DNA of 56,143 nucleotides. Source: Anaerolineae bacterium. GTDB taxonomy: Bacteria > Desulfobacterota > Desulfobacteria > Desulfobacterales > ETH-SRB1. The translations under genes were made by a program, and so were the position numbers. Below the pieces are notes generated by a model, which worked only from the letters and a program-made list of their open reading frames with translations, was not told the DNA's origin and ran no database searches. Shown here piece by piece: positions 1-56,143 of this stretch. The stretch's first letter is position 1. Each line of letters opens with the position of its first letter. The DNA lies in the NCBI GenBank assembly GCA_035529315.1, contig DATKWZ010000025.1, positions 1 to 56,143 of the forward strand, written 5' to 3'.

Positions 1-229
1 TTTCCAGTGCCATGTTGTTGGCAGCGGCAAAACCTAAGTTTTTCTTATTCCGGATAATATTTACATCAGGATAATTTTGTTTAACAGCCTCCAAGCTGCC
101 ATCTGTTGATGCGTTGTCCACCAGCCATATTTCAAATGATATATTTTTTACAGTCTCATGGATTGAGCGAATACAGTCTAATAAAAGTTTTTTAGTATTC
201 CAGTTAACAATTATAATACAAACATCCAT
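1..229 (-). CDS. GT2 family glycosyltransferase, N-terminal part (cut by window edge)
   Basis: Translating the minus strand from an ATG at 229 gives an open frame to the window edge that starts MDVCIIIVNWNTKKLL and includes DNASTDGS and the phrase NKKNLGFAAANN. This is the N-terminal nucleotide-sugar binding half of a family 2 glycosyltransferase of the rhamnosyltransferase type, likely adding sugars to the LPS core or O-chain. Only about 76 residues are inside the window, so acceptor and donor cannot be judged. It is the last gene of the minus-strand LPS run and is separated from waaC by a 165 bp gap filled with ACGAA-type repeats. Confidence 0.8.
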   Translation of the reverse strand, partial: MDVCIIIVNWNTKKLLLDCIRSIHETVKNISFEIWLVDNASTDGSLEAVKQNYPDVNIIRNKKNLGFAAANNMALE

Positions 230-281
230 GCGAGATCCCAAGTAAACAATTTTGAATTTTAAATTCTCAGTTTTAAATTAA

Positions 282-392
282 TCACGAAAACACGAAAGTA
301 CGAAAACACGAAACAATGCCCGGGAATCAAATATTCTTATTTTTTGTGCTCTTGTGATATTTTTTTTATTTATTCCTTCGTGAGCTTCGTGG
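282..392. repeat. ACGAA iterated words in inverted arrangement
   Basis: Positions 282-314 iterate CACGAAA units (ATCACGAAAACACGAA and on), and 375-392 carry the opposite orientation (CTTCGTGAGCTTCGTGG). The second block begins within a few bases of the waaC stop codon. The same CACGAAGAACACGAAG word recurs at 5914-5932 and 18088-18106 and, more degenerate, near 14450 and 47450-47530. No gene is seen in 230-394. Confidence 0.7.
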
Positions 393-394
393 TT

Positions 395-1465
395 TTATAA
401 ATTACTTTTATTCTCTTTAGGTAAAAGAATTGCAGACATTACCGCGTCAAAAACCTGATCTACAGTGATCTGTTTCATGCAGTCAATTGTTTTGCACTGC
501 CTTTTAAAACAGGGGCTGCATTCCAGATCTGCCCTGATAATTGTATGGGCAGGCCCAAACGGACCGGTTCTACGCGGCGCTGTAGGTCCGAAAAGGGCCA
601 CAACAGGGGTTCCGATAGCTGCGGCCAGATGCATGGGCCCTGTGTCGGTCGAAATAATAATAGATGCTTTTTCATAAAGAGCAGCCAGTGTTTTCAGGTC
701 TGTTCTGCCGGCAAGATTGGCGGCCATGACTTTCATGTTTGAAATAATATCTTCGATCGCGTCGCTATCTTCCATGCTTCCTGTAAAAATTACATCAGCA
801 TTTGCCTGCTTGATCAGCCTGTCTGCAAGGTTTGAAAATTTCAGATTATCCCAGAGCTTTGTTTCCCATTTTGCCATTGGATTTATTGCAACAAGGAGTT
901 TCGGCGTTTTTATGCCATGTTGCATCAGCAGATCATCTGCAGCATTGTGATCCTGGTCTGAAACCGGAACATTAAATACAGCTTCACGAGAATGAATCCC
1001 TATTGATTCTAAAAGCATCATCCCCCTGATCAGAGCGTGAACCTCCATGTCAACAGGCTTAATACGTTCATTTAAGAATATATAACTGTGTTCCTGGTGT
1101 TCCATGCCTTTGTCAAAGCCGATCTTCCGCCCTCCCCTGGCCAGCCCTATTAAAACCCCGCTTTTAAGCAGAGCCTGGAAATCGAGTATAAGGTCGTATC
1201 TGGTGTCCCGCAGCTCCTTAATAAAACTACAAACTTCTCTAAGATTTTTAACACAGGATCGCCCGGCAAGCCCTTTCAGCCATGTCTTTCTTTTTGAAAC
1301 AATTATTCTGTCAAGCGCTTTATGCCCTTTGATAACGCCATGTGCCGCCTCTTCCACAAGCCATGTAATATGTGCGTCAGGATACTGTTTTCTAACAGCA
1401 TTCAGAGCAGGAAGGGTATGGATCACATCGCCGATTGCGCTCAATTTTACAATGAGTATGTTCAC
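395..1465 (-). CDS. waaC: LPS heptosyltransferase I (GT9)
   Basis: Transfers the first L-glycero-D-manno-heptose onto Kdo2-lipid A at the cytoplasmic face of the inner membrane. The 356-residue length fits GT9 heptosyltransferases. The N-terminus has KLSAIGDVIHTLPA with the catalytic-type Asp13, and the C-terminal ADP-heptose site is seen as DTGPMHLAAAIGTP near residue 274, followed by CSPCFKRQC. The start is GTG, overlapping the waaF stop by four bases (GTGA), with AAGGA about six bases upstream inside waaF, so the two are translationally coupled. Assignment to I rather than II rests on similarity of the N-terminus and could be reversed with its partner. Confidence 0.85.
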   Translation of the reverse strand: MNILIVKLSAIGDVIHTLPALNAVRKQYPDAHITWLVEEAAHGVIKGHKALDRIIVSKRKTWLKGLAGRSCVKNLREVCSFIKELRDTRYDLILDFQALLKSGVLIGLARGGRKIGFDKGMEHQEHSYIFLNERIKPVDMEVHALIRGMMLLESIGIHSREAVFNVPVSDQDHNAADDLLMQHGIKTPKLLVAINPMAKWETKLWDNLKFSNLADRLIKQANADVIFTGSMEDSDAIEDIISNMKVMAANLAGRTDLKTLAALYEKASIIISTDTGPMHLAAAIGTPVVALFGPTAPRRTGPFGPAHTIIRADLECSPCFKRQCKTIDCMKQITVDQVFDAVMSAILLPKENKSNL

Positions 1466-2508
1466 AAAAGTTCCTTTGCAACATCAAAAACCATATCAAC
1501 TTCTATCTGATCCATGCATTTGAGATGGCCTTTGGGGCATTCCGGTTTCAAACAGGGGCTGCATTCAACAGGAATCCGCACAATCCTGCTGTCTAAGCCC
1601 TTAGGCCCTGTTGTAACCGGATTTGTAGAACCGAATATGGCAATCAACGGAATATCAAGGGCAGCCGCGACATGCATCAATCCTGAATCATTTGTAATAA
1701 AAAGATTGCACATGTTTATCAAGGCTATTGCCTCTTCAAGTTTGGTTTTGCCGCAAAGGTCAACCGGCGGATGCTGCATCATCTGTGAAATTCTTCTGCC
1801 CAGTTCTCTGTCTCCCGGACCTCCAAAAAGAAGTATGCGGGCTCCAAAAACTTCATGTATTTTATCCGACAAGGCAGCGTAACGTTCCGGAAACCACTGC
1901 TTGGCAGGGCCAAAGGTGGCGCTCGGGTTGATCCCTACCAATCTGTCTGCCCTTGATACGCCATGTTCTTCCAAAATTTTTGCGGCCCGGTTTTGATATT
2001 TCTTATCTACAACAAGATCCAGCCCAGGGCCGTCTGTGTCAAGACCTATCCCGTGGAGAATACCCAGGTAATATCCGGTTTGATGCATCTTCTTGATTTG
2101 AGGCGTGCAGGAAACAGAGTGGGTCAATAAAAAACTTCTGGCATCTGTATTATACCCGATTCTACATGGAATGCCGGCAAAAAATGCGATAAGGGCGGCT
2201 TCAAAGGCGTTTTGCAGCAGGATTGCCGCATCAAACCCGTATGTTTTCAATTCCCTTGCAAGCCGCAGCTTCCCGGAAAGGCCTTTGTGTTTTTCAAAAT
2301 CATCATAAATTAGTATATTATCAATATAAGGGCTGCTTTCAAACACAGGAGCAACCCATGGCTTGGTTAATATGCTGATTTCGGCATGGGGGAAGTTTTT
2401 TCTGATTGCCCTGACAGCAGGCGTAGTCATGACAGCATCGCCGATCCAGTTGGTGGAGCGGATAAGGAGCTGTTTTATATTTTCTATTTGTATTGGTTTT
2501 ATCGCCAT
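1462..2508 (-). CDS. waaF: LPS heptosyltransferase II (GT9)
   Basis: Adds the second heptose of the inner core. The protein has 348 residues, with STNWIGDAVMTTPA at the N-terminus (Asp24 in the catalytic position) and the GT9 signature NDSGLMHVAAALDIP toward the C-terminus, then a Cys cluster CSPCLKPECP like that in its neighbour. The WIGDAVM form is typical of the heptosyltransferase II subfamily. It is directly upstream of waaC with a four-base overlap. Immediately upstream of its ATG lies one arm of the inverted repeat that encloses the GxxExxY gene, so its own ribosome site and promoter may be altered by that element; no clear Shine-Dalgarno is visible. Confidence 0.85.
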   Translation of the reverse strand: MAIKPIQIENIKQLLIRSTNWIGDAVMTTPAVRAIRKNFPHAEISILTKPWVAPVFESSPYIDNILIYDDFEKHKGLSGKLRLARELKTYGFDAAILLQNAFEAALIAFFAGIPCRIGYNTDARSFLLTHSVSCTPQIKKMHQTGYYLGILHGIGLDTDGPGLDLVVDKKYQNRAAKILEEHGVSRADRLVGINPSATFGPAKQWFPERYAALSDKIHEVFGARILLFGGPGDRELGRRISQMMQHPPVDLCGKTKLEEAIALINMCNLFITNDSGLMHVAAALDIPLIAIFGSTNPVTTGPKGLDSRIVRIPVECSPCLKPECPKGHLKCMDQIEVDMVFDVAKELL

Positions 2509-2513
2509 TTTTT

Positions 2514-2537
2514 ATAGAACACGGATGACACGGATTA
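2514..2537. repeat. Left arm of inverted repeat around GxxExxY gene
   Basis: ATAGAACACGGATGACACGG and the next four bases match, in inverted orientation, the arm at 3080-3106 with only a few mismatches. It lies just upstream of the waaF start codon. A second shared word, GATTTTCACAGAA, is present in the same orientation on both sides of the gene (about 2542 and 2999). Confidence 0.75.
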
Positions 2538-2578
2538 TACTGATTTTCACAGAACTATTTAAATAATTTCAATCCCTG

Positions 2579-2980
2579 TTATCCATCAATCTCAGCTTGC
2601 AATAAATTTTTTCTGTCATTGGTAAATATTGCCCGTTTAAATTCAGGAGTTCTACCAAAATTCAATAAAAGTCCCACCTCTTTTTCTGTCGCTTTTAAGT
2701 AATTTATTAACTGAGCCTTATGTTCTTTCTTTAAACTCTCTGCTGCTTTGAGTTCTATGATGATATTATCATCTACTATAATATCAGCGTAATAATCCCC
2801 TACCATCTTCATATCATAGTAAACTTTGACATTATGTTGCTGTGATATATTAAAACCCATTTTTTGCAACTCAATAACAAGTGCATTTTCGTATACTTTT
2901 TCCAAAAAGCCATATCCCAACACGTTATAAACCTTAAAAAAGGCCTTTATTATCTTTTCGGTTATTTCCGAATGTAACAT
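2579..2980 (-). CDS. GxxExxY protein
   Basis: A 133-residue protein of the GxxExxY family, whose function is not established. The name motif is seen as GFLEKVY (Gly24, Glu27, Tyr30), and the core IIVDDNIIIELKA resembles the D-ExK layout of PD-(D/E)XK nuclease-like folds, which is an inference. A good SD (AGGAG) precedes the ATG. It sits between the LpxL-like gene and waaF and is enclosed by an inverted repeat, so it looks like a small insertion into the LPS operon and not an LPS gene. Such genes occur in many copies with similar flanks in related genomes (general knowledge, not checked here). Confidence 0.85.
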   Translation of the reverse strand: MLHSEITEKIIKAFFKVYNVLGYGFLEKVYENALVIELQKMGFNISQQHNVKVYYDMKMVGDYYADIIVDDNIIIELKAAESLKKEHKAQLINYLKATEKEVGLLLNFGRTPEFKRAIFTNDRKNLLQAEIDG

Positions 2981-3079
2981 ATTTCTCCTTTTTTATGGAT
3001 TTTCACAGAATTATTACGTCATAATTTTCATAAAGTGCATTAAAAAATAACTTATATAACAATTCATGTTTTTTATCCG

Positions 3080-3106
3080 TAAAATCCGTGTGATCCGTGT
3101 TCTATT
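3080..3106. repeat. Right arm of inverted repeat around GxxExxY gene
   Basis: The reverse complement starts AATAGAACACGGATCACACG and pairs with the arm at 2514-2537. The TAG inside its AATAGAAC end is the stop codon of the LpxL-like acyltransferase (3102-3104), so the element begins exactly at that gene's end. Confidence 0.75.
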
Positions 3107-4007
3107 TTTTTCCTGGCCACGGGCAGTATGGTTTTGTTTTCCAGCGTTGATGAACCCAGAACCACTGGTCAGGGTGTTGACGGATAAAGTCTTCTATAAC
3201 CCTGTTATACTGCTGTGTGTTTGCTTCAATATCTTTTCTGATATCTTCTGTTTTTATTAAAGGAATTTCCGATCCGAATTCTGCCGTAAATCCTGATTTT
3301 TCACGCACTAAAAAAAGCGGGATAACAGGCGACCCTGTCCTGCGTGCCAAAAGCGCCATGCCTTTGTTTGTGCATGCCCTGTGGCCAAAAAAATCGACAA
3401 AAACCCCTTCATACCAATCAACATTCTGATCTATTAATATTCCAACAACCTTACCATGTTTCAGGCTTCGCAGAATCCTGCGCATAGATTGGGCGCTGGG
3501 AATCAATTCTGTGCCGAAACGACCTCTTATCATAGCAAATAAGCGATCCAGCAGAAAAAAATCAAGCGGCCGGTACAAGACACTGACCGGATAGCCGGCC
3601 ATGGCAATAACAATCGACAAAAGCTCCCAGTTCCCCATATGAGCAGTAAGCAGCAACACGCCCTTGCCTTTTTCATACGCATTTCTGTAATTGGACAATC
3701 CCTGGATATTAAAATGCTTTTGAAAGTCTTTTCTCTCAAGTCTCAAAGACCACCCGATCTCAAAAATAATCTGTCCGAGATTTTTGAAAACACGTCTAAC
3801 AAGAATTTTAATCTCATGCGAACTTTTTTCACGGCCAAAAGAACGTGTCAGATTGTCTATCGCTATTTTCCGATGCTTTCTGTCAGCCAGGAACAGAATT
3901 TGTCCGATAAAGTTACCCAGCTTGAATGCTGTCTTGCGCGGGATAAGGCCCAGGACTTTAAGCAGGCCGGCAAGAACTTTATATGTAATCTCTTGCAAGT
4001 TAAACAT
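3102..4007 (-). CDS. LpxL/HtrB-like lipid A acyltransferase
   Basis: Membrane-associated acyltransferase of the LpxL/LpxM (HtrB) family that transfers a secondary acyl chain from acyl-ACP onto Kdo2-lipid A. The catalytic HX4E motif is HMGNWE (His about residue 123 from the start chosen here). DQNVDW and the conserved tail QWFWVHQRWKTKP are family features. The frame is open further upstream (to 4049), but that would overlap the previous gene by 50 bases; the ATG at 4007 overlaps it by 8 and has GGGAG ten bases ahead. The stop codon lies in a repeat arm. Whether it acts as LpxL or LpxM cannot be said. Confidence 0.85.
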   Translation of the reverse strand: MFNLQEITYKVLAGLLKVLGLIPRKTAFKLGNFIGQILFLADRKHRKIAIDNLTRSFGREKSSHEIKILVRRVFKNLGQIIFEIGWSLRLERKDFQKHFNIQGLSNYRNAYEKGKGVLLLTAHMGNWELLSIVIAMAGYPVSVLYRPLDFFLLDRLFAMIRGRFGTELIPSAQSMRRILRSLKHGKVVGILIDQNVDWYEGVFVDFFGHRACTNKGMALLARRTGSPVIPLFLVREKSGFTAEFGSEIPLIKTEDIRKDIEANTQQYNRVIEDFIRQHPDQWFWVHQRWKTKPYCPWPGKK

Positions 4008-4755
4008 GCAGACCGGACTCCCAGGCCTTGGCATGCTTAAGAAAGACATACCAGGCTGAATTCATGGCAATAACAAGCCCAGGGATGCCATCTAAAAAGC
4101 CGAGTTTCCATAAATAACATTCTGCGAATTTGCCAATAGCATGAACTGCGCCTGCAAAAACAAACCAGCCCCCGGCCGGGCCGCGTTCGACAGTGTGAAT
4201 ATCTGAAAACCTGTTTATGGTTACCACGTGATCTGAAATGTTCCGGTAAACATGATGAAGAATCGGCTTAGAGAGCTGCTCTATCTTTCCATTAACAATC
4301 AGTTTTTCGTGAAGACCATCCCCTTTCCACATGCCTTTGCCCCGGCGAACAAGGCGCACCTTGCGATCAGGGTACCATCCGCCATGTTTTATCCATTTGC
4401 CAAGATACCTGGATAGTCTCGGCATGGAAAAAGCAGATACCTCCGGGCCGACATTTTTAATGGCTTGCTGTATCTCTTCTGCAAGTGGGCCTGATATTTC
4501 TTCGTCGGCATCAAGGTTCAGTATCCATTCCGATGTTGTGTAATCCATTGCAAACTGTTTCTGAGCAGCATATCCAGGCCAATTATTAAAAACCACCTTT
4601 GCTCCAAGCTTTTTGCAGACATCCTGAGTGCCGTCTGTGCTTCCGGAATCCACAACAAGTACTTCATCGGCAAATCTTACGCTCTTGAGCAGACGATTGA
4701 TCCTGTCCACTTCGTTCTTTGCAATAACTGCTATACTTAAATTTGGTTTTTTCAT
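4000..4755 (-). CDS. WaaE/KdtX-like GT2 glycosyltransferase
   Basis: A 251-residue family 2 glycosyltransferase. It starts with LSIAVIAKNEVDRI, has DSGSTDGTQD and the metal/donor motif LDADEE, and the W/Y-rich middle (KHGGWYPDRKVRLVRRG, DGLHE) typical of the WaaE/LgtF group that adds a beta-glucose to inner-core heptose or a similar sugar. It overlaps lpxK by four bases (ATGA) upstream and the LpxL-like gene downstream, so it belongs to the same operon. The sugar transferred is inferred from family only. Confidence 0.85.
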   Translation of the reverse strand: MKKPNLSIAVIAKNEVDRINRLLKSVRFADEVLVVDSGSTDGTQDVCKKLGAKVVFNNWPGYAAQKQFAMDYTTSEWILNLDADEEISGPLAEEIQQAIKNVGPEVSAFSMPRLSRYLGKWIKHGGWYPDRKVRLVRRGKGMWKGDGLHEKLIVNGKIEQLSKPILHHVYRNISDHVVTINRFSDIHTVERGPAGGWFVFAGAVHAIGKFAECYLWKLGFLDGIPGLVIAMNSAWYVFLKHAKAWESGLHV

Positions 4756-5897
4756 GATAATAGTAAAGGCTCAAGCCTGGTTTTAATAAAATCGACAAAG
4801 GGGCTTTCATCATCTCCCAGGGAAAGCTCTATGCCGACAACAACAATCTCTATGGGCCATGAAGTTTTGCCGGAAATCCGCACATAGTCCTTTTCAGTTG
4901 TGAGAATAAATTCAGCTTGAGCATTAATTGATGATTGTATGATTCTTTGCAGATCAGTTTCCGTATATTTATGGTGATCCGGAAATTCAAAAAAATCGAT
5001 CAGATCGCATTTAAGGCTTTCAACTGTTCTGCGAAAATCATCATTTCCTGCCAACCCTGAAAAGGCAACGACTCTGCGTCCATGTAACAAACCAGAATCA
5101 AAGTTCTGCAACTTGATGCCAGGCATGCTCTTTTTGTCATTTGCCGGTTTATAAAGATTCGGAACATGAAAAGACCTGAAAAACGGTCTGCCATGCGCCA
5201 GGTTTTCAATTTTATCCACAGCAGCTTGCCTGATATAATCGGAAGCAGAATCAAACCTTGTTAAAACAAATGCATCACTTCGCTTTAATGCAGAGATTGG
5301 CTCTCTTAAAATGCCCCTTGGAAGAAGATGCGCGTTGCCAAAAGGACGGCGGCAATCCAAAAGAACAATATCAATGTCTCGCTTCAGATCAAGATGCTGG
5401 AAAGCATCATCAAGCACAATAACATCAGGATCAAATTCCCTTATAGCCAGACTGCCGGCCTTGTACCTGTTTTGACCTACAACAACAGGTATGTTTTTTA
5501 TTTTTGCGGCTATCATAAATGGTTCGTCACCCGCCTTTTCAGGCTCCATGAATATAGTGTGCCCGTTGCTTACAATTCCTCCTGTTTTTTCCGCCCCCCC
5601 TTTATATCCTCTGCTGATTATGGCTACCTTATAGCCAAGGCCACTGATTATCTGTGCAACCTTGATGGTCATAGGAGTTTTTCCTGTTCCGCCAACCGTT
5701 ATGTTCCCGATAGATATTACCGCGCAGGGCAGCTTTTTTGATTTTACTATCCCTGTTTTATAGCAGAATTCTCTTAATTTTACAGCATAACCGTATGCAA
5801 GGGAAATAATAAACAAAATGGAAGCAAAAGAAAAAAAACAGGTTTTATCCTCACCTGTCATAATGCTTTCTATTTTTTTTCTGATTTTGTCTATCAT
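4752..5897 (-). CDS. lpxK: Tetraacyldisaccharide 4'-kinase
   Basis: Phosphorylates the 4' position of the tetraacyldisaccharide 1-phosphate to make lipid IVA, at the inner membrane. The protein has 381 residues, with an N-terminal hydrophobic segment (about 20-40) and the P-loop region GNITVGGTGKTP (about 64-75), followed by ISRGYKG and DDAFQH, all diagnostic of LpxK. It is followed with a four-base overlap by the WaaE-like gene. About 90 bases containing a CACGAAGAACACGAAG repeat separate it from kdtA. Confidence 0.95.
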   Translation of the reverse strand: MIDKIRKKIESIMTGEDKTCFFSFASILFIISLAYGYAVKLREFCYKTGIVKSKKLPCAVISIGNITVGGTGKTPMTIKVAQIISGLGYKVAIISRGYKGGAEKTGGIVSNGHTIFMEPEKAGDEPFMIAAKIKNIPVVVGQNRYKAGSLAIREFDPDVIVLDDAFQHLDLKRDIDIVLLDCRRPFGNAHLLPRGILREPISALKRSDAFVLTRFDSASDYIRQAAVDKIENLAHGRPFFRSFHVPNLYKPANDKKSMPGIKLQNFDSGLLHGRRVVAFSGLAGNDDFRRTVESLKCDLIDFFEFPDHHKYTETDLQRIIQSSINAQAEFILTTEKDYVRISGKTSWPIEIVVVGIELSLGDDESPFVDFIKTRLEPLLLS

Positions 5898-5913
5898 CTA
5901 ATTGCCTTTTTTT

Positions 5914-5932
5914 ACCACGAAGAACACGAAGA
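5914..5932. repeat. ACCACGAAGAACACGAAG word between kdtA and lpxK
   Basis: A single copy of the dispersed word that recurs almost identically at 18088-18106, again preceded by a short T-rich stretch and followed by an A-rich one. No gene is in the 5898-5988 gap. Confidence 0.6.
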
Positions 5933-5988
5933 TAAAATATCTTCAATAAACATATACAATCGAGCTTCGAGTATGATCAAATTTTGGG

Positions 5989-7287
5989 TTAAAGAAAACT
6001 TTTAATCACCTTCAAGGTCTTTTCAACAGCCCCTTTGTTGGCATTAAATACTTTGAAAGCCATGCTTCCCATTTCTCCGGCTTTCTGATTGTCGATCAGC
6101 AGCTCTGATACAATATTATATATGCTTTCCGCATCCTGCACAGAGCCGGCTCCACCAGAGCTTATAAGCATATCCGATATATCCGCGAAATCGCTCATGT
6201 TCGGCCCAAAGATAATCGGTCTGGAAAATGCAGCAGGCTCAAGAGGATTGTGGCCTCCGCAGCTTACAAGGCTTCCGCCCACAAAGGCTATATCCGCTAT
6301 GGCGTAAAGCGTTTTTAACGACCCTATCCTGTCAACAACGATCACATCCTGCCCGGTCTTTTTTTCTTCAAGCTCAGCCATTGTAACCGCAAAAAAACCC
6401 GCTGATTTACAGATTCGGCATACTGATTTGGCTCGATCCGGATTTCTGGGGACAATAATAAGGATAAGATCAAGATATTCCTTTTTTAGTCTTGAAAAGG
6501 CGTCAAGCAGTATTGCCTCTTCTCCGTAATGCGTGCTTCCTGCGAGCAGGATCTTTTGAGACGGATTAACAAGCAAAGATTGTCTTAATTTATTTATTTC
6601 TTCACGTCCGACAGAATCGTATTGCCGGTCAAATTTTATATTTCCGGTTATTGTTATCCTGCCCGGCGGAATCCCTAAAAGGCTGAAGCTATGGGCGTCT
6701 TTCAAAGACTGAACGCAAATTTTTGAAAAGGATAAAAAAAGTTTTTTAAAAAAGAATAAAAACCGTTTGTATCCAAAATATGATTTTCTTGAAAGCCTTG
6801 CGTTTACAAGGATCACAGGAACATTGCGCTTTTTCATTTCAAACATAAAATTCGGCCATATATCAGACTCAACAATAATAACAATGGCCGGCTCAACCTT
6901 TGTGGCAATATGTTTTATTGAAATCAGCAAATCATAGGGAAAGAAAAATATTGCATCTGCATTTTCCTTTAAAAGATTATTTGCTATTTCAAACCCTGTT
7001 TTTGTGGAAGCTGAAAAAACAATATCCTGATGTTTAAAACAGCTCTTTAATTCTTTAACCAGAGGAACTGCGGAAAGAACCTCGCCCACGGAAAGGGCAT
7101 GTACCCATATCGGTCTGTTGTGAGGATGATATGATCTGTTTTGTCTTATGCGTTCCGGAAGAGGCATAAGCCCCAGCCTGTACAGAACCGTTTTTCGTCT
7201 TTTATCGGTTGCGAGCACAAGCGGAATTATCAGAGGAAGCCCAATGGTAATTCCTGCTGCAAGAAGAATATTATATAAAAGAATCAT
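5989..7287 (-). CDS. kdtA: 3-deoxy-D-manno-octulosonic acid (Kdo) transferase
   Basis: Adds Kdo from CMP-Kdo to lipid IVA. A single N-terminal membrane anchor (ILLAAGITIGLPLI) is followed by the first Rossmann half with the catalytic HALSVGEVLSA motif and a C-terminal half with AGSTHYGEE and the conserved GGHNPLEPA. The frame is open to a TTG at 7305, but those six extra codons are made of AAGTGCC-type repeat DNA; the ATG at 7287 gives the usual N-terminus. Whether one or two Kdo residues are added cannot be read from sequence. Confidence 0.93.
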   Translation of the reverse strand: MILLYNILLAAGITIGLPLIIPLVLATDKRRKTVLYRLGLMPLPERIRQNRSYHPHNRPIWVHALSVGEVLSAVPLVKELKSCFKHQDIVFSASTKTGFEIANNLLKENADAIFFFPYDLLISIKHIATKVEPAIVIIVESDIWPNFMFEMKKRNVPVILVNARLSRKSYFGYKRFLFFFKKLFLSFSKICVQSLKDAHSFSLLGIPPGRITITGNIKFDRQYDSVGREEINKLRQSLLVNPSQKILLAGSTHYGEEAILLDAFSRLKKEYLDLILIIVPRNPDRAKSVCRICKSAGFFAVTMAELEEKKTGQDVIVVDRIGSLKTLYAIADIAFVGGSLVSCGGHNPLEPAAFSRPIIFGPNMSDFADISDMLISSGGAGSVQDAESIYNIVSELLIDNQKAGEMGSMAFKVFNANKGAVEKTLKVIKSFL

Positions 7288-7311
7288 AAAGTTACAAGTG
7301 CCCAAAGTATG

Positions 7312-7371
7312 TTAAAGTGCTTAAAGTTAAGGAATGCGCCTCAGGCGTACCACAAACTTTAGGCACTTTAA
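7312..7371. repeat. 60 bp palindromic AAAGTGCCTAAAG element
   Basis: The outer arms TTAAAGTGCTTAAAGTT and AACTTTAGGCACTTTAA are inverted copies, and the centre has an inner hairpin GCGCCTCAGGCG. It fills the gap between the lptG stop codon (starting at 7373) and the kdtA start. Relatives are at 8456-8640 and 48995-49036. Confidence 0.75.
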
Positions 7372-7372
7372 T

Positions 7373-8449
7373 TTAATCACTATTTAATAATATAAGCGCG
7401 CCAAAACATAAAAAAATAAGGTTTGCAGCCCATGCGGCAATAACAGGAGGAAGCATTTCTCCATATCCAAGCGATATGCAAAAGCTATAAGATATCCAAT
7501 AAAGAAATGCTATTCCTATGCCTAATGCAATGATGAGGGGCAGGCCCTCCTTGATTTTTCCTCTTACAGCAATACCTGTGCCCATCATGCACATAATAAT
7601 GCAAACAAAAGGAAAAGCTGTCTTGGCATAAAGGTCCACCCTGTAACTTGTAGCGTCATATCCTTCTGCTTCAATCTTTCTGATATATGAGATCAGCTCC
7701 TTGAAACTCATATCTTCCGATTTTTTTATAACCCTCATTAAATCATCAGGCATAAAATCCAACTTCTCAATAATCTTTTCATGAAAGCTTATCTTATAGT
7801 TATTATCTTTCTTATTAAGATTTTGCTGCGCTACATCATACAGGCACCATCTGTTTTGAATAAAAACACCTTTTTTTGCGTCAACCCTTCTAATAAGCCT
7901 GAAATCTACGTCAAAATAATTGATAGTAACCCCGAATATAGCGCTGTTTGCAGAATTGTAGTGTTTTATGTGCGTTATCGTGCAATTACCCTTAATCCAG
8001 ATATCTTTTTCCTTTGATATTACCGCGGATTCTTTTCTGACATCTTTCAGCCATATTTTGTTAGCATGTTCCATACTTACCGGAACAATTACTTCTGACA
8101 GGAAAAAAAGAAATGCGCTAAATATTATTCCCAATAAAATTACCGGTGTTAAAAAATAATAGGTGCTTATGCCGCTGCTTTTTAAAGCAACCAGTTCATT
8201 ATTTTTAGTCATCAGGCCAAAAACAATCAACACTGCAAGCAGGATGCTGAGCGGAATTATCTGGGCGACAATAAATGGTATCTTTAATATTAAATAGGAA
8301 AAGGTCTTTGAAAGAGAAAGACCTGCTTCCATAAAATTATCTACCTTTTCGAAAAAATCGACAGCAACATAAATGCCTACAACCATTATTAGAATGATTG
8401 CAAAGTATTTGAGGATTTCTCTGGTCAAATATTTATATATTATCGGCAT
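7373..8449 (-). CDS. lptG: LPS export permease LptG
   Basis: One of the two membrane subunits of the LptB2FG transporter that extracts LPS from the inner membrane. The protein has 358 residues: two N-terminal TM segments, a third near KSSGISTYYFLTP, a periplasmic jellyroll-like domain of about 170 residues, and three C-terminal TM segments. The NNELVALKSSGIS coupling-helix motif is seen. It lies next to lptF, as usual; lptB, lptA and lptC are not in the window. Assignment as G rather than F follows the NNELVALK form and the IKEGLPLIIALGIGI C-terminal segment. Confidence 0.9.
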   Translation of the reverse strand: MPIIYKYLTREILKYFAIILIMVVGIYVAVDFFEKVDNFMEAGLSLSKTFSYLILKIPFIVAQIIPLSILLAVLIVFGLMTKNNELVALKSSGISTYYFLTPVILLGIIFSAFLFFLSEVIVPVSMEHANKIWLKDVRKESAVISKEKDIWIKGNCTITHIKHYNSANSAIFGVTINYFDVDFRLIRRVDAKKGVFIQNRWCLYDVAQQNLNKKDNNYKISFHEKIIEKLDFMPDDLMRVIKKSEDMSFKELISYIRKIEAEGYDATSYRVDLYAKTAFPFVCIIMCMMGTGIAVRGKIKEGLPLIIALGIGIAFLYWISYSFCISLGYGEMLPPVIAAWAANLIFLCFGALILLNSD

Positions 8450-8455
8450 AAAGCA

Positions 8456-8640
8456 ATTAAAGTGCCTAAAGTTAAGGAATTCTGCCTATTTTAAAACTCG
8501 CCCAGGCGTTATACATCAGCCGGGGTAGTAGATAGTGTCGGGTCTGGGTCATGGTTGTGGCATTGGGGTTATCAATTAGCACGCCGAAGGCGTACCACAA
8601 TTTTAGGCACTTTAGCTCACCTTAGGCACTTTAGGCACTC
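8456..8640. repeat. AAAGTGCC element with internal extra sequence
   Basis: The left end ATTAAAGTGCCTAAAGTTAA (8456 on) and the right part CGCCGAAGGCGTACCACAAT then TTTTAGGCACTTTAG match the two halves of the compact element at 7312-7371. Here about 110 bp of other sequence sits between the halves, and the right end iterates TTAGGCACTTTAGG. It occupies most of the 239 bp lptF-lptG gap, where no gene is seen. Confidence 0.7.
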
Positions 8641-8688
8641 ATATCAGCACCGAATGTGCGCTAAGTTCAGTGGGCTAATGTGCTATGC

Positions 8689-9855
8689 TCACTTCAATTT
8701 ATTTCCACGACCCTTAAACAAATTAAGAACCGGGTAGATATTTATCGGACGTTCATTAGCTGTTCTTATAAAAAGATATAATCCTATAGCTCCAATAACG
8801 ATATTTGGAGTCCACATACCGATAACAGGTGGATAAACACCTGTTTCACCCAAAACCAAACCCGCAGACAACATCAAATAATATGCCAGAAAGAAAACAA
8901 GACCAAGCCCCAAACTAAATGACCGCCTTGAAGAACTCGACTCTATACCTAAAGGAATTGCGATAAGACCGAGAACAAAGCAGGCAAAAGGAAGTGAAAA
9001 TTTTTTGTGAAATACTATAAGGGCTGAATAGTATTTAATATCTTTCTTTGCGGCAGATTGCAGATATTGACTCAACTCAGTCAGGCTCATCTCTTTTTCA
9101 TCCTTTTGGCTCGATTTCGCCGCGTAAACAGCCTTTTTAAGATCAAGACTTATATCATAGGTGTCAAAATTTATTGAATGCACTGCCCTGCTTTTAAGGT
9201 CGACCTGATTTACTGTTCCATTATAAAGCCGGAGATAAAAAGCAAGCTTGTCCGGTTCGCTAAAGAGCTTACCGGTTGGAGCGATCACGGTGCTGACAAT
9301 ATTTTTGTTCCTTTGATCTTCAATAAAAACATTTATCAATGCTTTGTTTCTTAAATCAACTTTATTTACGTAAATCATCACATCATTAAAACTGTCATTA
9401 AAGGTCCTCTCTTTAAGACCAATATCAGCATTTGATGCAACCACGTCATAAGTCAATGTTTTAAAGGATAGCCTGCCCCACGGCACTCCATATATTGTTA
9501 TAAAGCCTGTTAGCAGACATCCCATTAAACAGAAAAGAAATACCGGAGGAAGAAGCCCGTAAGCACTTACTCCTCCGGCTTTAAGGGCTACAATTTCATT
9601 GTCGGCGGACAATCTGAGGAAGGTTAAAAGAACAGACATCATTGTTGAAACAGGAATGACAAACGCGAGGAAATGGGGCACCGAATAAATAAGCATCAAA
9701 AAGACAGCGGATAAACCTATTTTGTAATTTACAATCAAGTTTATTATGTCAAGTATTTTTGTCAGCAGAAAAACAAATGTGAAAAACAGGATATTGATTA
9801 CAAAGGGCGGGAACATCTCTTTGAATAAATATCTATTTATAATTGAATTGATCAA
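8689..9855 (-). CDS. lptF: LPS export permease LptF
   Basis: Partner of LptG in the LPS exporter. The protein has 388 residues with the same 3+3 TM layout and the coupling-helix motif SADNEIVALKAGGVSAYG. The best start is a TTG at 9855 overlapping the msbA stop (TTGA), because it gives the normal N-terminus INRYLFKEMFPP; the first ATG (9816) would remove the start of the first helix. The TTG lies at the edge of a GGGATTCA repeat array that also forms the end of msbA, so the start region has been reshaped by the repeat. Confidence 0.88.
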   Translation of the reverse strand: MINSIINRYLFKEMFPPFVINILFFTFVFLLTKILDIINLIVNYKIGLSAVFLMLIYSVPHFLAFVIPVSTMMSVLLTFLRLSADNEIVALKAGGVSAYGLLPPVFLFCLMGCLLTGFITIYGVPWGRLSFKTLTYDVVASNADIGLKERTFNDSFNDVMIYVNKVDLRNKALINVFIEDQRNKNIVSTVIAPTGKLFSEPDKLAFYLRLYNGTVNQVDLKSRAVHSINFDTYDISLDLKKAVYAAKSSQKDEKEMSLTELSQYLQSAAKKDIKYYSALIVFHKKFSLPFACFVLGLIAIPLGIESSSSRRSFSLGLGLVFFLAYYLMLSAGLVLGETGVYPPVIGMWTPNIVIGAIGLYLFIRTANERPINIYPVLNLFKGRGNKLK

Positions 9856-11627
9856 TCCCTGAATCCCTGAATCCCTGAATTGTTAAACTGCATCTGATAG
9901 AGTTTGTAAAATTCTCCCCGGCAAGCGATCAGTTCTTCCTTTCCCCCTTCTTCCACAATCCTGCCGTCTACAATTACCACTATCCTGTCTGCATAATCGA
10001 TGGTTGAAAGCCTGTGAGCGATTACAAAGGTAGTGCGACCCTTCATCAGATTTTCAAGCGCCTTCTGAACAAGCATTTCAGACTCTGTGTCCAGTGATGA
10101 GGTTGCCTCGTCGAGGATTAATACAGGAGCATCCTTTAACAGCGCCCTGGCTATGCATATACGCTGCTTTTCTCCGCCTGACAGGCGCGCGCCAAGCTCT
10201 CCAATCATTGTGTCATATTTATCAGGAAAACCCTGTATAAAATCATAGGCATAGGCGGCTTTTACCGCATTTTCAATATCCTCTTGAGATGCGTTCTGGT
10301 TCCCGTAAGCAATATTGTTTCTCACGGTATCATTAAAAAGTATGGGCTCCTGAGTTACTATTGCGATCTGTTTGCGAAGTGATGATATTGATGCTTTTCG
10401 AATATCGATCCCGTCAAAAAGGATTGCCCCTTTAGTTACATCGTAAAATCTCGGTATCAGATTAACAAGGGATGTTTTCCCGCCCCCGCTCATTCCAACT
10501 AAAGCCAGTATCTCTCCGGCTTTAACATTAAAGTTGATGTTTTTTAATACCATCTCCTCTTCATATTTAAAAAAAACATTATCAAACATTACATTGTGGG
10601 GCCTGGATTGGATTTTTACAGGGTTGCCATCCTCTGCTATCTCCGATTTTCTGTCTATGATGTCAAAAACCCTGTCTGAAGCCGCAAGCCCCTGCTGAAT
10701 CGCATTGTTCAACCCGCTTAATTTTTTTACAGGGTCATACAGCATAAGGACTGCAGCCATAAAAGAAAAAAATGTTCCTGCCGTTGATGTGCCGGAAATC
10801 ACCTTTAAACCGCCATACCATATAATAAAGGCTATTCCGAAGCCTGCAAGAACTTCCATGATAGGCGATGAAAGGGAGCTGGCTATAACCGCCTTCATCT
10901 CAAGTCTAAAAAGATTGAGCGCTTTTTCATGAAAACGTTCCTTTTCATACTGCTCCATTCCGAACGCCTTTACTATCTTGTTGCCCGCAAAGGTTTCATG
11001 CAGGAAAGAATTCAGATCCGCTATCGCCTCCTGGCAACCTGTGCTGATTTTGCGCACACGCCTTCCAAATTCCACAACAGGAATAAAGGCGATCGGTAAA
11101 ATTACAAATGCGAACATAGCCATCTTCCAGTCCCGGTAAAACAGAACTATTGTTAAGCCCACTATGGTAAAGACGTCTTTTAATGCTCCTGTTACAGCAG
11201 TAGATACCATACCCTTAATAACACCCACATCATTTGTTATGCGAGACATCAGGACTCCGGTCTTTTCTTTATGAAAAAAGGATATCGGAAGATCCTGAAT
11301 GTGGTCGTAAAGACTGTTTCTAAGCCTCCTTATGACGCTCTCTCCAACATAATTCATAAGGTAGGTCTGACCATACATTCCAAGCCCCCGCAAAAGATAT
11401 ATAATGATAACTACGATCGGAATCAATATTAACATCTTGATGTCTTTATTGAAAAATATATCATCAAGAGCGGGTTTTACCAAAAAGGCTGTAGCAGAAG
11501 TTGCAAGAGCTATAACCATCATACATGCCATTGCGAGAAACAGCCTGAACCAGTTGTCTTTTATAAGCGCAAGCAGCCGCCTGTGTTTGTCGTTTGTTAT
11601 AAGCGATGATAAAGTCTTTTTGATCAT
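9852..11627 (-). CDS. msbA: Lipid A flippase MsbA (ABC exporter)
   Basis: Half-size ABC exporter that flips lipid A-core across the inner membrane. The six-TM domain covers about residues 20-310; the ATPase part has Walker A GMSGGGKTS, Q-loop TQEP, signature LSGGEKQR, Walker B VLILDEAT and H-loop IAHRLST. It is followed directly by lptF and lptG, so the flippase and the Lpt permeases are co-transcribed. The last residues (NNSGIQGFRD) and the stop codon are encoded by three tandem ATTCAGGG units, a repeat that is non-coding elsewhere in the window. Confidence 0.93.
   Translation of the reverse strand: MIKKTLSSLITNDKHRRLLALIKDNWFRLFLAMACMMVIALATSATAFLVKPALDDIFFNKDIKMLILIPIVVIIIYLLRGLGMYGQTYLMNYVGESVIRRLRNSLYDHIQDLPISFFHKEKTGVLMSRITNDVGVIKGMVSTAVTGALKDVFTIVGLTIVLFYRDWKMAMFAFVILPIAFIPVVEFGRRVRKISTGCQEAIADLNSFLHETFAGNKIVKAFGMEQYEKERFHEKALNLFRLEMKAVIASSLSSPIMEVLAGFGIAFIIWYGGLKVISGTSTAGTFFSFMAAVLMLYDPVKKLSGLNNAIQQGLAASDRVFDIIDRKSEIAEDGNPVKIQSRPHNVMFDNVFFKYEEEMVLKNINFNVKAGEILALVGMSGGGKTSLVNLIPRFYDVTKGAILFDGIDIRKASISSLRKQIAIVTQEPILFNDTVRNNIAYGNQNASQEDIENAVKAAYAYDFIQGFPDKYDTMIGELGARLSGGEKQRICIARALLKDAPVLILDEATSSLDTESEMLVQKALENLMKGRTTFVIAHRLSTIDYADRIVVIVDGRIVEEGGKEELIACRGEFYKLYQMQFNNSGIQGFRD
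9854..9880. repeat. AATCCCTG tandem array at the msbA/lptF junction
   Basis: Three to four copies of an 8-base unit (AATCCCTG on the plus strand) cover the final codons and stop of msbA and touch the lptF start. The unit is shared with arrays at 11630-11661, 34771-34816, 43057-43167 (inside resB) and 55156-55194. Confidence 0.8.
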
Positions 11628-11629
11628 AT

Positions 11630-11661
11630 AATCCCTAATTCCCGACCCCTAATCCCTGATC
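11630..11661. repeat. AATCCCTGA-type array at the DUF374/msbA junction
   Basis: Iterated ATCCCTAAT/CCCGACCCCT words fill the junction. On the minus strand they encode the last residues IRD of the DUF374 protein plus its TAG stop, and run to just before the msbA ATG (11627). Confidence 0.8.
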
Positions 11662-12320
11662 ACATTATGCCCATAATAGCTGTCAACGCCGGAGGTAATG
11701 CGATTCAGTTCATTTTCAAGCAGCATTAAGCATCTTTTCTCTTCGTTTTTGTCGGCATCTTGTGGGACATAAATGGGAGCGCCATATACAGCCCTGCATT
11801 TTGTGAAAGGAAGGGGTAGAATAAAACGGTCCCAGCTTGCAAAAACCTTTATTTTTTGGGCGCTGTAGGTGATAGGCACTATCGGATATCCGGTTTTTTT
11901 AGCCAGAATAACTATTCCAGGCTGGACCTTGCGGCTTGGGCCTTGTGGGCCGTCAGGCACAATTAAACATACTTTGTTTTTGCCTTTAACCTTTCTTATA
12001 AGCCTTGACAGAGCATGAAGCCCGCCTTTTTTTGTTGAACCACGAATAGCTTCATGTCCCTGTCTCTGAATTATCCTTGCAGCAATTTCACCGTCTTTTG
12101 ATTTGCTGACCATTGCAGTTCCGTTAAGTCCTTTGCAAAGGTATGAGACAAGAAGCATCCTTGAATGCCATACTGCAAATACAACCTTTCCTGATGAAAT
12201 AATCGGCTCTACTTTTTCAAATCCTTTCTTTTCAATCTTTATTGTACTGAAAAGAAGATCAATTAAAAGCTTGCCGAAAATACCGGCAAGATTCCACTTG
12301 ATTTCGGAGATTCTGTTCAT
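11649..12320 (-). CDS. DUF374 lysophospholipid-acyltransferase-like protein
   Basis: A 223-residue protein of the DUF374 group within the LPLAT superfamily. Seen: VVFAVWHSRMLLVSYL (His in the HX4 position), MVSKSKDGEIAARI, RGSTKKGGLHAL and the strongly conserved VPDGPQGPSRKVQPG. Members often sit beside msbA and kdtA and are thought to act on lipid A or phospholipid, but the substrate is not established. It is coupled to lpxB (the start base at 12320 is shared with the lpxB stop) and to msbA downstream. The C-terminal IRD and stop are repeat-derived. Confidence 0.85.
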   Translation of the reverse strand: MNRISEIKWNLAGIFGKLLIDLLFSTIKIEKKGFEKVEPIISSGKVVFAVWHSRMLLVSYLCKGLNGTAMVSKSKDGEIAARIIQRQGHEAIRGSTKKGGLHALSRLIRKVKGKNKVCLIVPDGPQGPSRKVQPGIVILAKKTGYPIVPITYSAQKIKVFASWDRFILPLPFTKCRAVYGAPIYVPQDADKNEEKRCLMLLENELNRITSGVDSYYGHNVIRD

Positions 12321-13456
12321 TACAGCATGCCTAAAGCTATTTCAGCGACCCGTTCTGAAGCTCCCGGTCCTCCCAGAGAATCTTTTACGCTCAAGAGTTC
12401 CTTTCTTAACCTTTCAAGGCCGGAAGCATCATTTAACATATTAAGCACCGTGTCCGCTATATTTTCAGGGGACGCCTTGCTCTGCACCAGTTCAGGCACA
12501 ATCTCCCTGCCTGCAATAAGATTAACAAGACCGATATTCTTAATCCTGATCATGATTTTGCCCAGCCAGTAACTTATCGGGGACACCTTGTAAATAATTA
12601 ACATCGGAGTACCGGAAATCGCAGCTTCAAGAGTAACGGTACCGGATGCCGCAACAACGAGTCTGCATTTTCTAAAGACTTTATCCACGCTGTCTGCAAT
12701 AATATCAAAATCAATTTTTTGTTTATAATTTTTCACTATATCTTCTATATGTTCTCTCTCAATAGAGGGCGCGATTGAAATAATGAATTTTACCTTCCCG
12801 GCCCGTTTTGCAATAAGACCGGCGGCTTTAAGCATTACCGGAAGATGCCGCGCTATTTCCCCGTCGCGTGAGCCCGGCAAAAGACCTATTACAGACGCAC
12901 CGGTTGTTATGTTCCCGCAGATATTATCTGTTGCATGCTTATTGTCGAGCAGAGGATGGCCCACAAATGTAACGGGAACATTATGCTTTCTGTAAAACTG
13001 CTGCTCAAAGGGCAATATAACAGCCATATGATCGACGAGTTTTCCGATTTTACTGACACGGCCCGGCCTCCACGCCCAGACCTGGGGACTGATATAATAG
13101 AGTACAGGTATTTTAAGCTTTTTTGCAGTTGCTGCGACATGGAGGTTAAAATCCGGAAAGTCTATAAGAATAAGAAGATCAGGACGCATCCTCTTAAGAG
13201 ACCTTTTGGCTATTCTTATTCCTTTTAAAATATCGCGTAACTTGGAAAAGACTTCGGTTATCCCGATAACAGACAGCTCTTCAGCATCAACAAGAATCTT
13301 CACCCCAACATCCCTGAGAGCCCTGCCTCCAATACCGTAGAAAAAAAGGTCGCTGTTTCTTTTATGCATGGCCGTTACAAGACGCGATCCGTGGATATCG
13401 CCGGAAGCTTCACCGGCTATGATCATAACAGATTTTTTATTAAGAATCTGACCCAT
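12320..13456 (-). CDS. lpxB: Lipid-A-disaccharide synthase
   Basis: Condenses UDP-2,3-diacylglucosamine with lipid X to form the beta-1,6 disaccharide. The 378 residues are of typical length. GEASGDIHGSRLV is at the N-terminus, DFPDFNLHVA and YYISPQVWAWRPGRV in the middle, LLPGSRDGEIARHLP and ASGTVTLEAAISGTPMLI in the C-terminal half: the complete GT19 signature set. It lies between the oxidoreductase gene and the DUF374 gene with almost no spacing. Confidence 0.95.
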   Translation of the reverse strand: MGQILNKKSVMIIAGEASGDIHGSRLVTAMHKRNSDLFFYGIGGRALRDVGVKILVDAEELSVIGITEVFSKLRDILKGIRIAKRSLKRMRPDLLILIDFPDFNLHVAATAKKLKIPVLYYISPQVWAWRPGRVSKIGKLVDHMAVILPFEQQFYRKHNVPVTFVGHPLLDNKHATDNICGNITTGASVIGLLPGSRDGEIARHLPVMLKAAGLIAKRAGKVKFIISIAPSIEREHIEDIVKNYKQKIDFDIIADSVDKVFRKCRLVVAASGTVTLEAAISGTPMLIIYKVSPISYWLGKIMIRIKNIGLVNLIAGREIVPELVQSKASPENIADTVLNMLNDASGLERLRKELLSVKDSLGGPGASERVAEIALGML

Positions 13457-13462
13457 AAATTG

Positions 13463-14422
13463 CTAACTTAAAAGACGGCCACGGGTTATATTGATCTGTT
13501 CCATAATACTTAAAGCGATTTTTAAAGCATTACGTCCCATCTGACCCGTTACCTCAGGGACTTCACGTCTTTTTACCGCTTTTACGAAGGAAACCAGCTC
13601 ATCCTCCAGGGCATCCGTGTTTGCAAAAGAAAGCTGTTTGATGCCCATGCCCGGAATCAGGCCGGTTCCAGCCTCACCGGCCTTATCAATAACCGTTATT
13701 TTGCAATTAGCAAAATCAACAGAAATATACGCATCCTTTTGAAACAGCCGGACCTTCCTTTCATTCTTGATCGAAATTCTACTTGCTGTGACATTGGCAA
13801 TGCATCCGCTTTCAAATTCAAGACGCGCATTAGCAATGTCAACATGCTCTGAGATTACGGGTATGCCTGCGGCATGAATAGTCTTGATATCAGACCTGAC
13901 AAAATTAAGTATAATATCTATATCATGTATCATCAGGTCAAGCACAACGCTTACGTCGGTTCCACGACTATGATAAATGCTTAGCCTGTGCGATTCTATA
14001 AACATCGGATTTTTAACAATATCCCGCAAAGCAACAACCGCCGGGTTAAAACGTTCAAGATGCCCTACCTGGATAATAAGCCCTCTGGATTCGGCTATCC
14101 TGATAAGTTCATCAGCCTCTTCAAGTGTCACGGTCATCGGTTTTTCAATGAGAAGATCAACATCGTTTTCCAAAAAATCCTTGCTTACAGCATAGTGCGC
14201 AGGTGTTGAGACAACTATGCTCGCAGCGTCAACCTTCCCCAAAAGCTCTTTATGGTCAATATATGCCCTGGTATTATAATTTGCGGCGACATTCTCGGCT
14301 AATGATCTGTTTTTATCAACAATCCCAACAAGATCAACATTGTCCATGCGCGCATATTTTTCAGCATGAAATTTCCCAAGATAGCCGGCGCCTATAACAC
14401 CAACTTTTAGTTTTTTATTCAT
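13463..14422 (-). CDS. Gfo/Idh/MocA family oxidoreductase in the lpx operon
   Basis: NAD(P)-dependent sugar dehydrogenase family. The N-terminal Rossmann fold shows GVIGAGYLGKFHAEKY, then LIEKPMTVTLEEADELI (the EKP motif) and LMIHDIDIILNFV in the catalytic domain. The frame is open to a GTG at 14467, but those 15 codons come from an ACAGAGTTCACAGAG repeat; the ATG at 14422 gives the normal start. Its place between lpxI and lpxB suggests a role on a UDP-GlcNAc-derived lipid A precursor, for example a GnnA-like 3-dehydrogenase. No aminotransferase partner (GnnB) is in the window, so this remains open. Confidence 0.85.
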   Translation of the reverse strand: MNKKLKVGVIGAGYLGKFHAEKYARMDNVDLVGIVDKNRSLAENVAANYNTRAYIDHKELLGKVDAASIVVSTPAHYAVSKDFLENDVDLLIEKPMTVTLEEADELIRIAESRGLIIQVGHLERFNPAVVALRDIVKNPMFIESHRLSIYHSRGTDVSVVLDLMIHDIDIILNFVRSDIKTIHAAGIPVISEHVDIANARLEFESGCIANVTASRISIKNERKVRLFQKDAYISVDFANCKITVIDKAGEAGTGLIPGMGIKQLSFANTDALEDELVSFVKAVKRREVPEVTGQMGRNALKIALSIMEQINITRGRLLS

Positions 14423-14830
14423 TTTAGATCTTTCAAAAAAACTTTTACCACAGAGTTCACAGAGCACACTGAGATTTTATATAATCCGCCACCGTACTTT
14501 GGCGGACACTGTTATCTCCGTGGTGAAATCAATTTTTCCTGTAGTTAAACAGAAATTTACAAACTCAAAAAGTAACATATCAATAACCTGATGTGGCGGG
14601 CAGTTAAATTTAAAATGGCTGACTGTTTGAGCTTGTTAGTAAGCGTTAACAAAGAACGATAACCGAATAAAATTTTCTATAAGTCGGATAATACCAGCTT
14701 TAGCAAGCTTTTTATAAAAGGATTGCTCTAAGTTCTTTCTTTACGCTTACTTATGAGCGAGTTTCAGCCGTTCTTAAATTTAATTGTCCGCTGGCTCAGG
14801 TTAACCTCATAATAAGTTTGTAAATTTCTG
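14423..14830. other. 408 bp gap between oxidoreductase gene and lpxI: repeats only
   Basis: No gene is seen. It holds an ACCACAGAGTTCACAGAGC word block (about 14450-14475) with an inverted counterpart CTCCGTGGT (about 14515-14523), a small hairpin TCCGCCA/TGGCGGA between them, and the long imperfect inverted repeat described separately. Confidence 0.7.
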
Positions 14831-14835
14831 TTAAA
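14545..14835. repeat. Long imperfect inverted repeat (MITE-like)
   Basis: The left arm begins TTAAACAGAAATTTACAAAC at 14545, and the reverse complement of the right end (to 14835) begins TTTAACAGAAATTTACAAAC. The similarity continues inward over roughly 110 bases (shared blocks AACCTGA, GTTAAATTTAA/ATTAAATTTAA, GGCTGA, GTAAGCGT, AAAGAAC) around a centre of about 70 bases. The right tip contains the lpxI stop codon (14831-14833). No ORF is inside, as expected for a non-autonomous element or a large RNA hairpin. Confidence 0.7.
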
Positions 14836-15646
14836 TACCGTCAGCATCATCTAAGGCAACAATTGAAATGCCGTGTTTATTCGCGATGTCAATCATTTCC
14901 TGTTTGTCAAAGACAATAGCTTTACCCGCTTCAATGGTCAGCGCTCCTGCTCCTGCCTCATGCATTGTCTTTATTGTTTGAACTCCCACAGCAGGAACAT
15001 CAAACCTTATATCCTGATTAGGCTTGCATACTTTAACAACAACGGCAATTCCCCTGGCCAGGTTTCCGCCTCTTTTTATCGTGGCATCTGTTCCGTCAAT
15101 AGCCTCAACGGCAAGAACCGATCCGCCACCGACCACTACACATTGGCCTATGTCAAGACGTCCGATTTCCTTGGCAAGATTCCAGCCCAGTCTGATGTCG
15201 GCCTTTTCGGATCTGGTTGGCTTTTTTTGGGTCCAGCAGCCTTTTTGCGCCAAAAGATCGGGAAGTAAAAATGTTGAAGCCTCTATCTTAATCCCCTCTT
15301 TTTCAAGGACCTCTGCAAATCCGCTTAAAATCCGATTGTCATGAGTGTGCCTCATCTTCGCAATCAAAGTAATTGCTTTTATATCAGGCCTTATATCAGA
15401 GAACATCTTTGTTTTTTTTATGGCGCCCATCATAACGGCTTTGCTGATATTATTTTTTTTAAAAAACATTATCAGCCGTTTGAGCTGCCCTATATGCATC
15501 CACTCGATCGCTTCAACATGCTCTTTCAGAACAGGATCTGTCTCATTTAGATAAGCTGCCGCATAAACTGCAAATCCTTTTGATTTTGCCGCCTTAGAAA
15601 AAATAATAGGGAACTGACCGCTCCCTGCAATTAGCCCTATTCGCAT
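14831..15646 (-). CDS. lpxI: UDP-2,3-diacylglucosamine diphosphatase LpxI
   Basis: Hydrolyses UDP-2,3-diacylglucosamine to lipid X; the LpxI (DUF1009) family replaces LpxH in many alpha- and deltaproteobacteria. The 271 residues begin MRIGLIAGSGQFPIIF; MMGAIKKTKMF, VVGGGSVLAVEAIDGTDATI and the VPAVGVQTI region are family features. It follows lpxA by about 15 bp. The stop codon lies in the tip of the long inverted repeat. Confidence 0.93.
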   Translation of the reverse strand: MRIGLIAGSGQFPIIFSKAAKSKGFAVYAAAYLNETDPVLKEHVEAIEWMHIGQLKRLIMFFKKNNISKAVMMGAIKKTKMFSDIRPDIKAITLIAKMRHTHDNRILSGFAEVLEKEGIKIEASTFLLPDLLAQKGCWTQKKPTRSEKADIRLGWNLAKEIGRLDIGQCVVVGGGSVLAVEAIDGTDATIKRGGNLARGIAVVVKVCKPNQDIRFDVPAVGVQTIKTMHEAGAGALTIEAGKAIVFDKQEMIDIANKHGISIVALDDADGI

Positions 15647-15660
15647 AGTTTAGTCGACCA

Positions 15661-16431
15661 CTACCTTGTAATCCCTCTCTGGGATGATTTTATAAAATCA
15701 ATAAAATTGAGAACTTCCGGAATCTGTTCCACCTCTGCGCGCACCCTTTCTATGGCTTCATTCATGGTGAGCCCGATCCGGAAAATAATCCTGTAGGTTT
15801 TTTTTAATGCTGACAATGTATCCTTGGAAAAACCATTCCGTTTTAATCCAACGCTGTTTAATCCATGCAGAGTCGCCCTGTCTCCTGAAGCTATAACATA
15901 AGGAGGGACATCCTTTACAACCGCTGATTTTCCTCCAATAAATGCATAATCGCCTATTCTTACAAACTGATGAATCGCTACAAGTCCGCCGATAGTCGCA
16001 TTATTTCCTATTATTATATGCCCGGCGAGTGTTGCGTTGTTTGACATAACAACCTTTCGGCCGGTTTTGCAGTCATGTGCTATATGGGTATAAGCCATCA
16101 AAAGGTTTTCTTCTCCAACCTCTGTTATCCCTCCGCCAAATTCAGTTCCTCTGTGGATTGTGACAAACTCACGCACAATAGTGCCGCGTCCGATTTTAAC
16201 ATAGGTTTTTCCCCCCTCGAATTTCAAAGACTGTGGAGGAGCGCCTATGGCGGCGTATTGAAATATATGACAATCAGGGCCTATATTAACATAAGAGTCA
16301 ACAACAACATGTGGGCCTATAACAGTTCCGGATCCTATAAAAACATTCTCCTTAATAATCGAGTATGGCCCGATTTCTACATTTGAATCTATCTCTGCTT
16401 TGGGATCAATAATTGCCGTCGAATGTATCAT
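15661..16431 (-). CDS. lpxA: UDP-N-acetylglucosamine acyltransferase
   Basis: First step of lipid A synthesis: transfers 3-hydroxyacyl from ACP to UDP-GlcNAc (or to the 3-amino analogue in some bacteria). The 256 residues form a left-handed beta-helix of hexapeptide repeats from residue 1 to about 185, followed by a helical C-terminus. The catalytic region is [10 protein letters not shown], where His119 aligns with E. coli His125. The gene overlaps fabZ by four bases (ATGA), the common fabZ-lpxA pairing. Confidence 0.95.
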
Positions 16432-16868
16432 GGTTTATCTCCAAAAGTTGCCATTAATTCAGCTTCAGCTACAAGTTTTTTATCAACTGTTGCAATCCCG
16501 GACATTTTGATCGTTTTTAACCTTTTCTTCAAAATTTTTACTTCAAAGATAAGTTGATCCCCAGGCACAACCGGTTTTCTGAATTTTACCTTGTCCATCG
16601 CCATAAAATATATAACAGAACCTTTTTTCACCTCGGGCATAAATGTATAAGCAAGTAATCCGCCGGCCTGAGCCATGGCTTCTACAATAAGAACGCCCGG
16701 CATAATCGGAGTTCCTGGAAAATGCCCCTGAAAAAAAGGCTCGTTTATGGTTACGTTTTTAAGAGCAGTAATTTTTTCATCAGGAACAATCTCAAGTATT
16801 CGATCAATCATAATAAAAGGATATCTGTGCGGCAAAAAGTTCATTATTTCCTTAATATCATAAATCAA
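16428..16868 (-). CDS. fabZ: 3-hydroxyacyl-ACP dehydratase FabZ
   Basis: Hot-dog fold dehydratase of fatty acid synthesis, competing with LpxA/LpxD for 3-hydroxyacyl-ACP. [13 protein letters not shown], then [20 protein letters not shown] with the active His and Glu are present; 146 residues is normal. The start is a TTG at 16868: it has a strong GGAGG eight bases upstream and keeps the family N-terminus [14 protein letters not shown]. The ATG at 16844 would lose part of it, and the ATG nearer the SD is out of frame and hits a stop after five codons. Confidence 0.93.
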
Positions 16869-16894
16869 AATTCATACCTCCTTCATAGTCAAAA

Positions 16895-16926
16895 TTGATG
16901 ATTGTTGATTGTCGATTGATGATTGA
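16895..16926. repeat. GATTGTTGATTGTC iterated word
   Basis: TGATGATTGTTGATTGTCGA and its continuation iterate a 7-8 base TTGATGA/TTGATTG unit in the 139 bp lpxD-fabZ gap. No gene is seen there. Confidence 0.55.
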
Positions 16927-17007
16927 AGGCATTCTATCCCGCCTGCCATGCATTAAATATGTCCTATCCATTTTGTTCATTATGCCCACTTTAACATACA
17001 AGTCATT

Positions 17008-18057
17008 TTACTTACGTTCGCTCTCAATCCTATCCAGTCTTTTTTCTATTTCAGAAAGGTTCTTTTTAAGCTCAGGAAGCCTGTATATAAGCCTTTGAAC
17101 CCTGAGCCATAATCTATGCGGCATCTCCGGCGAACCTGACATAACCTGACCGCTCCGTACAGATGCTGTAACCCCGGCCTGCGGCCCAATCGTTACATTA
17201 TCCCCCAGGGTAATATGCCCTGCAATTCCTGCCTGCCCGGCTAATACGGCGTGTCTGCCGATTGTTACGCTTCCGGAAATCCCGACCTGCGCCACAATTA
17301 CGCTATCTTCACCAACCGTCACATTGTGGGCGACATGAACCAGGTTGTCTGTCTTAACCCCCCTGCAAATCCTGGTTTCCCCAAAAGTAGCCCTGTCGAT
17401 TGTGTTGTTGGCGCCGATTTCCACATCATCATCTATCCGGACAATGCCTGTCTGGGGGATTTTAAAATAGCTTTCCCCGTCAGGGGCAAAACCAAAACCA
17501 TCACTTCCTATAACCGTGCCGGCATGAATTATTACCCTGTTTCCTATTCTGCAGCGCTCAAGGATAGTTACATTAGGATAAATCTCCACATCATTTCCAA
17601 TCACAACATTATCCCCGATTACTGCGTTTGGATGAATAATTACACGATCGCCAAGTCTAACATTATTTTGAATCACGGCAAAAGGGGCGATAGAAATATC
17701 CTTGCCGCACAGGAAATTTTTGCCGATATAGGCATTTGAAGATATTCCGGCTGAGCTATTAAGATATGCCGGTTTTGCGTGGGGATAAAAAAGGGTTAAA
17801 ACCTTTGCAAAAGCAACCCTGGGATTTTCCACCATAACGGTTGTTTTTGAAGACCCTGTAAAATTTTTCGGAACAATAACAGCCCCGGCATCGGTTTTAT
17901 CTATCTTTTTTAAAAACTTTGCGCTGTCGGCAAAAGTAATATACTCCCGTGTAGCCACATCAAAAGGGGCTGCCCCACAAATAATTTTATCATAGCCGCC
18001 GGACAGCTTGCCTTCGACAACTTCTCCTATCCTGGAAAGCAATATTTCCATACGCAA
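17008..18057 (-). CDS. lpxD: UDP-3-O-acylglucosamine N-acyltransferase
   Basis: Adds the N-linked 3-hydroxyacyl chain in lipid A synthesis. The 349 residues comprise an N-terminal uridine-binding domain (to about 100), then a long hexapeptide beta-helix. GSDGFGFAP and DRATFGETRI plus DNLVHVAHNV, carrying the catalytic-type His, are the LpxD signatures. A short C-terminal coiled-coil-like helix ends the protein (LKKNLSEIEKRLDRIE). It follows skp, as in many Gram-negatives. Confidence 0.95.
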   Translation of the reverse strand: MRMEILLSRIGEVVEGKLSGGYDKIICGAAPFDVATREYITFADSAKFLKKIDKTDAGAVIVPKNFTGSSKTTVMVENPRVAFAKVLTLFYPHAKPAYLNSSAGISSNAYIGKNFLCGKDISIAPFAVIQNNVRLGDRVIIHPNAVIGDNVVIGNDVEIYPNVTILERCRIGNRVIIHAGTVIGSDGFGFAPDGESYFKIPQTGIVRIDDDVEIGANNTIDRATFGETRICRGVKTDNLVHVAHNVTVGEDSVIVAQVGISGSVTIGRHAVLAGQAGIAGHITLGDNVTIGPQAGVTASVRSGQVMSGSPEMPHRLWLRVQRLIYRLPELKKNLSEIEKRLDRIESERK

Positions 18058-18087
18058 AATATATCCTTATTGGAGCTTGTTTTGTTC

Positions 18088-18106
18088 ACCACGAAGAACA
18101 CGAAGA
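18088..18106. repeat. ACCACGAAGAACACGAAG word between lpxD and skp
   Basis: Near-identical to the copy at 5914-5932 and placed in the same kind of position, an intra-operon gap. Confidence 0.6.
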
Positions 18107-18160
18107 AATTATAAAAACACTAACTCTAATCTTCCTCAAAAAGCACAGTTGAGACCTCTG

Positions 18161-18189
18161 AACACTTAACACCTAACTCTTAACACTTA
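18161..18189. repeat. TTAACACTTAACACCTAAC iterated word at skp stop
   Basis: AACACTTAACACCTAACTCT plus further units of a 7-10 base period begin directly at the Skp stop codon (18187-18189). The same word family is at about 28003-28020 and inside the end of the first LuxE-like gene (about 38329). Confidence 0.65.
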
Positions 18190-18717
18190 TTTTTTCTTAT
18201 CAGCTTCTTTTTTATTGTATAGCTGGATTAATTTGTCTGTTAAATCTATTGCATTCGGATAGTACAGAACACCGGCTTTTTCAATTATCAAAAGGTAGCC
18301 CTCCTTTTTCCCGATCTCTTCGACAATGTCCATAACATCGTTTTTTATGCGCGTAACAAGCCTGTTCTCAAGCCCCCTGAACTCGGATAAATATTTCTGT
18401 TGAAGTAGCTTTATATCGTTTATCTTTATTCTGACTTCCCGTCCTTTTTCTTCACGCATCTCCTTGCTCATAACCAGTGCGTCACGCTCAAGCTTCTTTT
18501 GGAGTTCTTCTATCGCAGCCCCTTTTGCCTTAAGCTCGGTCTCCATATTTTTCCCTTTTTCATTGATTTCAGACTGCGCCGTTTTACCGGTGCTTGAAGT
18601 TTCAAGAATTCTCTGAAAATCGATTATCCCTATTTTGGCGACATCCGCGCTGTATGAATAAGCAGCAGAAAAAAATATAAAACTTATTGTAATAAAAGCA
18701 ATTTTCCTGATTTTCAT
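18187..18717 (-). CDS. skp: OmpH/Skp family periplasmic chaperone
   Basis: Holds unfolded outer-membrane proteins in the periplasm and hands them to BamA. The 176 residues carry a signal peptide (about 1-23, ending AYS) and then KIGIIDFQRILETSSTGK, the normal start of the mature family; a long charged coiled coil (about 45-130) follows, with a LIIEKAGVLYYPNAIDLTDKLI C-terminus. It lies directly downstream of bamA, the conserved order. Confidence 0.9.
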   Translation of the reverse strand: MKIRKIAFITISFIFFSAAYSYSADVAKIGIIDFQRILETSSTGKTAQSEINEKGKNMETELKAKGAAIEELQKKLERDALVMSKEMREEKGREVRIKINDIKLLQQKYLSEFRGLENRLVTRIKNDVMDIVEEIGKKEGYLLIIEKAGVLYYPNAIDLTDKLIQLYNKKEADKKK

Positions 18718-19031
18718 TTTACCCCCCTCTTTTGACGCTTCGCTCTAATTTTAAATTTTAAATGTTGAATTAATTTACTCAAGTTTCGCACCCTTGATTT
18801 CTATCAAAGTCAAGACGGTAAAGGAGCCAAATTCAATTTTTCAAGCGAAATGATTTATCTGTCTTTTTTAACCAGCACTCCACGACTTGTGCCAAGAACA
18901 GGCACAAAGGATATATAACTTACTGAACTCATACGTGGTTTCAAGCATTGTCTTAATGTTGGTTATTGGTGCCGTTGTCGAAAGCTTAAGAAATAATATT
19001 TCGCTTTAAAAATTTATTTTGGCCATTACCG
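18718..19031. other. 314 bp skp-bamA gap
   Basis: No gene is recognised. There is an AATTTTAAATTTTAAATGTTG word similar to 245-275, and a perfect small hairpin TTGTGCC/GGCACAA at 18887-18907 with a 7-base loop. No clear U-tract follows the hairpin on the minus strand, so it is not called a terminator. Confidence 0.5.
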
Positions 19032-21677
19032 CTAAAAAGCCGTTCCCATAGTAAATTCCCATCTTCCGCCCCTGTTTTCTCCTTCTTTTGGAGCAAGAAT
19101 ATATCCATTCTCAAGCCTGATGGGGCCCAAGGGTGAATACCACCTGAAGCCGTATCCGGCGCTTTCACGCAGGTCGCCCAAATTAATATTTTCGCTGTTG
19201 TTATATACCTCTCCGGCATCATAAAAGATAACACCGACAATGCCCGCTTTTTTGAGCAAAGGGATTATATATTCAACATTAAACTGGATAAACTTATTGC
19301 CTCCGACCTTGTCGCCATTTTCATCTGTTGGGCTTACATCACGCCAGTCAAAGCCGCGCAGCGAATTCATACCGCCAAGGTAAAACTTATCATAATCAAA
19401 AAGTTTCTTCTTGGAATTTCTGTTGACATACCCTGTTCTGGCATGCAGAAAACCCACAGTTTCTTTAAATAACGGGAAATACCATCCTGTTTCAGCTAAA
19501 TATTTTGTAAAACCTATATCCCCTCCAATACCGGCATATTCCACGCTTATACTGTGCTCTGATCCCTTTGTCGGGTTAAAAATCCTGTCCTTTGAATCAT
19601 ATGTCAAGGCGGTTGATATACTGCTTTTTGTATTTGTCCCTTTCGACTCCTTGACAAGATCTGAAGCATACGTTTCGTCTATGTTTGTTATATCGCTTAC
19701 ATCAAAGGCATAGGATAAATACGCCCTGGTAAAATCAAAAACAGGGTAACTGAATCTAAAGCCGATTCCTCTGCTATCCTTATCATAGGTATCATAATTC
19801 ATTTGCCAGTCGTAAAGATCGATTCCTGCCGACAGAGGAATATCAAACAGCCACGGTTCGGTAAAGCTTAAGGTGTACCTTGTTGTCTTGCCTCCAAGCT
19901 GTGCCTTTAGTTGGAGAATCTGCCCGCGTCCAAAAAGATTCTTCTGGGCAACAGCTGCCATGGCAAAGAAATTTTCGACATTACTGTAACCGCCTCCGAA
20001 GCTGAGCATGCCGGTTGGCTTTTCAGTAATATCCACATTCAAAACCATCTTGTCGTCGGAGCTTCCTTTTGAAGTATTAACCTTTATGTCTTCAAAATAA
20101 TCAAGCCGGTACAGGTTGCGCACCCCTCGTTTTAATTTCCTGCCGCTGTAAAGCTCCTGTTCATATGCCTCAAGCTGACGGCGGATAACCTTATCCCTGG
20201 TTTTTGTATTGCCGCTGATAATAATTTTTTCAAAATATACCTGTTTGCCCTTGTCAATGGTATAGGTAATATTGATCTGTAATTTTTCCAGGTTTTCCTC
20301 TATGCGGGGAAATATCTCAGCATACGCGTAACCTTCGTCAGAATAAACATCGGTAAGCACGAGCACGTCGTTTCTCACGATTTCACGATTATAAAATTTT
20401 TCTCTGGTAATTTTAAGATTTTTTTCCAAATCCTCTTTAGATAATATTATGTCGCCGGCAATATCGACATTTCCGACCATAAACTGCGGTCCTTCAAAGA
20501 TTTTTATTGTAATATCAATCCAATTATCTTTGTATTCAACATACGGTTCTCCAACCTTGGCCTGGATATAACCGTTATTCTGATAAAAAGCGGAAAGCAT
20601 GGACATATCCTGGCTCAGGTCTTCCTTATTAAGCTCCCCTGATGATGTCAGCCATGAGAAGAAACCTTTTTCAGATGACTTCATCATCCCTTTCAGCTTG
20701 TTACCGGAATATTCTTTATTTCCTTCAAATATTATCCTTTTTATCCTTACCTTTTCCCCCTCTTTGACAACAAATTCAAGATCAGCCTGATTGTGTTCAA
20801 GATTATCTATATTGTAGGTCACCTTTACATTATGATAATTTTTATTTTTATATAACCCCTCTATCTGTTCAATATTACTGCACACCTTGAATATATTCAG
20901 AATCGAGCCTGTCTTGATGTTTAAATTTTCCATTATATCTTCGTCGTCAAACACCTTGTTGCCTTTTATCCGAATTACCCTGATGGTCGGTTTTTCCTTT
21001 ACCATAAAGGTAATTATCTTTCCTTCCGGCCCATCGTCCGCCTCGATTCTTACATCATCGAAATATCCCATTGAAAATATTGATTTAAGATCATTGGCAA
21101 GATTTTTTGCAAGAAAGATATCTCCAGCCGAAATTTCGATGGCTTTTTTAATCGCATCCGCCTCTATACGCTTGTTGCCGACAACAAGTATTTCCGCTAT
21201 CTTTTCTCTCTTAAAAAGCTTTATGCCAAGATCGCCGGCAAGCTCATTCACAGATCCAAGGAGATTTTCCATCCCTTTCCCCTCGGCATAGAAAACCTTC
21301 GGAGGACTTTGCCCAAAAGATTCAACCATCTTAGCATCCAGGCTGAATTTTTGCCCTATCCATGTAAAACTTCCCCAAACAACATAGTCAGCGCCGTTTT
21401 TTACGCCGATATTCCTGATTGCATCTATGCCTGCGACGGTTTCTTTGCCCGGATAATCGGGCAAACCAGAAGTAGATTCCAGAACAATTACATCGGCCCC
21501 ATCCTGTTTAAGCTGCTTTTTGATTACATCCGGAATTTCTGCTTTAAGATATGAAAGATCCTCATCTGAATATATTTCAAAAGGCAGTATAACAATGCTA
21601 ACCGACCCTTGAGAATATACGGCATTCGGCAAAAGAAAAATTATTGCAATTATTAGCAGTCTTAAAAATCTATGCAT
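19032..21677 (-). CDS. bamA: Outer membrane assembly factor BamA with extra N-terminal domain
   Basis: Central barrel of the BAM complex that folds outer-membrane proteins. Five POTRA domains run from about residue 160 to 500 (for example EILVVGNKRIEADAI and VRVIRIKGNKVFDDEDI), then a 16-strand barrel with GGMNSLRGFDWRD (lid-loop RGF motif) and a final Phe (TMGTAF). At 881 residues it is longer than usual because about 130 residues lie between the signal peptide and POTRA1. That extra part (VSIVILPFEIYSDEDLSYL and on to GADYVVWGSFTW) resembles the TolB-N/CsgG-type fold and not a POTRA domain. Confidence 0.93.
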   Translation of the reverse strand: MHRFLRLLIIAIIFLLPNAVYSQGSVSIVILPFEIYSDEDLSYLKAEIPDVIKKQLKQDGADVIVLESTSGLPDYPGKETVAGIDAIRNIGVKNGADYVVWGSFTWIGQKFSLDAKMVESFGQSPPKVFYAEGKGMENLLGSVNELAGDLGIKLFKREKIAEILVVGNKRIEADAIKKAIEISAGDIFLAKNLANDLKSIFSMGYFDDVRIEADDGPEGKIITFMVKEKPTIRVIRIKGNKVFDDEDIMENLNIKTGSILNIFKVCSNIEQIEGLYKNKNYHNVKVTYNIDNLEHNQADLEFVVKEGEKVRIKRIIFEGNKEYSGNKLKGMMKSSEKGFFSWLTSSGELNKEDLSQDMSMLSAFYQNNGYIQAKVGEPYVEYKDNWIDITIKIFEGPQFMVGNVDIAGDIILSKEDLEKNLKITREKFYNREIVRNDVLVLTDVYSDEGYAYAEIFPRIEENLEKLQINITYTIDKGKQVYFEKIIISGNTKTRDKVIRRQLEAYEQELYSGRKLKRGVRNLYRLDYFEDIKVNTSKGSSDDKMVLNVDITEKPTGMLSFGGGYSNVENFFAMAAVAQKNLFGRGQILQLKAQLGGKTTRYTLSFTEPWLFDIPLSAGIDLYDWQMNYDTYDKDSRGIGFRFSYPVFDFTRAYLSYAFDVSDITNIDETYASDLVKESKGTNTKSSISTALTYDSKDRIFNPTKGSEHSISVEYAGIGGDIGFTKYLAETGWYFPLFKETVGFLHARTGYVNRNSKKKLFDYDKFYLGGMNSLRGFDWRDVSPTDENGDKVGGNKFIQFNVEYIIPLLKKAGIVGVIFYDAGEVYNNSENINLGDLRESAGYGFRWYSPLGPIRLENGYILAPKEGENRGGRWEFTMGTAF

Positions 21678-21700
21678 ATCAAAAACACCTCAATTAAGTT

Positions 21701-21864
21701 TTGATGAACTCGCAAAAAGCCACGAATTAACTGCAGATGGCTAAGTAAAAAGGTTCATATACAAGGCGTAGTAGTTTTTCAGGACTGAAGGCATACATAT
21801 AGTATGTCGAGGGTCTGAAAAAATACTACAACACAGTAGATGGGACTTTTTACGACGCCATCAA
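21701..21864. repeat. REP-like palindromic element after lolD
   Basis: The outer arms are TTGATGAACTCGCAAAAAGC (21701-21720) and, as reverse complement of the other end, CTTGATGGCGTCGTAAAAAG. An inner stem pairs TAGTAGTTTTTCAGG with CTGAAAAAATACTA around GGCATACATATAGTATGTC. The lolD stop TGA (21861-21863) is the TGA of TGATGGCGTCG. It fills the 183 bp bamA-lolD gap. Confidence 0.75.
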
Positions 21865-22562
21865 GTTTTTATCAGCTGCCCGTCCATGATTGTTACAATA
21901 CGTGACATATATGATGCAAAACCCATATTGTGTGTAACCACAACCAGTGTCATGCCTAATTCCTGGTTTAATTCCAGAAGCAGATCATGAACCTGGTTTT
22001 TGTTTTTTTCATCAAGATTGCCTGTGGGTTCATCTGCTAAAAGGATAACCGGCTTCAGTACCAGAGCCCTTGCCAGGGCGACCCGTTGCTGTTCTCCGCC
22101 TGAAAGTTTATTTACCCTGTATGACAACCTGTCTTTAAGCCCTACCCTGACAAGAATTGCCTCTGCAGACTCTATCGCCTCTTTCTTGCTCACCCCTTTT
22201 ATAAGAGCCGGCATCATCGTGTTTTCTACAGCACTGAATTCAGGGAGCAGGTGATGAAACTGAAAAACAAAGCCGATGGATTCATTTCTAAGCCTTGCAA
22301 GCTTTTCATCATCAAAAAGCAGGACATCTTTGTCTTGAAAAAGAAATGTTCCGCTGTCCGGCCGGTCAAGAGTGCCAAGTATATGCAGAAGTGTGGATTT
22401 GCCGATACCCGAGGCTCCGACAATGGATATTGTTTCTCCTGCATCTAAATCAAGGTCAATGGATTTTAATATTTCAACCCTTAGACCATTGTGGCTGAAA
22501 CTCTTGCTTAAACCTCTGACGCTTATTAAATCAGACCGCCTGCATGTTTGATTGTCAACCAT
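21861..22562 (-). CDS. lolD: Lipoprotein-releasing ABC ATPase LolD
   Basis: ATPase of the LolCDE machine that releases lipoproteins from the inner membrane. Walker [10 protein letters not shown], signature [15 protein letters not shown], Walker [17 protein letters not shown] and the H-loop VVTHN are present. The ATG at 22562 overlaps the preceding permease gene by eight bases; an upstream TTG at 22577 is less likely. Many lipoproteins in the right half of the window would depend on this machine. The stop codon lies in a REP-like repeat. Confidence 0.93.
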
Positions 22563-23799
22563 AGCGGATTGCCTCAACAGGGTTAAGCTTTGAGGCCTGA
22601 CGTGCCGGATAGAGTGTAGCCAGATAACAGATTATCATGGCAGCAGACACGATAACAAAAACATCTAATGCCTCAAGTTTTACAGGCAGGGTGGTAAAAT
22701 AGTATACATCGCCCGGAAGCTTGATGAACTTGTAGTGCTCAAGCAATATACATCCTGCCAGCCCCAGACACATCCCTAAAACTGTGCCTGCTAAGCCGAC
22801 AATCATCCCTTTGAATACAAAAATCCTTCTAATGCTCTTATCGGTTGCACCCATGGCCTTTAAGATAGCGATATCTTTTGTTTTTTCCATAACCATCATA
22901 ATAAGTGAGCTCGCGATGTTAAAGGCGGCGACAAGAACGATAAGAGTCAAAATAATAAACATGGCCTTTTTTTCAAGTTTAAGCGCGGAAAAAAGGTTGC
23001 GATTCATCTGCATCCAGTCCCTAGCCCAATATGACCCGGTTTTATATTTCCGGTTAAGATTTGCCGCAATATTTTCCGCTATATTATCTGCCTTGTAAAT
23101 ATCAGTTACACGGACACCGATATTGGTTACCGAGTCTCCGATATGCAGGATAGACTGTGCATCCTTTATGTGTACATACGCAAGAGATGTATCATATTCA
23201 TACATCCCGGACTCAAAAAGGCCTGTTACCCTGAATCGTTTCATTGCAGGTATATGCCCGACAGGAGCAATCATTCCACGCGGTGAAATCAGATAAATAA
23301 TATCGTTTTCCATTACACCTAAATTCCGGGCAAGCTCCTGGCCTAAAATAATTCCCGGCACAAAGGCGGATGTGCCTGCATCCTGATTTTTTGTTAATCT
23401 TTGTTCCAGAAAAGCTTTATCAAGACTTTTTATTGCCTGTCCCGCAGATCCGGGATCTATCCCCCTTAAAACAGCCCCTGATACCCCGGATGATGAACGA
23501 AGCATAATCTGACTGAAAACATAAGGGGATGCTGTTTCCACTCCATCAATTTTTTCAACATCTTTAATTATCCGACGGTAATCTGTAAAAGCACTGCCGT
23601 AACGCATTACCATAACATGCGATTCAACGCCAAGGATACGGGACCTGAATTCAGACTCCGCGCCGGACATAACGGCAATTACTATAATAAGGGCCATGAC
23701 ACCTATAGTAATGCCTGCTATGGAAAGGAATGTAATTAATGAAATGAAGGTTTGTTTTACCCTCAGATAGCGGTTGCCTATGAAATATTCAAAAGTCAT
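22555..23799 (-). CDS. lolC: Lipoprotein-releasing permease LolC/LolE
   Basis: A 414-residue permease with one N-terminal TM segment (FISLITFLSIAGITIGVMALIIVIAVM), a periplasmic MacB-like domain of about 210 residues, and three C-terminal TM segments of the FtsX type (IASSLIMMVMEKTKDIAILKAMGAT is the coupling region). The fused LolC/E type is the sole permease in many deltaproteobacteria, forming a homodimer; no second copy is seen here. It follows lysS by two bases. Confidence 0.9.
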   Translation of the reverse strand: MTFEYFIGNRYLRVKQTFISLITFLSIAGITIGVMALIIVIAVMSGAESEFRSRILGVESHVMVMRYGSAFTDYRRIIKDVEKIDGVETASPYVFSQIMLRSSSGVSGAVLRGIDPGSAGQAIKSLDKAFLEQRLTKNQDAGTSAFVPGIILGQELARNLGVMENDIIYLISPRGMIAPVGHIPAMKRFRVTGLFESGMYEYDTSLAYVHIKDAQSILHIGDSVTNIGVRVTDIYKADNIAENIAANLNRKYKTGSYWARDWMQMNRNLFSALKLEKKAMFIILTLIVLVAAFNIASSLIMMVMEKTKDIAILKAMGATDKSIRRIFVFKGMIVGLAGTVLGMCLGLAGCILLEHYKFIKLPGDVYYFTTLPVKLEALDVFVIVSAAMIICYLATLYPARQASKLNPVEAIRYG

Positions 23800-23801
23800 A
23801 A

Positions 23802-25313
23802 TTAAATAATAGCGGTGTCATTTTTCTCGCTCTTCATGTGCGGAAAAAGAATAACCTCACGTATGGAAGCAGAATCGGTAAAAATCATCGCAAGCCTGTC
23901 TATTCCTATTCCTTCGCCGGCAGTTGGAGGCATGCCGTATTCCAATGCTTTAATATAATCTTCATCCATACAATGGGCCTCTTCATCTCCTGCTTCCCTG
24001 TCTGCGACCTGTTGAAGAAAACGCTCTTTCTGGTCGTCAGGATCATTAAGCTCGGAAAATCCATTGGCGATTTCATGCCCGGCGATGAAAAGTTCAAAAC
24101 GGTCGGTTAGAGTGGGGTCATTGTCGCTTTTTCTGGAAAGAGGGGAGATTTCAACCGGATATCCGGTAATATATGTGGGTTGAATCAGCTTTGGTTCCAC
24201 TAAAACATCAAACAGTTTTGCAATAATTTTCCCCAAACGAGCGCTTTTTGCTCCTGTTTTTTGTGTTATGTAGATGCCTTTTGAGGCGGCAAAATCAAGC
24301 AGTTTTTCCCTGTTATCAAGCAGGCCCGGATCAATGCCTCCGATTTCCTCCATAGCCTCTAATAAAGGTATGCGACGCCATTTACGTCCCAGATCGATAC
24401 TATGTCCACGGTATGTTATTAGCGTGGAGCCTGTAACATTTATAGCCGCAGCCCTTAACATTTCTTCGGTCAAATTCATCAAATCGTTATAAGTAGCATA
24501 TGCCTGGTAAAACTCAAGCATGGTAAATTCAGGATTATGGCGTGTTGAAACCCCCTCATTTCTGAAATTTCTGTTAAGCTCGAAAACCTTTTCAAAGCCG
24601 CCTATGACAAGACGCTTTAAATACAACTCAGGAGCAATACGCAAAAACAGATTCATCCCCAGAGCATTATGGTATGTTTTAAACGGCGTGGCTTCCGCGC
24701 CTCCAGGAATTGGTTGCATCATTGGAGTTTCTACTTCAAGAAAATCACGCTTAAGTAGAAATTCGCGTATCTCCTGGACAATTTTGCTGCGTTTCACAAA
24801 TATATCACGCACATTAGAATTCATTATCAAATCAATGTAGCGCTGGCGATAACGTTTTTCAGGATCTTTAAGCCCATGAAATTTTTCAGGAAGAGGTCTT
24901 ATTGCCTTGCAAACAAGTTTTATTTCATTAGCAAGTTGAGTCCACTCTCCTGTTTTAGTCTTAAACATTCCTCCTTTTATGCCGATAAAATCCCCGATAT
25001 CGAGCTGTTTGAACAGAGAAAATGCTTCATCGCCAACCCTGTCTTTGCTGATATATGCCTGAAGCTGTCCTGTGCGATCCCTGAATCTTACAAAGGCGGC
25101 CTTGCCGAATCGGTTTATTGCCATCATACGTCCTGCAAGGGTAAAAACAGGGTCATTTTCCGTAATGGAATCAGGCGCTTTTTCTGTCTCATTGACAACA
25201 TCTTTTACTGTGTCTGTTACAATAAAATCGTTTGGAAAAGGATTAATATTTTTCTTTTTTAAGTCTTCAATCTTCTTTCTTCGTTGCTCAACAATATCGT
25301 TTGTTTTGTCCAT
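23802..25313 (-). CDS. lysS: Lysyl-tRNA synthetase, class II
   Basis: Charges tRNA-Lys. The N-terminal OB-fold anticodon-binding domain (RMMAINRFGKAAFVRFRDR) precedes class II motif 1 near VKRSKIVQEIREFL, motif 2 FRNEGVSTRHNPEFTMLEFYQAY and motif 3 GIGIDRLAM. The ATG at 25313 is preferred to a TTG 15 bases upstream. It heads the lysS-lolC-lolD run and, with few larger gaps, the whole minus-strand envelope block. Confidence 0.96.
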   Translation of the reverse strand: MDKTNDIVEQRRKKIEDLKKKNINPFPNDFIVTDTVKDVVNETEKAPDSITENDPVFTLAGRMMAINRFGKAAFVRFRDRTGQLQAYISKDRVGDEAFSLFKQLDIGDFIGIKGGMFKTKTGEWTQLANEIKLVCKAIRPLPEKFHGLKDPEKRYRQRYIDLIMNSNVRDIFVKRSKIVQEIREFLLKRDFLEVETPMMQPIPGGAEATPFKTYHNALGMNLFLRIAPELYLKRLVIGGFEKVFELNRNFRNEGVSTRHNPEFTMLEFYQAYATYNDLMNLTEEMLRAAAINVTGSTLITYRGHSIDLGRKWRRIPLLEAMEEIGGIDPGLLDNREKLLDFAASKGIYITQKTGAKSARLGKIIAKLFDVLVEPKLIQPTYITGYPVEISPLSRKSDNDPTLTDRFELFIAGHEIANGFSELNDPDDQKERFLQQVADREAGDEEAHCMDEDYIKALEYGMPPTAGEGIGIDRLAMIFTDSASIREVILFPHMKSEKNDTAII

Positions 25314-25377
25314 GTCAATCCAATCCAAAAAGGGTCTGAGTTTTGTTTATTTGTGGTATTAAAAAATTAAACTTAAT

Positions 25378-25406
25378 TTGTTAACTTATTTACAGATGGG
25401 TGTCAA
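25378..25406 (-). promoter_or_regulatory. Candidate sigma70-type promoter of lysS
   Basis: On the minus strand TTGACA (25406-25401) is followed after 17 bases by TAACAA (25383-25378). The -35 is perfect, the -10 weak. It lies about 65 bases upstream of the lysS start in the only larger gap before the long minus-strand run. Confidence 0.35.
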
Positions 25407-25434
25407 GAAAGCTTTCCAAAACGAGTAGTTATTA

Positions 25435-26643
25435 TCAACCCATAGCAGCCGCCATCTTGAATATGGGGAGGTACATTGAAACAACGAGGCCTCCAATGAC
25501 AACACCAAGAAATACCAGCATGAACGGCTCTATCAATGCGGTTATGTTTTCCACTGCCTGGTCAACCTCTTCATCATAAAAGTCCGCAATCTTTTTCAAC
25601 ATTTCATCCAGCGCTCCTGTAGATTCTCCTACCGATATCATCTGGCATACCATTGACGGGAAAACCCCGCTTTCAGAGAGAGGATCGGACATTGTGCGGC
25701 CTTCGGAAATACCGGAACGAACATCATATACGGCTGCTTCAATTGTTCTGTTACCTGCTGTTTTTGCGACAATATCAAGAGCGTCCAGAATTGAAACCCC
25801 GCTGCTTAGCATTGTGCTCATGGTGCGTGTAAACTTGGAAACAGCGCCCTTGCGCAGCAGCATCCCCATTACCGGCAACCTGAGAGACAGGTCATCAATC
25901 AGGACATGCCCTTTATCTGTTTTATAAAATCTTTTGAATGCAAATATTATAAAGACTATGGCGGCGATTATATACAGTATGTTCCCCTTAATAAATCTGC
26001 TCATATTCACAACGATTTGAGTCGGCGCAGGAAGGGCTCCGCCCATCCCTGTAAACATCTCCTCAAATACCGGAATAACAAAAACCATGATTATAGCGAC
26101 CACGATCACAGCTATAATCATGGTTACTATCGGATAGGTCATAGCCCCTTTTATTTTGGCTTTAAGTTTTGCCGCTTTCTCCATGTAAGCTGAAAGCCGG
26201 CTCAAGATGACATCAAGGATACCACCGGCTTCACCTGCTGCGATCATGTTCACAAAAAGATCGTCAAACACTTTGGGATACTTTTTTAAAGCATCGGCAA
26301 GGGTTTCGCCACCTTCCACAGCACCTTTTATCTCTTTTAACATTTTTTTAAATGTTTTATTGTCCTGTTGTGAATGGAGTATATCAAGGCACTGGATTAT
26401 CGGAAGACCAGCATCGATCATTGTAGAAAATTGTCGGCAAAAAAGTATAACATCAGCCTGGACAACCTTGGGCTGCATAAAGGCGATATTTTCAAAAACA
26501 TCTTTTGGTTTTTCTTTAATCTTTGCGGAAACAATTTTAATTTTGGTAAGATTTGCCAGGACAGCTTCTTCGCTCAAAGCCTCCATTTCACCCTTTCGGA
26601 CCCGTTTTTTACTGTCTTTACCTTGCCACAAATAGACCGGCAT
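25435..26643 (-). CDS. pilC: Type IV pilus / type II secretion inner-membrane protein (PilC/GspF)
   Basis: Polytopic platform protein of type IV pilus or type II secretion systems. Two T2SSF domains are visible, each with three TM segments at the end: FCRQFSTMIDAGLPIIQCL with AAGEAGGILDVIL in the first half, and FTRTMSTMLSSGVSILDAL with ISVGESTGALDEML in the second. The ATG at 26643 with GGGGG ahead gives the family N-terminus MPVYLWQGKD. It stands alone here, without pilB/pilT or pseudopilins. The start at 26655 (GTG) is less likely. Confidence 0.88.
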   Translation of the reverse strand: MPVYLWQGKDSKKRVRKGEMEALSEEAVLANLTKIKIVSAKIKEKPKDVFENIAFMQPKVVQADVILFCRQFSTMIDAGLPIIQCLDILHSQQDNKTFKKMLKEIKGAVEGGETLADALKKYPKVFDDLFVNMIAAGEAGGILDVILSRLSAYMEKAAKLKAKIKGAMTYPIVTMIIAVIVVAIIMVFVIPVFEEMFTGMGGALPAPTQIVVNMSRFIKGNILYIIAAIVFIIFAFKRFYKTDKGHVLIDDLSLRLPVMGMLLRKGAVSKFTRTMSTMLSSGVSILDALDIVAKTAGNRTIEAAVYDVRSGISEGRTMSDPLSESGVFPSMVCQMISVGESTGALDEMLKKIADFYDEEVDQAVENITALIEPFMLVFLGVVIGGLVVSMYLPIFKMAAAMG

Positions 26644-26676
26644 TATTACCCCCACATTTATTTATGCATAGACAAC

Positions 26677-27624
26677 TCACTTTGCTATATAAAAAACACC
26701 CCTTGGCATCTCTTTTTTTTCGATTTTTCCGCTTTTTATCAGAGGTTCAAGACAGCTTCTTACATTATTGACGTGAATGCCTAAAATTTGCGACGCATCT
26801 TTATCTGTGCATGGCCTGCGTTTTAATGTAGACAAAAATCTGCTGAAATCATTTTCTTTTAGTACAAAGCTATTTTTTTCAGGAGTAAAATCCTTAATAA
26901 CTTCAAACCCGGATAAAAATCTATTTATATCTATTAATCGTTCTTTGCCGACCGGCTTTACCCAGCTTTCAGTTCCCGGCCTGTCAAGCGTATTAATCTG
27001 AATTTTATCGGGTTTTACATTGGTCAACAGGTTCTTTATCTTTTTAAGCTCAATCTCGCTATCATTTATGCCGGGCACCAAAAAAAATTCCATCCAGAGC
27101 TGTCCGGAAAAATTTTTCCTTAAACAGATTAATCCGTCGATGATCTGTTTAAAATCAAGGTCTGGATGCGGTCTGTTTATTCTGATAAAAATTTTTTCAG
27201 TTGCGGCATCAAGTGACGCAATAATAATATCCATACCAAGGACCTGTTCTATGACATTGCTTTGAGAAAAAAGTGTGCTGTTTGTAAGTAATGCCAACTT
27301 ATATTGAGGATAATCCGCTTTTATGAAATCGACGATTTCATTGATACCTGTATGCAATGTTGGTTCACCTGAACCTGAAAAGGTAATAAAATCCAGTTTT
27401 GGATTGTCTGACAGAAAATCTTTTAGCTCTTCCCGTATAAACTCCACAGGCGTATATTCAGCCCTTTTTATGGTTAAATCGGTTGTTCTTCCACACTCGC
27501 AGTAAACACAATTAAGGCTGCATGTTTTATGCGGCATGATATCTACACCAAGTGATATGCCGAGCCGCCTTGAAGGAACAGGCCCAAAAATATATTTGTA
27601 ACCGGACTTTTTCATATTAACCAT
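26677..27624 (-). CDS. Radical SAM protein (COG0731-like)
   Basis: Starts with YIFGPVPSRRLGISLGVDIMP and has the CX3CX2C cluster motif CSLNCVYC followed by ECGRTTDL, a layout typical of the COG0731 group of radical SAM proteins related to wyosine enzymes. The GSGEPTLH (GGE-like) SAM-binding motif follows. The last about 60 residues (LKRRPCTDKDASQIL... PRGVFYIAK) look like a winged-helix DNA- or RNA-binding tail. The substrate is unknown. It is transcribed away from the DHH-CBS-PAP gene across a 416 bp gap. Confidence 0.85.
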   Translation of the reverse strand: MVNMKKSGYKYIFGPVPSRRLGISLGVDIMPHKTCSLNCVYCECGRTTDLTIKRAEYTPVEFIREELKDFLSDNPKLDFITFSGSGEPTLHTGINEIVDFIKADYPQYKLALLTNSTLFSQSNVIEQVLGMDIIIASLDAATEKIFIRINRPHPDLDFKQIIDGLICLRKNFSGQLWMEFFLVPGINDSEIELKKIKNLLTNVKPDKIQINTLDRPGTESWVKPVGKERLIDINRFLSGFEVIKDFTPEKNSFVLKENDFSRFLSTLKRRPCTDKDASQILGIHVNNVRSCLEPLIKSGKIEKKEMPRGVFYIAK

Positions 27625-28040
27625 TTATACAAAATAAATTCTAACACACAAAGATAAAAATTTACAGGCAAAGCCTATGATCTGAAATCTATCCCAACAG
27701 ATTATGTTTTCTATAATTAAGGTAAGTTTTGTATCATAAGCCGTGCCAAACAACAACGGCTTTATATAATTTTATCAGTCAAATTACCACCCCCAGAAAA
27801 GGTGGCTTGCTTACATTAGACCTCAAAGGTACCCTGTTTTGTAACTAACTAATTACTGTAACGGTAAAACCTTTTTATGGTACCACTACCAGAGGTGCTG
27901 GTTTAAACCGATTAATTAACTTGATCTTGATAAAACAGTTTATATGTTATAATTAAAGATCCAGAAGGTCAAGGGGCCAAGTAATTCTTTGTTTTATCAA
28001 GCCCTTAACACTTAACACCTATCCGAAACAGGACCTGATA
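27625..28040. other. 416 bp divergent gap with candidate structured element
   Basis: No gene. The stretch contains hairpin AAGCCGT/ACGGCTT (27738-27762), hairpin CCACC/GGTGG (27787-27805), two GGTACC palindromes about 50 bases apart (near 27829 and 27880), ACCAGAGGTGCTGGT (near 27888) and GGTTTAAACC. Then comes a TTAACACTTAACACC word just before the downstream start. The density of short palindromes between about 27786 and 27945 suggests a folded RNA or repeat element, class not recognised. Confidence 0.45.
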
Positions 28041-30716
28041 GTGGCAAAAATGGACGATAAAAAGCTTACCGTAATAACCACCCATATTAATGCTGATTTT
28101 GATGCATTGGCATCCATGCTTGCCGCTCAGAAGCTATACCCGGGTTCTATTATTGTTTTCCCTGGCTCACATGAGAAAAATCTAAGGAATTTCTTCATAA
28201 ACTCGATGGTATATCTCTTTAATATGGCGGATATAAAGGATATCGACTTTTCAAATATCAAAAAGCTCGTTCTTGTCGATACAAAGCAGGCAAGCCGAAT
28301 CGGAAAATTTGCATCTATTTTGAAACAATCTGATTTAGAAGTACATATCTATGATCATCATCCAGCCCTGGCAAATGATATTAAAGGAGATTACGAGGTT
28401 AATCGCTTAACAGGGGCAACTGTTTCCATCCTCACCAAAATCATCAAGGAAAAAGGGATCGACCTATCCCCTGATGAAGCAACCATATTGTGTCTCGGCA
28501 TATATGAAGATACAGGTTCTTTTACTTTTTCTTCCACCACTGAAACCGATTTTGTTGCTGCCGCCTTTCTGGTTTCAAAGGGAGCAAATTTGGAGATTGT
28601 ATCAAATCTGATTTATAGAGAGATAAGCGCTGAACAGGTCGGTCTTTTAAACGATATGATTCAGGCGGCAATGCATTACAATATCAACGGTATCGAAGTT
28701 GTAACAACATGTGTAACTACCGACGATTATTTGCCTGATTTTGCCTTTCTTGTACATAAAATGGTTAAGATGGAAAATATTCGCGTAATGTTTGCCTTGG
28801 CGCTCATGGGAAAGAAGGTTTACATTGTTGCCCGAAGCAGAATGCCGGAAGTCGATGTTGGAACCATACTTACCCCTTTTGGAGGAGGAGGGCATCCTTT
28901 TGCGGCTTCCGCTACAATCAGGGATAAAACCCTGGCGCAGACCGAACATGAATTAATTGAGAAGCTTTATAAAAACATTAAGCCCAAGAAATGGGCAAAG
29001 GATCTTATGTCTTCTCCTCCGATTATGATAAGATCTGATATTTCCTGTAAGGATGCCAACAATTTTCTGACACGTTATAATGTAAATGCGCTTTTAGTTA
29101 CAGCCAAATCCGAAGATAAAGACGAAAAGGACAGACTTGTCGGTTTTATATCACGCCAGATAATTGAGAAAGCCCTTTATCATAAACTGGATTATGCTCA
29201 GGTAAAGGAATATATGACAACAGACCTGTCGTTTGTCGGATCTGATGCGGATCTTCCTGAAATTCAGAAAAAAATAATCGAAAACAAGCAACGCATTCTG
29301 CCTGTTGTGGATGATGATATTATCAAAGGTGTTATTACACGCACAGATTTATTAAACGCCCTTGTTCGGCAGACACAAGACTCAACCACACACTTATTAG
29401 ACCAGCGAACCGAGAGGATTCACGCCAGGACAAGAAATGTTGTAAAATTTATGAATGAACGTATTCCTGAGCGTTTGATTAATATATTGAAAACATCAGG
29501 TAAAACAGCGAGTGAAATCGGTTATAGCGCTTACGTTGTAGGCGGATTTGTTCGCGATCTGTTTTTGTATAGAGCAAATGAGGACATGGATATCGTCATA
29601 GAGGGTGACGGCATAGCCTTTGCGAAAAAATATGCTGAAAAATTCAATGCGCGTATTCATACACATGAAAAATTCGGCACAGCGGTTATAATCCTTCCTG
29701 ACGGTTTTAAAATTGATGTGGCTTCCGCCAGAATGGAATATTACAAGTTTCCTGCCGCGCTTCCTACAGTTGAAATGAGCTCAATAAAGTTAGATTTATT
29801 TCGAAGAGATTTTACTGTCAATACCCTGGCAATTCATATTAACCATAATGAATTCGGCATGCTGATAGATTTTTTCGGGGCGCTAAGGGATATAAAAAAG
29901 AAAAGTATCAGGGCATTGCATAATTTGAGCTTTGTTGAGGACCCGACCCGGGTCTTCCGCGCAATAAGATTTGAGCAGCGTTTTGGTTTCACAATAGGAC
30001 AACTGACTTCAGGGCTAATTAACAATGCGATAAAAATGGATTTTTTCAAGCAGCTCAGCGGACGGAGGGTATTTAATGAGCTGCGTCAGATTCTTGAAGA
30101 AGAAAATCCGGTGCCCGCGGTTAAGAGACTTTATGATTACAATTTACTTAAGGTGATTCATCCTTCAATAAAGATTAATAACGAGCTTATTTCACTATTA
30201 AATTCCGTTAAAAAGGTATTGTCATGGCACGACTTGCTTTTTCTGGAAGAATTATATATGAAGTGGATCGTTTATTTTCTGGCGCTTGTCAGGCATTGTG
30301 ACGATAAAACATCAGATGAAATCTGCACGCGGTTTGAACTTTCACCACAATACAAAACAATTATTTGCAAAGAACGTTTTCAGGCCGACAAATGTCTTCT
30401 TGCTCTGGAACGGACAGTATCAGTTAAAGACAGTTTTATTTACAAGCAGATTTACGGTTTTAAGACAGAGCTGATCTTATATATGATGGCTGTAACAAAG
30501 CAAAAAAGGATAAAAAAATCCATATCTCGATATTTTACAAAGTTAAGATATGTTACTACTTCTATCACAGGCAAGCGGTTAATAAAGATGGGTTTAAAGC
30601 CGGGACCTATATACAGGGAAATCCTGGAAGCTGTTTTATATGCAAAATTAGACGGCAAACTCGAAACAGCAAACGAGGAGCTTATATTCGCACGCAATTA
30701 TGTTTCAAAATCTTGA
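28041..30716 (+). CDS. DHH phosphoesterase - CBS pair - tRNA nucleotidyltransferase fusion
   Basis: An 891-residue fusion. Residues about 10-310 are a DHH/DHHA1 phosphoesterase: THINADFDA (Asp19, Asp21), DHH at 105-107, Asp157 in GIYEDTGSF and GGGGHPFAA near 280. Two CBS domains follow (about 320-440). From about 495 there is a class II poly(A) polymerase/CCA-adding head with YVVGGFVRDLF and NEDMDIVIEGDG, then the helical RNA-binding part. The architecture is known in deltaproteobacteria, where it is likely the A-adding half of tRNA 3'-CCA repair. GTG at 28041 has AGGA seven bases ahead; ATG at 28050 is possible. It leads the plus-strand set. Confidence 0.9.
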   Translation: MAKMDDKKLTVITTHINADFDALASMLAAQKLYPGSIIVFPGSHEKNLRNFFINSMVYLFNMADIKDIDFSNIKKLVLVDTKQASRIGKFASILKQSDLEVHIYDHHPALANDIKGDYEVNRLTGATVSILTKIIKEKGIDLSPDEATILCLGIYEDTGSFTFSSTTETDFVAAAFLVSKGANLEIVSNLIYREISAEQVGLLNDMIQAAMHYNINGIEVVTTCVTTDDYLPDFAFLVHKMVKMENIRVMFALALMGKKVYIVARSRMPEVDVGTILTPFGGGGHPFAASATIRDKTLAQTEHELIEKLYKNIKPKKWAKDLMSSPPIMIRSDISCKDANNFLTRYNVNALLVTAKSEDKDEKDRLVGFISRQIIEKALYHKLDYAQVKEYMTTDLSFVGSDADLPEIQKKIIENKQRILPVVDDDIIKGVITRTDLLNALVRQTQDSTTHLLDQRTERIHARTRNVVKFMNERIPERLINILKTSGKTASEIGYSAYVVGGFVRDLFLYRANEDMDIVIEGDGIAFAKKYAEKFNARIHTHEKFGTAVIILPDGFKIDVASARMEYYKFPAALPTVEMSSIKLDLFRRDFTVNTLAIHINHNEFGMLIDFFGALRDIKKKSIRALHNLSFVEDPTRVFRAIRFEQRFGFTIGQLTSGLINNAIKMDFFKQLSGRRVFNELRQILEEENPVPAVKRLYDYNLLKVIHPSIKINNELISLLNSVKKVLSWHDLLFLEELYMKWIVYFLALVRHCDDKTSDEICTRFELSPQYKTIICKERFQADKCLLALERTVSVKDSFIYKQIYGFKTELILYMMAVTKQKRIKKSISRYFTKLRYVTTSITGKRLIKMGLKPGPIYREILEAVLYAKLDGKLETANEELIFARNYVSKS

Positions 30717-31401
30717 TTTAAACCAACTGATTATTAAGATAGCAACGCTGCTTTTCGCGGTGACCATACATGAAGTGGCGCACGGATATGCAGCATACAG
30801 GATGGGAGACAATACAGCCTTGTTAGCCGGAAGGCTGACCTTAAACCCGATAAAACATCTTGACCTTGTCGGTTCCTTTCTCATGCCGGCAATACTGGCG
30901 CTGTCTTCTTCACCATTTATATTCGGTTATGCAAAGCCGGTTCCGGTCAATTTTGCAAGGCTTCGTGATTATCGCAGGGGAACAATTTATGTCTCATCTG
31001 CCGGAGTATTGGCGAATTTGGCTTTAGCGATTATTTGCGGGGTCTTGTTCCGGATCCTGCTCAGCCTTGAGCTGTTTCAATATAATGATTTCTTCAGGCC
31101 TTTCATAATAGAGCTCTTTCTTCTGCTCGGCTACAGCGTGATGATCAATATTGTTCTGGCGATTTTTAACATGCTGCCGATTCCACCTCTGGACGGAAGC
31201 CGGGTGCTTGCCATGTTTCTGCCGATGGGTTTAAAGCGGCAGTTTGCGCGTCTTGAAAGTTTCGGCATTATAATAATAATGTTTTTGCTTATTTCAAATT
31301 CACTAAGCAGCTTATTTGCCTTTATCCCACAATTGATGAATTTATTGCTTGGAAGAGATGGGTTGCATCTGTTTCTGGTATTAATAGGAGCTTTTAAATG
31401 A
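30700..31401 (+). CDS. Site-2 protease family (M50) membrane protein
   Basis: A 233-residue polytopic protein with the zinc motif HEVAHGYAA (HExxH) in the first TM segment and the second metal site NMLPIPPLDGSRV (NPxPPxDG-like) in a later one. This is the compact, PDZ-less M50B type related to YwhC/SpoIVFB, which commonly precedes trpS in this group. Its substrate is unknown. It overlaps the preceding fusion gene by 17 bp and trpS by four (ATGA). Confidence 0.9.
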   Translation: MFQNLDLNQLIIKIATLLFAVTIHEVAHGYAAYRMGDNTALLAGRLTLNPIKHLDLVGSFLMPAILALSSSPFIFGYAKPVPVNFARLRDYRRGTIYVSSAGVLANLALAIICGVLFRILLSLELFQYNDFFRPFIIELFLLLGYSVMINIVLAIFNMLPIPPLDGSRVLAMFLPMGLKRQFARLESFGIIIIMFLLISNSLSSLFAFIPQLMNLLLGRDGLHLFLVLIGAFK

Positions 31402-32387
31402 ACAGGAAAAAACGGATTTTAAGCGGAATGCGTCCGACAGGGCCGCTTCATCTCGGCAATCTGCACGGCGCTCTTGCAAACTGGGTCGAAATGCAAAACC
31501 AATATGAATGCTTTTTCTTTATTGCGGACTGGCATGCCTTAACCAGCGATTATGAAGATACGAGTTTAATTTCAGAATATGTCCGAAATATGATGATAGA
31601 CTGGCTGAGCGTCGGCCTTTCACCTGACAAAAGCACATTCTTTGTTCAATCACATATTAAGGAACATGCTGAACTGTTTCTTATACTTTCAATGATAACT
31701 CCTGTTCCGTGGCTTGAACGGAATCCAACCTACAAGGAACAGATTGCCCAGATTAGCAACAAGGATCTTTCCACGCTCGGTTTTTTAGGCTACCCTGTTC
31801 TCCAGGCTGCGGATATCATTATGTACAAGGCTGACGGTGTGCCTGTGGGGATTGACCAAGTTCCGCATGTAGAAATTACACGTGAGATTGCCCGGCGATT
31901 CAACCACTTCTATGAAAAAGTATTTCCCGAGCCAAAAGCAATTTTAACCAAAACACCTAAAATACTTGGCGCGGATCGCCGCAAAATGAGCAAAAGTTAC
32001 AATAATGCCATATACTTATCAGACAAGCCGGATATTATAGCTTCCAAGGTCGCCGGTATGATAACAGATCCTCAACGGGCCAGAAAAACCGATGCCGGCA
32101 ATCCCGATGTATGCAATGTTTTTGACTTTCATAAACTATATTCCGACAGCGAAGCTGTAAATAAAATAAATAATGAATGCCTCTCAGCACAAATAGGGTG
32201 TGTTGAATGCAAAAAGATAATGGCTCAAAATCTCATAAAGGCTCTTGAACCTATTAGAGATAAAAGAGGATACTATGAAGAACGCACTAAACTCGTTGAC
32301 GAGATTATAGCCGGCGGATGCGACAAGGCAAGAAATATAGCGCGGCAGACCATGAAAGAGGTCAGGTCTGCGATGAAAATGGATTAA
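31398..32387 (+). CDS. trpS: Tryptophanyl-tRNA synthetase
   Basis: Class I synthetase, 329 residues. The HIGH-type motif is HLGNLHGAL near residue 20, and the KMSKS motif is KMSKS near 197. GMRPTGPLH, FIADWHALT, GFLGYPVLQAADI and VGIDQVPHVEI are TrpRS signatures. Four-base overlap with the protease gene upstream; scpA starts two bases after the stop. Confidence 0.96.
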   Translation: MNRKKRILSGMRPTGPLHLGNLHGALANWVEMQNQYECFFFIADWHALTSDYEDTSLISEYVRNMMIDWLSVGLSPDKSTFFVQSHIKEHAELFLILSMITPVPWLERNPTYKEQIAQISNKDLSTLGFLGYPVLQAADIIMYKADGVPVGIDQVPHVEITREIARRFNHFYEKVFPEPKAILTKTPKILGADRRKMSKSYNNAIYLSDKPDIIASKVAGMITDPQRARKTDAGNPDVCNVFDFHKLYSDSEAVNKINNECLSAQIGCVECKKIMAQNLIKALEPIRDKRGYYEERTKLVDEIIAGGCDKARNIARQTMKEVRSAMKMD

Positions 32388-32389
32388 TT

Positions 32390-33103
32390 ATGTCTGACGA
32401 ACTCTATAAGGTGCAACTTGATGGTATTTTTGAAGGTCCGATGGACCTTTTAATTTACCTTATAAAAAAAAACGAGGTGGATATTTATGATATTCCAATA
32501 TCCTTAATAACCGACCAGTATCTGAAATACCTGGAATGGATGAAGTCGATGAGCATAGATTTTGCCGGAGACTTTCTTGTCATGGCAGCCACTTTGACCC
32601 ATATAAAGTCGAAGATGCTTTTGCCTGTTCATGAAAATGAAGACCCCGAGGATGATCCCCGCCTGGAGATCGCAAAACCCCTGCTGGAATACCTGCAGGC
32701 AAAGTCGGCTGCCGAACATTTAAGCGAAAGAAGCATTTTAGGTGAAGATACTTTTGCCAGAACTATTGATAAAGAGGATTATTCAAAAGCCGATGAAGAT
32801 GAAATCATTAATGTCGGCCTGTTTGAACTTATCGATGCATTTAAAAAAATACTTGAAAATATTTCCGATGAGCAGAGGATGGATCTGACCGCAGACAGAA
32901 TCTCCGTAAAAGACAAAATCGCTCAGATAGTGGATTTACTTGAAAAGCAAAAATCAATGACCTTTGGCGAGCTGTTTTCTTCAGATGCCGACAAAGGTGA
33001 GATTATATTGACCTTTCTTGCAATCCTCGAAATGGTTAAGCTCAGCCTTGTTCGTATTGTTCAGCATGTTCATACAGGCATTATCAGGCTTTTTTATTTA
33101 TGA
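32390..33103 (+). CDS. scpA: Segregation and condensation protein A
   Basis: Kleisin subunit bridging SMC heads in chromosome segregation. FEGPMDLLIYLIKKNEVDIYDIPI is the N-terminal signature; a winged-helix C-terminus follows (ILTFLAILEMVKLSLVRIVQ). The frame is open upstream into trpS, but the ATG at 32390 gives the normal N-terminus MSDELYKVQLDG two bases after the trpS stop. About 237 residues. Confidence 0.93.
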   Translation: MSDELYKVQLDGIFEGPMDLLIYLIKKNEVDIYDIPISLITDQYLKYLEWMKSMSIDFAGDFLVMAATLTHIKSKMLLPVHENEDPEDDPRLEIAKPLLEYLQAKSAAEHLSERSILGEDTFARTIDKEDYSKADEDEIINVGLFELIDAFKKILENISDEQRMDLTADRISVKDKIAQIVDLLEKQKSMTFGELFSSDADKGEIILTFLAILEMVKLSLVRIVQHVHTGIIRLFYL

Positions 33104-33693
33104 TGGAAAATATTAAAAACATTATCGAAGCCCTGCTTTTTGTTTCCGGTTCTTCGCTGACAATAGACCGGATTAAGAGTGTGCTTGCCTTAAATGATAC
33201 AAAGGAGATAAGGGATGCTCTTTCGGCTCTTGCAGATGAATATGAAGCCCGCAAAGGCGGATTTTATCTGCATGAAGTTGCGGGTGGCTATCAAATTCGC
33301 ACAAGACCCGAATATACAAAATGGATCAAACTCTTAATCAAAACAAGACCGGTTCGCATAAGCAAGCCCGCCCTGGAAACACTCGCAATCATTGCCTATA
33401 AACAGCCGGTTATAAGAAGTGATATTGAAAATATAAGAGGGGTTGATTGTGGGGGAATTCTTCGCATGCTTCTTGAACGCAAGCTCATACGGATTCTGGG
33501 ACGCAAGGAAATCCCAGGCCGCCCTTTGATTTATGCAACCACCAGGCAATTTCTGGAAATATTTGATTTAAAGGATATTAAAGAGCTTCCCACTACGGAA
33601 GAGATAGAAAAGCTTGGGCCAGAAAATATCATCACGCGACAGACAGTAGCGGAAATCGTTGATTCCAGGATTGTCAAAGAGGGAGACCTTTAA
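33100..33693 (+). CDS. scpB: Segregation and condensation protein B
   Basis: Partner of ScpA in the SMC complex; two winged-helix domains in 197 residues. IKNIIEALLFVSGSSL at the start, LSKPALETLAIIAYKQP-like segment (seen as ISKPALETLAIIAYKQPV) and DIENIRGVDC, then RPLIYATTRQFLEIF, are diagnostic. ATGATG start overlapping scpA by four bases. Its stop lies in the arm of a hairpin that separates it from the convergent cytochrome gene. Confidence 0.94.
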   Translation: MMENIKNIIEALLFVSGSSLTIDRIKSVLALNDTKEIRDALSALADEYEARKGGFYLHEVAGGYQIRTRPEYTKWIKLLIKTRPVRISKPALETLAIIAYKQPVIRSDIENIRGVDCGGILRMLLERKLIRILGRKEIPGRPLIYATTRQFLEIFDLKDIKELPTTEEIEKLGPENIITRQTVAEIVDSRIVKEGDL

Positions 33694-33720
33694 AAAAATT
33701 GAACGTTTTTTAAAGGTCTC
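33683..33720. terminator. Candidate bidirectional terminator hairpin
   Basis: GAGACCTTTAAAAAA (33683-33697) pairs perfectly with TTTTTTAAAGGTCTC (33706-33720) around an 8-base loop. It lies between two convergent genes and includes the scpB stop codon. The run of A/T is in the upper stem and not after it, so it is atypical for intrinsic termination. Confidence 0.55.
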
Positions 33721-33747
33721 ACAATGTCCATCTGATGGCCGGGGTAC

Positions 33748-34635
33748 CTACATTAGCAGGTCGTGTGCAATACCATGGCAGCTACCGCATTTTGTCGTGT
33801 CAATCATCATACCCTCAGGATGGGGCTTCCCGTGGCATTTGCTGCATGAGGGGATATCTTTATGGGCCGGATGGCATTCAGCACACTTAACCGTTGTATG
33901 CTTGGTCTCTTTCTGAAGCAGCTTGTAAGCCTCGCCATGGCAGCCCGAGCAGATGAGGGACATTGTCTCCTTGTCATAGGTTATCTGTGCCGGCTTATGC
34001 ACCGGGTGGCAGACCATGCAGTCTGCTGAGGCCATCTCAACTTCAGGGCTGTGGGATTCATGGCATGCGCTGCACTCAGGAATGTAGCCATGTTTTTCCG
34101 CATGGCAGTCAGCACAGGCTACAGCACTGGTGTGTTTGCTTGGGTATTTGTTTATTTCAAGACCCTCTTTGGCGTGGCAAAGGGCGCATGAAGTTTCGAC
34201 TGCCGACATAGGAATTGCTATTGGTTTGTGCGGATCAACATGGCAGGCCAGACACGGAGTGAGTTTTTTGTTTTCCCCGTGGAACGGGCCACCACTTGTG
34301 CTCACGTGGCATGAATCGCATTTAGGCATGATCTGATTATAGTTTTGTTTTTGAGGATTATAAACATGGTACTCAGTATGGCAACGGACACAATTGATCT
34401 GGTGCTTGGTCCCCTGTTTTTTGATAGTGTTAAAGATAGAAATATGACACTGTCCGCACTCCGCTGTTGTAAAAGGCTTCACCTCTATATCATAAGGTGA
34501 GGCCGTCTTTTCAGTTTCCTGGGCCGGAGAGGCAGCTTCTTTTGCCGCTGCAGGGCAGAACATTCCAGCTCCCAATAAAACCATTATTCCAACAACAAAC
34601 GCCACAGCCTTCTCTCTCGAACTTGAAATAGTCAT
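33748..34635 (-). CDS. 12-haem c-type cytochrome (copy A)
   Basis: Exported multihaem cytochrome with 12 CXXCH motifs (CGQCH, CVRCH, CDSCH, CLACH, CALCH, CADCH, CSACH, CMVCH, CSGCH, CAECH, CSKCH, CGSCH) in about 295 residues. Many extra His residues could serve as distal ligands. The ATG at 34635 has AAGGA six bases upstream and leads straight into a signal-type helix (VAFVVGIMVLLGAGMF). It aligns along its length with the next gene and shares the ending CGSCHGIAHDL, so the two are tandem duplicates. Likely periplasmic electron carrier; partners are not identified by sequence. Confidence 0.88.
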   Translation of the reverse strand: MTISSSREKAVAFVVGIMVLLGAGMFCPAAAKEAASPAQETEKTASPYDIEVKPFTTAECGQCHISIFNTIKKQGTKHQINCVRCHTEYHVYNPQKQNYNQIMPKCDSCHVSTSGGPFHGENKKLTPCLACHVDPHKPIAIPMSAVETSCALCHAKEGLEINKYPSKHTSAVACADCHAEKHGYIPECSACHESHSPEVEMASADCMVCHPVHKPAQITYDKETMSLICSGCHGEAYKLLQKETKHTTVKCAECHPAHKDIPSCSKCHGKPHPEGMMIDTTKCGSCHGIAHDLLM

Positions 34636-34668
34636 ACTTAATCCTTTTTTAATCCACAGATTACACAT

Positions 34669-34816
34669 ATTTTCGCGGATGCAGATTATTTAAACATTCT
34701 ATTTATCGTCTAATTTCCTCTCCATGCTTTACTGGATTCCGGCTTTCGCCGGAATGACGAAGAAGAAATCCTATTCTCCTAATCCCTTAATCCTCTAATC
34801 CTACAACCCCCTACCC
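34669..34816. repeat. Inter-cytochrome gap: GGATTCCGGCTTTCGCCGGAATGA hairpin and AATCCCTTAATCC words
   Basis: A perfect 7 bp hairpin TTCCGGC-TTTC-GCCGGAA at 34737-34754 with flanks typical of a dispersed palindromic repeat (GATTCC ... GGAATGAC). It is followed by iterated CTAATCCCTTAATCCTCTAA words (34771-34816) that run into the stop codon of copy B (TAG of GGGTAGGGGG). Confidence 0.75.
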
Positions 34817-35701
34817 TTTCAAATTATGCGCTATGCCATGACAGTCACCACAGTTAGGAAATTTCTTCAGCATGCTATCAGAATGGGGTGCGCCGTGGCA
34901 TGCAAAGCACGGAGGAACTGTTTTATGTTTATTTTTGTGACAATAAACACAGGCCAGGTCATGGTGTTTAGTCGTGTTTGCCTCAAGCAGGCTTAAAGCT
35001 TCTTTATGACACGCCCCGCAGTAATCCGAGGGGGTATCGTCAGCGTAAGTGACAACAAGAGGCATATGGACAGGATGGCAGCTCACGCATGCCTTAAGGT
35101 CCATGCTATCGGTGTGCTTTTCGTGGCATTCCATGCAACTCGGGATCTTTTTGTGGGTTGTTGCGTGGCACTCGTTACAGGCCATTCCTGTGTGGACGCT
35201 CGGGTGTTCTTTGAGCTGATCTCCCACTTTCTGGTGACACGTCAAGCATGGTCCGGTAATTTCGCCCTCCAAAGTTAATTCAAGAGGAGCATGGGCGTCT
35301 GAATGGCAGCTTGAGCAATTCTCGAGTTCATAATGGGGCTTTTCGCTGTGACACATAATGCATTCAGGTACGGCCTTTGTGCCCAGGGGCGGATGCTCTA
35401 CGTGGCAGTCCAGGCATCCAACATCGGTTTTGTGTTTGCCGCCGCCGGCATCTATAGTTTGTGGCTGTTGCGGGTGGCACAAAACACATTGGGCATTGGT
35501 CATTTCCGGTGTGGTGGCTTTCCCAGCAACCTTAATCTGTTTGGAGGCCGCTGGTGAGGGCAGAATGCCGGTTTGTTGTTTACAACCAAAAGCAAAAATC
35601 AAAACGCCTGCTGCAAAAATACTGACGAGCACAACGGTCGACCTCATCGTTCTCAGGCTGCTGAATAATACAATACCTCTTTTTCTCTTCAATGCACCCA
35701 T
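34811..35701 (-). CDS. 12-haem c-type cytochrome (copy B)
   Basis: Twelve CXXCH motifs (CVLCH, CLDCH, CIMCH, CSSCH, CLTCH, CNECH, CMECH, CVSCH, CGACH, CVYCH, CFACH, CGDCH) in 296 residues. Start ATG has GGAGGT eight bases ahead. The N-terminal helix ends AFGCKQ; the Cys could be a lipidation site but the lipobox is weak. The region between the last five motifs matches copy A closely in spacing. It is upstream of copy A in the same direction and divergent from a small secreted-protein gene. Role inferred: periplasmic or outer-membrane-attached electron transfer. Confidence 0.88.
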   Translation of the reverse strand: MGALKRKRGIVLFSSLRTMRSTVVLVSIFAAGVLIFAFGCKQQTGILPSPAASKQIKVAGKATTPEMTNAQCVLCHPQQPQTIDAGGGKHKTDVGCLDCHVEHPPLGTKAVPECIMCHSEKPHYELENCSSCHSDAHAPLELTLEGEITGPCLTCHQKVGDQLKEHPSVHTGMACNECHATTHKKIPSCMECHEKHTDSMDLKACVSCHPVHMPLVVTYADDTPSDYCGACHKEALSLLEANTTKHHDLACVYCHKNKHKTVPPCFACHGAPHSDSMLKKFPNCGDCHGIAHNLKG

Positions 35702-36263
35702 TTATTCTAACCTCCCCGATAACCTAACTTAGTAAAACCTTTTAAAAGACCCTTTTTTCAAAGGTGTCCCTGTAAAATACACCGGACAAATATCACTGAT
35801 TGCTGATTCCATTACCATTAGAACGCAAATAATGTCAAGCGCTTTTTCACGGAAAAAACCTTCAAACCGCAAGAACGAGCGGATTTCCTTTTAACACCTG
35901 TTAGGGCATGGTTTGGAGTGAATCCCATTGACTGCGCATCACAGAATGAGCGTCCGAACATCTGTGAGCAAGGCAATGTTGAGAGGCAAAAAGCTGATTG
36001 ACAAAAATCAAACAAACGACCAGCGTCCCACTGCTCGCTCGTTTCATGGGGCTTAATAAAAATACAAATATTATAATGTTGTTTACATCAAATTATTTGT
36101 TTGCATTATTATAATTAATTATAGTATATAATTACACCATGTCCAATATGGTATAAACATTGCGATTTTATATTTTGTTATAAGTAGTTGATATTTGATT
36201 TATGATTAATGGATAAATTAACGATTTGACTACTTAAGCATCAATATTAATTAGGAGGAAAAA
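35702..36263. other. 562 bp divergent intergenic region
   Basis: No convincing gene; the short frame at 35818-36015 lacks protein-like composition. The right half (about 36060-36200) is very A/T rich with TATAAT-like sites (TATAGTATATAATTAC near 36120-36135). An inverted repeat ACCAT-7-ATGGT at 36136-36152 could be an operator for the secreted-protein gene. Confidence 0.45.
36136..36152. promoter_or_regulatory. Candidate operator palindrome
   Basis: ACCATGTCCAATATGGT has 5-base inverted arms and follows an A/T-rich TATAGTATATAATT stretch, about 110 bases upstream of the start at 36264. No known regulator site was recognised. Confidence 0.3.
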
Positions 36264-36572
36264 ATGAAAAAGATACTTTGGGCTTTATCTGTAGTATTGA
36301 TACTATTAATAGCTACAGGAGCTTATGCAGACACAGGAAGCGACAAATGCAACACGTATTCTAATGACCTGGGCATAAGTGCAGCTATAGACAGCTATTC
36401 AAGAGACATAGGCGTATGTGCGGGCATGGGTATGACAGGATGTCGGACAAATGCTTATTTATTAGATACAGATGCCGATTTGCCTTATAGGGCTCTATTG
36501 GCGAAAGAAGTCAATCAGCTTCGAGGACCTACGCCCTATAGGAGGAAGAGGACGAGAACAAATCGGGGATAG
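36264..36572 (+). CDS. Small secreted protein, unknown function
   Basis: 102 residues with a clear signal peptide (MKKILWALSVVLILL..., cleavage likely after AYA at 22) and a near-perfect AGGAGG five bases before the ATG. The mature part is about 80 residues with three Cys (29, 52, 60) and two related segments, TYSNDLGISA and SYSRDIGVCA, and ends in a very basic tail (YRRKRTRTNRG). It is the only plus-strand gene between 33.7 and 56.1 kb. The family was not recognised. Confidence 0.7.
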   Translation: MKKILWALSVVLILLIATGAYADTGSDKCNTYSNDLGISAAIDSYSRDIGVCAGMGMTGCRTNAYLLDTDADLPYRALLAKEVNQLRGPTPYRRKRTRTNRG

Positions 36573-36614
36573 GATAGTTTTCAGCAAAAAGACATAACTT
36601 GCCGCCATGCTTCT

Positions 36615-38075
36615 TTACCTAAGGCCAGTAAGATATTTTTTGATATCAAGCGGCATACCATCGGCATTTTCACCCAAAGAACTCATCATTTCGGCAAGAT
36701 AAGAATTGTTGGCGATAATGTCGATGACGGCAATCATGAACTTACGCTTGTACGGACTCATTTTATCAAGTCTTGAAAGTTTGTCCGTGAAAAAGTCCAT
36801 TGATGACCGACCTATGGCCTGCCTTAATTCATGAAGTGTCATGTTGATCGGTTTGACCACCGGTTCCACCAGGTTGTACTTTGAGTAATCAAACACCTCG
36901 ATGTGCGGTTTGAGCGTTGAATAAAGATCGGCATAAGGCCAGGGCGAAATAGGCAGGAAAAAGGCCATGTCAGGATCGTAGTATTTGGCAAGTTCCACTG
37001 TTTTGGCAATCGATTCCACGGTATCGTCAGGCATCCCTATGACAAAAGAGGTCTCGGATACTATGTCCATAGCGTTGATTAACTCAATCGCCTTTTTTGA
37101 TTCTTCCACTCTGGTTCCCTTCTTAAACTGGTCCAGAGTTTTTTGAGAGGTTGCCTCCACCCCGACATAGATGTGAACAATCCCTGCCTTGCGGTATTTG
37201 CCCAGGATATCCTTATCACGAAGGATGTCATTCACGCGTGTTTCCATCAGCAAATCGAGGCCGAGTTTTTTCTCAATAAGCAGATCGAGAATACGTTCCC
37301 AACGTTGGCGGTCAACAGTCGGCGTCTCATCGCTGATCATGGCCACATCCACCCCAAACTCACGGTTCAGGTATTCTAATTCTGCCACAAAGTTCTCGGG
37401 GCTGCGGGGGCGCCAACTTTGCTTCCAGAAGAGACGCTGGGAGCAAAAACTGCAATTTTGCATGCAGCCTCGGGATGAACTTACAACCGCCAGGGTGGAA
37501 CCCGGCTTGGTATGATATGTGTACTCGTCCCACTGAATCAAGTCCCATGCTGCAGGCAAGGAGTCCAGATCCTCTATAAAGGGCCGGTCAGGTGTAACCA
37601 CGGCCTTTCCATTACCCCAAAAGGCAATCCCTTGAATTCCAGCAGGATCGTCACCCTTTGTGACTCCGTCAAGCAGGGCCACCAGGGTTTGCTCTCCCTC
37701 ACGCCGAACAATATAATCAACAATATCGTGATGCTCTTCTAAGATTTCCTCCCAGCAAAATGTAGGGTGGACATTTCCCAGGATAGTCAATGCTTCCGGA
37801 TTAAGCTCCTTTGCCAGTTTTAATACGTCAAGACAATCATAGATAGTAGCTGTGATAGCACCGGTAGCGATTACGTCCGGCTGCACTTCTGTTAAATGAG
37901 CCCTTATGTCTTCATAAGTATGAAATTTTGACATGGCATCGTAGATTTCTACGTCGTATCCTGCCTGTCTCAAACTTCCGGCCAGGTAAACAAAAGCCGT
38001 GGGGAGCCAAGAGCCTGCAGACTCCAGCACGCCGCAGTGATAAGGTGGTGTTATTAATAGTACTTTCAAGGACAT
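36615..38075 (-). CDS. B12-binding-domain radical SAM protein
   Basis: 486 residues. An N-terminal cobalamin-binding-like Rossmann domain (VLLITPPYHCG, DVIATGAITATI, TILGNVHPTF) precedes a radical SAM core with CMQNCSFC near residue 205 and a C-terminal part. This is the BchE/HpnJ-like class B layout used for methylation, ring formation or other chemistry at unactivated carbons, so the substrate is open. It is at the 3' end of a minus-strand set with two LuxE-like enzymes and a small ORF, which suggests a common pathway. Confidence 0.85.
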   Translation of the reverse strand: MSLKVLLITPPYHCGVLESAGSWLPTAFVYLAGSLRQAGYDVEIYDAMSKFHTYEDIRAHLTEVQPDVIATGAITATIYDCLDVLKLAKELNPEALTILGNVHPTFCWEEILEEHHDIVDYIVRREGEQTLVALLDGVTKGDDPAGIQGIAFWGNGKAVVTPDRPFIEDLDSLPAAWDLIQWDEYTYHTKPGSTLAVVSSSRGCMQNCSFCSQRLFWKQSWRPRSPENFVAELEYLNREFGVDVAMISDETPTVDRQRWERILDLLIEKKLGLDLLMETRVNDILRDKDILGKYRKAGIVHIYVGVEATSQKTLDQFKKGTRVEESKKAIELINAMDIVSETSFVIGMPDDTVESIAKTVELAKYYDPDMAFFLPISPWPYADLYSTLKPHIEVFDYSKYNLVEPVVKPINMTLHELRQAIGRSSMDFFTDKLSRLDKMSPYKRKFMIAVIDIIANNSYLAEMMSSLGENADGMPLDIKKYLTGLR

Positions 38076-38251
38076 ACGTTCCTTTTATCTTTCTTTTTCG
38101 CCGCGTTATCATCGGCATGTGGTTTTTTGTCGACAGGGTGTATTTTGACCTTTTTTGTCTTCCGGATAAACGGATCTGCGAATACCCTGCAACAGGTCTT
38201 TCCGTCTGTTGAACCAATCATCTCATCGCTAATGTCCAGTTTATCCTTCAT
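38066..38251 (-). CDS. Small lysine-rich ORF, uncertain
   Basis: About 61 codons from an ATG at 38251 with AAGG ten bases upstream; the stop overlaps the radical SAM start by ten bases, an operon-like arrangement. The product is hydrophilic and Lys-rich at its end (NAAKKKDKRNVCP) with a Cys pair (KTCCRVF). The frame extends to a GTG at 38287. No family recognised, and composition gives little support. Confidence 0.3.
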   Translation of the reverse strand: MKDKLDISDEMIGSTDGKTCCRVFADPFIRKTKKVKIHPVDKKPHADDNAAKKKDKRNVCP

Positions 38252-38308
38252 TTTTCTTAACCTTATTGCAAATTGAGAGCTTTGCACAACCCTCGTTTTG
38301 GGTCAATT

Positions 38309-39532
38309 CTAGTCATTGCGAACCCTGTTAGGTGTTAAACGTGAATAAATCTTCCCGATGCCGGACAAACTGCGGCGCATCAGAAAATTAGTCAGCTGGG
38401 TCACTATTTTCCCGCCAGGGTGCCCTGTTGCCGAGTAATCGATCCCTATCGCGCCTAACTCCTTGTTCCATCTGCCTATGATCTCAAAACCGTGTTCGGT
38501 CTCAACGCCAAGGTTGTCGGTCTGAACCGCAAAGACCTGGGCACGGTTGGCCAGGTCATAATGCCTCAAAAGGCCGATCTCTCCCACAGGAACTCTCTTA
38601 AAGTCCCTGGTGTCAACTACGATGGTCCTTGTCCATAGAGGCACCTCTTTGCATCTGGGGACTTCTTTGCAGGCAATAAAATTTCTGAGCACATTATCAA
38701 AATAGTTTGTGCTGGTTTCCCCCATGCCAAGTACGTTAACACAAAAAATTTCCTTTATCCCGAGCAATTTTTCGCACCTTGAGAAGTATTCTTCTCTGGT
38801 GCATTCACCAAACTGTCCCAGGTACCCGCCCCCATCGCAAATGCGACTGCCTTCGGGAAGCTTGAATGATACTCCATCTTTTTCGCATGCCTTAAGAAAA
38901 TATATAAACCCGGACGTTGCGCCGATCAGGGCAATCGGCTCACCTCTTAACTCAGACTCTTTGAGCCCGGAAAGAAGCGCTTTGAGATTCAGACCGAGGG
39001 GGGAGATCAGATAGCGGCTTTCCGGGGTGCCAAACCTTTTTCGAACCTCTTCCAGACCGATAGCCATACCCATTTTGGGTACCATTTTCGGAGAAGGCAC
39101 CATGAACAGAATCTTCATCCTCTCTACATCCGGAAACAGGTAGGAACGCGTCAGAAGGCCATTCGCCTCTTTTATCAGCCGGACAGCGCCTGCGTCCCTG
39201 AAAATCTTCCCCTTAATGGCAGGGTTGCTTGTTCCGCTGGTAAAATAGGCATGCTCTGCTTTTTCAACCGGAAAAGACGCCAGCGCGAATTTCTTAAAGG
39301 CCAGGGATGGGACAGCAGGAATTTGATCCCAATCGGTTACCGTATCGGGGGATACACCCTTATTTTTGCAATATTCTCTATATGGCTCAATAGTATGATA
39401 TTGAAGCTTAAACTCCTGCATGGCCAATTCAACAAATCGTTCTTCATTCCCGCCCTCAAGACCTCGATGGATGAATTCTAAAATATCTTGATCAAGTTGT
39501 TTTACAAAATCTGATTCCAGAGAATAATCCAT
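38309..39532 (-). CDS. LuxE-like acyl-protein synthetase (adenylate-forming), copy 1
   Basis: 407 residues of the LuxE/PaaK adenylate-forming family, which activates carboxylic acids with ATP. The phosphate-binding motif is intact as TSGTS (98-102). A second motif GMGETSTNYFDN, DTRDFKRVPVGEIGLLRHYDL and GHPGGK follow. There are no Cys residues in the last hundred residues, where LuxE proper carries its acyl-accepting Cys, so it probably does not use that transfer chemistry (inference). No luxC/D/A/B genes are near. The C-terminal residues after SRL (TPNRVRND) are encoded by repeat-like DNA and are missing from copy 2. Confidence 0.8.
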   Translation of the reverse strand: MDYSLESDFVKQLDQDILEFIHRGLEGGNEERFVELAMQEFKLQYHTIEPYREYCKNKGVSPDTVTDWDQIPAVPSLAFKKFALASFPVEKAEHAYFTSGTSNPAIKGKIFRDAGAVRLIKEANGLLTRSYLFPDVERMKILFMVPSPKMVPKMGMAIGLEEVRKRFGTPESRYLISPLGLNLKALLSGLKESELRGEPIALIGATSGFIYFLKACEKDGVSFKLPEGSRICDGGGYLGQFGECTREEYFSRCEKLLGIKEIFCVNVLGMGETSTNYFDNVLRNFIACKEVPRCKEVPLWTRTIVVDTRDFKRVPVGEIGLLRHYDLANRAQVFAVQTDNLGVETEHGFEIIGRWNKELGAIGIDYSATGHPGGKIVTQLTNFLMRRSLSGIGKIYSRLTPNRVRND

Positions 39533-39561
39533 GAGATTAAAACCTTTGGTAAAGCCTTACA

Positions 39562-40737
39562 TTATTTCAGACGAGAATGAATCTGTCCGACTTTAGACAA
39601 CTTCCTGCGCATAACATAATTTATCATTTTTGTGGCCAGCTTGCCGCCGGGATGCCATACCGAATGATCAATGTCTATCTTACCTATTTTTTTATTCCAT
39701 TTGCCGATAACCTCAAAACCATCTTCTGTCTCAAAGCCAAGATTATCTGTCTGAACGGCAAAGCCCGCCAACCGATTGGTGAGATCATAATGCCGCAGCA
39801 GACCGATTTCGCCTTTTGGCAATCTCTTAAATTCCCGGGTATCCACGACGATAGTTCTGGTCCATGGAGGCATCTCTTTGTATCTTTCTTTCTTTACACT
39901 TGAAAAGGAATTCTTCAAGACATTATCAAAATAAACGGTGCTGTTTTCGCATATCCAGAGAACATTTATGCAGCAGTCTTCCTCTATTCCTAACACCTGT
40001 ACACATTTTTTAAAGTATTCTTCTTTTGAGCACCCCGTATATCGACCCATATAGCCGCCGGTATCACAAATCCTGCTACCTTCTGGGAGGCTGAACCTTA
40101 TACCCTCTTTTTCGCAGGCATCAAGAAAGAGGACAAGTCCAAAAGTGGCGCCAATTAAAGCCAAAGGCTCCCCGGTTTTTTCGGCCTGCTTCAAGGATTT
40201 TAATAATGTCTTTATGTCAAGCCCAAAAAAGGATATAAGAAATCGGCTGTCAGAAGTTCCAAATTCCATCCTCACATGTTCCATCCCAATAGCCATCTCC
40301 ATCAATGGTGCCATCTTGGGGGATGGTACCATAAAAAGGATTTTCATCTTCTCTACGTCAGGGAATAAGTAAGCCTTGGTCAAAAGGGTATTGCCGGTAC
40401 GGATCATAGCAACAGCCCATTTATCCCGATACGTTTTTTCCTTTCTTTTTTCAAGCTGAACGATACCGCTGCTTAAATAGATCTGTTCAGCCTTTTCAGC
40501 AGGAAGTGAGTCAATGACAGCTTTCTTAAAAGCAAATGAAGAGACAGCAGGGATTTCTTCCCAGTGCGCGATAGTCTCGGGAACCACATTTAGACTTTTG
40601 CAAAATTCTTTATATGGCGCGCTTACATTATATTGGCGCTCAAATTCCTTGAGAGCCAGTTCGTTAAACCGTTTCTCGTCCAAATGGTCAAGACCTCGAA
40701 GAACGAATTCAAGGATATCCTGGTCGTGTTGTTTCAT
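39562..40737 (-). CDS. LuxE-like protein, copy 2, with altered ATP motifs
   Basis: 391 residues clearly homologous along the full length to copy 1 (for example LFMVPSPKMAPLMEMAIG, VVDTREFKRLPKGEIGLLRHYDLTNR, WHPGGK). The key motifs differ: TSGTS is replaced by SSGIV (89-93), and GMGETSTNYF by WICENSTVYF. Adenylation may be lost, leaving a regulatory or scaffold partner for copy 1. The frame is intact and as well kept as its neighbour, which argues against a dead gene. It is upstream of copy 1, 29 bp apart. Confidence 0.8.
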   Translation of the reverse strand: MKQHDQDILEFVLRGLDHLDEKRFNELALKEFERQYNVSAPYKEFCKSLNVVPETIAHWEEIPAVSSFAFKKAVIDSLPAEKAEQIYLSSGIVQLEKRKEKTYRDKWAVAMIRTGNTLLTKAYLFPDVEKMKILFMVPSPKMAPLMEMAIGMEHVRMEFGTSDSRFLISFFGLDIKTLLKSLKQAEKTGEPLALIGATFGLVLFLDACEKEGIRFSLPEGSRICDTGGYMGRYTGCSKEEYFKKCVQVLGIEEDCCINVLWICENSTVYFDNVLKNSFSSVKKERYKEMPPWTRTIVVDTREFKRLPKGEIGLLRHYDLTNRLAGFAVQTDNLGFETEDGFEVIGKWNKKIGKIDIDHSVWHPGGKLATKMINYVMRRKLSKVGQIHSRLK

Positions 40738-40779
40738 AATGATAAATATAGGAGGGTTAACCTGTCTAAAATATGATCT

Positions 40780-41124
40780 TTAGAAAGCACAGCCATACGC
40801 TAAATAAGTACCTCCCAGAAAAATTGCCCCCAACAAAATGTGTTTTATGATTAATATTTTCTTTTTCAACGGTTCTAAAACGCCACTATTTTTAGACCTG
40901 TATTCAAAAAATCGAAAAATTCCGGTAATAATAATGATTAATATGGAAAAGAGTCCCAGCCAGAAAAACACATTTATGACATCTTGAAGTAAGGTCGCCA
41001 AAGATGTCCCTTGCGCAAATCCTGCCTTCCTGCCCAGCAAATAGATGACCAGGATAGTACTTATCCACAGTCCTGTAAATAGATCATGAACAAAGTTATT
41101 TATGATAATAAGCCAGGCTTTCAT
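40780..41124 (-). CDS. Small integral membrane protein next to CcsA (CopD-like)
   Basis: About 114 residues from an ATG at 41124, 14 bp after the ccsA stop; the longer frame to 41253 lies inside ccsA and is unlikely. Three to four TM segments: FVHDLFTGLWISTILVIYLL, VFFWLGLFSILIIIITGIF, and IIKHILLGAIFLGGTYLAYG. His residues in the first and last segments and the layout resemble CopD-type or cytochrome b-like small membrane proteins. Context suggests a part in haem or electron handling beside the ResB/CcsA machine; function not known. Confidence 0.7.
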   Translation of the reverse strand: MKAWLIIINNFVHDLFTGLWISTILVIYLLGRKAGFAQGTSLATLLQDVINVFFWLGLFSILIIIITGIFRFFEYRSKNSGVLEPLKKKILIIKHILLGAIFLGGTYLAYGCAF

Positions 41125-41138
41125 AAAATGATTTCCGT

Positions 41139-42044
41139 TTACAAGAAATACTGTGAATGGACTGTGGTCATCACAAAGGGGATGATAAAGAGGGTTGCAA
41201 TGGCAAACGCGATGCAAACCACGATGAACCAGGCAGCTTTTTCTCCCTGCCATTTAAAGAACCGCCTCAAGTGCAAATAGATCCCAAACAGGAGCAAAGT
41301 AATTAAAGACCACGTCTCAATAGGGTCCCATCCCCAGTATCTGCCCCAGCTTTGTTCAGCCCAGAGCGACCCTGAAACAACCATGATAGTCCAGGAGATA
41401 AACCCAAAACCGGCGTACTTGTAGCTATAGGCGTCAAGCGCCTCCAGAGACGGCAGCTTATTGTAAAATTCGTTTTCACCTTTCTTTTTTTTCAACAGAT
41501 AAAATATAGCTGTGCTAAGAGAGATTAGAATAGCTCCCACGGCAACAATTGTAAAAGTTATGTGAATTACAAACCATATACCGCAAAAGGTGGGCGGCAC
41601 CTTTGCAACCCCGGATCTTGCATAGATTCCCTTCTCCAAACGACCATGATCAAGGGTCTGCGCCAGTTGGTCCGATACCCAGGGGTTGGAGATAATTCCC
41701 AGGATCATCATTGCAAGACAGCAGGGAAGTATCACAAACCCGAGGCTTTTCAGCCTTGGGACTTTATAAACACAAACCAGAAATATAACCATACTCACCC
41801 AGACCGTGGAAGAAAATGACTCCATCTGTTGTAAATACGGCCCGTGGCCTACTGCATACCATCTTATTCCCAGAGCAATGGTGTGCGGAATCAGGCCGAT
41901 CAACGCGAGCCACAGCCCGACATTGAGGCTCTTTTCGTTTTTAAAGACCACATGCCTTACAAAGAATATCGTTGAAAAGAGATAAAAAAAGAGGGCAATC
42001 CAGTGGAAGATTACCTCATATTTAAGTAACTGAATCGTTTCCAT
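41139..42044 (-). CDS. ccsA: Cytochrome c biogenesis protein CcsA/ResC
   Basis: Haem handling subunit of System II cytochrome c maturation, ligating haem to CXXCH motifs outside the inner membrane. 301 residues with about eight TM segments and the Trp-rich haem-binding motif WAEQSWGRYWGWDPIETWSL in the C-terminal half, flanked by conserved His residues. It overlaps resB by 23 bp. Being in one cluster with cytochromes of 9, 6, 16 and 26 haems, it is likely dedicated to them. Confidence 0.93.
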   Translation of the reverse strand: METIQLLKYEVIFHWIALFFYLFSTIFFVRHVVFKNEKSLNVGLWLALIGLIPHTIALGIRWYAVGHGPYLQQMESFSSTVWVSMVIFLVCVYKVPRLKSLGFVILPCCLAMMILGIISNPWVSDQLAQTLDHGRLEKGIYARSGVAKVPPTFCGIWFVIHITFTIVAVGAILISLSTAIFYLLKKKKGENEFYNKLPSLEALDAYSYKYAGFGFISWTIMVVSGSLWAEQSWGRYWGWDPIETWSLITLLLFGIYLHLRRFFKWQGEKAAWFIVVCIAFAIATLFIIPFVMTTVHSQYFL

Positions 42045-43506
42045 GTTTTCCTAATTCCTTTTCGAGGTTTTCTCCCAGTTCCTTGAATTCTTCAGAAAAA
42101 AGAGCATTATATCTATTGGAACGTCCGCCCATAGAGACTTGTATATTATTCCCATCTTCTGTCACCTTCAAATAAACCTGTTTATAGGGAAGCATAAATA
42201 TCAAAAAGGCCCCTAATGTACTTAGGGCAAAACCACAGTAAACAAGGGGCATACCGCAGTTCTTCACAAAGGTCAGCCCTGTCCAGTAGCAAATCCGGAT
42301 AAAACTCAGACTGTCTTTATTGTTAAGTCCGGCCCTCTGGCTGAACAAAACCCTTCCCTTAAACCGTTGTTCTCCTTTCTCCATAACGGTTAAGTCAACA
42401 CCAGGAAAGGTCGCATAAAAGGAAGGCTCAATGAGATTGGGGTAAAATTTCATATTTAGGATATAGTCAGTGGTAGGAAAATCCATCTTTCCTTCAAGGG
42501 GTTTATCTTTTTTGCGCGAAACATCGAGTAAAAAATCGGTTAAAATATCCTCTCTTCCTTCCTTTTTCAGAATAAACCCTATGGCATATCCATAATCCAT
42601 GGCCTGATAGACCTTGGTCCCCTTAAAACGGATAGGACCTGCCGGAGAAAGCAAGAACTCCCTGGCCTCACCTTTTGAGTCAATAATCGTCAGACTGCTC
42701 TCCAGATTCTTGATCTGGTCATTCTCCCAATAGCTTGGGGTAAATTTATTAAGATACACCTTAAAGCCCGGATCAAAATTCCCGGCAAAAACACCAAGGC
42801 TCTTTGCCTGCCAATCTTCATTCTTACCTTGAAAGGTATCAGCCTGCTTAAGTTGAACAAAGCCCCTTTTTTGAAAAGCCAGACCGTAAAGGGCGGCCAG
42901 AATGCAAAGGAGAAGGCCCAAATGAAAAATAACACCCCCCCACCTTCCAGCCCTGTTTTTGCCGAAGAGAAAGTATCTGCTTTTTTCTATCGCCGGATAC
43001 AGCCGGTATCCCCTAACCTTAAAAACCCTCTTTATTTTACGTGCCAGTTCCTCAACTCTGACCTCTGACCCCTGACCCCTAATCCCTGACCCCTGCCCCC
43101 TAATCCCTGACCCCTGCCCCCTGATCCCCGATCCCTGGCCCCTGATCCCCGATCCCTGGCCCCTGATCACAAGGAAATCTTTAAAAGATCGTTCCGTGAT
43201 TTCCCTTTGAGCAGTTTCTTTTAATTTTATCAGAGTCTTTGATTGATAGTAAACGGAATAAGCGAGGCTGAGAGCAACGAGGGCTATTAGAATCAAAAAC
43301 CAAGTGGAAGTATATACCTGGTTGAGCTGCAAGAGATCGATCACATAATAAAGACTGGGGCTCCCGGCCTCCCATTGCTCAAAGAACTGCGGACTTTTTG
43401 TGGTAATTTGAGGTATAGTGGAACCGGCCAGGCAGGAGATGCCAACCGCACAGATTAAGTAAATTACGGTCTTGCGGGAAAGCAGGAACCTTTTGACTTT
43501 TTGCAT
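42022..43506 (-). CDS. resB: Cytochrome c biogenesis protein ResB, with internal repeat insertion
   Basis: Partner of CcsA. N-terminal TM segments (TVIYLICAVGISCLAGSTIPQ; STWFLILIALVALSLAYSVYY), a third at GGVIFHLGLLLCILAALYGL, a large periplasmic part and a last TM segment (MPLVYCGFALSTLGAFLIFML). SCLAGSTIPQ and FFEQW are ResB features. Residues about 114-150 are five tandem IRGQGSG heptads in the cytoplasmic linker before VEELARKIKRVF, encoded by the AATCCCTGACCCCT repeat found between genes elsewhere. The frame is kept because the unit is 21 bp. Confidence 0.9.
   Translation of the reverse strand: MQKVKRFLLSRKTVIYLICAVGISCLAGSTIPQITTKSPQFFEQWEAGSPSLYYVIDLLQLNQVYTSTWFLILIALVALSLAYSVYYQSKTLIKLKETAQREITERSFKDFLVIRGQGSGIRGQGSGIRGQGSGIRGQGSGIRGQGSEVRVEELARKIKRVFKVRGYRLYPAIEKSRYFLFGKNRAGRWGGVIFHLGLLLCILAALYGLAFQKRGFVQLKQADTFQGKNEDWQAKSLGVFAGNFDPGFKVYLNKFTPSYWENDQIKNLESSLTIIDSKGEAREFLLSPAGPIRFKGTKVYQAMDYGYAIGFILKKEGREDILTDFLLDVSRKKDKPLEGKMDFPTTDYILNMKFYPNLIEPSFYATFPGVDLTVMEKGEQRFKGRVLFSQRAGLNNKDSLSFIRICYWTGLTFVKNCGMPLVYCGFALSTLGAFLIFMLPYKQVYLKVTEDGNNIQVSMGGRSNRYNALFSEEFKELGENLEKELGKHGNDSVT
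43057..43167. repeat. In-frame 21 bp tandem repeat inside resB
   Basis: On the plus strand CCCTGATCCCCGATCCCTGG and variants such as CCCTAATCCCTGACCCCTG repeat about five times with a 21-base period, encoding IRGQGSG units. The words are those of the intergenic arrays at 9854, 11630, 34771 and 55156. Confidence 0.88.
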
Positions 43507-43517
43507 GAGAGGTGTCT

Positions 43518-43751
43518 TTATCTAAGAGTTTGATTGTTTCCACGCTGCCGCCATTTTTTTACAAGACCGCAAAGGGACCGATGTTGCCGGAGTAGCATGC
43601 CCGGTATGACACATGCAAGATGATAAGGTATAAACAGCCGGTCCGTCACATCCCAGCCCATCCAGTAACGCCCCACCGCATAAAGCCCCCATACACCCAC
43701 TCCCAGAACAACCAGTACGGCCCCTGCAATTTGTAACCAATCTCTATGCAT
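43518..43751 (-). CDS. Small membrane protein upstream of ResB
   Basis: About 77 residues from an ATG at 43751, starting MHRDWLQIAG with one TM segment (AVLVVLGVGVWGLYAVG), then RYWMGWDVTDRLFIPYHLACVIPGMLL and a basic tail. The WMGWD phrase recalls haem-handling Trp motifs, but this is only a resemblance. It ends 12 bp before resB and is co-directional. No strong SD is visible. An upstream TTG (43766) is possible. Family not recognised. Confidence 0.55.
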   Translation of the reverse strand: MHRDWLQIAGAVLVVLGVGVWGLYAVGRYWMGWDVTDRLFIPYHLACVIPGMLLRQHRSLCGLVKKWRQRGNNQTLR

Positions 43752-43804
43752 AATTTCAGTTAACAACGGACACCATCAAGGCTTGCTCCCTTTTTCTTTG
43801 TTAG

Positions 43805-45358
43805 TTAGTGTCTCCCTCCACTGCCGCTGCATGGACTAACAGCAGAATAACAATTACTGTTACTGTTCCCATAACCGGTAGGTGTTGCTGCCCTGATAAA
43901 TTGTGTTAACGTTGCGGAATCGTCATTATAATCATATGGAGGAGGATCGGCCACATAAGCGATAAGCCGCTGGTGCGCAGAACCGTGAGGCAGGCCCACG
44001 TGGCACTGAACACATGTATAAGTAGTGTTGTGATTACCATTACCAGAGTGAGCATTGTTTTTCCAGCCAGTATCATATACAGGATGACATTTTGTGCAGA
44101 GGCAATCCGTACTAAAATTGTTGTACCCCTGTTGTGCATCGCCGAGGGTCCACAGGACGCCAGACGAATTTTTCGGCCAGCGGCCTTTCAAAATCGTGGG
44201 GCTGGCTGAGCCGTGGGGGCCTGCCGGCGGCAAAGAAGCATCGTCTCCGTGGCAGTCTGAGCAATACATGGTCTGGAGACCCTCATTTTTCCAATCAGTG
44301 CCCATCTGAGCATCGGTTAGTGCGGTTGAACCGTCACCTGTCAAGTCGGCTTCCACCGGATGGTATGATGCGTTCTTGTAATTGAACTGAAGGGCGATAT
44401 TTGTTTGCCCGGTAGGCTGTGTTGTCCAAGTGGAGTGGCATTTGAAACAGAGCTCGTATTCTTTGGTGATTCCCGTTTCATTATCTATGGTACTATACGA
44501 AGGTGCAATCCAGGCAGTGCTATTGGTAACCGACACGCCGCTGACACCAAGCAACACATTAGAAACTGCATTGGTTCCTATAGCGTGTGTGCCTGTTTTT
44601 GCTACATGGGGATTATGACAATCAACGCACTCGGCATGGCGCTTGTCAGTAACAGCATCATAGGCAAAATTGGCAGGTGTCATGTCCTCGCTTTCACTGT
44701 GTCTTCCGGAATAATCATCTGTGGGATGAGCAGAGGCTTTGTTGATCTGGGCCTGAATATCTTTGGTTGCTAATGCCGGACTACCGTCATGGCAGGCCTC
44801 ACAGAGATCCTCCTCGCGTTTAAAAAGCTGGCTGGGGATCAGGCTTCCATCGTCATATCCATGGGGGTTATGGCAGTTGAGGCAGTTACCGGCATCCGGG
44901 GACTGTGGTCCGGGAGGATTTCCATCAGGCCAGGAAAAATTGGCACTGTCATCGTGACTCGAGGCTTCATATTTAATGTACCCCTGATAAATCCCATATC
45001 GCCCATTTCCCGGTGTGCCGACTGCTAAGTTGTTGTGGCAGGCATAGCAGAGTTGATTTCTGTCGACGCCGCCATAGTTCTCTTTGAAAAGAGCATAGAT
45101 ATTTTGAGTGTCCCCTGTAGGTGCCGGCTCAACACCTCCAATAGATGCATGCATATCGTGACAGTGGCCGCAATGGCCTATGACATATTCATTTGTTACA
45201 TCCGGGTGCGCGGTAACACCTGTAACGGCGGATCGGTCCACACCGCTGACGCTGTCGCCATGGGCGGAATCAAGATAAGTCCCTGCATAGGCAAACCCAC
45301 TTCCCAAAAACATGAGGCTTATCAGCCATGCAAATATTGTCTTCATCTTATTCACCAT
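43805..45358 (-). CDS. 9-haem secreted c-type cytochrome with long spacers
   Basis: 517 residues, signal peptide ending AYA about residue 25, nine CXXCH motifs (CGHCH, CYACH, CLNCH, CEACH, CVDCH, CFKCH, CSDCH, CTKCH, CVQCH). Spacers are long and rich in Gly, Ser, Thr and Asn (for example PDGNPPGPQSPDAGN), as in cell-surface or extracellular cytochromes. The C-terminal 25 residues are odd: NSNSNCYSAVSPCSGSGGRH with two Cys not in haem motifs. It lies just upstream of the ResB/CcsA genes. A role in extracellular electron transfer is inferred from composition and neighbours. Confidence 0.85.
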   Translation of the reverse strand: MVNKMKTIFAWLISLMFLGSGFAYAGTYLDSAHGDSVSGVDRSAVTGVTAHPDVTNEYVIGHCGHCHDMHASIGGVEPAPTGDTQNIYALFKENYGGVDRNQLCYACHNNLAVGTPGNGRYGIYQGYIKYEASSHDDSANFSWPDGNPPGPQSPDAGNCLNCHNPHGYDDGSLIPSQLFKREEDLCEACHDGSPALATKDIQAQINKASAHPTDDYSGRHSESEDMTPANFAYDAVTDKRHAECVDCHNPHVAKTGTHAIGTNAVSNVLLGVSGVSVTNSTAWIAPSYSTIDNETGITKEYELCFKCHSTWTTQPTGQTNIALQFNYKNASYHPVEADLTGDGSTALTDAQMGTDWKNEGLQTMYCSDCHGDDASLPPAGPHGSASPTILKGRWPKNSSGVLWTLGDAQQGYNNFSTDCLCTKCHPVYDTGWKNNAHSGNGNHNTTYTCVQCHVGLPHGSAHQRLIAYVADPPPYDYNDDSATLTQFIRAATPTGYGNSNSNCYSAVSPCSGSGGRH

Positions 45359-45393
45359 ATTAAGAACTCAGCTCCGCCCTTTGCTTTCCGCTC

Positions 45394-46437
45394 TCAGCTC
45401 TTCGACGTATGGCAGACAACACACCCGCTCATATTGGCCTTGTTATCCCACCGCATGAGTTTGTAGTTGCCGGTTGCATGAGCCCCGTGGCACGAAAGAC
45501 ACATTATAATATCTGTTCCCGGGGCTACAACGTCGTTTGTGGTAGATGTGTTTATCGTGGCATAGACCGTTGATCTGGCAACCGGAGCCGTTGTGGAGTA
45601 AGTTGTGTACGATGCGTATTCACCGTCACTTGTTAAAACAATATCTGTTGGGTGCCTGAGCCATGGTGAAGCAGAGCCGATGGTTATATCATCTGTGCCC
45701 GGCCCATGGAAGTTACCGTGACATTCAGCACAAAGCCCGCTGATAGAATTTGATCCAGGACTTGATATACCACCTTCACTACCTCTGCTGGAAACTCCAT
45801 AATATTCATTGTGGATGATGGCTGTTCTGTTTTGCCACGGATAGGTGGCATCCATATTTTCGTGGCCTTTTACACCCAGTAAAAACCGATAGCTGTTGGC
45901 TACGGTATCAGCAATATTACAAAGTCCGCTCACCCCGGCATGATGGGCGCCTTTAATACTATCGAAATTGCCGAGTGTAGCGCGGTCGCCGTGACAGCCT
46001 TTTGTCCCGGCACAGGTTAAGTCTGTTGTAATTCCGGTATCATTTTCATCACCTGGGGGCTCAGTTAAGATATCTTCAGCATAACCTGTTAAGAGGTCTA
46101 CATTATGACCATATGCATCGTCGGTTATAATATGTTTAAAATTGCCGGCTGCCAGGTCTGTTTCGCCGGTGGTGTGATAAACTTGGGGGATTTTTTGTCC
46201 CAAGGTAACGTATTCCGAACCACTAGGGTCCTGACCATGACAGCCAAGACAGTTGCCGCGTACCAGGCTCGAGAAAGGAGCATCACCAAATCCTCCATAT
46301 GTCGCCATCGAAGCCCCGGCCTGGCTGTTGTGCATGGTATGGCAGTTTGAGCATTCTCCCGATACCTTGGCCTGAGGAGCGTCTGATGAGGCTATGATCA
46401 AAAGGATCAATATTATGCTGAAAGACAACCTTTTCAA
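45394..46437 (-). CDS. 6-haem secreted c-type cytochrome with a CX5CH site
   Basis: 347 residues with signal peptide and five CXXCH motifs (CSNCH, CLGCH, CAECH, CLSCH, CVVCH) plus CAGTKGCH, a CX5CH site at the third position that fits a non-standard haem attachment. The best start is TTG at 46437 with GGGAG eight bases upstream. Low-haem, Gly/Ser/Thr-rich, and 35 bp upstream of the 9-haem gene. It resembles surface cytochromes that polymerise or pair with outer-membrane conduits, but the family is not certain. Confidence 0.82.
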   Translation of the reverse strand: MKRLSFSIILILLIIASSDAPQAKVSGECSNCHTMHNSQAGASMATYGGFGDAPFSSLVRGNCLGCHGQDPSGSEYVTLGQKIPQVYHTTGETDLAAGNFKHIITDDAYGHNVDLLTGYAEDILTEPPGDENDTGITTDLTCAGTKGCHGDRATLGNFDSIKGAHHAGVSGLCNIADTVANSYRFLLGVKGHENMDATYPWQNRTAIIHNEYYGVSSRGSEGGISSPGSNSISGLCAECHGNFHGPGTDDITIGSASPWLRHPTDIVLTSDGEYASYTTYSTTAPVARSTVYATINTSTTNDVVAPGTDIIMCLSCHGAHATGNYKLMRWDNKANMSGCVVCHTSKS

Positions 46438-46468
46438 AATGGCTCTCCCTTTCTATGGCGGGGCAATG

Positions 46469-46541
46469 GTTCACGGTTGTCGGTTCACGGTCACGGTTCA
46501 TGGTTTTTTTCAATGAACTATGTAACTGTGAACCGTGAACT
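46469..46541. repeat. GGTTCACGGTTCAC words in inverted orientation
   Basis: GGTTCACGGTTGTCGGTTCA and on, followed by AACTGTGAACCGTGAACTG in the opposite sense, so the block can fold on itself. It starts one base after the NHL-protein stop codon and fills the gap to the 6-haem gene. Confidence 0.7.
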
Positions 46542-46542
46542 G

Positions 46543-47448
46543 TTATTCAAACACACTGATGCGTGTATTTGCCCGGTCAACAACAAATATCCGGCCTGAA
46601 CTGTTTACACATATAAAAGAAGGCCGGTAAAGTCGTCCCTCTCTCCAGCCGGACTGTGAAAAAGCATATAAAAACCGGCCTTTGTCGTTGAATACAAGAA
46701 CCTGGTTTTTGTGTTGATCCGCTACATAGATCAGCCCTTTTTGATCAACAGCAAGGCTTGTCGGAAAATCGAATTCACCTTTGCCAGAGCCTCTGCTTCC
46801 AAACCTTAAAAGAAGATTGCCCTCGCTGTTATAAACGCAAATTGAACCATCAATGGTGCTCAGCACATAAATACGGCCTGTTTCGTCTACCTTCACATCT
46901 TTAAGACCCCGGCTTCCCTTGACCAATATCTGCTTTTTGAATTGTAAATTTGAATCAAACAGAAGAATCCTCTGGTTGGCTTTGTCCGCAATATAGAGGC
47001 GATCTTCTGAATCAATGGCCATGTTTCCAGGATAAATAGGGTTAGCCCCGGAAACAGCGGAAAAATCGATCGTTTTGATAGATTTTCGCTCAATATCAAT
47101 CGCCAGGACATTCCCCTTTCCAGGCTCGGCCACAAAAAAGTTGCCCTTGCTGTCTTTGACTATGCTTGTTGGCGAAGTCAGCGCGCCTCCACCGGTAAAT
47201 TTTGAGATATATTTAAACTCATCATTAAAAACAAATGCAAGAATCCTGCCATTTGTTGTGTCCGTGAAATATAACCTGTTCCTGTTTTCGTCAAAAAAAA
47301 TACCGCCAAGCAGACCAAAACGGCCTATTTCACTATTTCCGGTGATTGATGTCAGGTGTTTAACCTGTCCTTTTGACGCACAAAGTGCGGTCGCGGGTAT
47401 GATCAGGAAAAATAATAACAAAATGACGGGTTTTATCTTTCTACGCAT
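46543..47448 (-). CDS. NHL-repeat beta-propeller protein, exported
   Basis: About 301 residues from the ATG at 47448 (MRRKIKPVILLLFFLI signal peptide); the frame beyond to 47535 runs through repeat DNA and is not favoured. Six NHL-type blades, each with a phrase such as GNFFVAEPGKGNVLAID, DRLYIADKANQRILLF, GLIYVADQHKNQVLVF and GRIFVVDRANTRISVFE. Such propellers commonly occur with large multihaem cytochromes and porins in metal- and electrode-reducing bacteria. Function inferred: extracytoplasmic scaffold or ligand binding. Confidence 0.88.
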   Translation of the reverse strand: MRRKIKPVILLLFFLIIPATALCASKGQVKHLTSITGNSEIGRFGLLGGIFFDENRNRLYFTDTTNGRILAFVFNDEFKYISKFTGGGALTSPTSIVKDSKGNFFVAEPGKGNVLAIDIERKSIKTIDFSAVSGANPIYPGNMAIDSEDRLYIADKANQRILLFDSNLQFKKQILVKGSRGLKDVKVDETGRIYVLSTIDGSICVYNSEGNLLLRFGSRGSGKGEFDFPTSLAVDQKGLIYVADQHKNQVLVFNDKGRFLYAFSQSGWREGRLYRPSFICVNSSGRIFVVDRANTRISVFE

Positions 47449-47743
47449 AATTACTCCGGAAAATTTAATCAAGAAAACACGAAAGGATTTGGTCATAATT
47501 TCGGCCATTTTCACCACAAAGCACACGAAGATCACAGAAAAAGCGCTTGTTTTTACACACCCTGTCCGCTTCCCGCGTCCACCCCTCTTGTTAGAGGGGA
47601 TTTAGAGGAATTAACCTCCGACATCTGGCTTCTGTTTCTTTTTTTCATTCAGCATTCGATGTTGGATGTTGGACGTTCGATGTTCGACGTTCATTCTAAT
47701 CTTCTCACCTTCTAACCTTCTCACTCTTCCGCTCTCTGCTCCA
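47449..47743. repeat. 295 bp gap made of several word families
   Basis: From right to left on the minus strand: ATTCGATGTTGGATGTTGGA-type 7-8 base words and TTCTCACCTTCTAACCTTCT words (47651-47730), a CCCCTCT-TGTT-AGAGGGG hairpin (47582-47599), and CACCACAAAGCACACGAAG words (about 47510-47530). No gene. Confidence 0.65.
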
Positions 47744-49009
47744 TCAATACCCCTTATGGCATTGAATACACAACTGCTTTTTTCGATCAAATCTCAAAGC
47801 AAAATCATAAGGGCTCCCCATCAGGTTATGACAGGTGCTACATATAATCTTCCCCTTGGTCCTCGGGTCAATGGTATTTTCCCCTACAGGATGGGTGAAC
47901 GTGGCATGCCTTTTGTGGCAATTAACACACGCGGAAATTTCATCGGTGCTGTATAACAGCTCAAAGTCGGACCCGTGGGGACGATGGCAGTCTGTGCATT
48001 TTCCTTCTATAACCAAGGGGTGTTTGTGTTTGTTATTTTTGTCTTTTAAACGATCTTTTGTATCCTGATGACAGGTAGTGCATATTTTTTTCTCTTTTGC
48101 CTTTTTTAAACGAGCTTCATCCGAAGCATGCGGGCTGTGGCAGTCTGTGCAAAAAACCCCTTCTCCGACATGAGCGTTGACCTTTTTAAAATCCTCATTA
48201 ACCGATGGATGGCATGTAATGCAGACCGACACCCCCTTGGTTTTCATGCCCAGTGGATCTGTTGATTCGGCTGGATTATGGCATTGAGTGCATTTCTTAC
48301 CGGCAAACGGCTTGTGTGAATTCTCCTTGATCAGCTTCGTGCGATTAGAACCGTGGGGATTATGGCAGGAAATACAATCAGCCCCCTGCACAGGATAATA
48401 GAGGTGAGATTTTTCCGTCTTTTTATTCTTGACTGTATGGCATGTCACGCATATCTGTTCAGGGCTCTTTTCGACCAGCTCTTCGTAATCGGATGTATGG
48501 TGGCTGTGGCAACTTAAACAATTACCCTTTTTTACAGGATCATGCCTGTTCTTTTTCGAAAACATCTCTTTGCCGGCATGGCAGCTAAAACAGAGTTTTT
48601 CCCCTCTTGCTCTCAATAATTTTGGATTTTTTGATGAATGAGGGCTGTGACATTTCAGGCACGCTCCTTCCTCAAAAGGGGAATGGCTGTATTTTTTGCC
48701 GAAACTCCCTTTTTTGCCTTTATGGCAGGTTTTGCACAGCGCGCTGATCTCATCTTTTGCCAGATGTTCGTAATTTGAAGCATGGGGATTGTGGCAGCTT
48801 GAGCATTGATATTTTTTAAAAGGCTCGTGCCGCCCCTTTTGATCCATCTCCTTTTGAACTCCGGGATGACATTCCATACATTTTTTAAAGCCAACCTCCG
48901 TGCCTTTTGCATCAGCCGCATGAACCGCTATCTCAGGCAACAGGAATACCATAAAAAATATTAAATAAAATAAAGCTGTGTGATTTTTAACTTTAGGCAT
49001 TTTAGGCAC
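47744..49009 (-). CDS. 16-haem c-type cytochrome (doubled CXXCH type)
   Basis: 421 residues with signal peptide and 16 CXXCH motifs spaced about 22-28 residues. They come in the doubled-CXXCH pattern: a motif followed by NPHAS/SPHSS/RPHGS, then LCxxCH. Lys-rich spacers (FGKKYSHSPFEEGACLKCH). The ATG at 49009 and the N-terminus MPKMPKVK are encoded by the AAATGCCTAAAGTG repeat; the next Met is inside the signal helix, so the repeat supplies the start. It follows the 26-haem gene by 24 bp and shares its architecture, so both derive from one repeat series. Confidence 0.9.
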   Translation of the reverse strand: MPKMPKVKNHTALFYLIFFMVFLLPEIAVHAADAKGTEVGFKKCMECHPGVQKEMDQKGRHEPFKKYQCSSCHNPHASNYEHLAKDEISALCKTCHKGKKGSFGKKYSHSPFEEGACLKCHSPHSSKNPKLLRARGEKLCFSCHAGKEMFSKKNRHDPVKKGNCLSCHSHHTSDYEELVEKSPEQICVTCHTVKNKKTEKSHLYYPVQGADCISCHNPHGSNRTKLIKENSHKPFAGKKCTQCHNPAESTDPLGMKTKGVSVCITCHPSVNEDFKKVNAHVGEGVFCTDCHSPHASDEARLKKAKEKKICTTCHQDTKDRLKDKNNKHKHPLVIEGKCTDCHRPHGSDFELLYSTDEISACVNCHKRHATFTHPVGENTIDPRTKGKIICSTCHNLMGSPYDFALRFDRKKQLCIQCHKGY

Positions 49010-49036
49010 TTTAGCTCACTTTAGGCACTTTAATTA
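48995..49036. repeat. AAAGTGCCTAAAGTG array between 26-haem and 16-haem genes
   Basis: TTAGGCATTTTAGGCACTTT and further 10-11 base units on the plus strand cover the stop codon of the 26-haem gene, the whole 24 bp gap, and the start codon and first eight codons of the 16-haem gene. Same family as 7312-7371 and 8456-8640. Confidence 0.82.
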
Positions 49037-50983
49037 ATGACATTTCTTGCAGTTCCCCTCCTTAAACGGCGGGTGTAAAGCCTTGTGCATCAGGCCCTTG
49101 TTTTCCGCACTGTGTGCTTCATGGCAGCTTGTGCAATCTGTTTTATTAATGGCGATTCCGGAGTGTGCATCTACCATGGCCGAATCATTAATGTTGTGAC
49201 AACCATTGCAAAGGCTCGCCCCTTTGCCTGCAAGCAGGCTTTCAATGTTTGCATAGTGCGGCACATGGCACTTTAGACACATCCCATCCTTTGCCGGCGT
49301 GTGCTGAAATTTGTCTTTTTCAATATTAATCTGCATGTCCTGGTGGCATGACAGGCAGAGGCTCTCTGCGGGCCTGTTTAATCGCCCTTTTATTTTGCTT
49401 CCATGTGGATTATGACAGGATGTGCATTCTCCCTCTTTGATCGGCATGTGGGTATATTTGCTTTTTTGGGAAAGATCCTGAATGTTTCCGTGACACCCAT
49501 AACAATTATCCGCCCCTGTTTTAATCAACTGGAAATCGTTGTCACCGGCATGTTCGTCGTGGCATGTAAGACACCGGCCCTTTGCAAAGGATTCATGGAC
49601 ACTTCCCCCCTCAACATCATCGAGCATCCCCTTGTGGCAATTAAAGCAGAGTCTGTCTTTTTTCTGAATCAAAAGCTTTTCTCTGCTTTCTGAGTGTGGG
49701 TTGTGGCAGACCACACATTGTCCGATCCTGATCGGAGTATGAACATTAACTCTATCAAAGAGCATCTTCTCTTTTTGATGGCACATGTAACACTGCTCAA
49801 CCTCAGCGCGTTTGAGCTCAAACTTGTAATCCGATGCATGGGGGTCGTGACAAACAACGCAATCTCCCTTTTTAACAGGATTGTGAACATTCGACCGCGT
49901 AAAATCATCTGTCTTGTGACACTGGTAGCAAAGCTTTTTGCCCACTTCTTTTAATACATAATCATTGTTTGATGCATGTGGATTATGGCACGATGTACAA
50001 TTGTTCTCTTTTACCGGATTATGAACATGCTGTTTCTTAATCAACTCTTCTCTTTCTTTATGGCACGAATAGCAAAGCTTTCCATCAGGCAGAAGCGTTA
50101 TATGTTTATTGTCCGTGGTGTGGGGGCTGTGGCATGACAGGCAATTCCCATCTTGAACCGGTGAATGGGTATTGGTTTTCTTAAAATCCGCCTCATTTTT
50201 TGTATGGCACCCGTAACATAGATCAGCCCCGCTTTTTTTGATGTCTAAAGGGCGCTCTGATTCAGGCTGGTTATGACAGGAACTGCACTGATTCTGATCA
50301 AGCGGCGCGTGAGTGAATTCTCGAAACAGTTTTGTGTTTGAAGAAGAATGCGGCGTATGACAGGAAACACAGGAATCTCCCTCTAATTTATAGCCGGAAT
50401 GACTTTTGATAAATGCAGGGTTTTTAAAATTATGACATTTACCGCAAACATCGGCAGTTGAAGCAAAAAGTGATTTTTCATAATCAGAACCATGAGCATT
50501 ATGACAGGTCAAACACCCTTTTTCGGATAAGGGCGCATGCTGCATTTTTCTGTTATAGGTATCTTTTTTATGGCAGATAAAACAAAGATTGTTTCCCGCG
50601 CCTTTTAAGAGGTTTTTGTTTTCGGACGAATGTGGATTGTGACAGCTTATACACTCTTCTTCTCTTGCCGGGGGATGAGCATGCTTTTTGTCAAGCATGC
50701 TTTTCTTTTCTTTATGGCAGGTGTAACAAAGCTTCTTTTCGCTCACCTTCAGGTAAACGCCCCCGATTACGCCGTGGGGTCTGTGGCACGATTCGCACTC
50801 ATTGTTTTTTACAGGCTTATGGACAACCCCTGCCTTCTTAAACTCATCAGCCTTTTTTTGATGGCACTCAACGCATTTTTTCCTCACAAGCTGCCTGGAC
50901 ACCCTTTTCTCGCAAGAAACAGTTCCAACGATGATAATTGCGATCAATAGCAGCAATAAAGTGGCCGGTTTTATGAATTTCAT
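49034..50983 (-). CDS. 26-haem c-type cytochrome (doubled CXXCH type)
   Basis: 649 residues with 26 CXXCH motifs, about one per 25 residues, from CVECH near residue 37 to CKKCH at the very end. The N-terminal helix ends VGTVSCEKR; Cys24 is a possible lipidation site though the lipobox is not ideal. The doubled CXXCH pattern with NPHSS/SPHTT links repeats throughout. The protein stops directly after the last haem His, without the PH segment that follows the other motifs, and the stop codon lies in a repeat array, so the end may be trimmed. It overlaps the PPIC gene by four bases. Confidence 0.9.
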   Translation of the reverse strand: MKFIKPATLLLLLIAIIIVGTVSCEKRVSRQLVRKKCVECHQKKADEFKKAGVVHKPVKNNECESCHRPHGVIGGVYLKVSEKKLCYTCHKEKKSMLDKKHAHPPAREEECISCHNPHSSENKNLLKGAGNNLCFICHKKDTYNRKMQHAPLSEKGCLTCHNAHGSDYEKSLFASTADVCGKCHNFKNPAFIKSHSGYKLEGDSCVSCHTPHSSSNTKLFREFTHAPLDQNQCSSCHNQPESERPLDIKKSGADLCYGCHTKNEADFKKTNTHSPVQDGNCLSCHSPHTTDNKHITLLPDGKLCYSCHKEREELIKKQHVHNPVKENNCTSCHNPHASNNDYVLKEVGKKLCYQCHKTDDFTRSNVHNPVKKGDCVVCHDPHASDYKFELKRAEVEQCYMCHQKEKMLFDRVNVHTPIRIGQCVVCHNPHSESREKLLIQKKDRLCFNCHKGMLDDVEGGSVHESFAKGRCLTCHDEHAGDNDFQLIKTGADNCYGCHGNIQDLSQKSKYTHMPIKEGECTSCHNPHGSKIKGRLNRPAESLCLSCHQDMQINIEKDKFQHTPAKDGMCLKCHVPHYANIESLLAGKGASLCNGCHNINDSAMVDAHSGIAINKTDCTSCHEAHSAENKGLMHKALHPPFKEGNCKKCH

Positions 50984-52413
50984 GGAGTAGTTACCCGGTA
51001 TTTTTCTTCTATCTGTTTCAGAGCTTTTTTGTTAATCTTTATTCCGGACTCTTTACGCAACTTTGTTAAATATTCAGATATGATTTCGTTGAATTTTTTT
51101 TGCCCTGTTGCTTTTTTTAACTTATCGACGACCCTGAAGAACTCTATGGGCTTTCCACCTCTTTTGCCCTTTAATTTAATGATCCTGTATTGTCTGTCGT
51201 CGGCGATTACATTGCTGATCTCACCCGGTTTCAGCCGGTTTAACTCCTTACTGATTGCGGGAGAAAAGGAATCGGCATTAACCCATACAGCTCTTTGCCT
51301 TGGAATCCATCTTTCCGACACCCGTGCCGCCAAAAACTCAAAGCCCGCTCCCTGCTTTAATTCTTTCAAAGCTTTCTCAGCGTCTTTACTGGCATTAAAG
51401 ATCATCTCCCCGAACCAGACCTCATACCCTTTTTTATAGTCATCTATATGCTTTTCATAATATTGTGTCAACTCATTTTCCGTTGGAATTATCAGGGGAT
51501 AGATTAGCTTTGCCTTAAATTCATTGATAAGGAGCCGCTCTTTACGATTTTTAACCATATCCATAAATGCGGGCTCATTGACATAATTTCGCCTTAAAGC
51601 TTCCTGGTCGATTAATTTGAATGCTATCAGGTTATCCACAATCTTTTCTTTTAACTCATTTTGCGTTTTTTCCGGATGGTCACTGTTTTTTAACAAGGGC
51701 TGCTTCATGGCCTGCATGGTCTGTTTTTGAGTCGCCTGTTTCAAATCATGGAGAAAATCATCAGTGGGAATCGTATCATCATTTACGCTTGCCACCACCG
51801 ACTTTTCCCCTGTATAATTCTTTTCCAAGTCAAGCAGGTTAATCAGCTCACTGTCAATCCATATATCCGCCTGTTTTCTCAGCTCGGAAATAAAATTATC
51901 AGACAGCTCTTTCTCTTTTTCCTTTCCGAGGTTTTTTCTGATTCGCGGCTCTACCTTTTTAAACATCCCTTCAGGGGCTGGCCCATCTTTCTCATAACGC
52001 TCTTTAAAATACTCTAAAATATCTTGTTCGCTGATGTTGGTTTTATCAAGAATCTCTTCTTTTCTTAATCTGAGGATTGATTGTGTGGTCACGAAGGATT
52101 CAATCTTTTTTGTAAAATCAACAGACCTGTCGAGTTCTACCCTGTAAGCCTCCTGGATCATGAGTCGCTCATCGATAATATCTTCAACAATATCCGTGAT
52201 TTTGATACTGCCGGCGCCCTCTTCAGGCCGGATTTGCGGCTTATACCTGTGAATATCCTTAAGCCTCTCATAAAGAGCGTCTTCATCAATAAATTCGCCA
52301 TTTACTTCCGCAAGTACGCGTGTGTCAGGAGAACCGCAATGCAGGATATCTACACCTGCGACTGCAAGCCCAAAAAGCGCCATCAAAGCAAATACTGATA
52401 ATTTTTTCATCAT
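50980..52413 (-). CDS. PPIC-type peptidyl-prolyl isomerase / SurA-like chaperone
   Basis: About 477 residues from ATG-ATG at 52413, 22 bases after the preceding gene. Hydrophobic leader followed by Cys (DILHCGSPD), perhaps a lipoprotein. LAEVNGEFIDEDALYERL begins a SurA-N-like helical domain that is repeated (VASVNDDTIPTDDFLHDL). The parvulin part is near residues 330-420 with GEMIFNASKDAEKAL, LKQGAGFEFLAARVSE and LKPGEISNVIADDRQYRIIKL. Likely folds the barrel and cytochromes of this locus in the periplasm. The four-base overlap with the 26-haem gene indicates co-translation. Confidence 0.88.
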   Translation of the reverse strand: MMKKLSVFALMALFGLAVAGVDILHCGSPDTRVLAEVNGEFIDEDALYERLKDIHRYKPQIRPEEGAGSIKITDIVEDIIDERLMIQEAYRVELDRSVDFTKKIESFVTTQSILRLRKEEILDKTNISEQDILEYFKERYEKDGPAPEGMFKKVEPRIRKNLGKEKEKELSDNFISELRKQADIWIDSELINLLDLEKNYTGEKSVVASVNDDTIPTDDFLHDLKQATQKQTMQAMKQPLLKNSDHPEKTQNELKEKIVDNLIAFKLIDQEALRRNYVNEPAFMDMVKNRKERLLINEFKAKLIYPLIIPTENELTQYYEKHIDDYKKGYEVWFGEMIFNASKDAEKALKELKQGAGFEFLAARVSERWIPRQRAVWVNADSFSPAISKELNRLKPGEISNVIADDRQYRIIKLKGKRGGKPIEFFRVVDKLKKATGQKKFNEIISEYLTKLRKESGIKINKKALKQIEEKYRVTTP

Positions 52414-52435
52414 AAGAAGTTTGAAGTTCCTTCCC

Positions 52436-53011
52436 CTACGGCATTGTTTCAATCATCTCGCCAACCACTTTCCTGGTCAACTCGCCCACCGACCTGACCT
52501 TGCCGAAATCAATAACCTTTAGGTAGTCATCGCCTGTTCTTCTGTGTTGAGCCATCCACAAAATTTCCCCTGTTCGGGCGTCCACCATCCTCGCGCTGAT
52601 GGAAACCACGGGAACAACATCCCTTTTCTTTCCGTTTATCCCCACAAATTCTTCTATCCGGCCTATGATAACGGCATCCACTCCCAATCTTCTTCCCATA
52701 AGATTAATAGTATTAAGATCAACGCCGGTTCTCACAACAATTCGCTCGCCGATAAGAAAGCTCTTGATGTTACCAGGAAATTCCACCTTAAACTTTCTCA
52801 TTCCAACCAGGTTTGCGACAAAAGCCCCTCTTACAATTTTGTTTGCTTCGGCGCTTTTTGTATTGTTGTAAAAAGACAAAACCGCAACTTTTTTGACCAC
52901 CGACTGATCATGGTTTTTTCTGACATAGGCGTGCGGGGTGGCAGATAAAGAACAACCCGAGATGAATCCCAGGATAAGAAGCAGAAAAATGAATTTTCTT
53001 GTCTGGCTCAT
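52436..53011 (-). CDS. CsgG/LpoB-like lipoprotein
   Basis: About 191 residues from ATG at 53011, four bases after the preceding stop. Good lipobox ISGC with Cys20. The mature part has VVKKVAVLSFYNNTKSAEAN, GVDAVIIGRIEEF, MVDARTGEILWMAQ and an RTGDDYLKVIDFGKVRSVGELTRKVVGEM tail: the CsgG/TolB-N/LpoB fold used by periplasmic-side lipoproteins of the outer membrane. Two further proteins of this fold precede it. Role unknown; may assist assembly or anchoring of the barrel-cytochrome complex. Confidence 0.82.
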   Translation of the reverse strand: MSQTRKFIFLLLILGFISGCSLSATPHAYVRKNHDQSVVKKVAVLSFYNNTKSAEANKIVRGAFVANLVGMRKFKVEFPGNIKSFLIGERIVVRTGVDLNTINLMGRRLGVDAVIIGRIEEFVGINGKKRDVVPVVSISARMVDARTGEILWMAQHRRTGDDYLKVIDFGKVRSVGELTRKVVGEMIETMP

Positions 53012-53015
53012 CCAA

Positions 53016-54545
53016 TCAAAAATCCTCAACCCATTCATCTGTTTTTTTCTCAGGCTCAACCTCGGTTGCTTCAGGCTTAAGCATCTTTAAGGGTTGTTTT
53101 ACAAGTTGCAATCTGTTTCCGGCTATGTCTCTTACTTCAAGCGAATACGCAAGTTGCCCCTCTCCTTCGAGGTTCAGGCCTTTGTTTTGTTTTGTTTTAA
53201 CCGGGAAGACCATGGTTGCCGGGATATCCCCTTTGCCCTCAAACCTTCCTTCTTCAGAGCCTGTCCTGTCGTAAACAATGACTCCCCAATCAGCTATTTC
53301 GCTTATATCTTTGATTTCCAGCGACAGGGTAAGGCTTTCTTCATTTTCCTCTGTAAGAAAAACGGCAACCTCGGGCGAAGTTCTGTCAACCACGATATTC
53401 TCCTTTGCCGTGAACGTCCTGTTGCCCGCCTTATCTTCCACAAATAATTGACAGAAATATGTTCCATCTTTAACAGTCTTGTATTGATTATTCTCACCCC
53501 GCCAGACAAAACCCGCGGGCAGAGCGCCGAAGCCGCCTTCCGATCTCACTACGTTGCCGGCTTCATCTATAATCTTAACCTCCCAGCTTTCTAATATGAT
53601 TGGGTTCAGGAGTTCAGGAAAAAATTGAATATAGTCATTGATGCCGTCATTATTGGGAGATACAAGCCTTTGCGGAAACGAAAGAGCGATTTCGGGTGGT
53701 CTGTTGTGAACAGTCAGAGTGGCCGCGGAGTCTATAATAAAAAGCTTGTTTTGCTGGTCCGATATATAAATCTTCAGCGGATAGACTCCATCAATGGCCG
53801 GAGCTGAAATAATTCCAGTATACCACCTTCCGTCCTCGGTTTCAAGGTTAATCTCACTATCAAGAACAAATGCCTTGATATCCAGCAGCTTTCCGGTGAT
53901 CTCTCTGACCTCTATTGAGACGCGTGTTGAATTGCCGCTTCTTAGCACATCAGGAAAAAAACCTGCATGGCTAATCTCAATCGGAGTTACGGATGCGCCG
54001 GCAGGATCAATGGTAGACGGCAAGTTGCTTAATAGTTCCTCCGCTGTGATTTCTACCAGCTTCTTTAAAGAAGTTATCCTGCCCAGGCCGAGAAATGTGA
54101 CAAAGTCGTCCCCGGTGCGTGAAATAGAGTTAGCCCAGACAACAGAAGCATCAGAACAATTGATCATCTTGGCATTCATGACTACCTGTGGATTTTCATC
54201 ATTTTCAATGAGATCAACAGACCCTAATATCAGGACATCTGCCTTTAAAACAGCGCCCATTTCTCTGATAGTCGGTCTGTCTAAAAATTCTATTCCGCGG
54301 ATTCTTCTTTTGATAAGGAAATTTTCCAGAATATTCTGAGAAATAACATTGAATTCATTTTTTATGAGACGATCCGATATAAGACGCGTCACATCAATGG
54401 AAATATCTCCAACGGTAAATGTGCCAAAAGGTGTCACAGCCACTTTCTCTATTTTTATCACATTCTCTGCCCCAAAAATGCGACCAGGCAACCCTGGAAG
54501 CAAAAAGGCTAAAATAGCTGCTACGATGAATAAGTGTTTTTTCAC
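53016..54545 (-). CDS. CsgG-like domain fused to FlgD-type Ig modules, exported
   Basis: About 509 residues from a GTG at 54545 with GAGGT nine bases ahead; the ATG-type frame further up would overlap the previous gene. Signal peptide (VKKHLFIVAAILAFLL...IFGA), then a CsgG-like domain (KIEKVAVTPFGTFTVGDISIDVTRLISDRL, DVLILGSVDLIEND, VVWANSISRTGDDFVTFLGLGRI). In the second half are Ig-like modules with SPNNDGINDYIQF and GTYFCQLFVEDKAGN, as in FlgD/CHU_C-type domains. The tail TEVEPEKKTDEWVEDF is acidic. The fusion looks like a surface or envelope scaffold. Confidence 0.8.
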   Translation of the reverse strand: MKKHLFIVAAILAFLLPGLPGRIFGAENVIKIEKVAVTPFGTFTVGDISIDVTRLISDRLIKNEFNVISQNILENFLIKRRIRGIEFLDRPTIREMGAVLKADVLILGSVDLIENDENPQVVMNAKMINCSDASVVWANSISRTGDDFVTFLGLGRITSLKKLVEITAEELLSNLPSTIDPAGASVTPIEISHAGFFPDVLRSGNSTRVSIEVREITGKLLDIKAFVLDSEINLETEDGRWYTGIISAPAIDGVYPLKIYISDQQNKLFIIDSAATLTVHNRPPEIALSFPQRLVSPNNDGINDYIQFFPELLNPIILESWEVKIIDEAGNVVRSEGGFGALPAGFVWRGENNQYKTVKDGTYFCQLFVEDKAGNRTFTAKENIVVDRTSPEVAVFLTEENEESLTLSLEIKDISEIADWGVIVYDRTGSEEGRFEGKGDIPATMVFPVKTKQNKGLNLEGEGQLAYSLEVRDIAGNRLQLVKQPLKMLKPEATEVEPEKKTDEWVEDF

Positions 54546-54558
54546 AAAATCCGGACCT

Positions 54559-55143
54559 CTATCTCCCACCAAACAAGGTATCAAACATCTCCTCAACCAA
54601 CTCTCTGCAAAGGTCGCTGGAGCTCTTTTTGCCGATGCCGAAGAGCCGATCCAGAATTGTTGCTCCTTTTACACTGTGTGTCGCCTCCCAGAGTATCTTA
54701 TAAGATTTTGCATCTATCAGCTTTAAAGAAGCGGAGACTTCCGGATAAGAGCTGGTCCCTGCCCGCGACATACCGTATTCTTCAACCGCTCCAACAATAA
54801 AGGCCTGGACATTAAGCCGATTTCCAGCCCTTTCGGCAACACTTTTGCTGATAACGCCTTCTGTTTCCTTAACCCCTTCTTCCTTCAGGATCTTAGCTAC
54901 CTCTCCAAATTCAACAACATCAAATATACCCCTCCTTAGCACCTCCACAGCCACGACATTCATTAGCTTGCCTTCCGCGTCCTTCTCCTTGGTCAGGTTT
55001 TTCAGAGGCACAATGGCCACTGTTTTAATATATGTAAGATCGGCTGTAGGGTGGATATAACTCATGGGACCGCCACAATTGTAAAATAGCGGCAATACCG
55101 CAAGTAATAGTATTGTCTGCTTGATGCAACTTATTTTTTTCAT
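54559..55143 (-). CDS. CsgG/GNA1162-like envelope protein
   Basis: 194 residues with an N-terminal hydrophobic helix ending YNCGG (Cys23, non-standard lipobox), then TYIKTVAIVPLKNLTKEKDAEG, VVAVEVLRRGIFDVVEFGEV, NVQAFIVGAVEEYGMSRAG, SLKLIDAKSYKILWEATHS and SSDLCRELVEEMFDTL. This is the CsgG/TolB-N fold again, third copy in a row. Follows the barrel gene by about 46 bp filled with AATCCCTGA words and precedes the FlgD-fusion gene by 13 bp. Confidence 0.82.
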   Translation of the reverse strand: MKKISCIKQTILLLAVLPLFYNCGGPMSYIHPTADLTYIKTVAIVPLKNLTKEKDAEGKLMNVVAVEVLRRGIFDVVEFGEVAKILKEEGVKETEGVISKSVAERAGNRLNVQAFIVGAVEEYGMSRAGTSSYPEVSASLKLIDAKSYKILWEATHSVKGATILDRLFGIGKKSSSDLCRELVEEMFDTLFGGR

Positions 55144-55155
55144 CTGTTCTCCATT

Positions 55156-55194
55156 TAATCCCTAATCCCTGCTCCCTAATCCCTGACCCCTAAA
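55156..55194. repeat. AATCCCTGACCCCT words at the barrel stop codon
   Basis: TTAATCCCTAATCCCTGCTC and further units on the plus strand; the minus-strand TAG of TTTTAGGGGTCAGGG is the barrel gene's stop. Same family as 9854, 11630, 34771 and the resB insertion. Confidence 0.8.
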
Positions 55195-56143
55195 ACCTTG
55201 CTGAAAGATTTGTGGTAAAAGTCTGTGTTTCCGTAATAATATCCGCCTTCTGGCAACTCCAATTGTAATTGAACCTGAGTGTGAACATCCGGCTTAAGTT
55301 CCATGAAAGGTCGGAAGAATAAGTTGAGCTGATAGTATCATTCCTGCTTAAGGTATATCCCATATTAATCTGCGTCTTATCGGTCATCAACCAGTTCATG
55401 TTATACTGTTGCTGAGCGGTTTCATCTCCTGACGTATGATCTCTGTCAACGCCATAAGAGCCTCTAAGGTAAAAACCATGGGAGGGCCGCCAGTAAAGCG
55501 TGCATTTAGCATCGTGAGTTCTGCCGTCGCTGCTACTGTCCGGATTTTCTGTTTCCGTCCAGTTGTTATTATATTCAATCTCGGCTGTCAACATTCTGGT
55601 AAGTTCAAGTCGCAAATTTGAGTTAATATACCTGGTGGTTGTCTCAGATTGGCTGACAGGATTTTCCGAACGGGTGATGTTTGTGTCCACATCCAGATCA
55701 GCCCCCTCACGGAGTTTTGCTGATATCTGAAGCAAAGCAGATGAGACCTTTGACTGGGTTTCGCCGTCTTCTTTTGATACAGTGTGATTCACCGAAAGAT
55801 CGGTGTCAAGGGCTTTTAAAGGGGATGAAAGAAAGTGCAACCGATATGTATCGGTTGTATTATCCGTTGTTTCTGCCTCAGAATCATATTTATATTCCTG
55901 CCGTCTGCGATACTCCGGCCGGATTTTGAGATACTTATGAACTTTAAATTCTTTTCCGATGAGACCGGATATATTATGGTTTGATTGCCTGGTTTTGGTT
56001 GAATCGGCGTCCGTTTGATCCTTTTCCTGCTCGTCCTGCGTGAAATCATACGTAAAAGAGAGCCAATCCGTAGGCTTATATCTAAGATTTGTCTGGGTGG
56101 TTTGTGTAGTCTGATCTGTTTCGGTTGTGGTAAAGGCGGCCTG
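55190..56143 (-). CDS. Outer-membrane beta-barrel protein, C-terminal part (cut by window edge)
   Basis: The minus-strand frame is open from the window edge to the stop at 55190 (317 codons), so the gene starts outside the window. The product alternates hydrophobic and polar residues in about 10-residue strands with polar turns (for example LRLELTRMLTAEIEYNNNW, QINMGYTLSRNDT, RMFTLRFNYNWS), is rich in Thr, Asp, Asn and Tyr, has few Cys, and ends in Phe (SARF): a classical outer-membrane barrel. Beside 26- and 16-haem cytochromes it is the best candidate for the porin part of a porin-cytochrome conduit. No family name is claimed. Confidence 0.8.
   Translation of the reverse strand, partial: QAAFTTTETDQTTQTTQTNLRYKPTDWLSFTYDFTQDEQEKDQTDADSTKTRQSNHNISGLIGKEFKVHKYLKIRPEYRRRQEYKYDSEAETTDNTTDTYRLHFLSSPLKALDTDLSVNHTVSKEDGETQSKVSSALLQISAKLREGADLDVDTNITRSENPVSQSETTTRYINSNLRLELTRMLTAEIEYNNNWTETENPDSSSDGRTHDAKCTLYWRPSHGFYLRGSYGVDRDHTSGDETAQQQYNMNWLMTDKTQINMGYTLSRNDTISSTYSSDLSWNLSRMFTLRFNYNWSCQKADIITETQTFTTNLSARF

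Follow-up and report, generated by a model that had tools for sequence, protein, structure and literature searches.

Gene content of the locus

The window, i.e. the whole analysed stretch of 56,143 nucleotides, is contig 25 of a 2.2 Mb genome that is 98 % complete. A run of minus-strand genes at its end encodes, in this order, an outer-membrane barrel, three proteins designated G1, G2 and G3 (the triad), a PpiC-type peptidyl-prolyl isomerase, cytochromes with 26 and 16 CXXCH motifs and a propeller protein. The barrel gene (55190..56143) shows a weak OMP_b-brl match and is incomplete, as the contig end at position 56143 falls inside it; relatives contain full-length barrel homologues of 560-770 amino acids at the same position. 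It is followed by genes for G1 (54559..55143), a PelC/GNA1162-like putative lipoprotein of 194 amino acids, G2 (open reading frame 53016..54596, 526 amino acids), a secreted protein with a PelC/TolB-N-like and three Ig-like domains, and G3 (52436..53059), a PelC-like putative lipoprotein of 207 amino acids. The PpiC/SurA-like isomerase (50980..52452; Rotamase_2 2.3e-15, SurA_N_3 1.1e-11) comes directly after the triad and precedes a 26-heme cytochrome lipoprotein of the OetB type (49034..50983), the cysteine 23 of which is invariant in the alignment, and a 16-heme cytochrome of the OetA type (47744..49009). A preliminary description of this DNA had placed three consecutive open reading frames upstream of a chaperone and giant cytochromes, and both the coordinates and this arrangement proved to be correct. 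The same run continues with the six-bladed NHL beta-propeller (46543..47535; NHL 2.8e-23), a putative extracellular cytochrome with 5 CXXCH motifs (45394..46437), whose homologues flank other oet loci, and a cytochrome with 9 CXXCH motifs (43805..45358). All heme numbers are CXXCH counts. Judged from the coordinates, the genes from the barrel to the 16-heme cytochrome are separated by tight intergenic gaps or overlap, and they therefore likely form a single transcript.

The core of this run corresponds to a known electron conduit. According to the parts of the two papers considered here, the four-gene core of isomerase, 26-heme cytochrome, 16-heme cytochrome and propeller was described for SEEP-SRB1 and relatives by Skennerton et al. 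2017 (PMC5539420), and Murali et al. 2023 (PMC10553843) later gave the name OetABI conduit to this core plus the barrel. OetABI, with OetI as its barrel, is an outer-membrane porin:cytochrome conduit through which electrons are proposed to enter the sulfate reducers that partner with methane-oxidising archaea. The window contains all four core genes as given in PMC5539420 and, in the same run, the partial beta-barrel with its homologues in relatives. The conduit of the window is predicted to carry out extracellular electron transfer.

Several other genes of the window were noted. A ResB-like cytochrome c maturation gene (42022-43506), in which RGQGSGI is repeated in tandem and in frame, is followed by a CcsA-type gene (41139-42044), and two adjoining cytochromes with 12 CXXCH motifs each are located at 33748-35701. 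Two similar neighbouring open reading frames (38309-40737) resemble, by eye, acyl-protein synthetase (LuxE-like) genes, and beside them lies a probable gene for a B12-binding radical SAM protein (36615-38075), likewise recognised by eye. An Rfam scan of the window revealed no RNA family.

Sequence features of G1, G2 and G3

The xVAVxPF / GVDAxIxGxIxE layout reported in the preliminary description is present in all three proteins, as KTVAIVPLKNLT and LNVQAFIVGAVEEY in G1, EKVAVTPFGTFT and LKADVLILGSVDLI in G2, and KKVAVLSFYNNT and LGVDAVIIGRIEEF in G3. In G2, the PelC/TolB-N-like domain (approximately residues 49-196) precedes the three Ig-like domains, one of which is of the CHU_C/FlgD type, and the C-terminus carries a conserved EWVEDF. 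The Ig module that had been recognised in this middle protein was borne out by Pfam (CHU_C 5.5e-8, FlgD_ig 5.4e-4), and the protein contains the additional stretch SPNNDGINDYIQFF. Type IX secretion cargo was considered for G2 and rejected, since its CHU_C domain lies inside the protein (residues 310-386 of 526) and not at the C-terminus.

Column counts revealed that cysteine 23 of the G1 lipobox is invariant (37/37 homologues) and that cysteine 36 of the G3 lipobox is present in 26 of 28 homologues. From these cysteines, G1 and G3 are predicted to be outer-membrane lipoproteins. No lipobox was detected in G2 in its three-gene form. G3 also contains a conserved RxGxDY motif. Comparison with relatives suggests that translation of G2 begins at approximately position 54545 and not at the TTG at 54596, and that the probable start of G3 is near position 53011.

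Conservation of the triad beside the conduit genes

The analysis covered loci of named genomes, of the family to which the window belongs and of a 395-genome sample of the phylum, and a locus was regarded as complete if barrel and isomerase were on one contig. Gene content was scored by a six-frame profile search, as automatic calls gave overlapping false open reading frames in GC-rich genomes. The domains of G1, G2 and G3 were located between barrel and isomerase, in that order, in 53 of 53 complete loci, a count that involves a mild circularity through profiles retrained on neighbours; most members had already been found with profiles from the window's family and the named loci alone. The named relatives with oet loci are MAGs of Desulfobacterales, one of which (L061, same contig as G014) is an EthSRB1 MAG from the same family as the window, and of Desulfofervidaceae, Desulfuromonadaceae and Nitrospinota.

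Among the 395 genomes, 43 contain G1 (at least 180 bits) together with the 26-heme cytochrome and 343 contain neither; the cytochrome occurs without G1 in 5 genomes and G1 without the cytochrome in 4 (Fisher p 4e-47, a value that ignores shared ancestry). The single-gene genomes are mostly explained by short or broken contigs or contig ends; one odd genome, G280 (L236), contains masked stretches. In the window's own family of 17 genomes, 8 have both genes and 6 lack both, and the remaining three carry G1 on a contig that breaks off close to the isomerase gene. The triad is missing in five of the seven genomes of the window's own genus. We rejected weak conservation as the reading of this pattern, since the same genomes also lack the 26-heme cytochrome: the triad was gained or lost together with this cytochrome inside the family.

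In a joint tree, G1, G2 and G3 separate almost cleanly into three groups with 8 label changes, compared to a minimum of 5 and 87 expected from shuffling. The pairwise distances of G1-G3 correlate with those of barrel, isomerase and cytochromes (r 0.88-0.93), as would be expected of any co-inherited genes. The PelC-like domain of G2 and G3 constitute one polypeptide, in most cases a lipoprotein, in 14 of the 53 complete loci, which argues that G2 and G3 would touch each other. Four loci contain a second copy of G1, and some homologues (L189, L197, L201) carry additional Ig/PKD-like repeats, ranging in number from one to about eight.

Taken together, membership of the triad in the conduit gene cluster is firmly supported. 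The earlier suggestion of an assembly dedicated to surface cytochromes thus gains strong support from the 53 complete loci, the co-occurrence across the sample and the joint gain or loss in the family; a prevalence of triads in loci without cytochrome or barrel genes was not found.

Individual loci show further variation. A G2-G3 fusion lipoprotein of 1150 amino acids (L189:8302-11751) carries approximately eight PKD/Ig-like repeats before two PelC-like domains. Several lineages (L032:4181-6096, and similarly L052, L055, L057, L064, L065, L067 and L069) have an insertion inside the triad or immediately behind it, consisting of a 4-5-heme cytochrome and a protein of about 190 amino acids, which in L032 has a HAMP domain. 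Many loci, such as L030:6006-8835, contain a second NHL propeller, in L030 with a bacterial SH3 domain, and a propeller lipoprotein of about 475 amino acids upstream of the barrel. The public contig MAXP01000099.1 (L049, L050) contains two copies of the oet core in inverted orientation to each other, which may be an artefact of assembly.

Fold and nearest relatives

The assignment of G1 combines Pfam, PDB profile, AlphaFold, VIA-align and column-count results. In the PDB profile searches, PelC was the top match of G1 (E 6.6e-11) and G3 (2.9e-8), followed by GNA1162; LpoB was marginal and CsgG was absent from the matches of both proteins. The confident AlphaFold model of G1 (pLDDT 91.7) aligned best with PelC (PDB 5t11, 5t10, 5t0z and 9h80) with a VIA-align Z of 17.2 over 137 residues and an rmsd of 2.7, ahead of GNA1162 (Z 13.4), FlgT (Z 12.2), CsgG (Z 11.6) and LptE (Z about 8.4-8.8). 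Foldseek also placed PelC first. For G2, the confidence of the model is lower (pLDDT 69); the best structural matches of its N-terminal domain are FlgT (Z 11.7) and GNA1162 (Z 11.6). In Pfam, G1 passes the cut-off of the GNA1162-like family (PF05643; 9.1e-8, 32.3 versus 25.9 bits) and G3 remains below it with 22.4 bits.

Sequence profiles and models thus suggest that G1-G3 share the broad CsgG/TolB-N fold, with PelC as the closest solved relative. 'PelC-like' refers here to kinship and fold and not to membership of the PelC family, because two residues known to matter in PelC are not conserved: Trp-149, which lies at the membrane and packs the lipid anchors, and Asp-119 of the pore loop (PMC12141448). 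At the Trp-149 position, G1 of the window has A161 and its homologues mostly Y, A, T or G, and the tryptophan is not conserved in the column counts of G3 either; the Asp-119 position corresponds to S131 of G1 in the window, and most G1 homologues have Ser or Tyr there.

The proteins had been described as having a CsgG fold, which holds at the level of the superfamily and not for CsgG itself: the Pfam CsgG match of G3 (14.2 bits) is below the gathering cut-off of 20.8, G1 and G2 are not listed, and PelC is closer. The same score and the shape of the model led us to reject a CsgG-type secretion pore. The two membrane-inserting beta-hairpins per subunit that form the pore of CsgG are absent; the G1 model instead has compact strands (114-128 and 131-144) with a short turn between them in about 172 mature residues, and of the 191-257 residues of the CsgG chains only 135-148 align to it. 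Nothing was found that shows secretion, although a secretion-like assembly had also been considered.

A possible collar at the mouth of the OetI barrel

How might the triad contribute to the conduit? A ring or anchor role is plausible in view of PelC, the closest relative of known structure, which is a 12-subunit lipoprotein ring bound to the PelB barrel in Pel export (PMC12141448). By analogy with PelC under PelB, the PelC-like domain of G2 could assemble with G1 and G3 into a collar that surrounds the OetI barrel mouth on the periplasmic side of the outer membrane, probably as a mixed ring built from the three paralogues. This collar would align the barrel with the 16-heme OetA entering it and with the 26-heme OetB. 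The Ig arms of G2 may extend into the periplasm, and the PpiC isomerase could act as periplasmic chaperone for the folding of these large conduit parts. We give an even chance to the full reading, in which G1-G3 are an outer-membrane-anchored collar and a lasting structural part of the Oet conduit. The fixed gene neighbourhood, the co-inheritance, the lipoprotein signals, the PelC-like fold and the G2-G3 fusion speak for it, as do the relatives found beside the barrel of a second multiheme cluster (one copy; L242, L243, L247) and before a 42-CXXCH cytochrome (two copies; L248). Against it stand the two PelC residues that are not kept and the lack of a TPR match: PelC binding requires the PelB stalk and TPR helices (PMC12141448), and no TPR domain was matched in the one full-length oet barrel scanned (L030) nor in the barrel of L243.

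The neighbouring isomerase fits an assembly role equally well. In the main alternative reading, the triad would be a transient factor that, together with this enzyme, brings the barrel to Bam or OetB and the extracellular cytochromes to the surface. Its fixed place directly before the isomerase gene is in line with this, as is the general fold shared with the lipoproteins LptE and CsgG. However, the PelC ring is permanent in its complex (PMC12141448), the CsgG-type hairpins that make a pore are missing and the locus yielded no known partner for export, and we consider a transient role unlikely, if worth weighing.

A further reading, which we regard as distinctly improbable, is that the triad uses the Ig arms of G2 to fasten the conduit to the cell wall or to connect it with other components of the envelope, similar to LpoB or FlgT and without a closed ring. 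It could account for the extra Ig/PKD-like repeats of some homologues and for the G2 domain having the flagellar H-ring protein FlgT as its best structural match, and the Pfam LpoB match of G1 is above the cut-off (28 versus 22.3 bits). The NCBI LpoB equivalog (TIGR02722), however, yielded 20.4 and 21.5 bits, far below its cut-off of 110.55, and domain scans of G1-G3 detected no peptidoglycan-binding domain. An origin in a polysaccharide or other export pathway, with a place beside cytochromes by accident or shared transfer history, is disfavoured and very improbable: distant relatives do occur in export loci (in L244, two precede Poly_export/SLBB and Wzz-type proteins), but the oet loci have no polysaccharide gene in common, and the triad is found in every complete locus, as three nearly clean paralogue groups in an order fixed across many families.

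Relatives of the triad also occur in other multiheme clusters. The cluster at L243:5426-13044, likewise present in L242, L246, L247, L252 and L253, encodes a barrel, one PelC-like lipoprotein, a PpiC isomerase, an NHL propeller, a redoxin (195 amino acids) and a redoxin-decaheme fusion (about 600 amino acids), and no description of it was found in the literature considered here. The lone PelC-like protein is located between the barrel and the isomerase or propeller (L242, L243, L246, L247, L252). At L248:5271-11621, a barrel is followed by two PelC-like lipoproteins and a cytochrome of 1049 amino acids with 42 CXXCH motifs. The occurrence in decaheme, 42-CXXCH and polysaccharide export loci suggests that PelC-like lipoproteins could be general partners of outer-membrane barrels and exporters. 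Returning to the collar, we tentatively propose a class of conduits in which three PelC-like subunits, one of them Ig-armed, would ring the OetI mouth and position the 16- and 26-heme wires, with simpler one-subunit versions in the decaheme clusters, a reading that we rate as somewhat less likely than not.

Comparison with known systems

The locus resembles the described OetABI systems also in its extra extracellular cytochromes and in the Desulfobacterota hosts, which include relatives of ANME partners. The difference concerns the triad, which is constant between barrel and isomerase in the loci analysed here and unnamed in the main text of the OetABI papers. The main-text passages of PMC5539420 and PMC10553843 do not mention CsgG- or PelC-like proteins, and literature searches that combined CsgG or PelC with conduits returned nothing relevant. 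The triad is thus apparently a constant but unreported part of the OetABI gene cluster. Existing descriptions cover the cytochromes, the barrel, the isomerase and the propeller, so models of the complex would miss three subunits; the triad may also serve as a marker for genuine conduits, even where the cytochromes diverge.

GNA1162, LpoB, the N-domain of TolB and FlgT have the same fold as the triad, with structural scores below that of PelC (Z 13.4 and lower) and an unrelated genomic context. CsgG, the curli secretion channel, shares the core fold, and no curli genes were noted in oet loci. PelC resembles the triad in fold, size, lipid anchor and a gene adjoining that of an outer-membrane barrel. 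It is, however, a single protein, whereas three paralogues, one with Ig arms, are present here, and it serves sugar export, whereas the triad is located with an electron conduit. This provides a testable structural link between the outer-membrane machines of sugar export and those of electron transfer.
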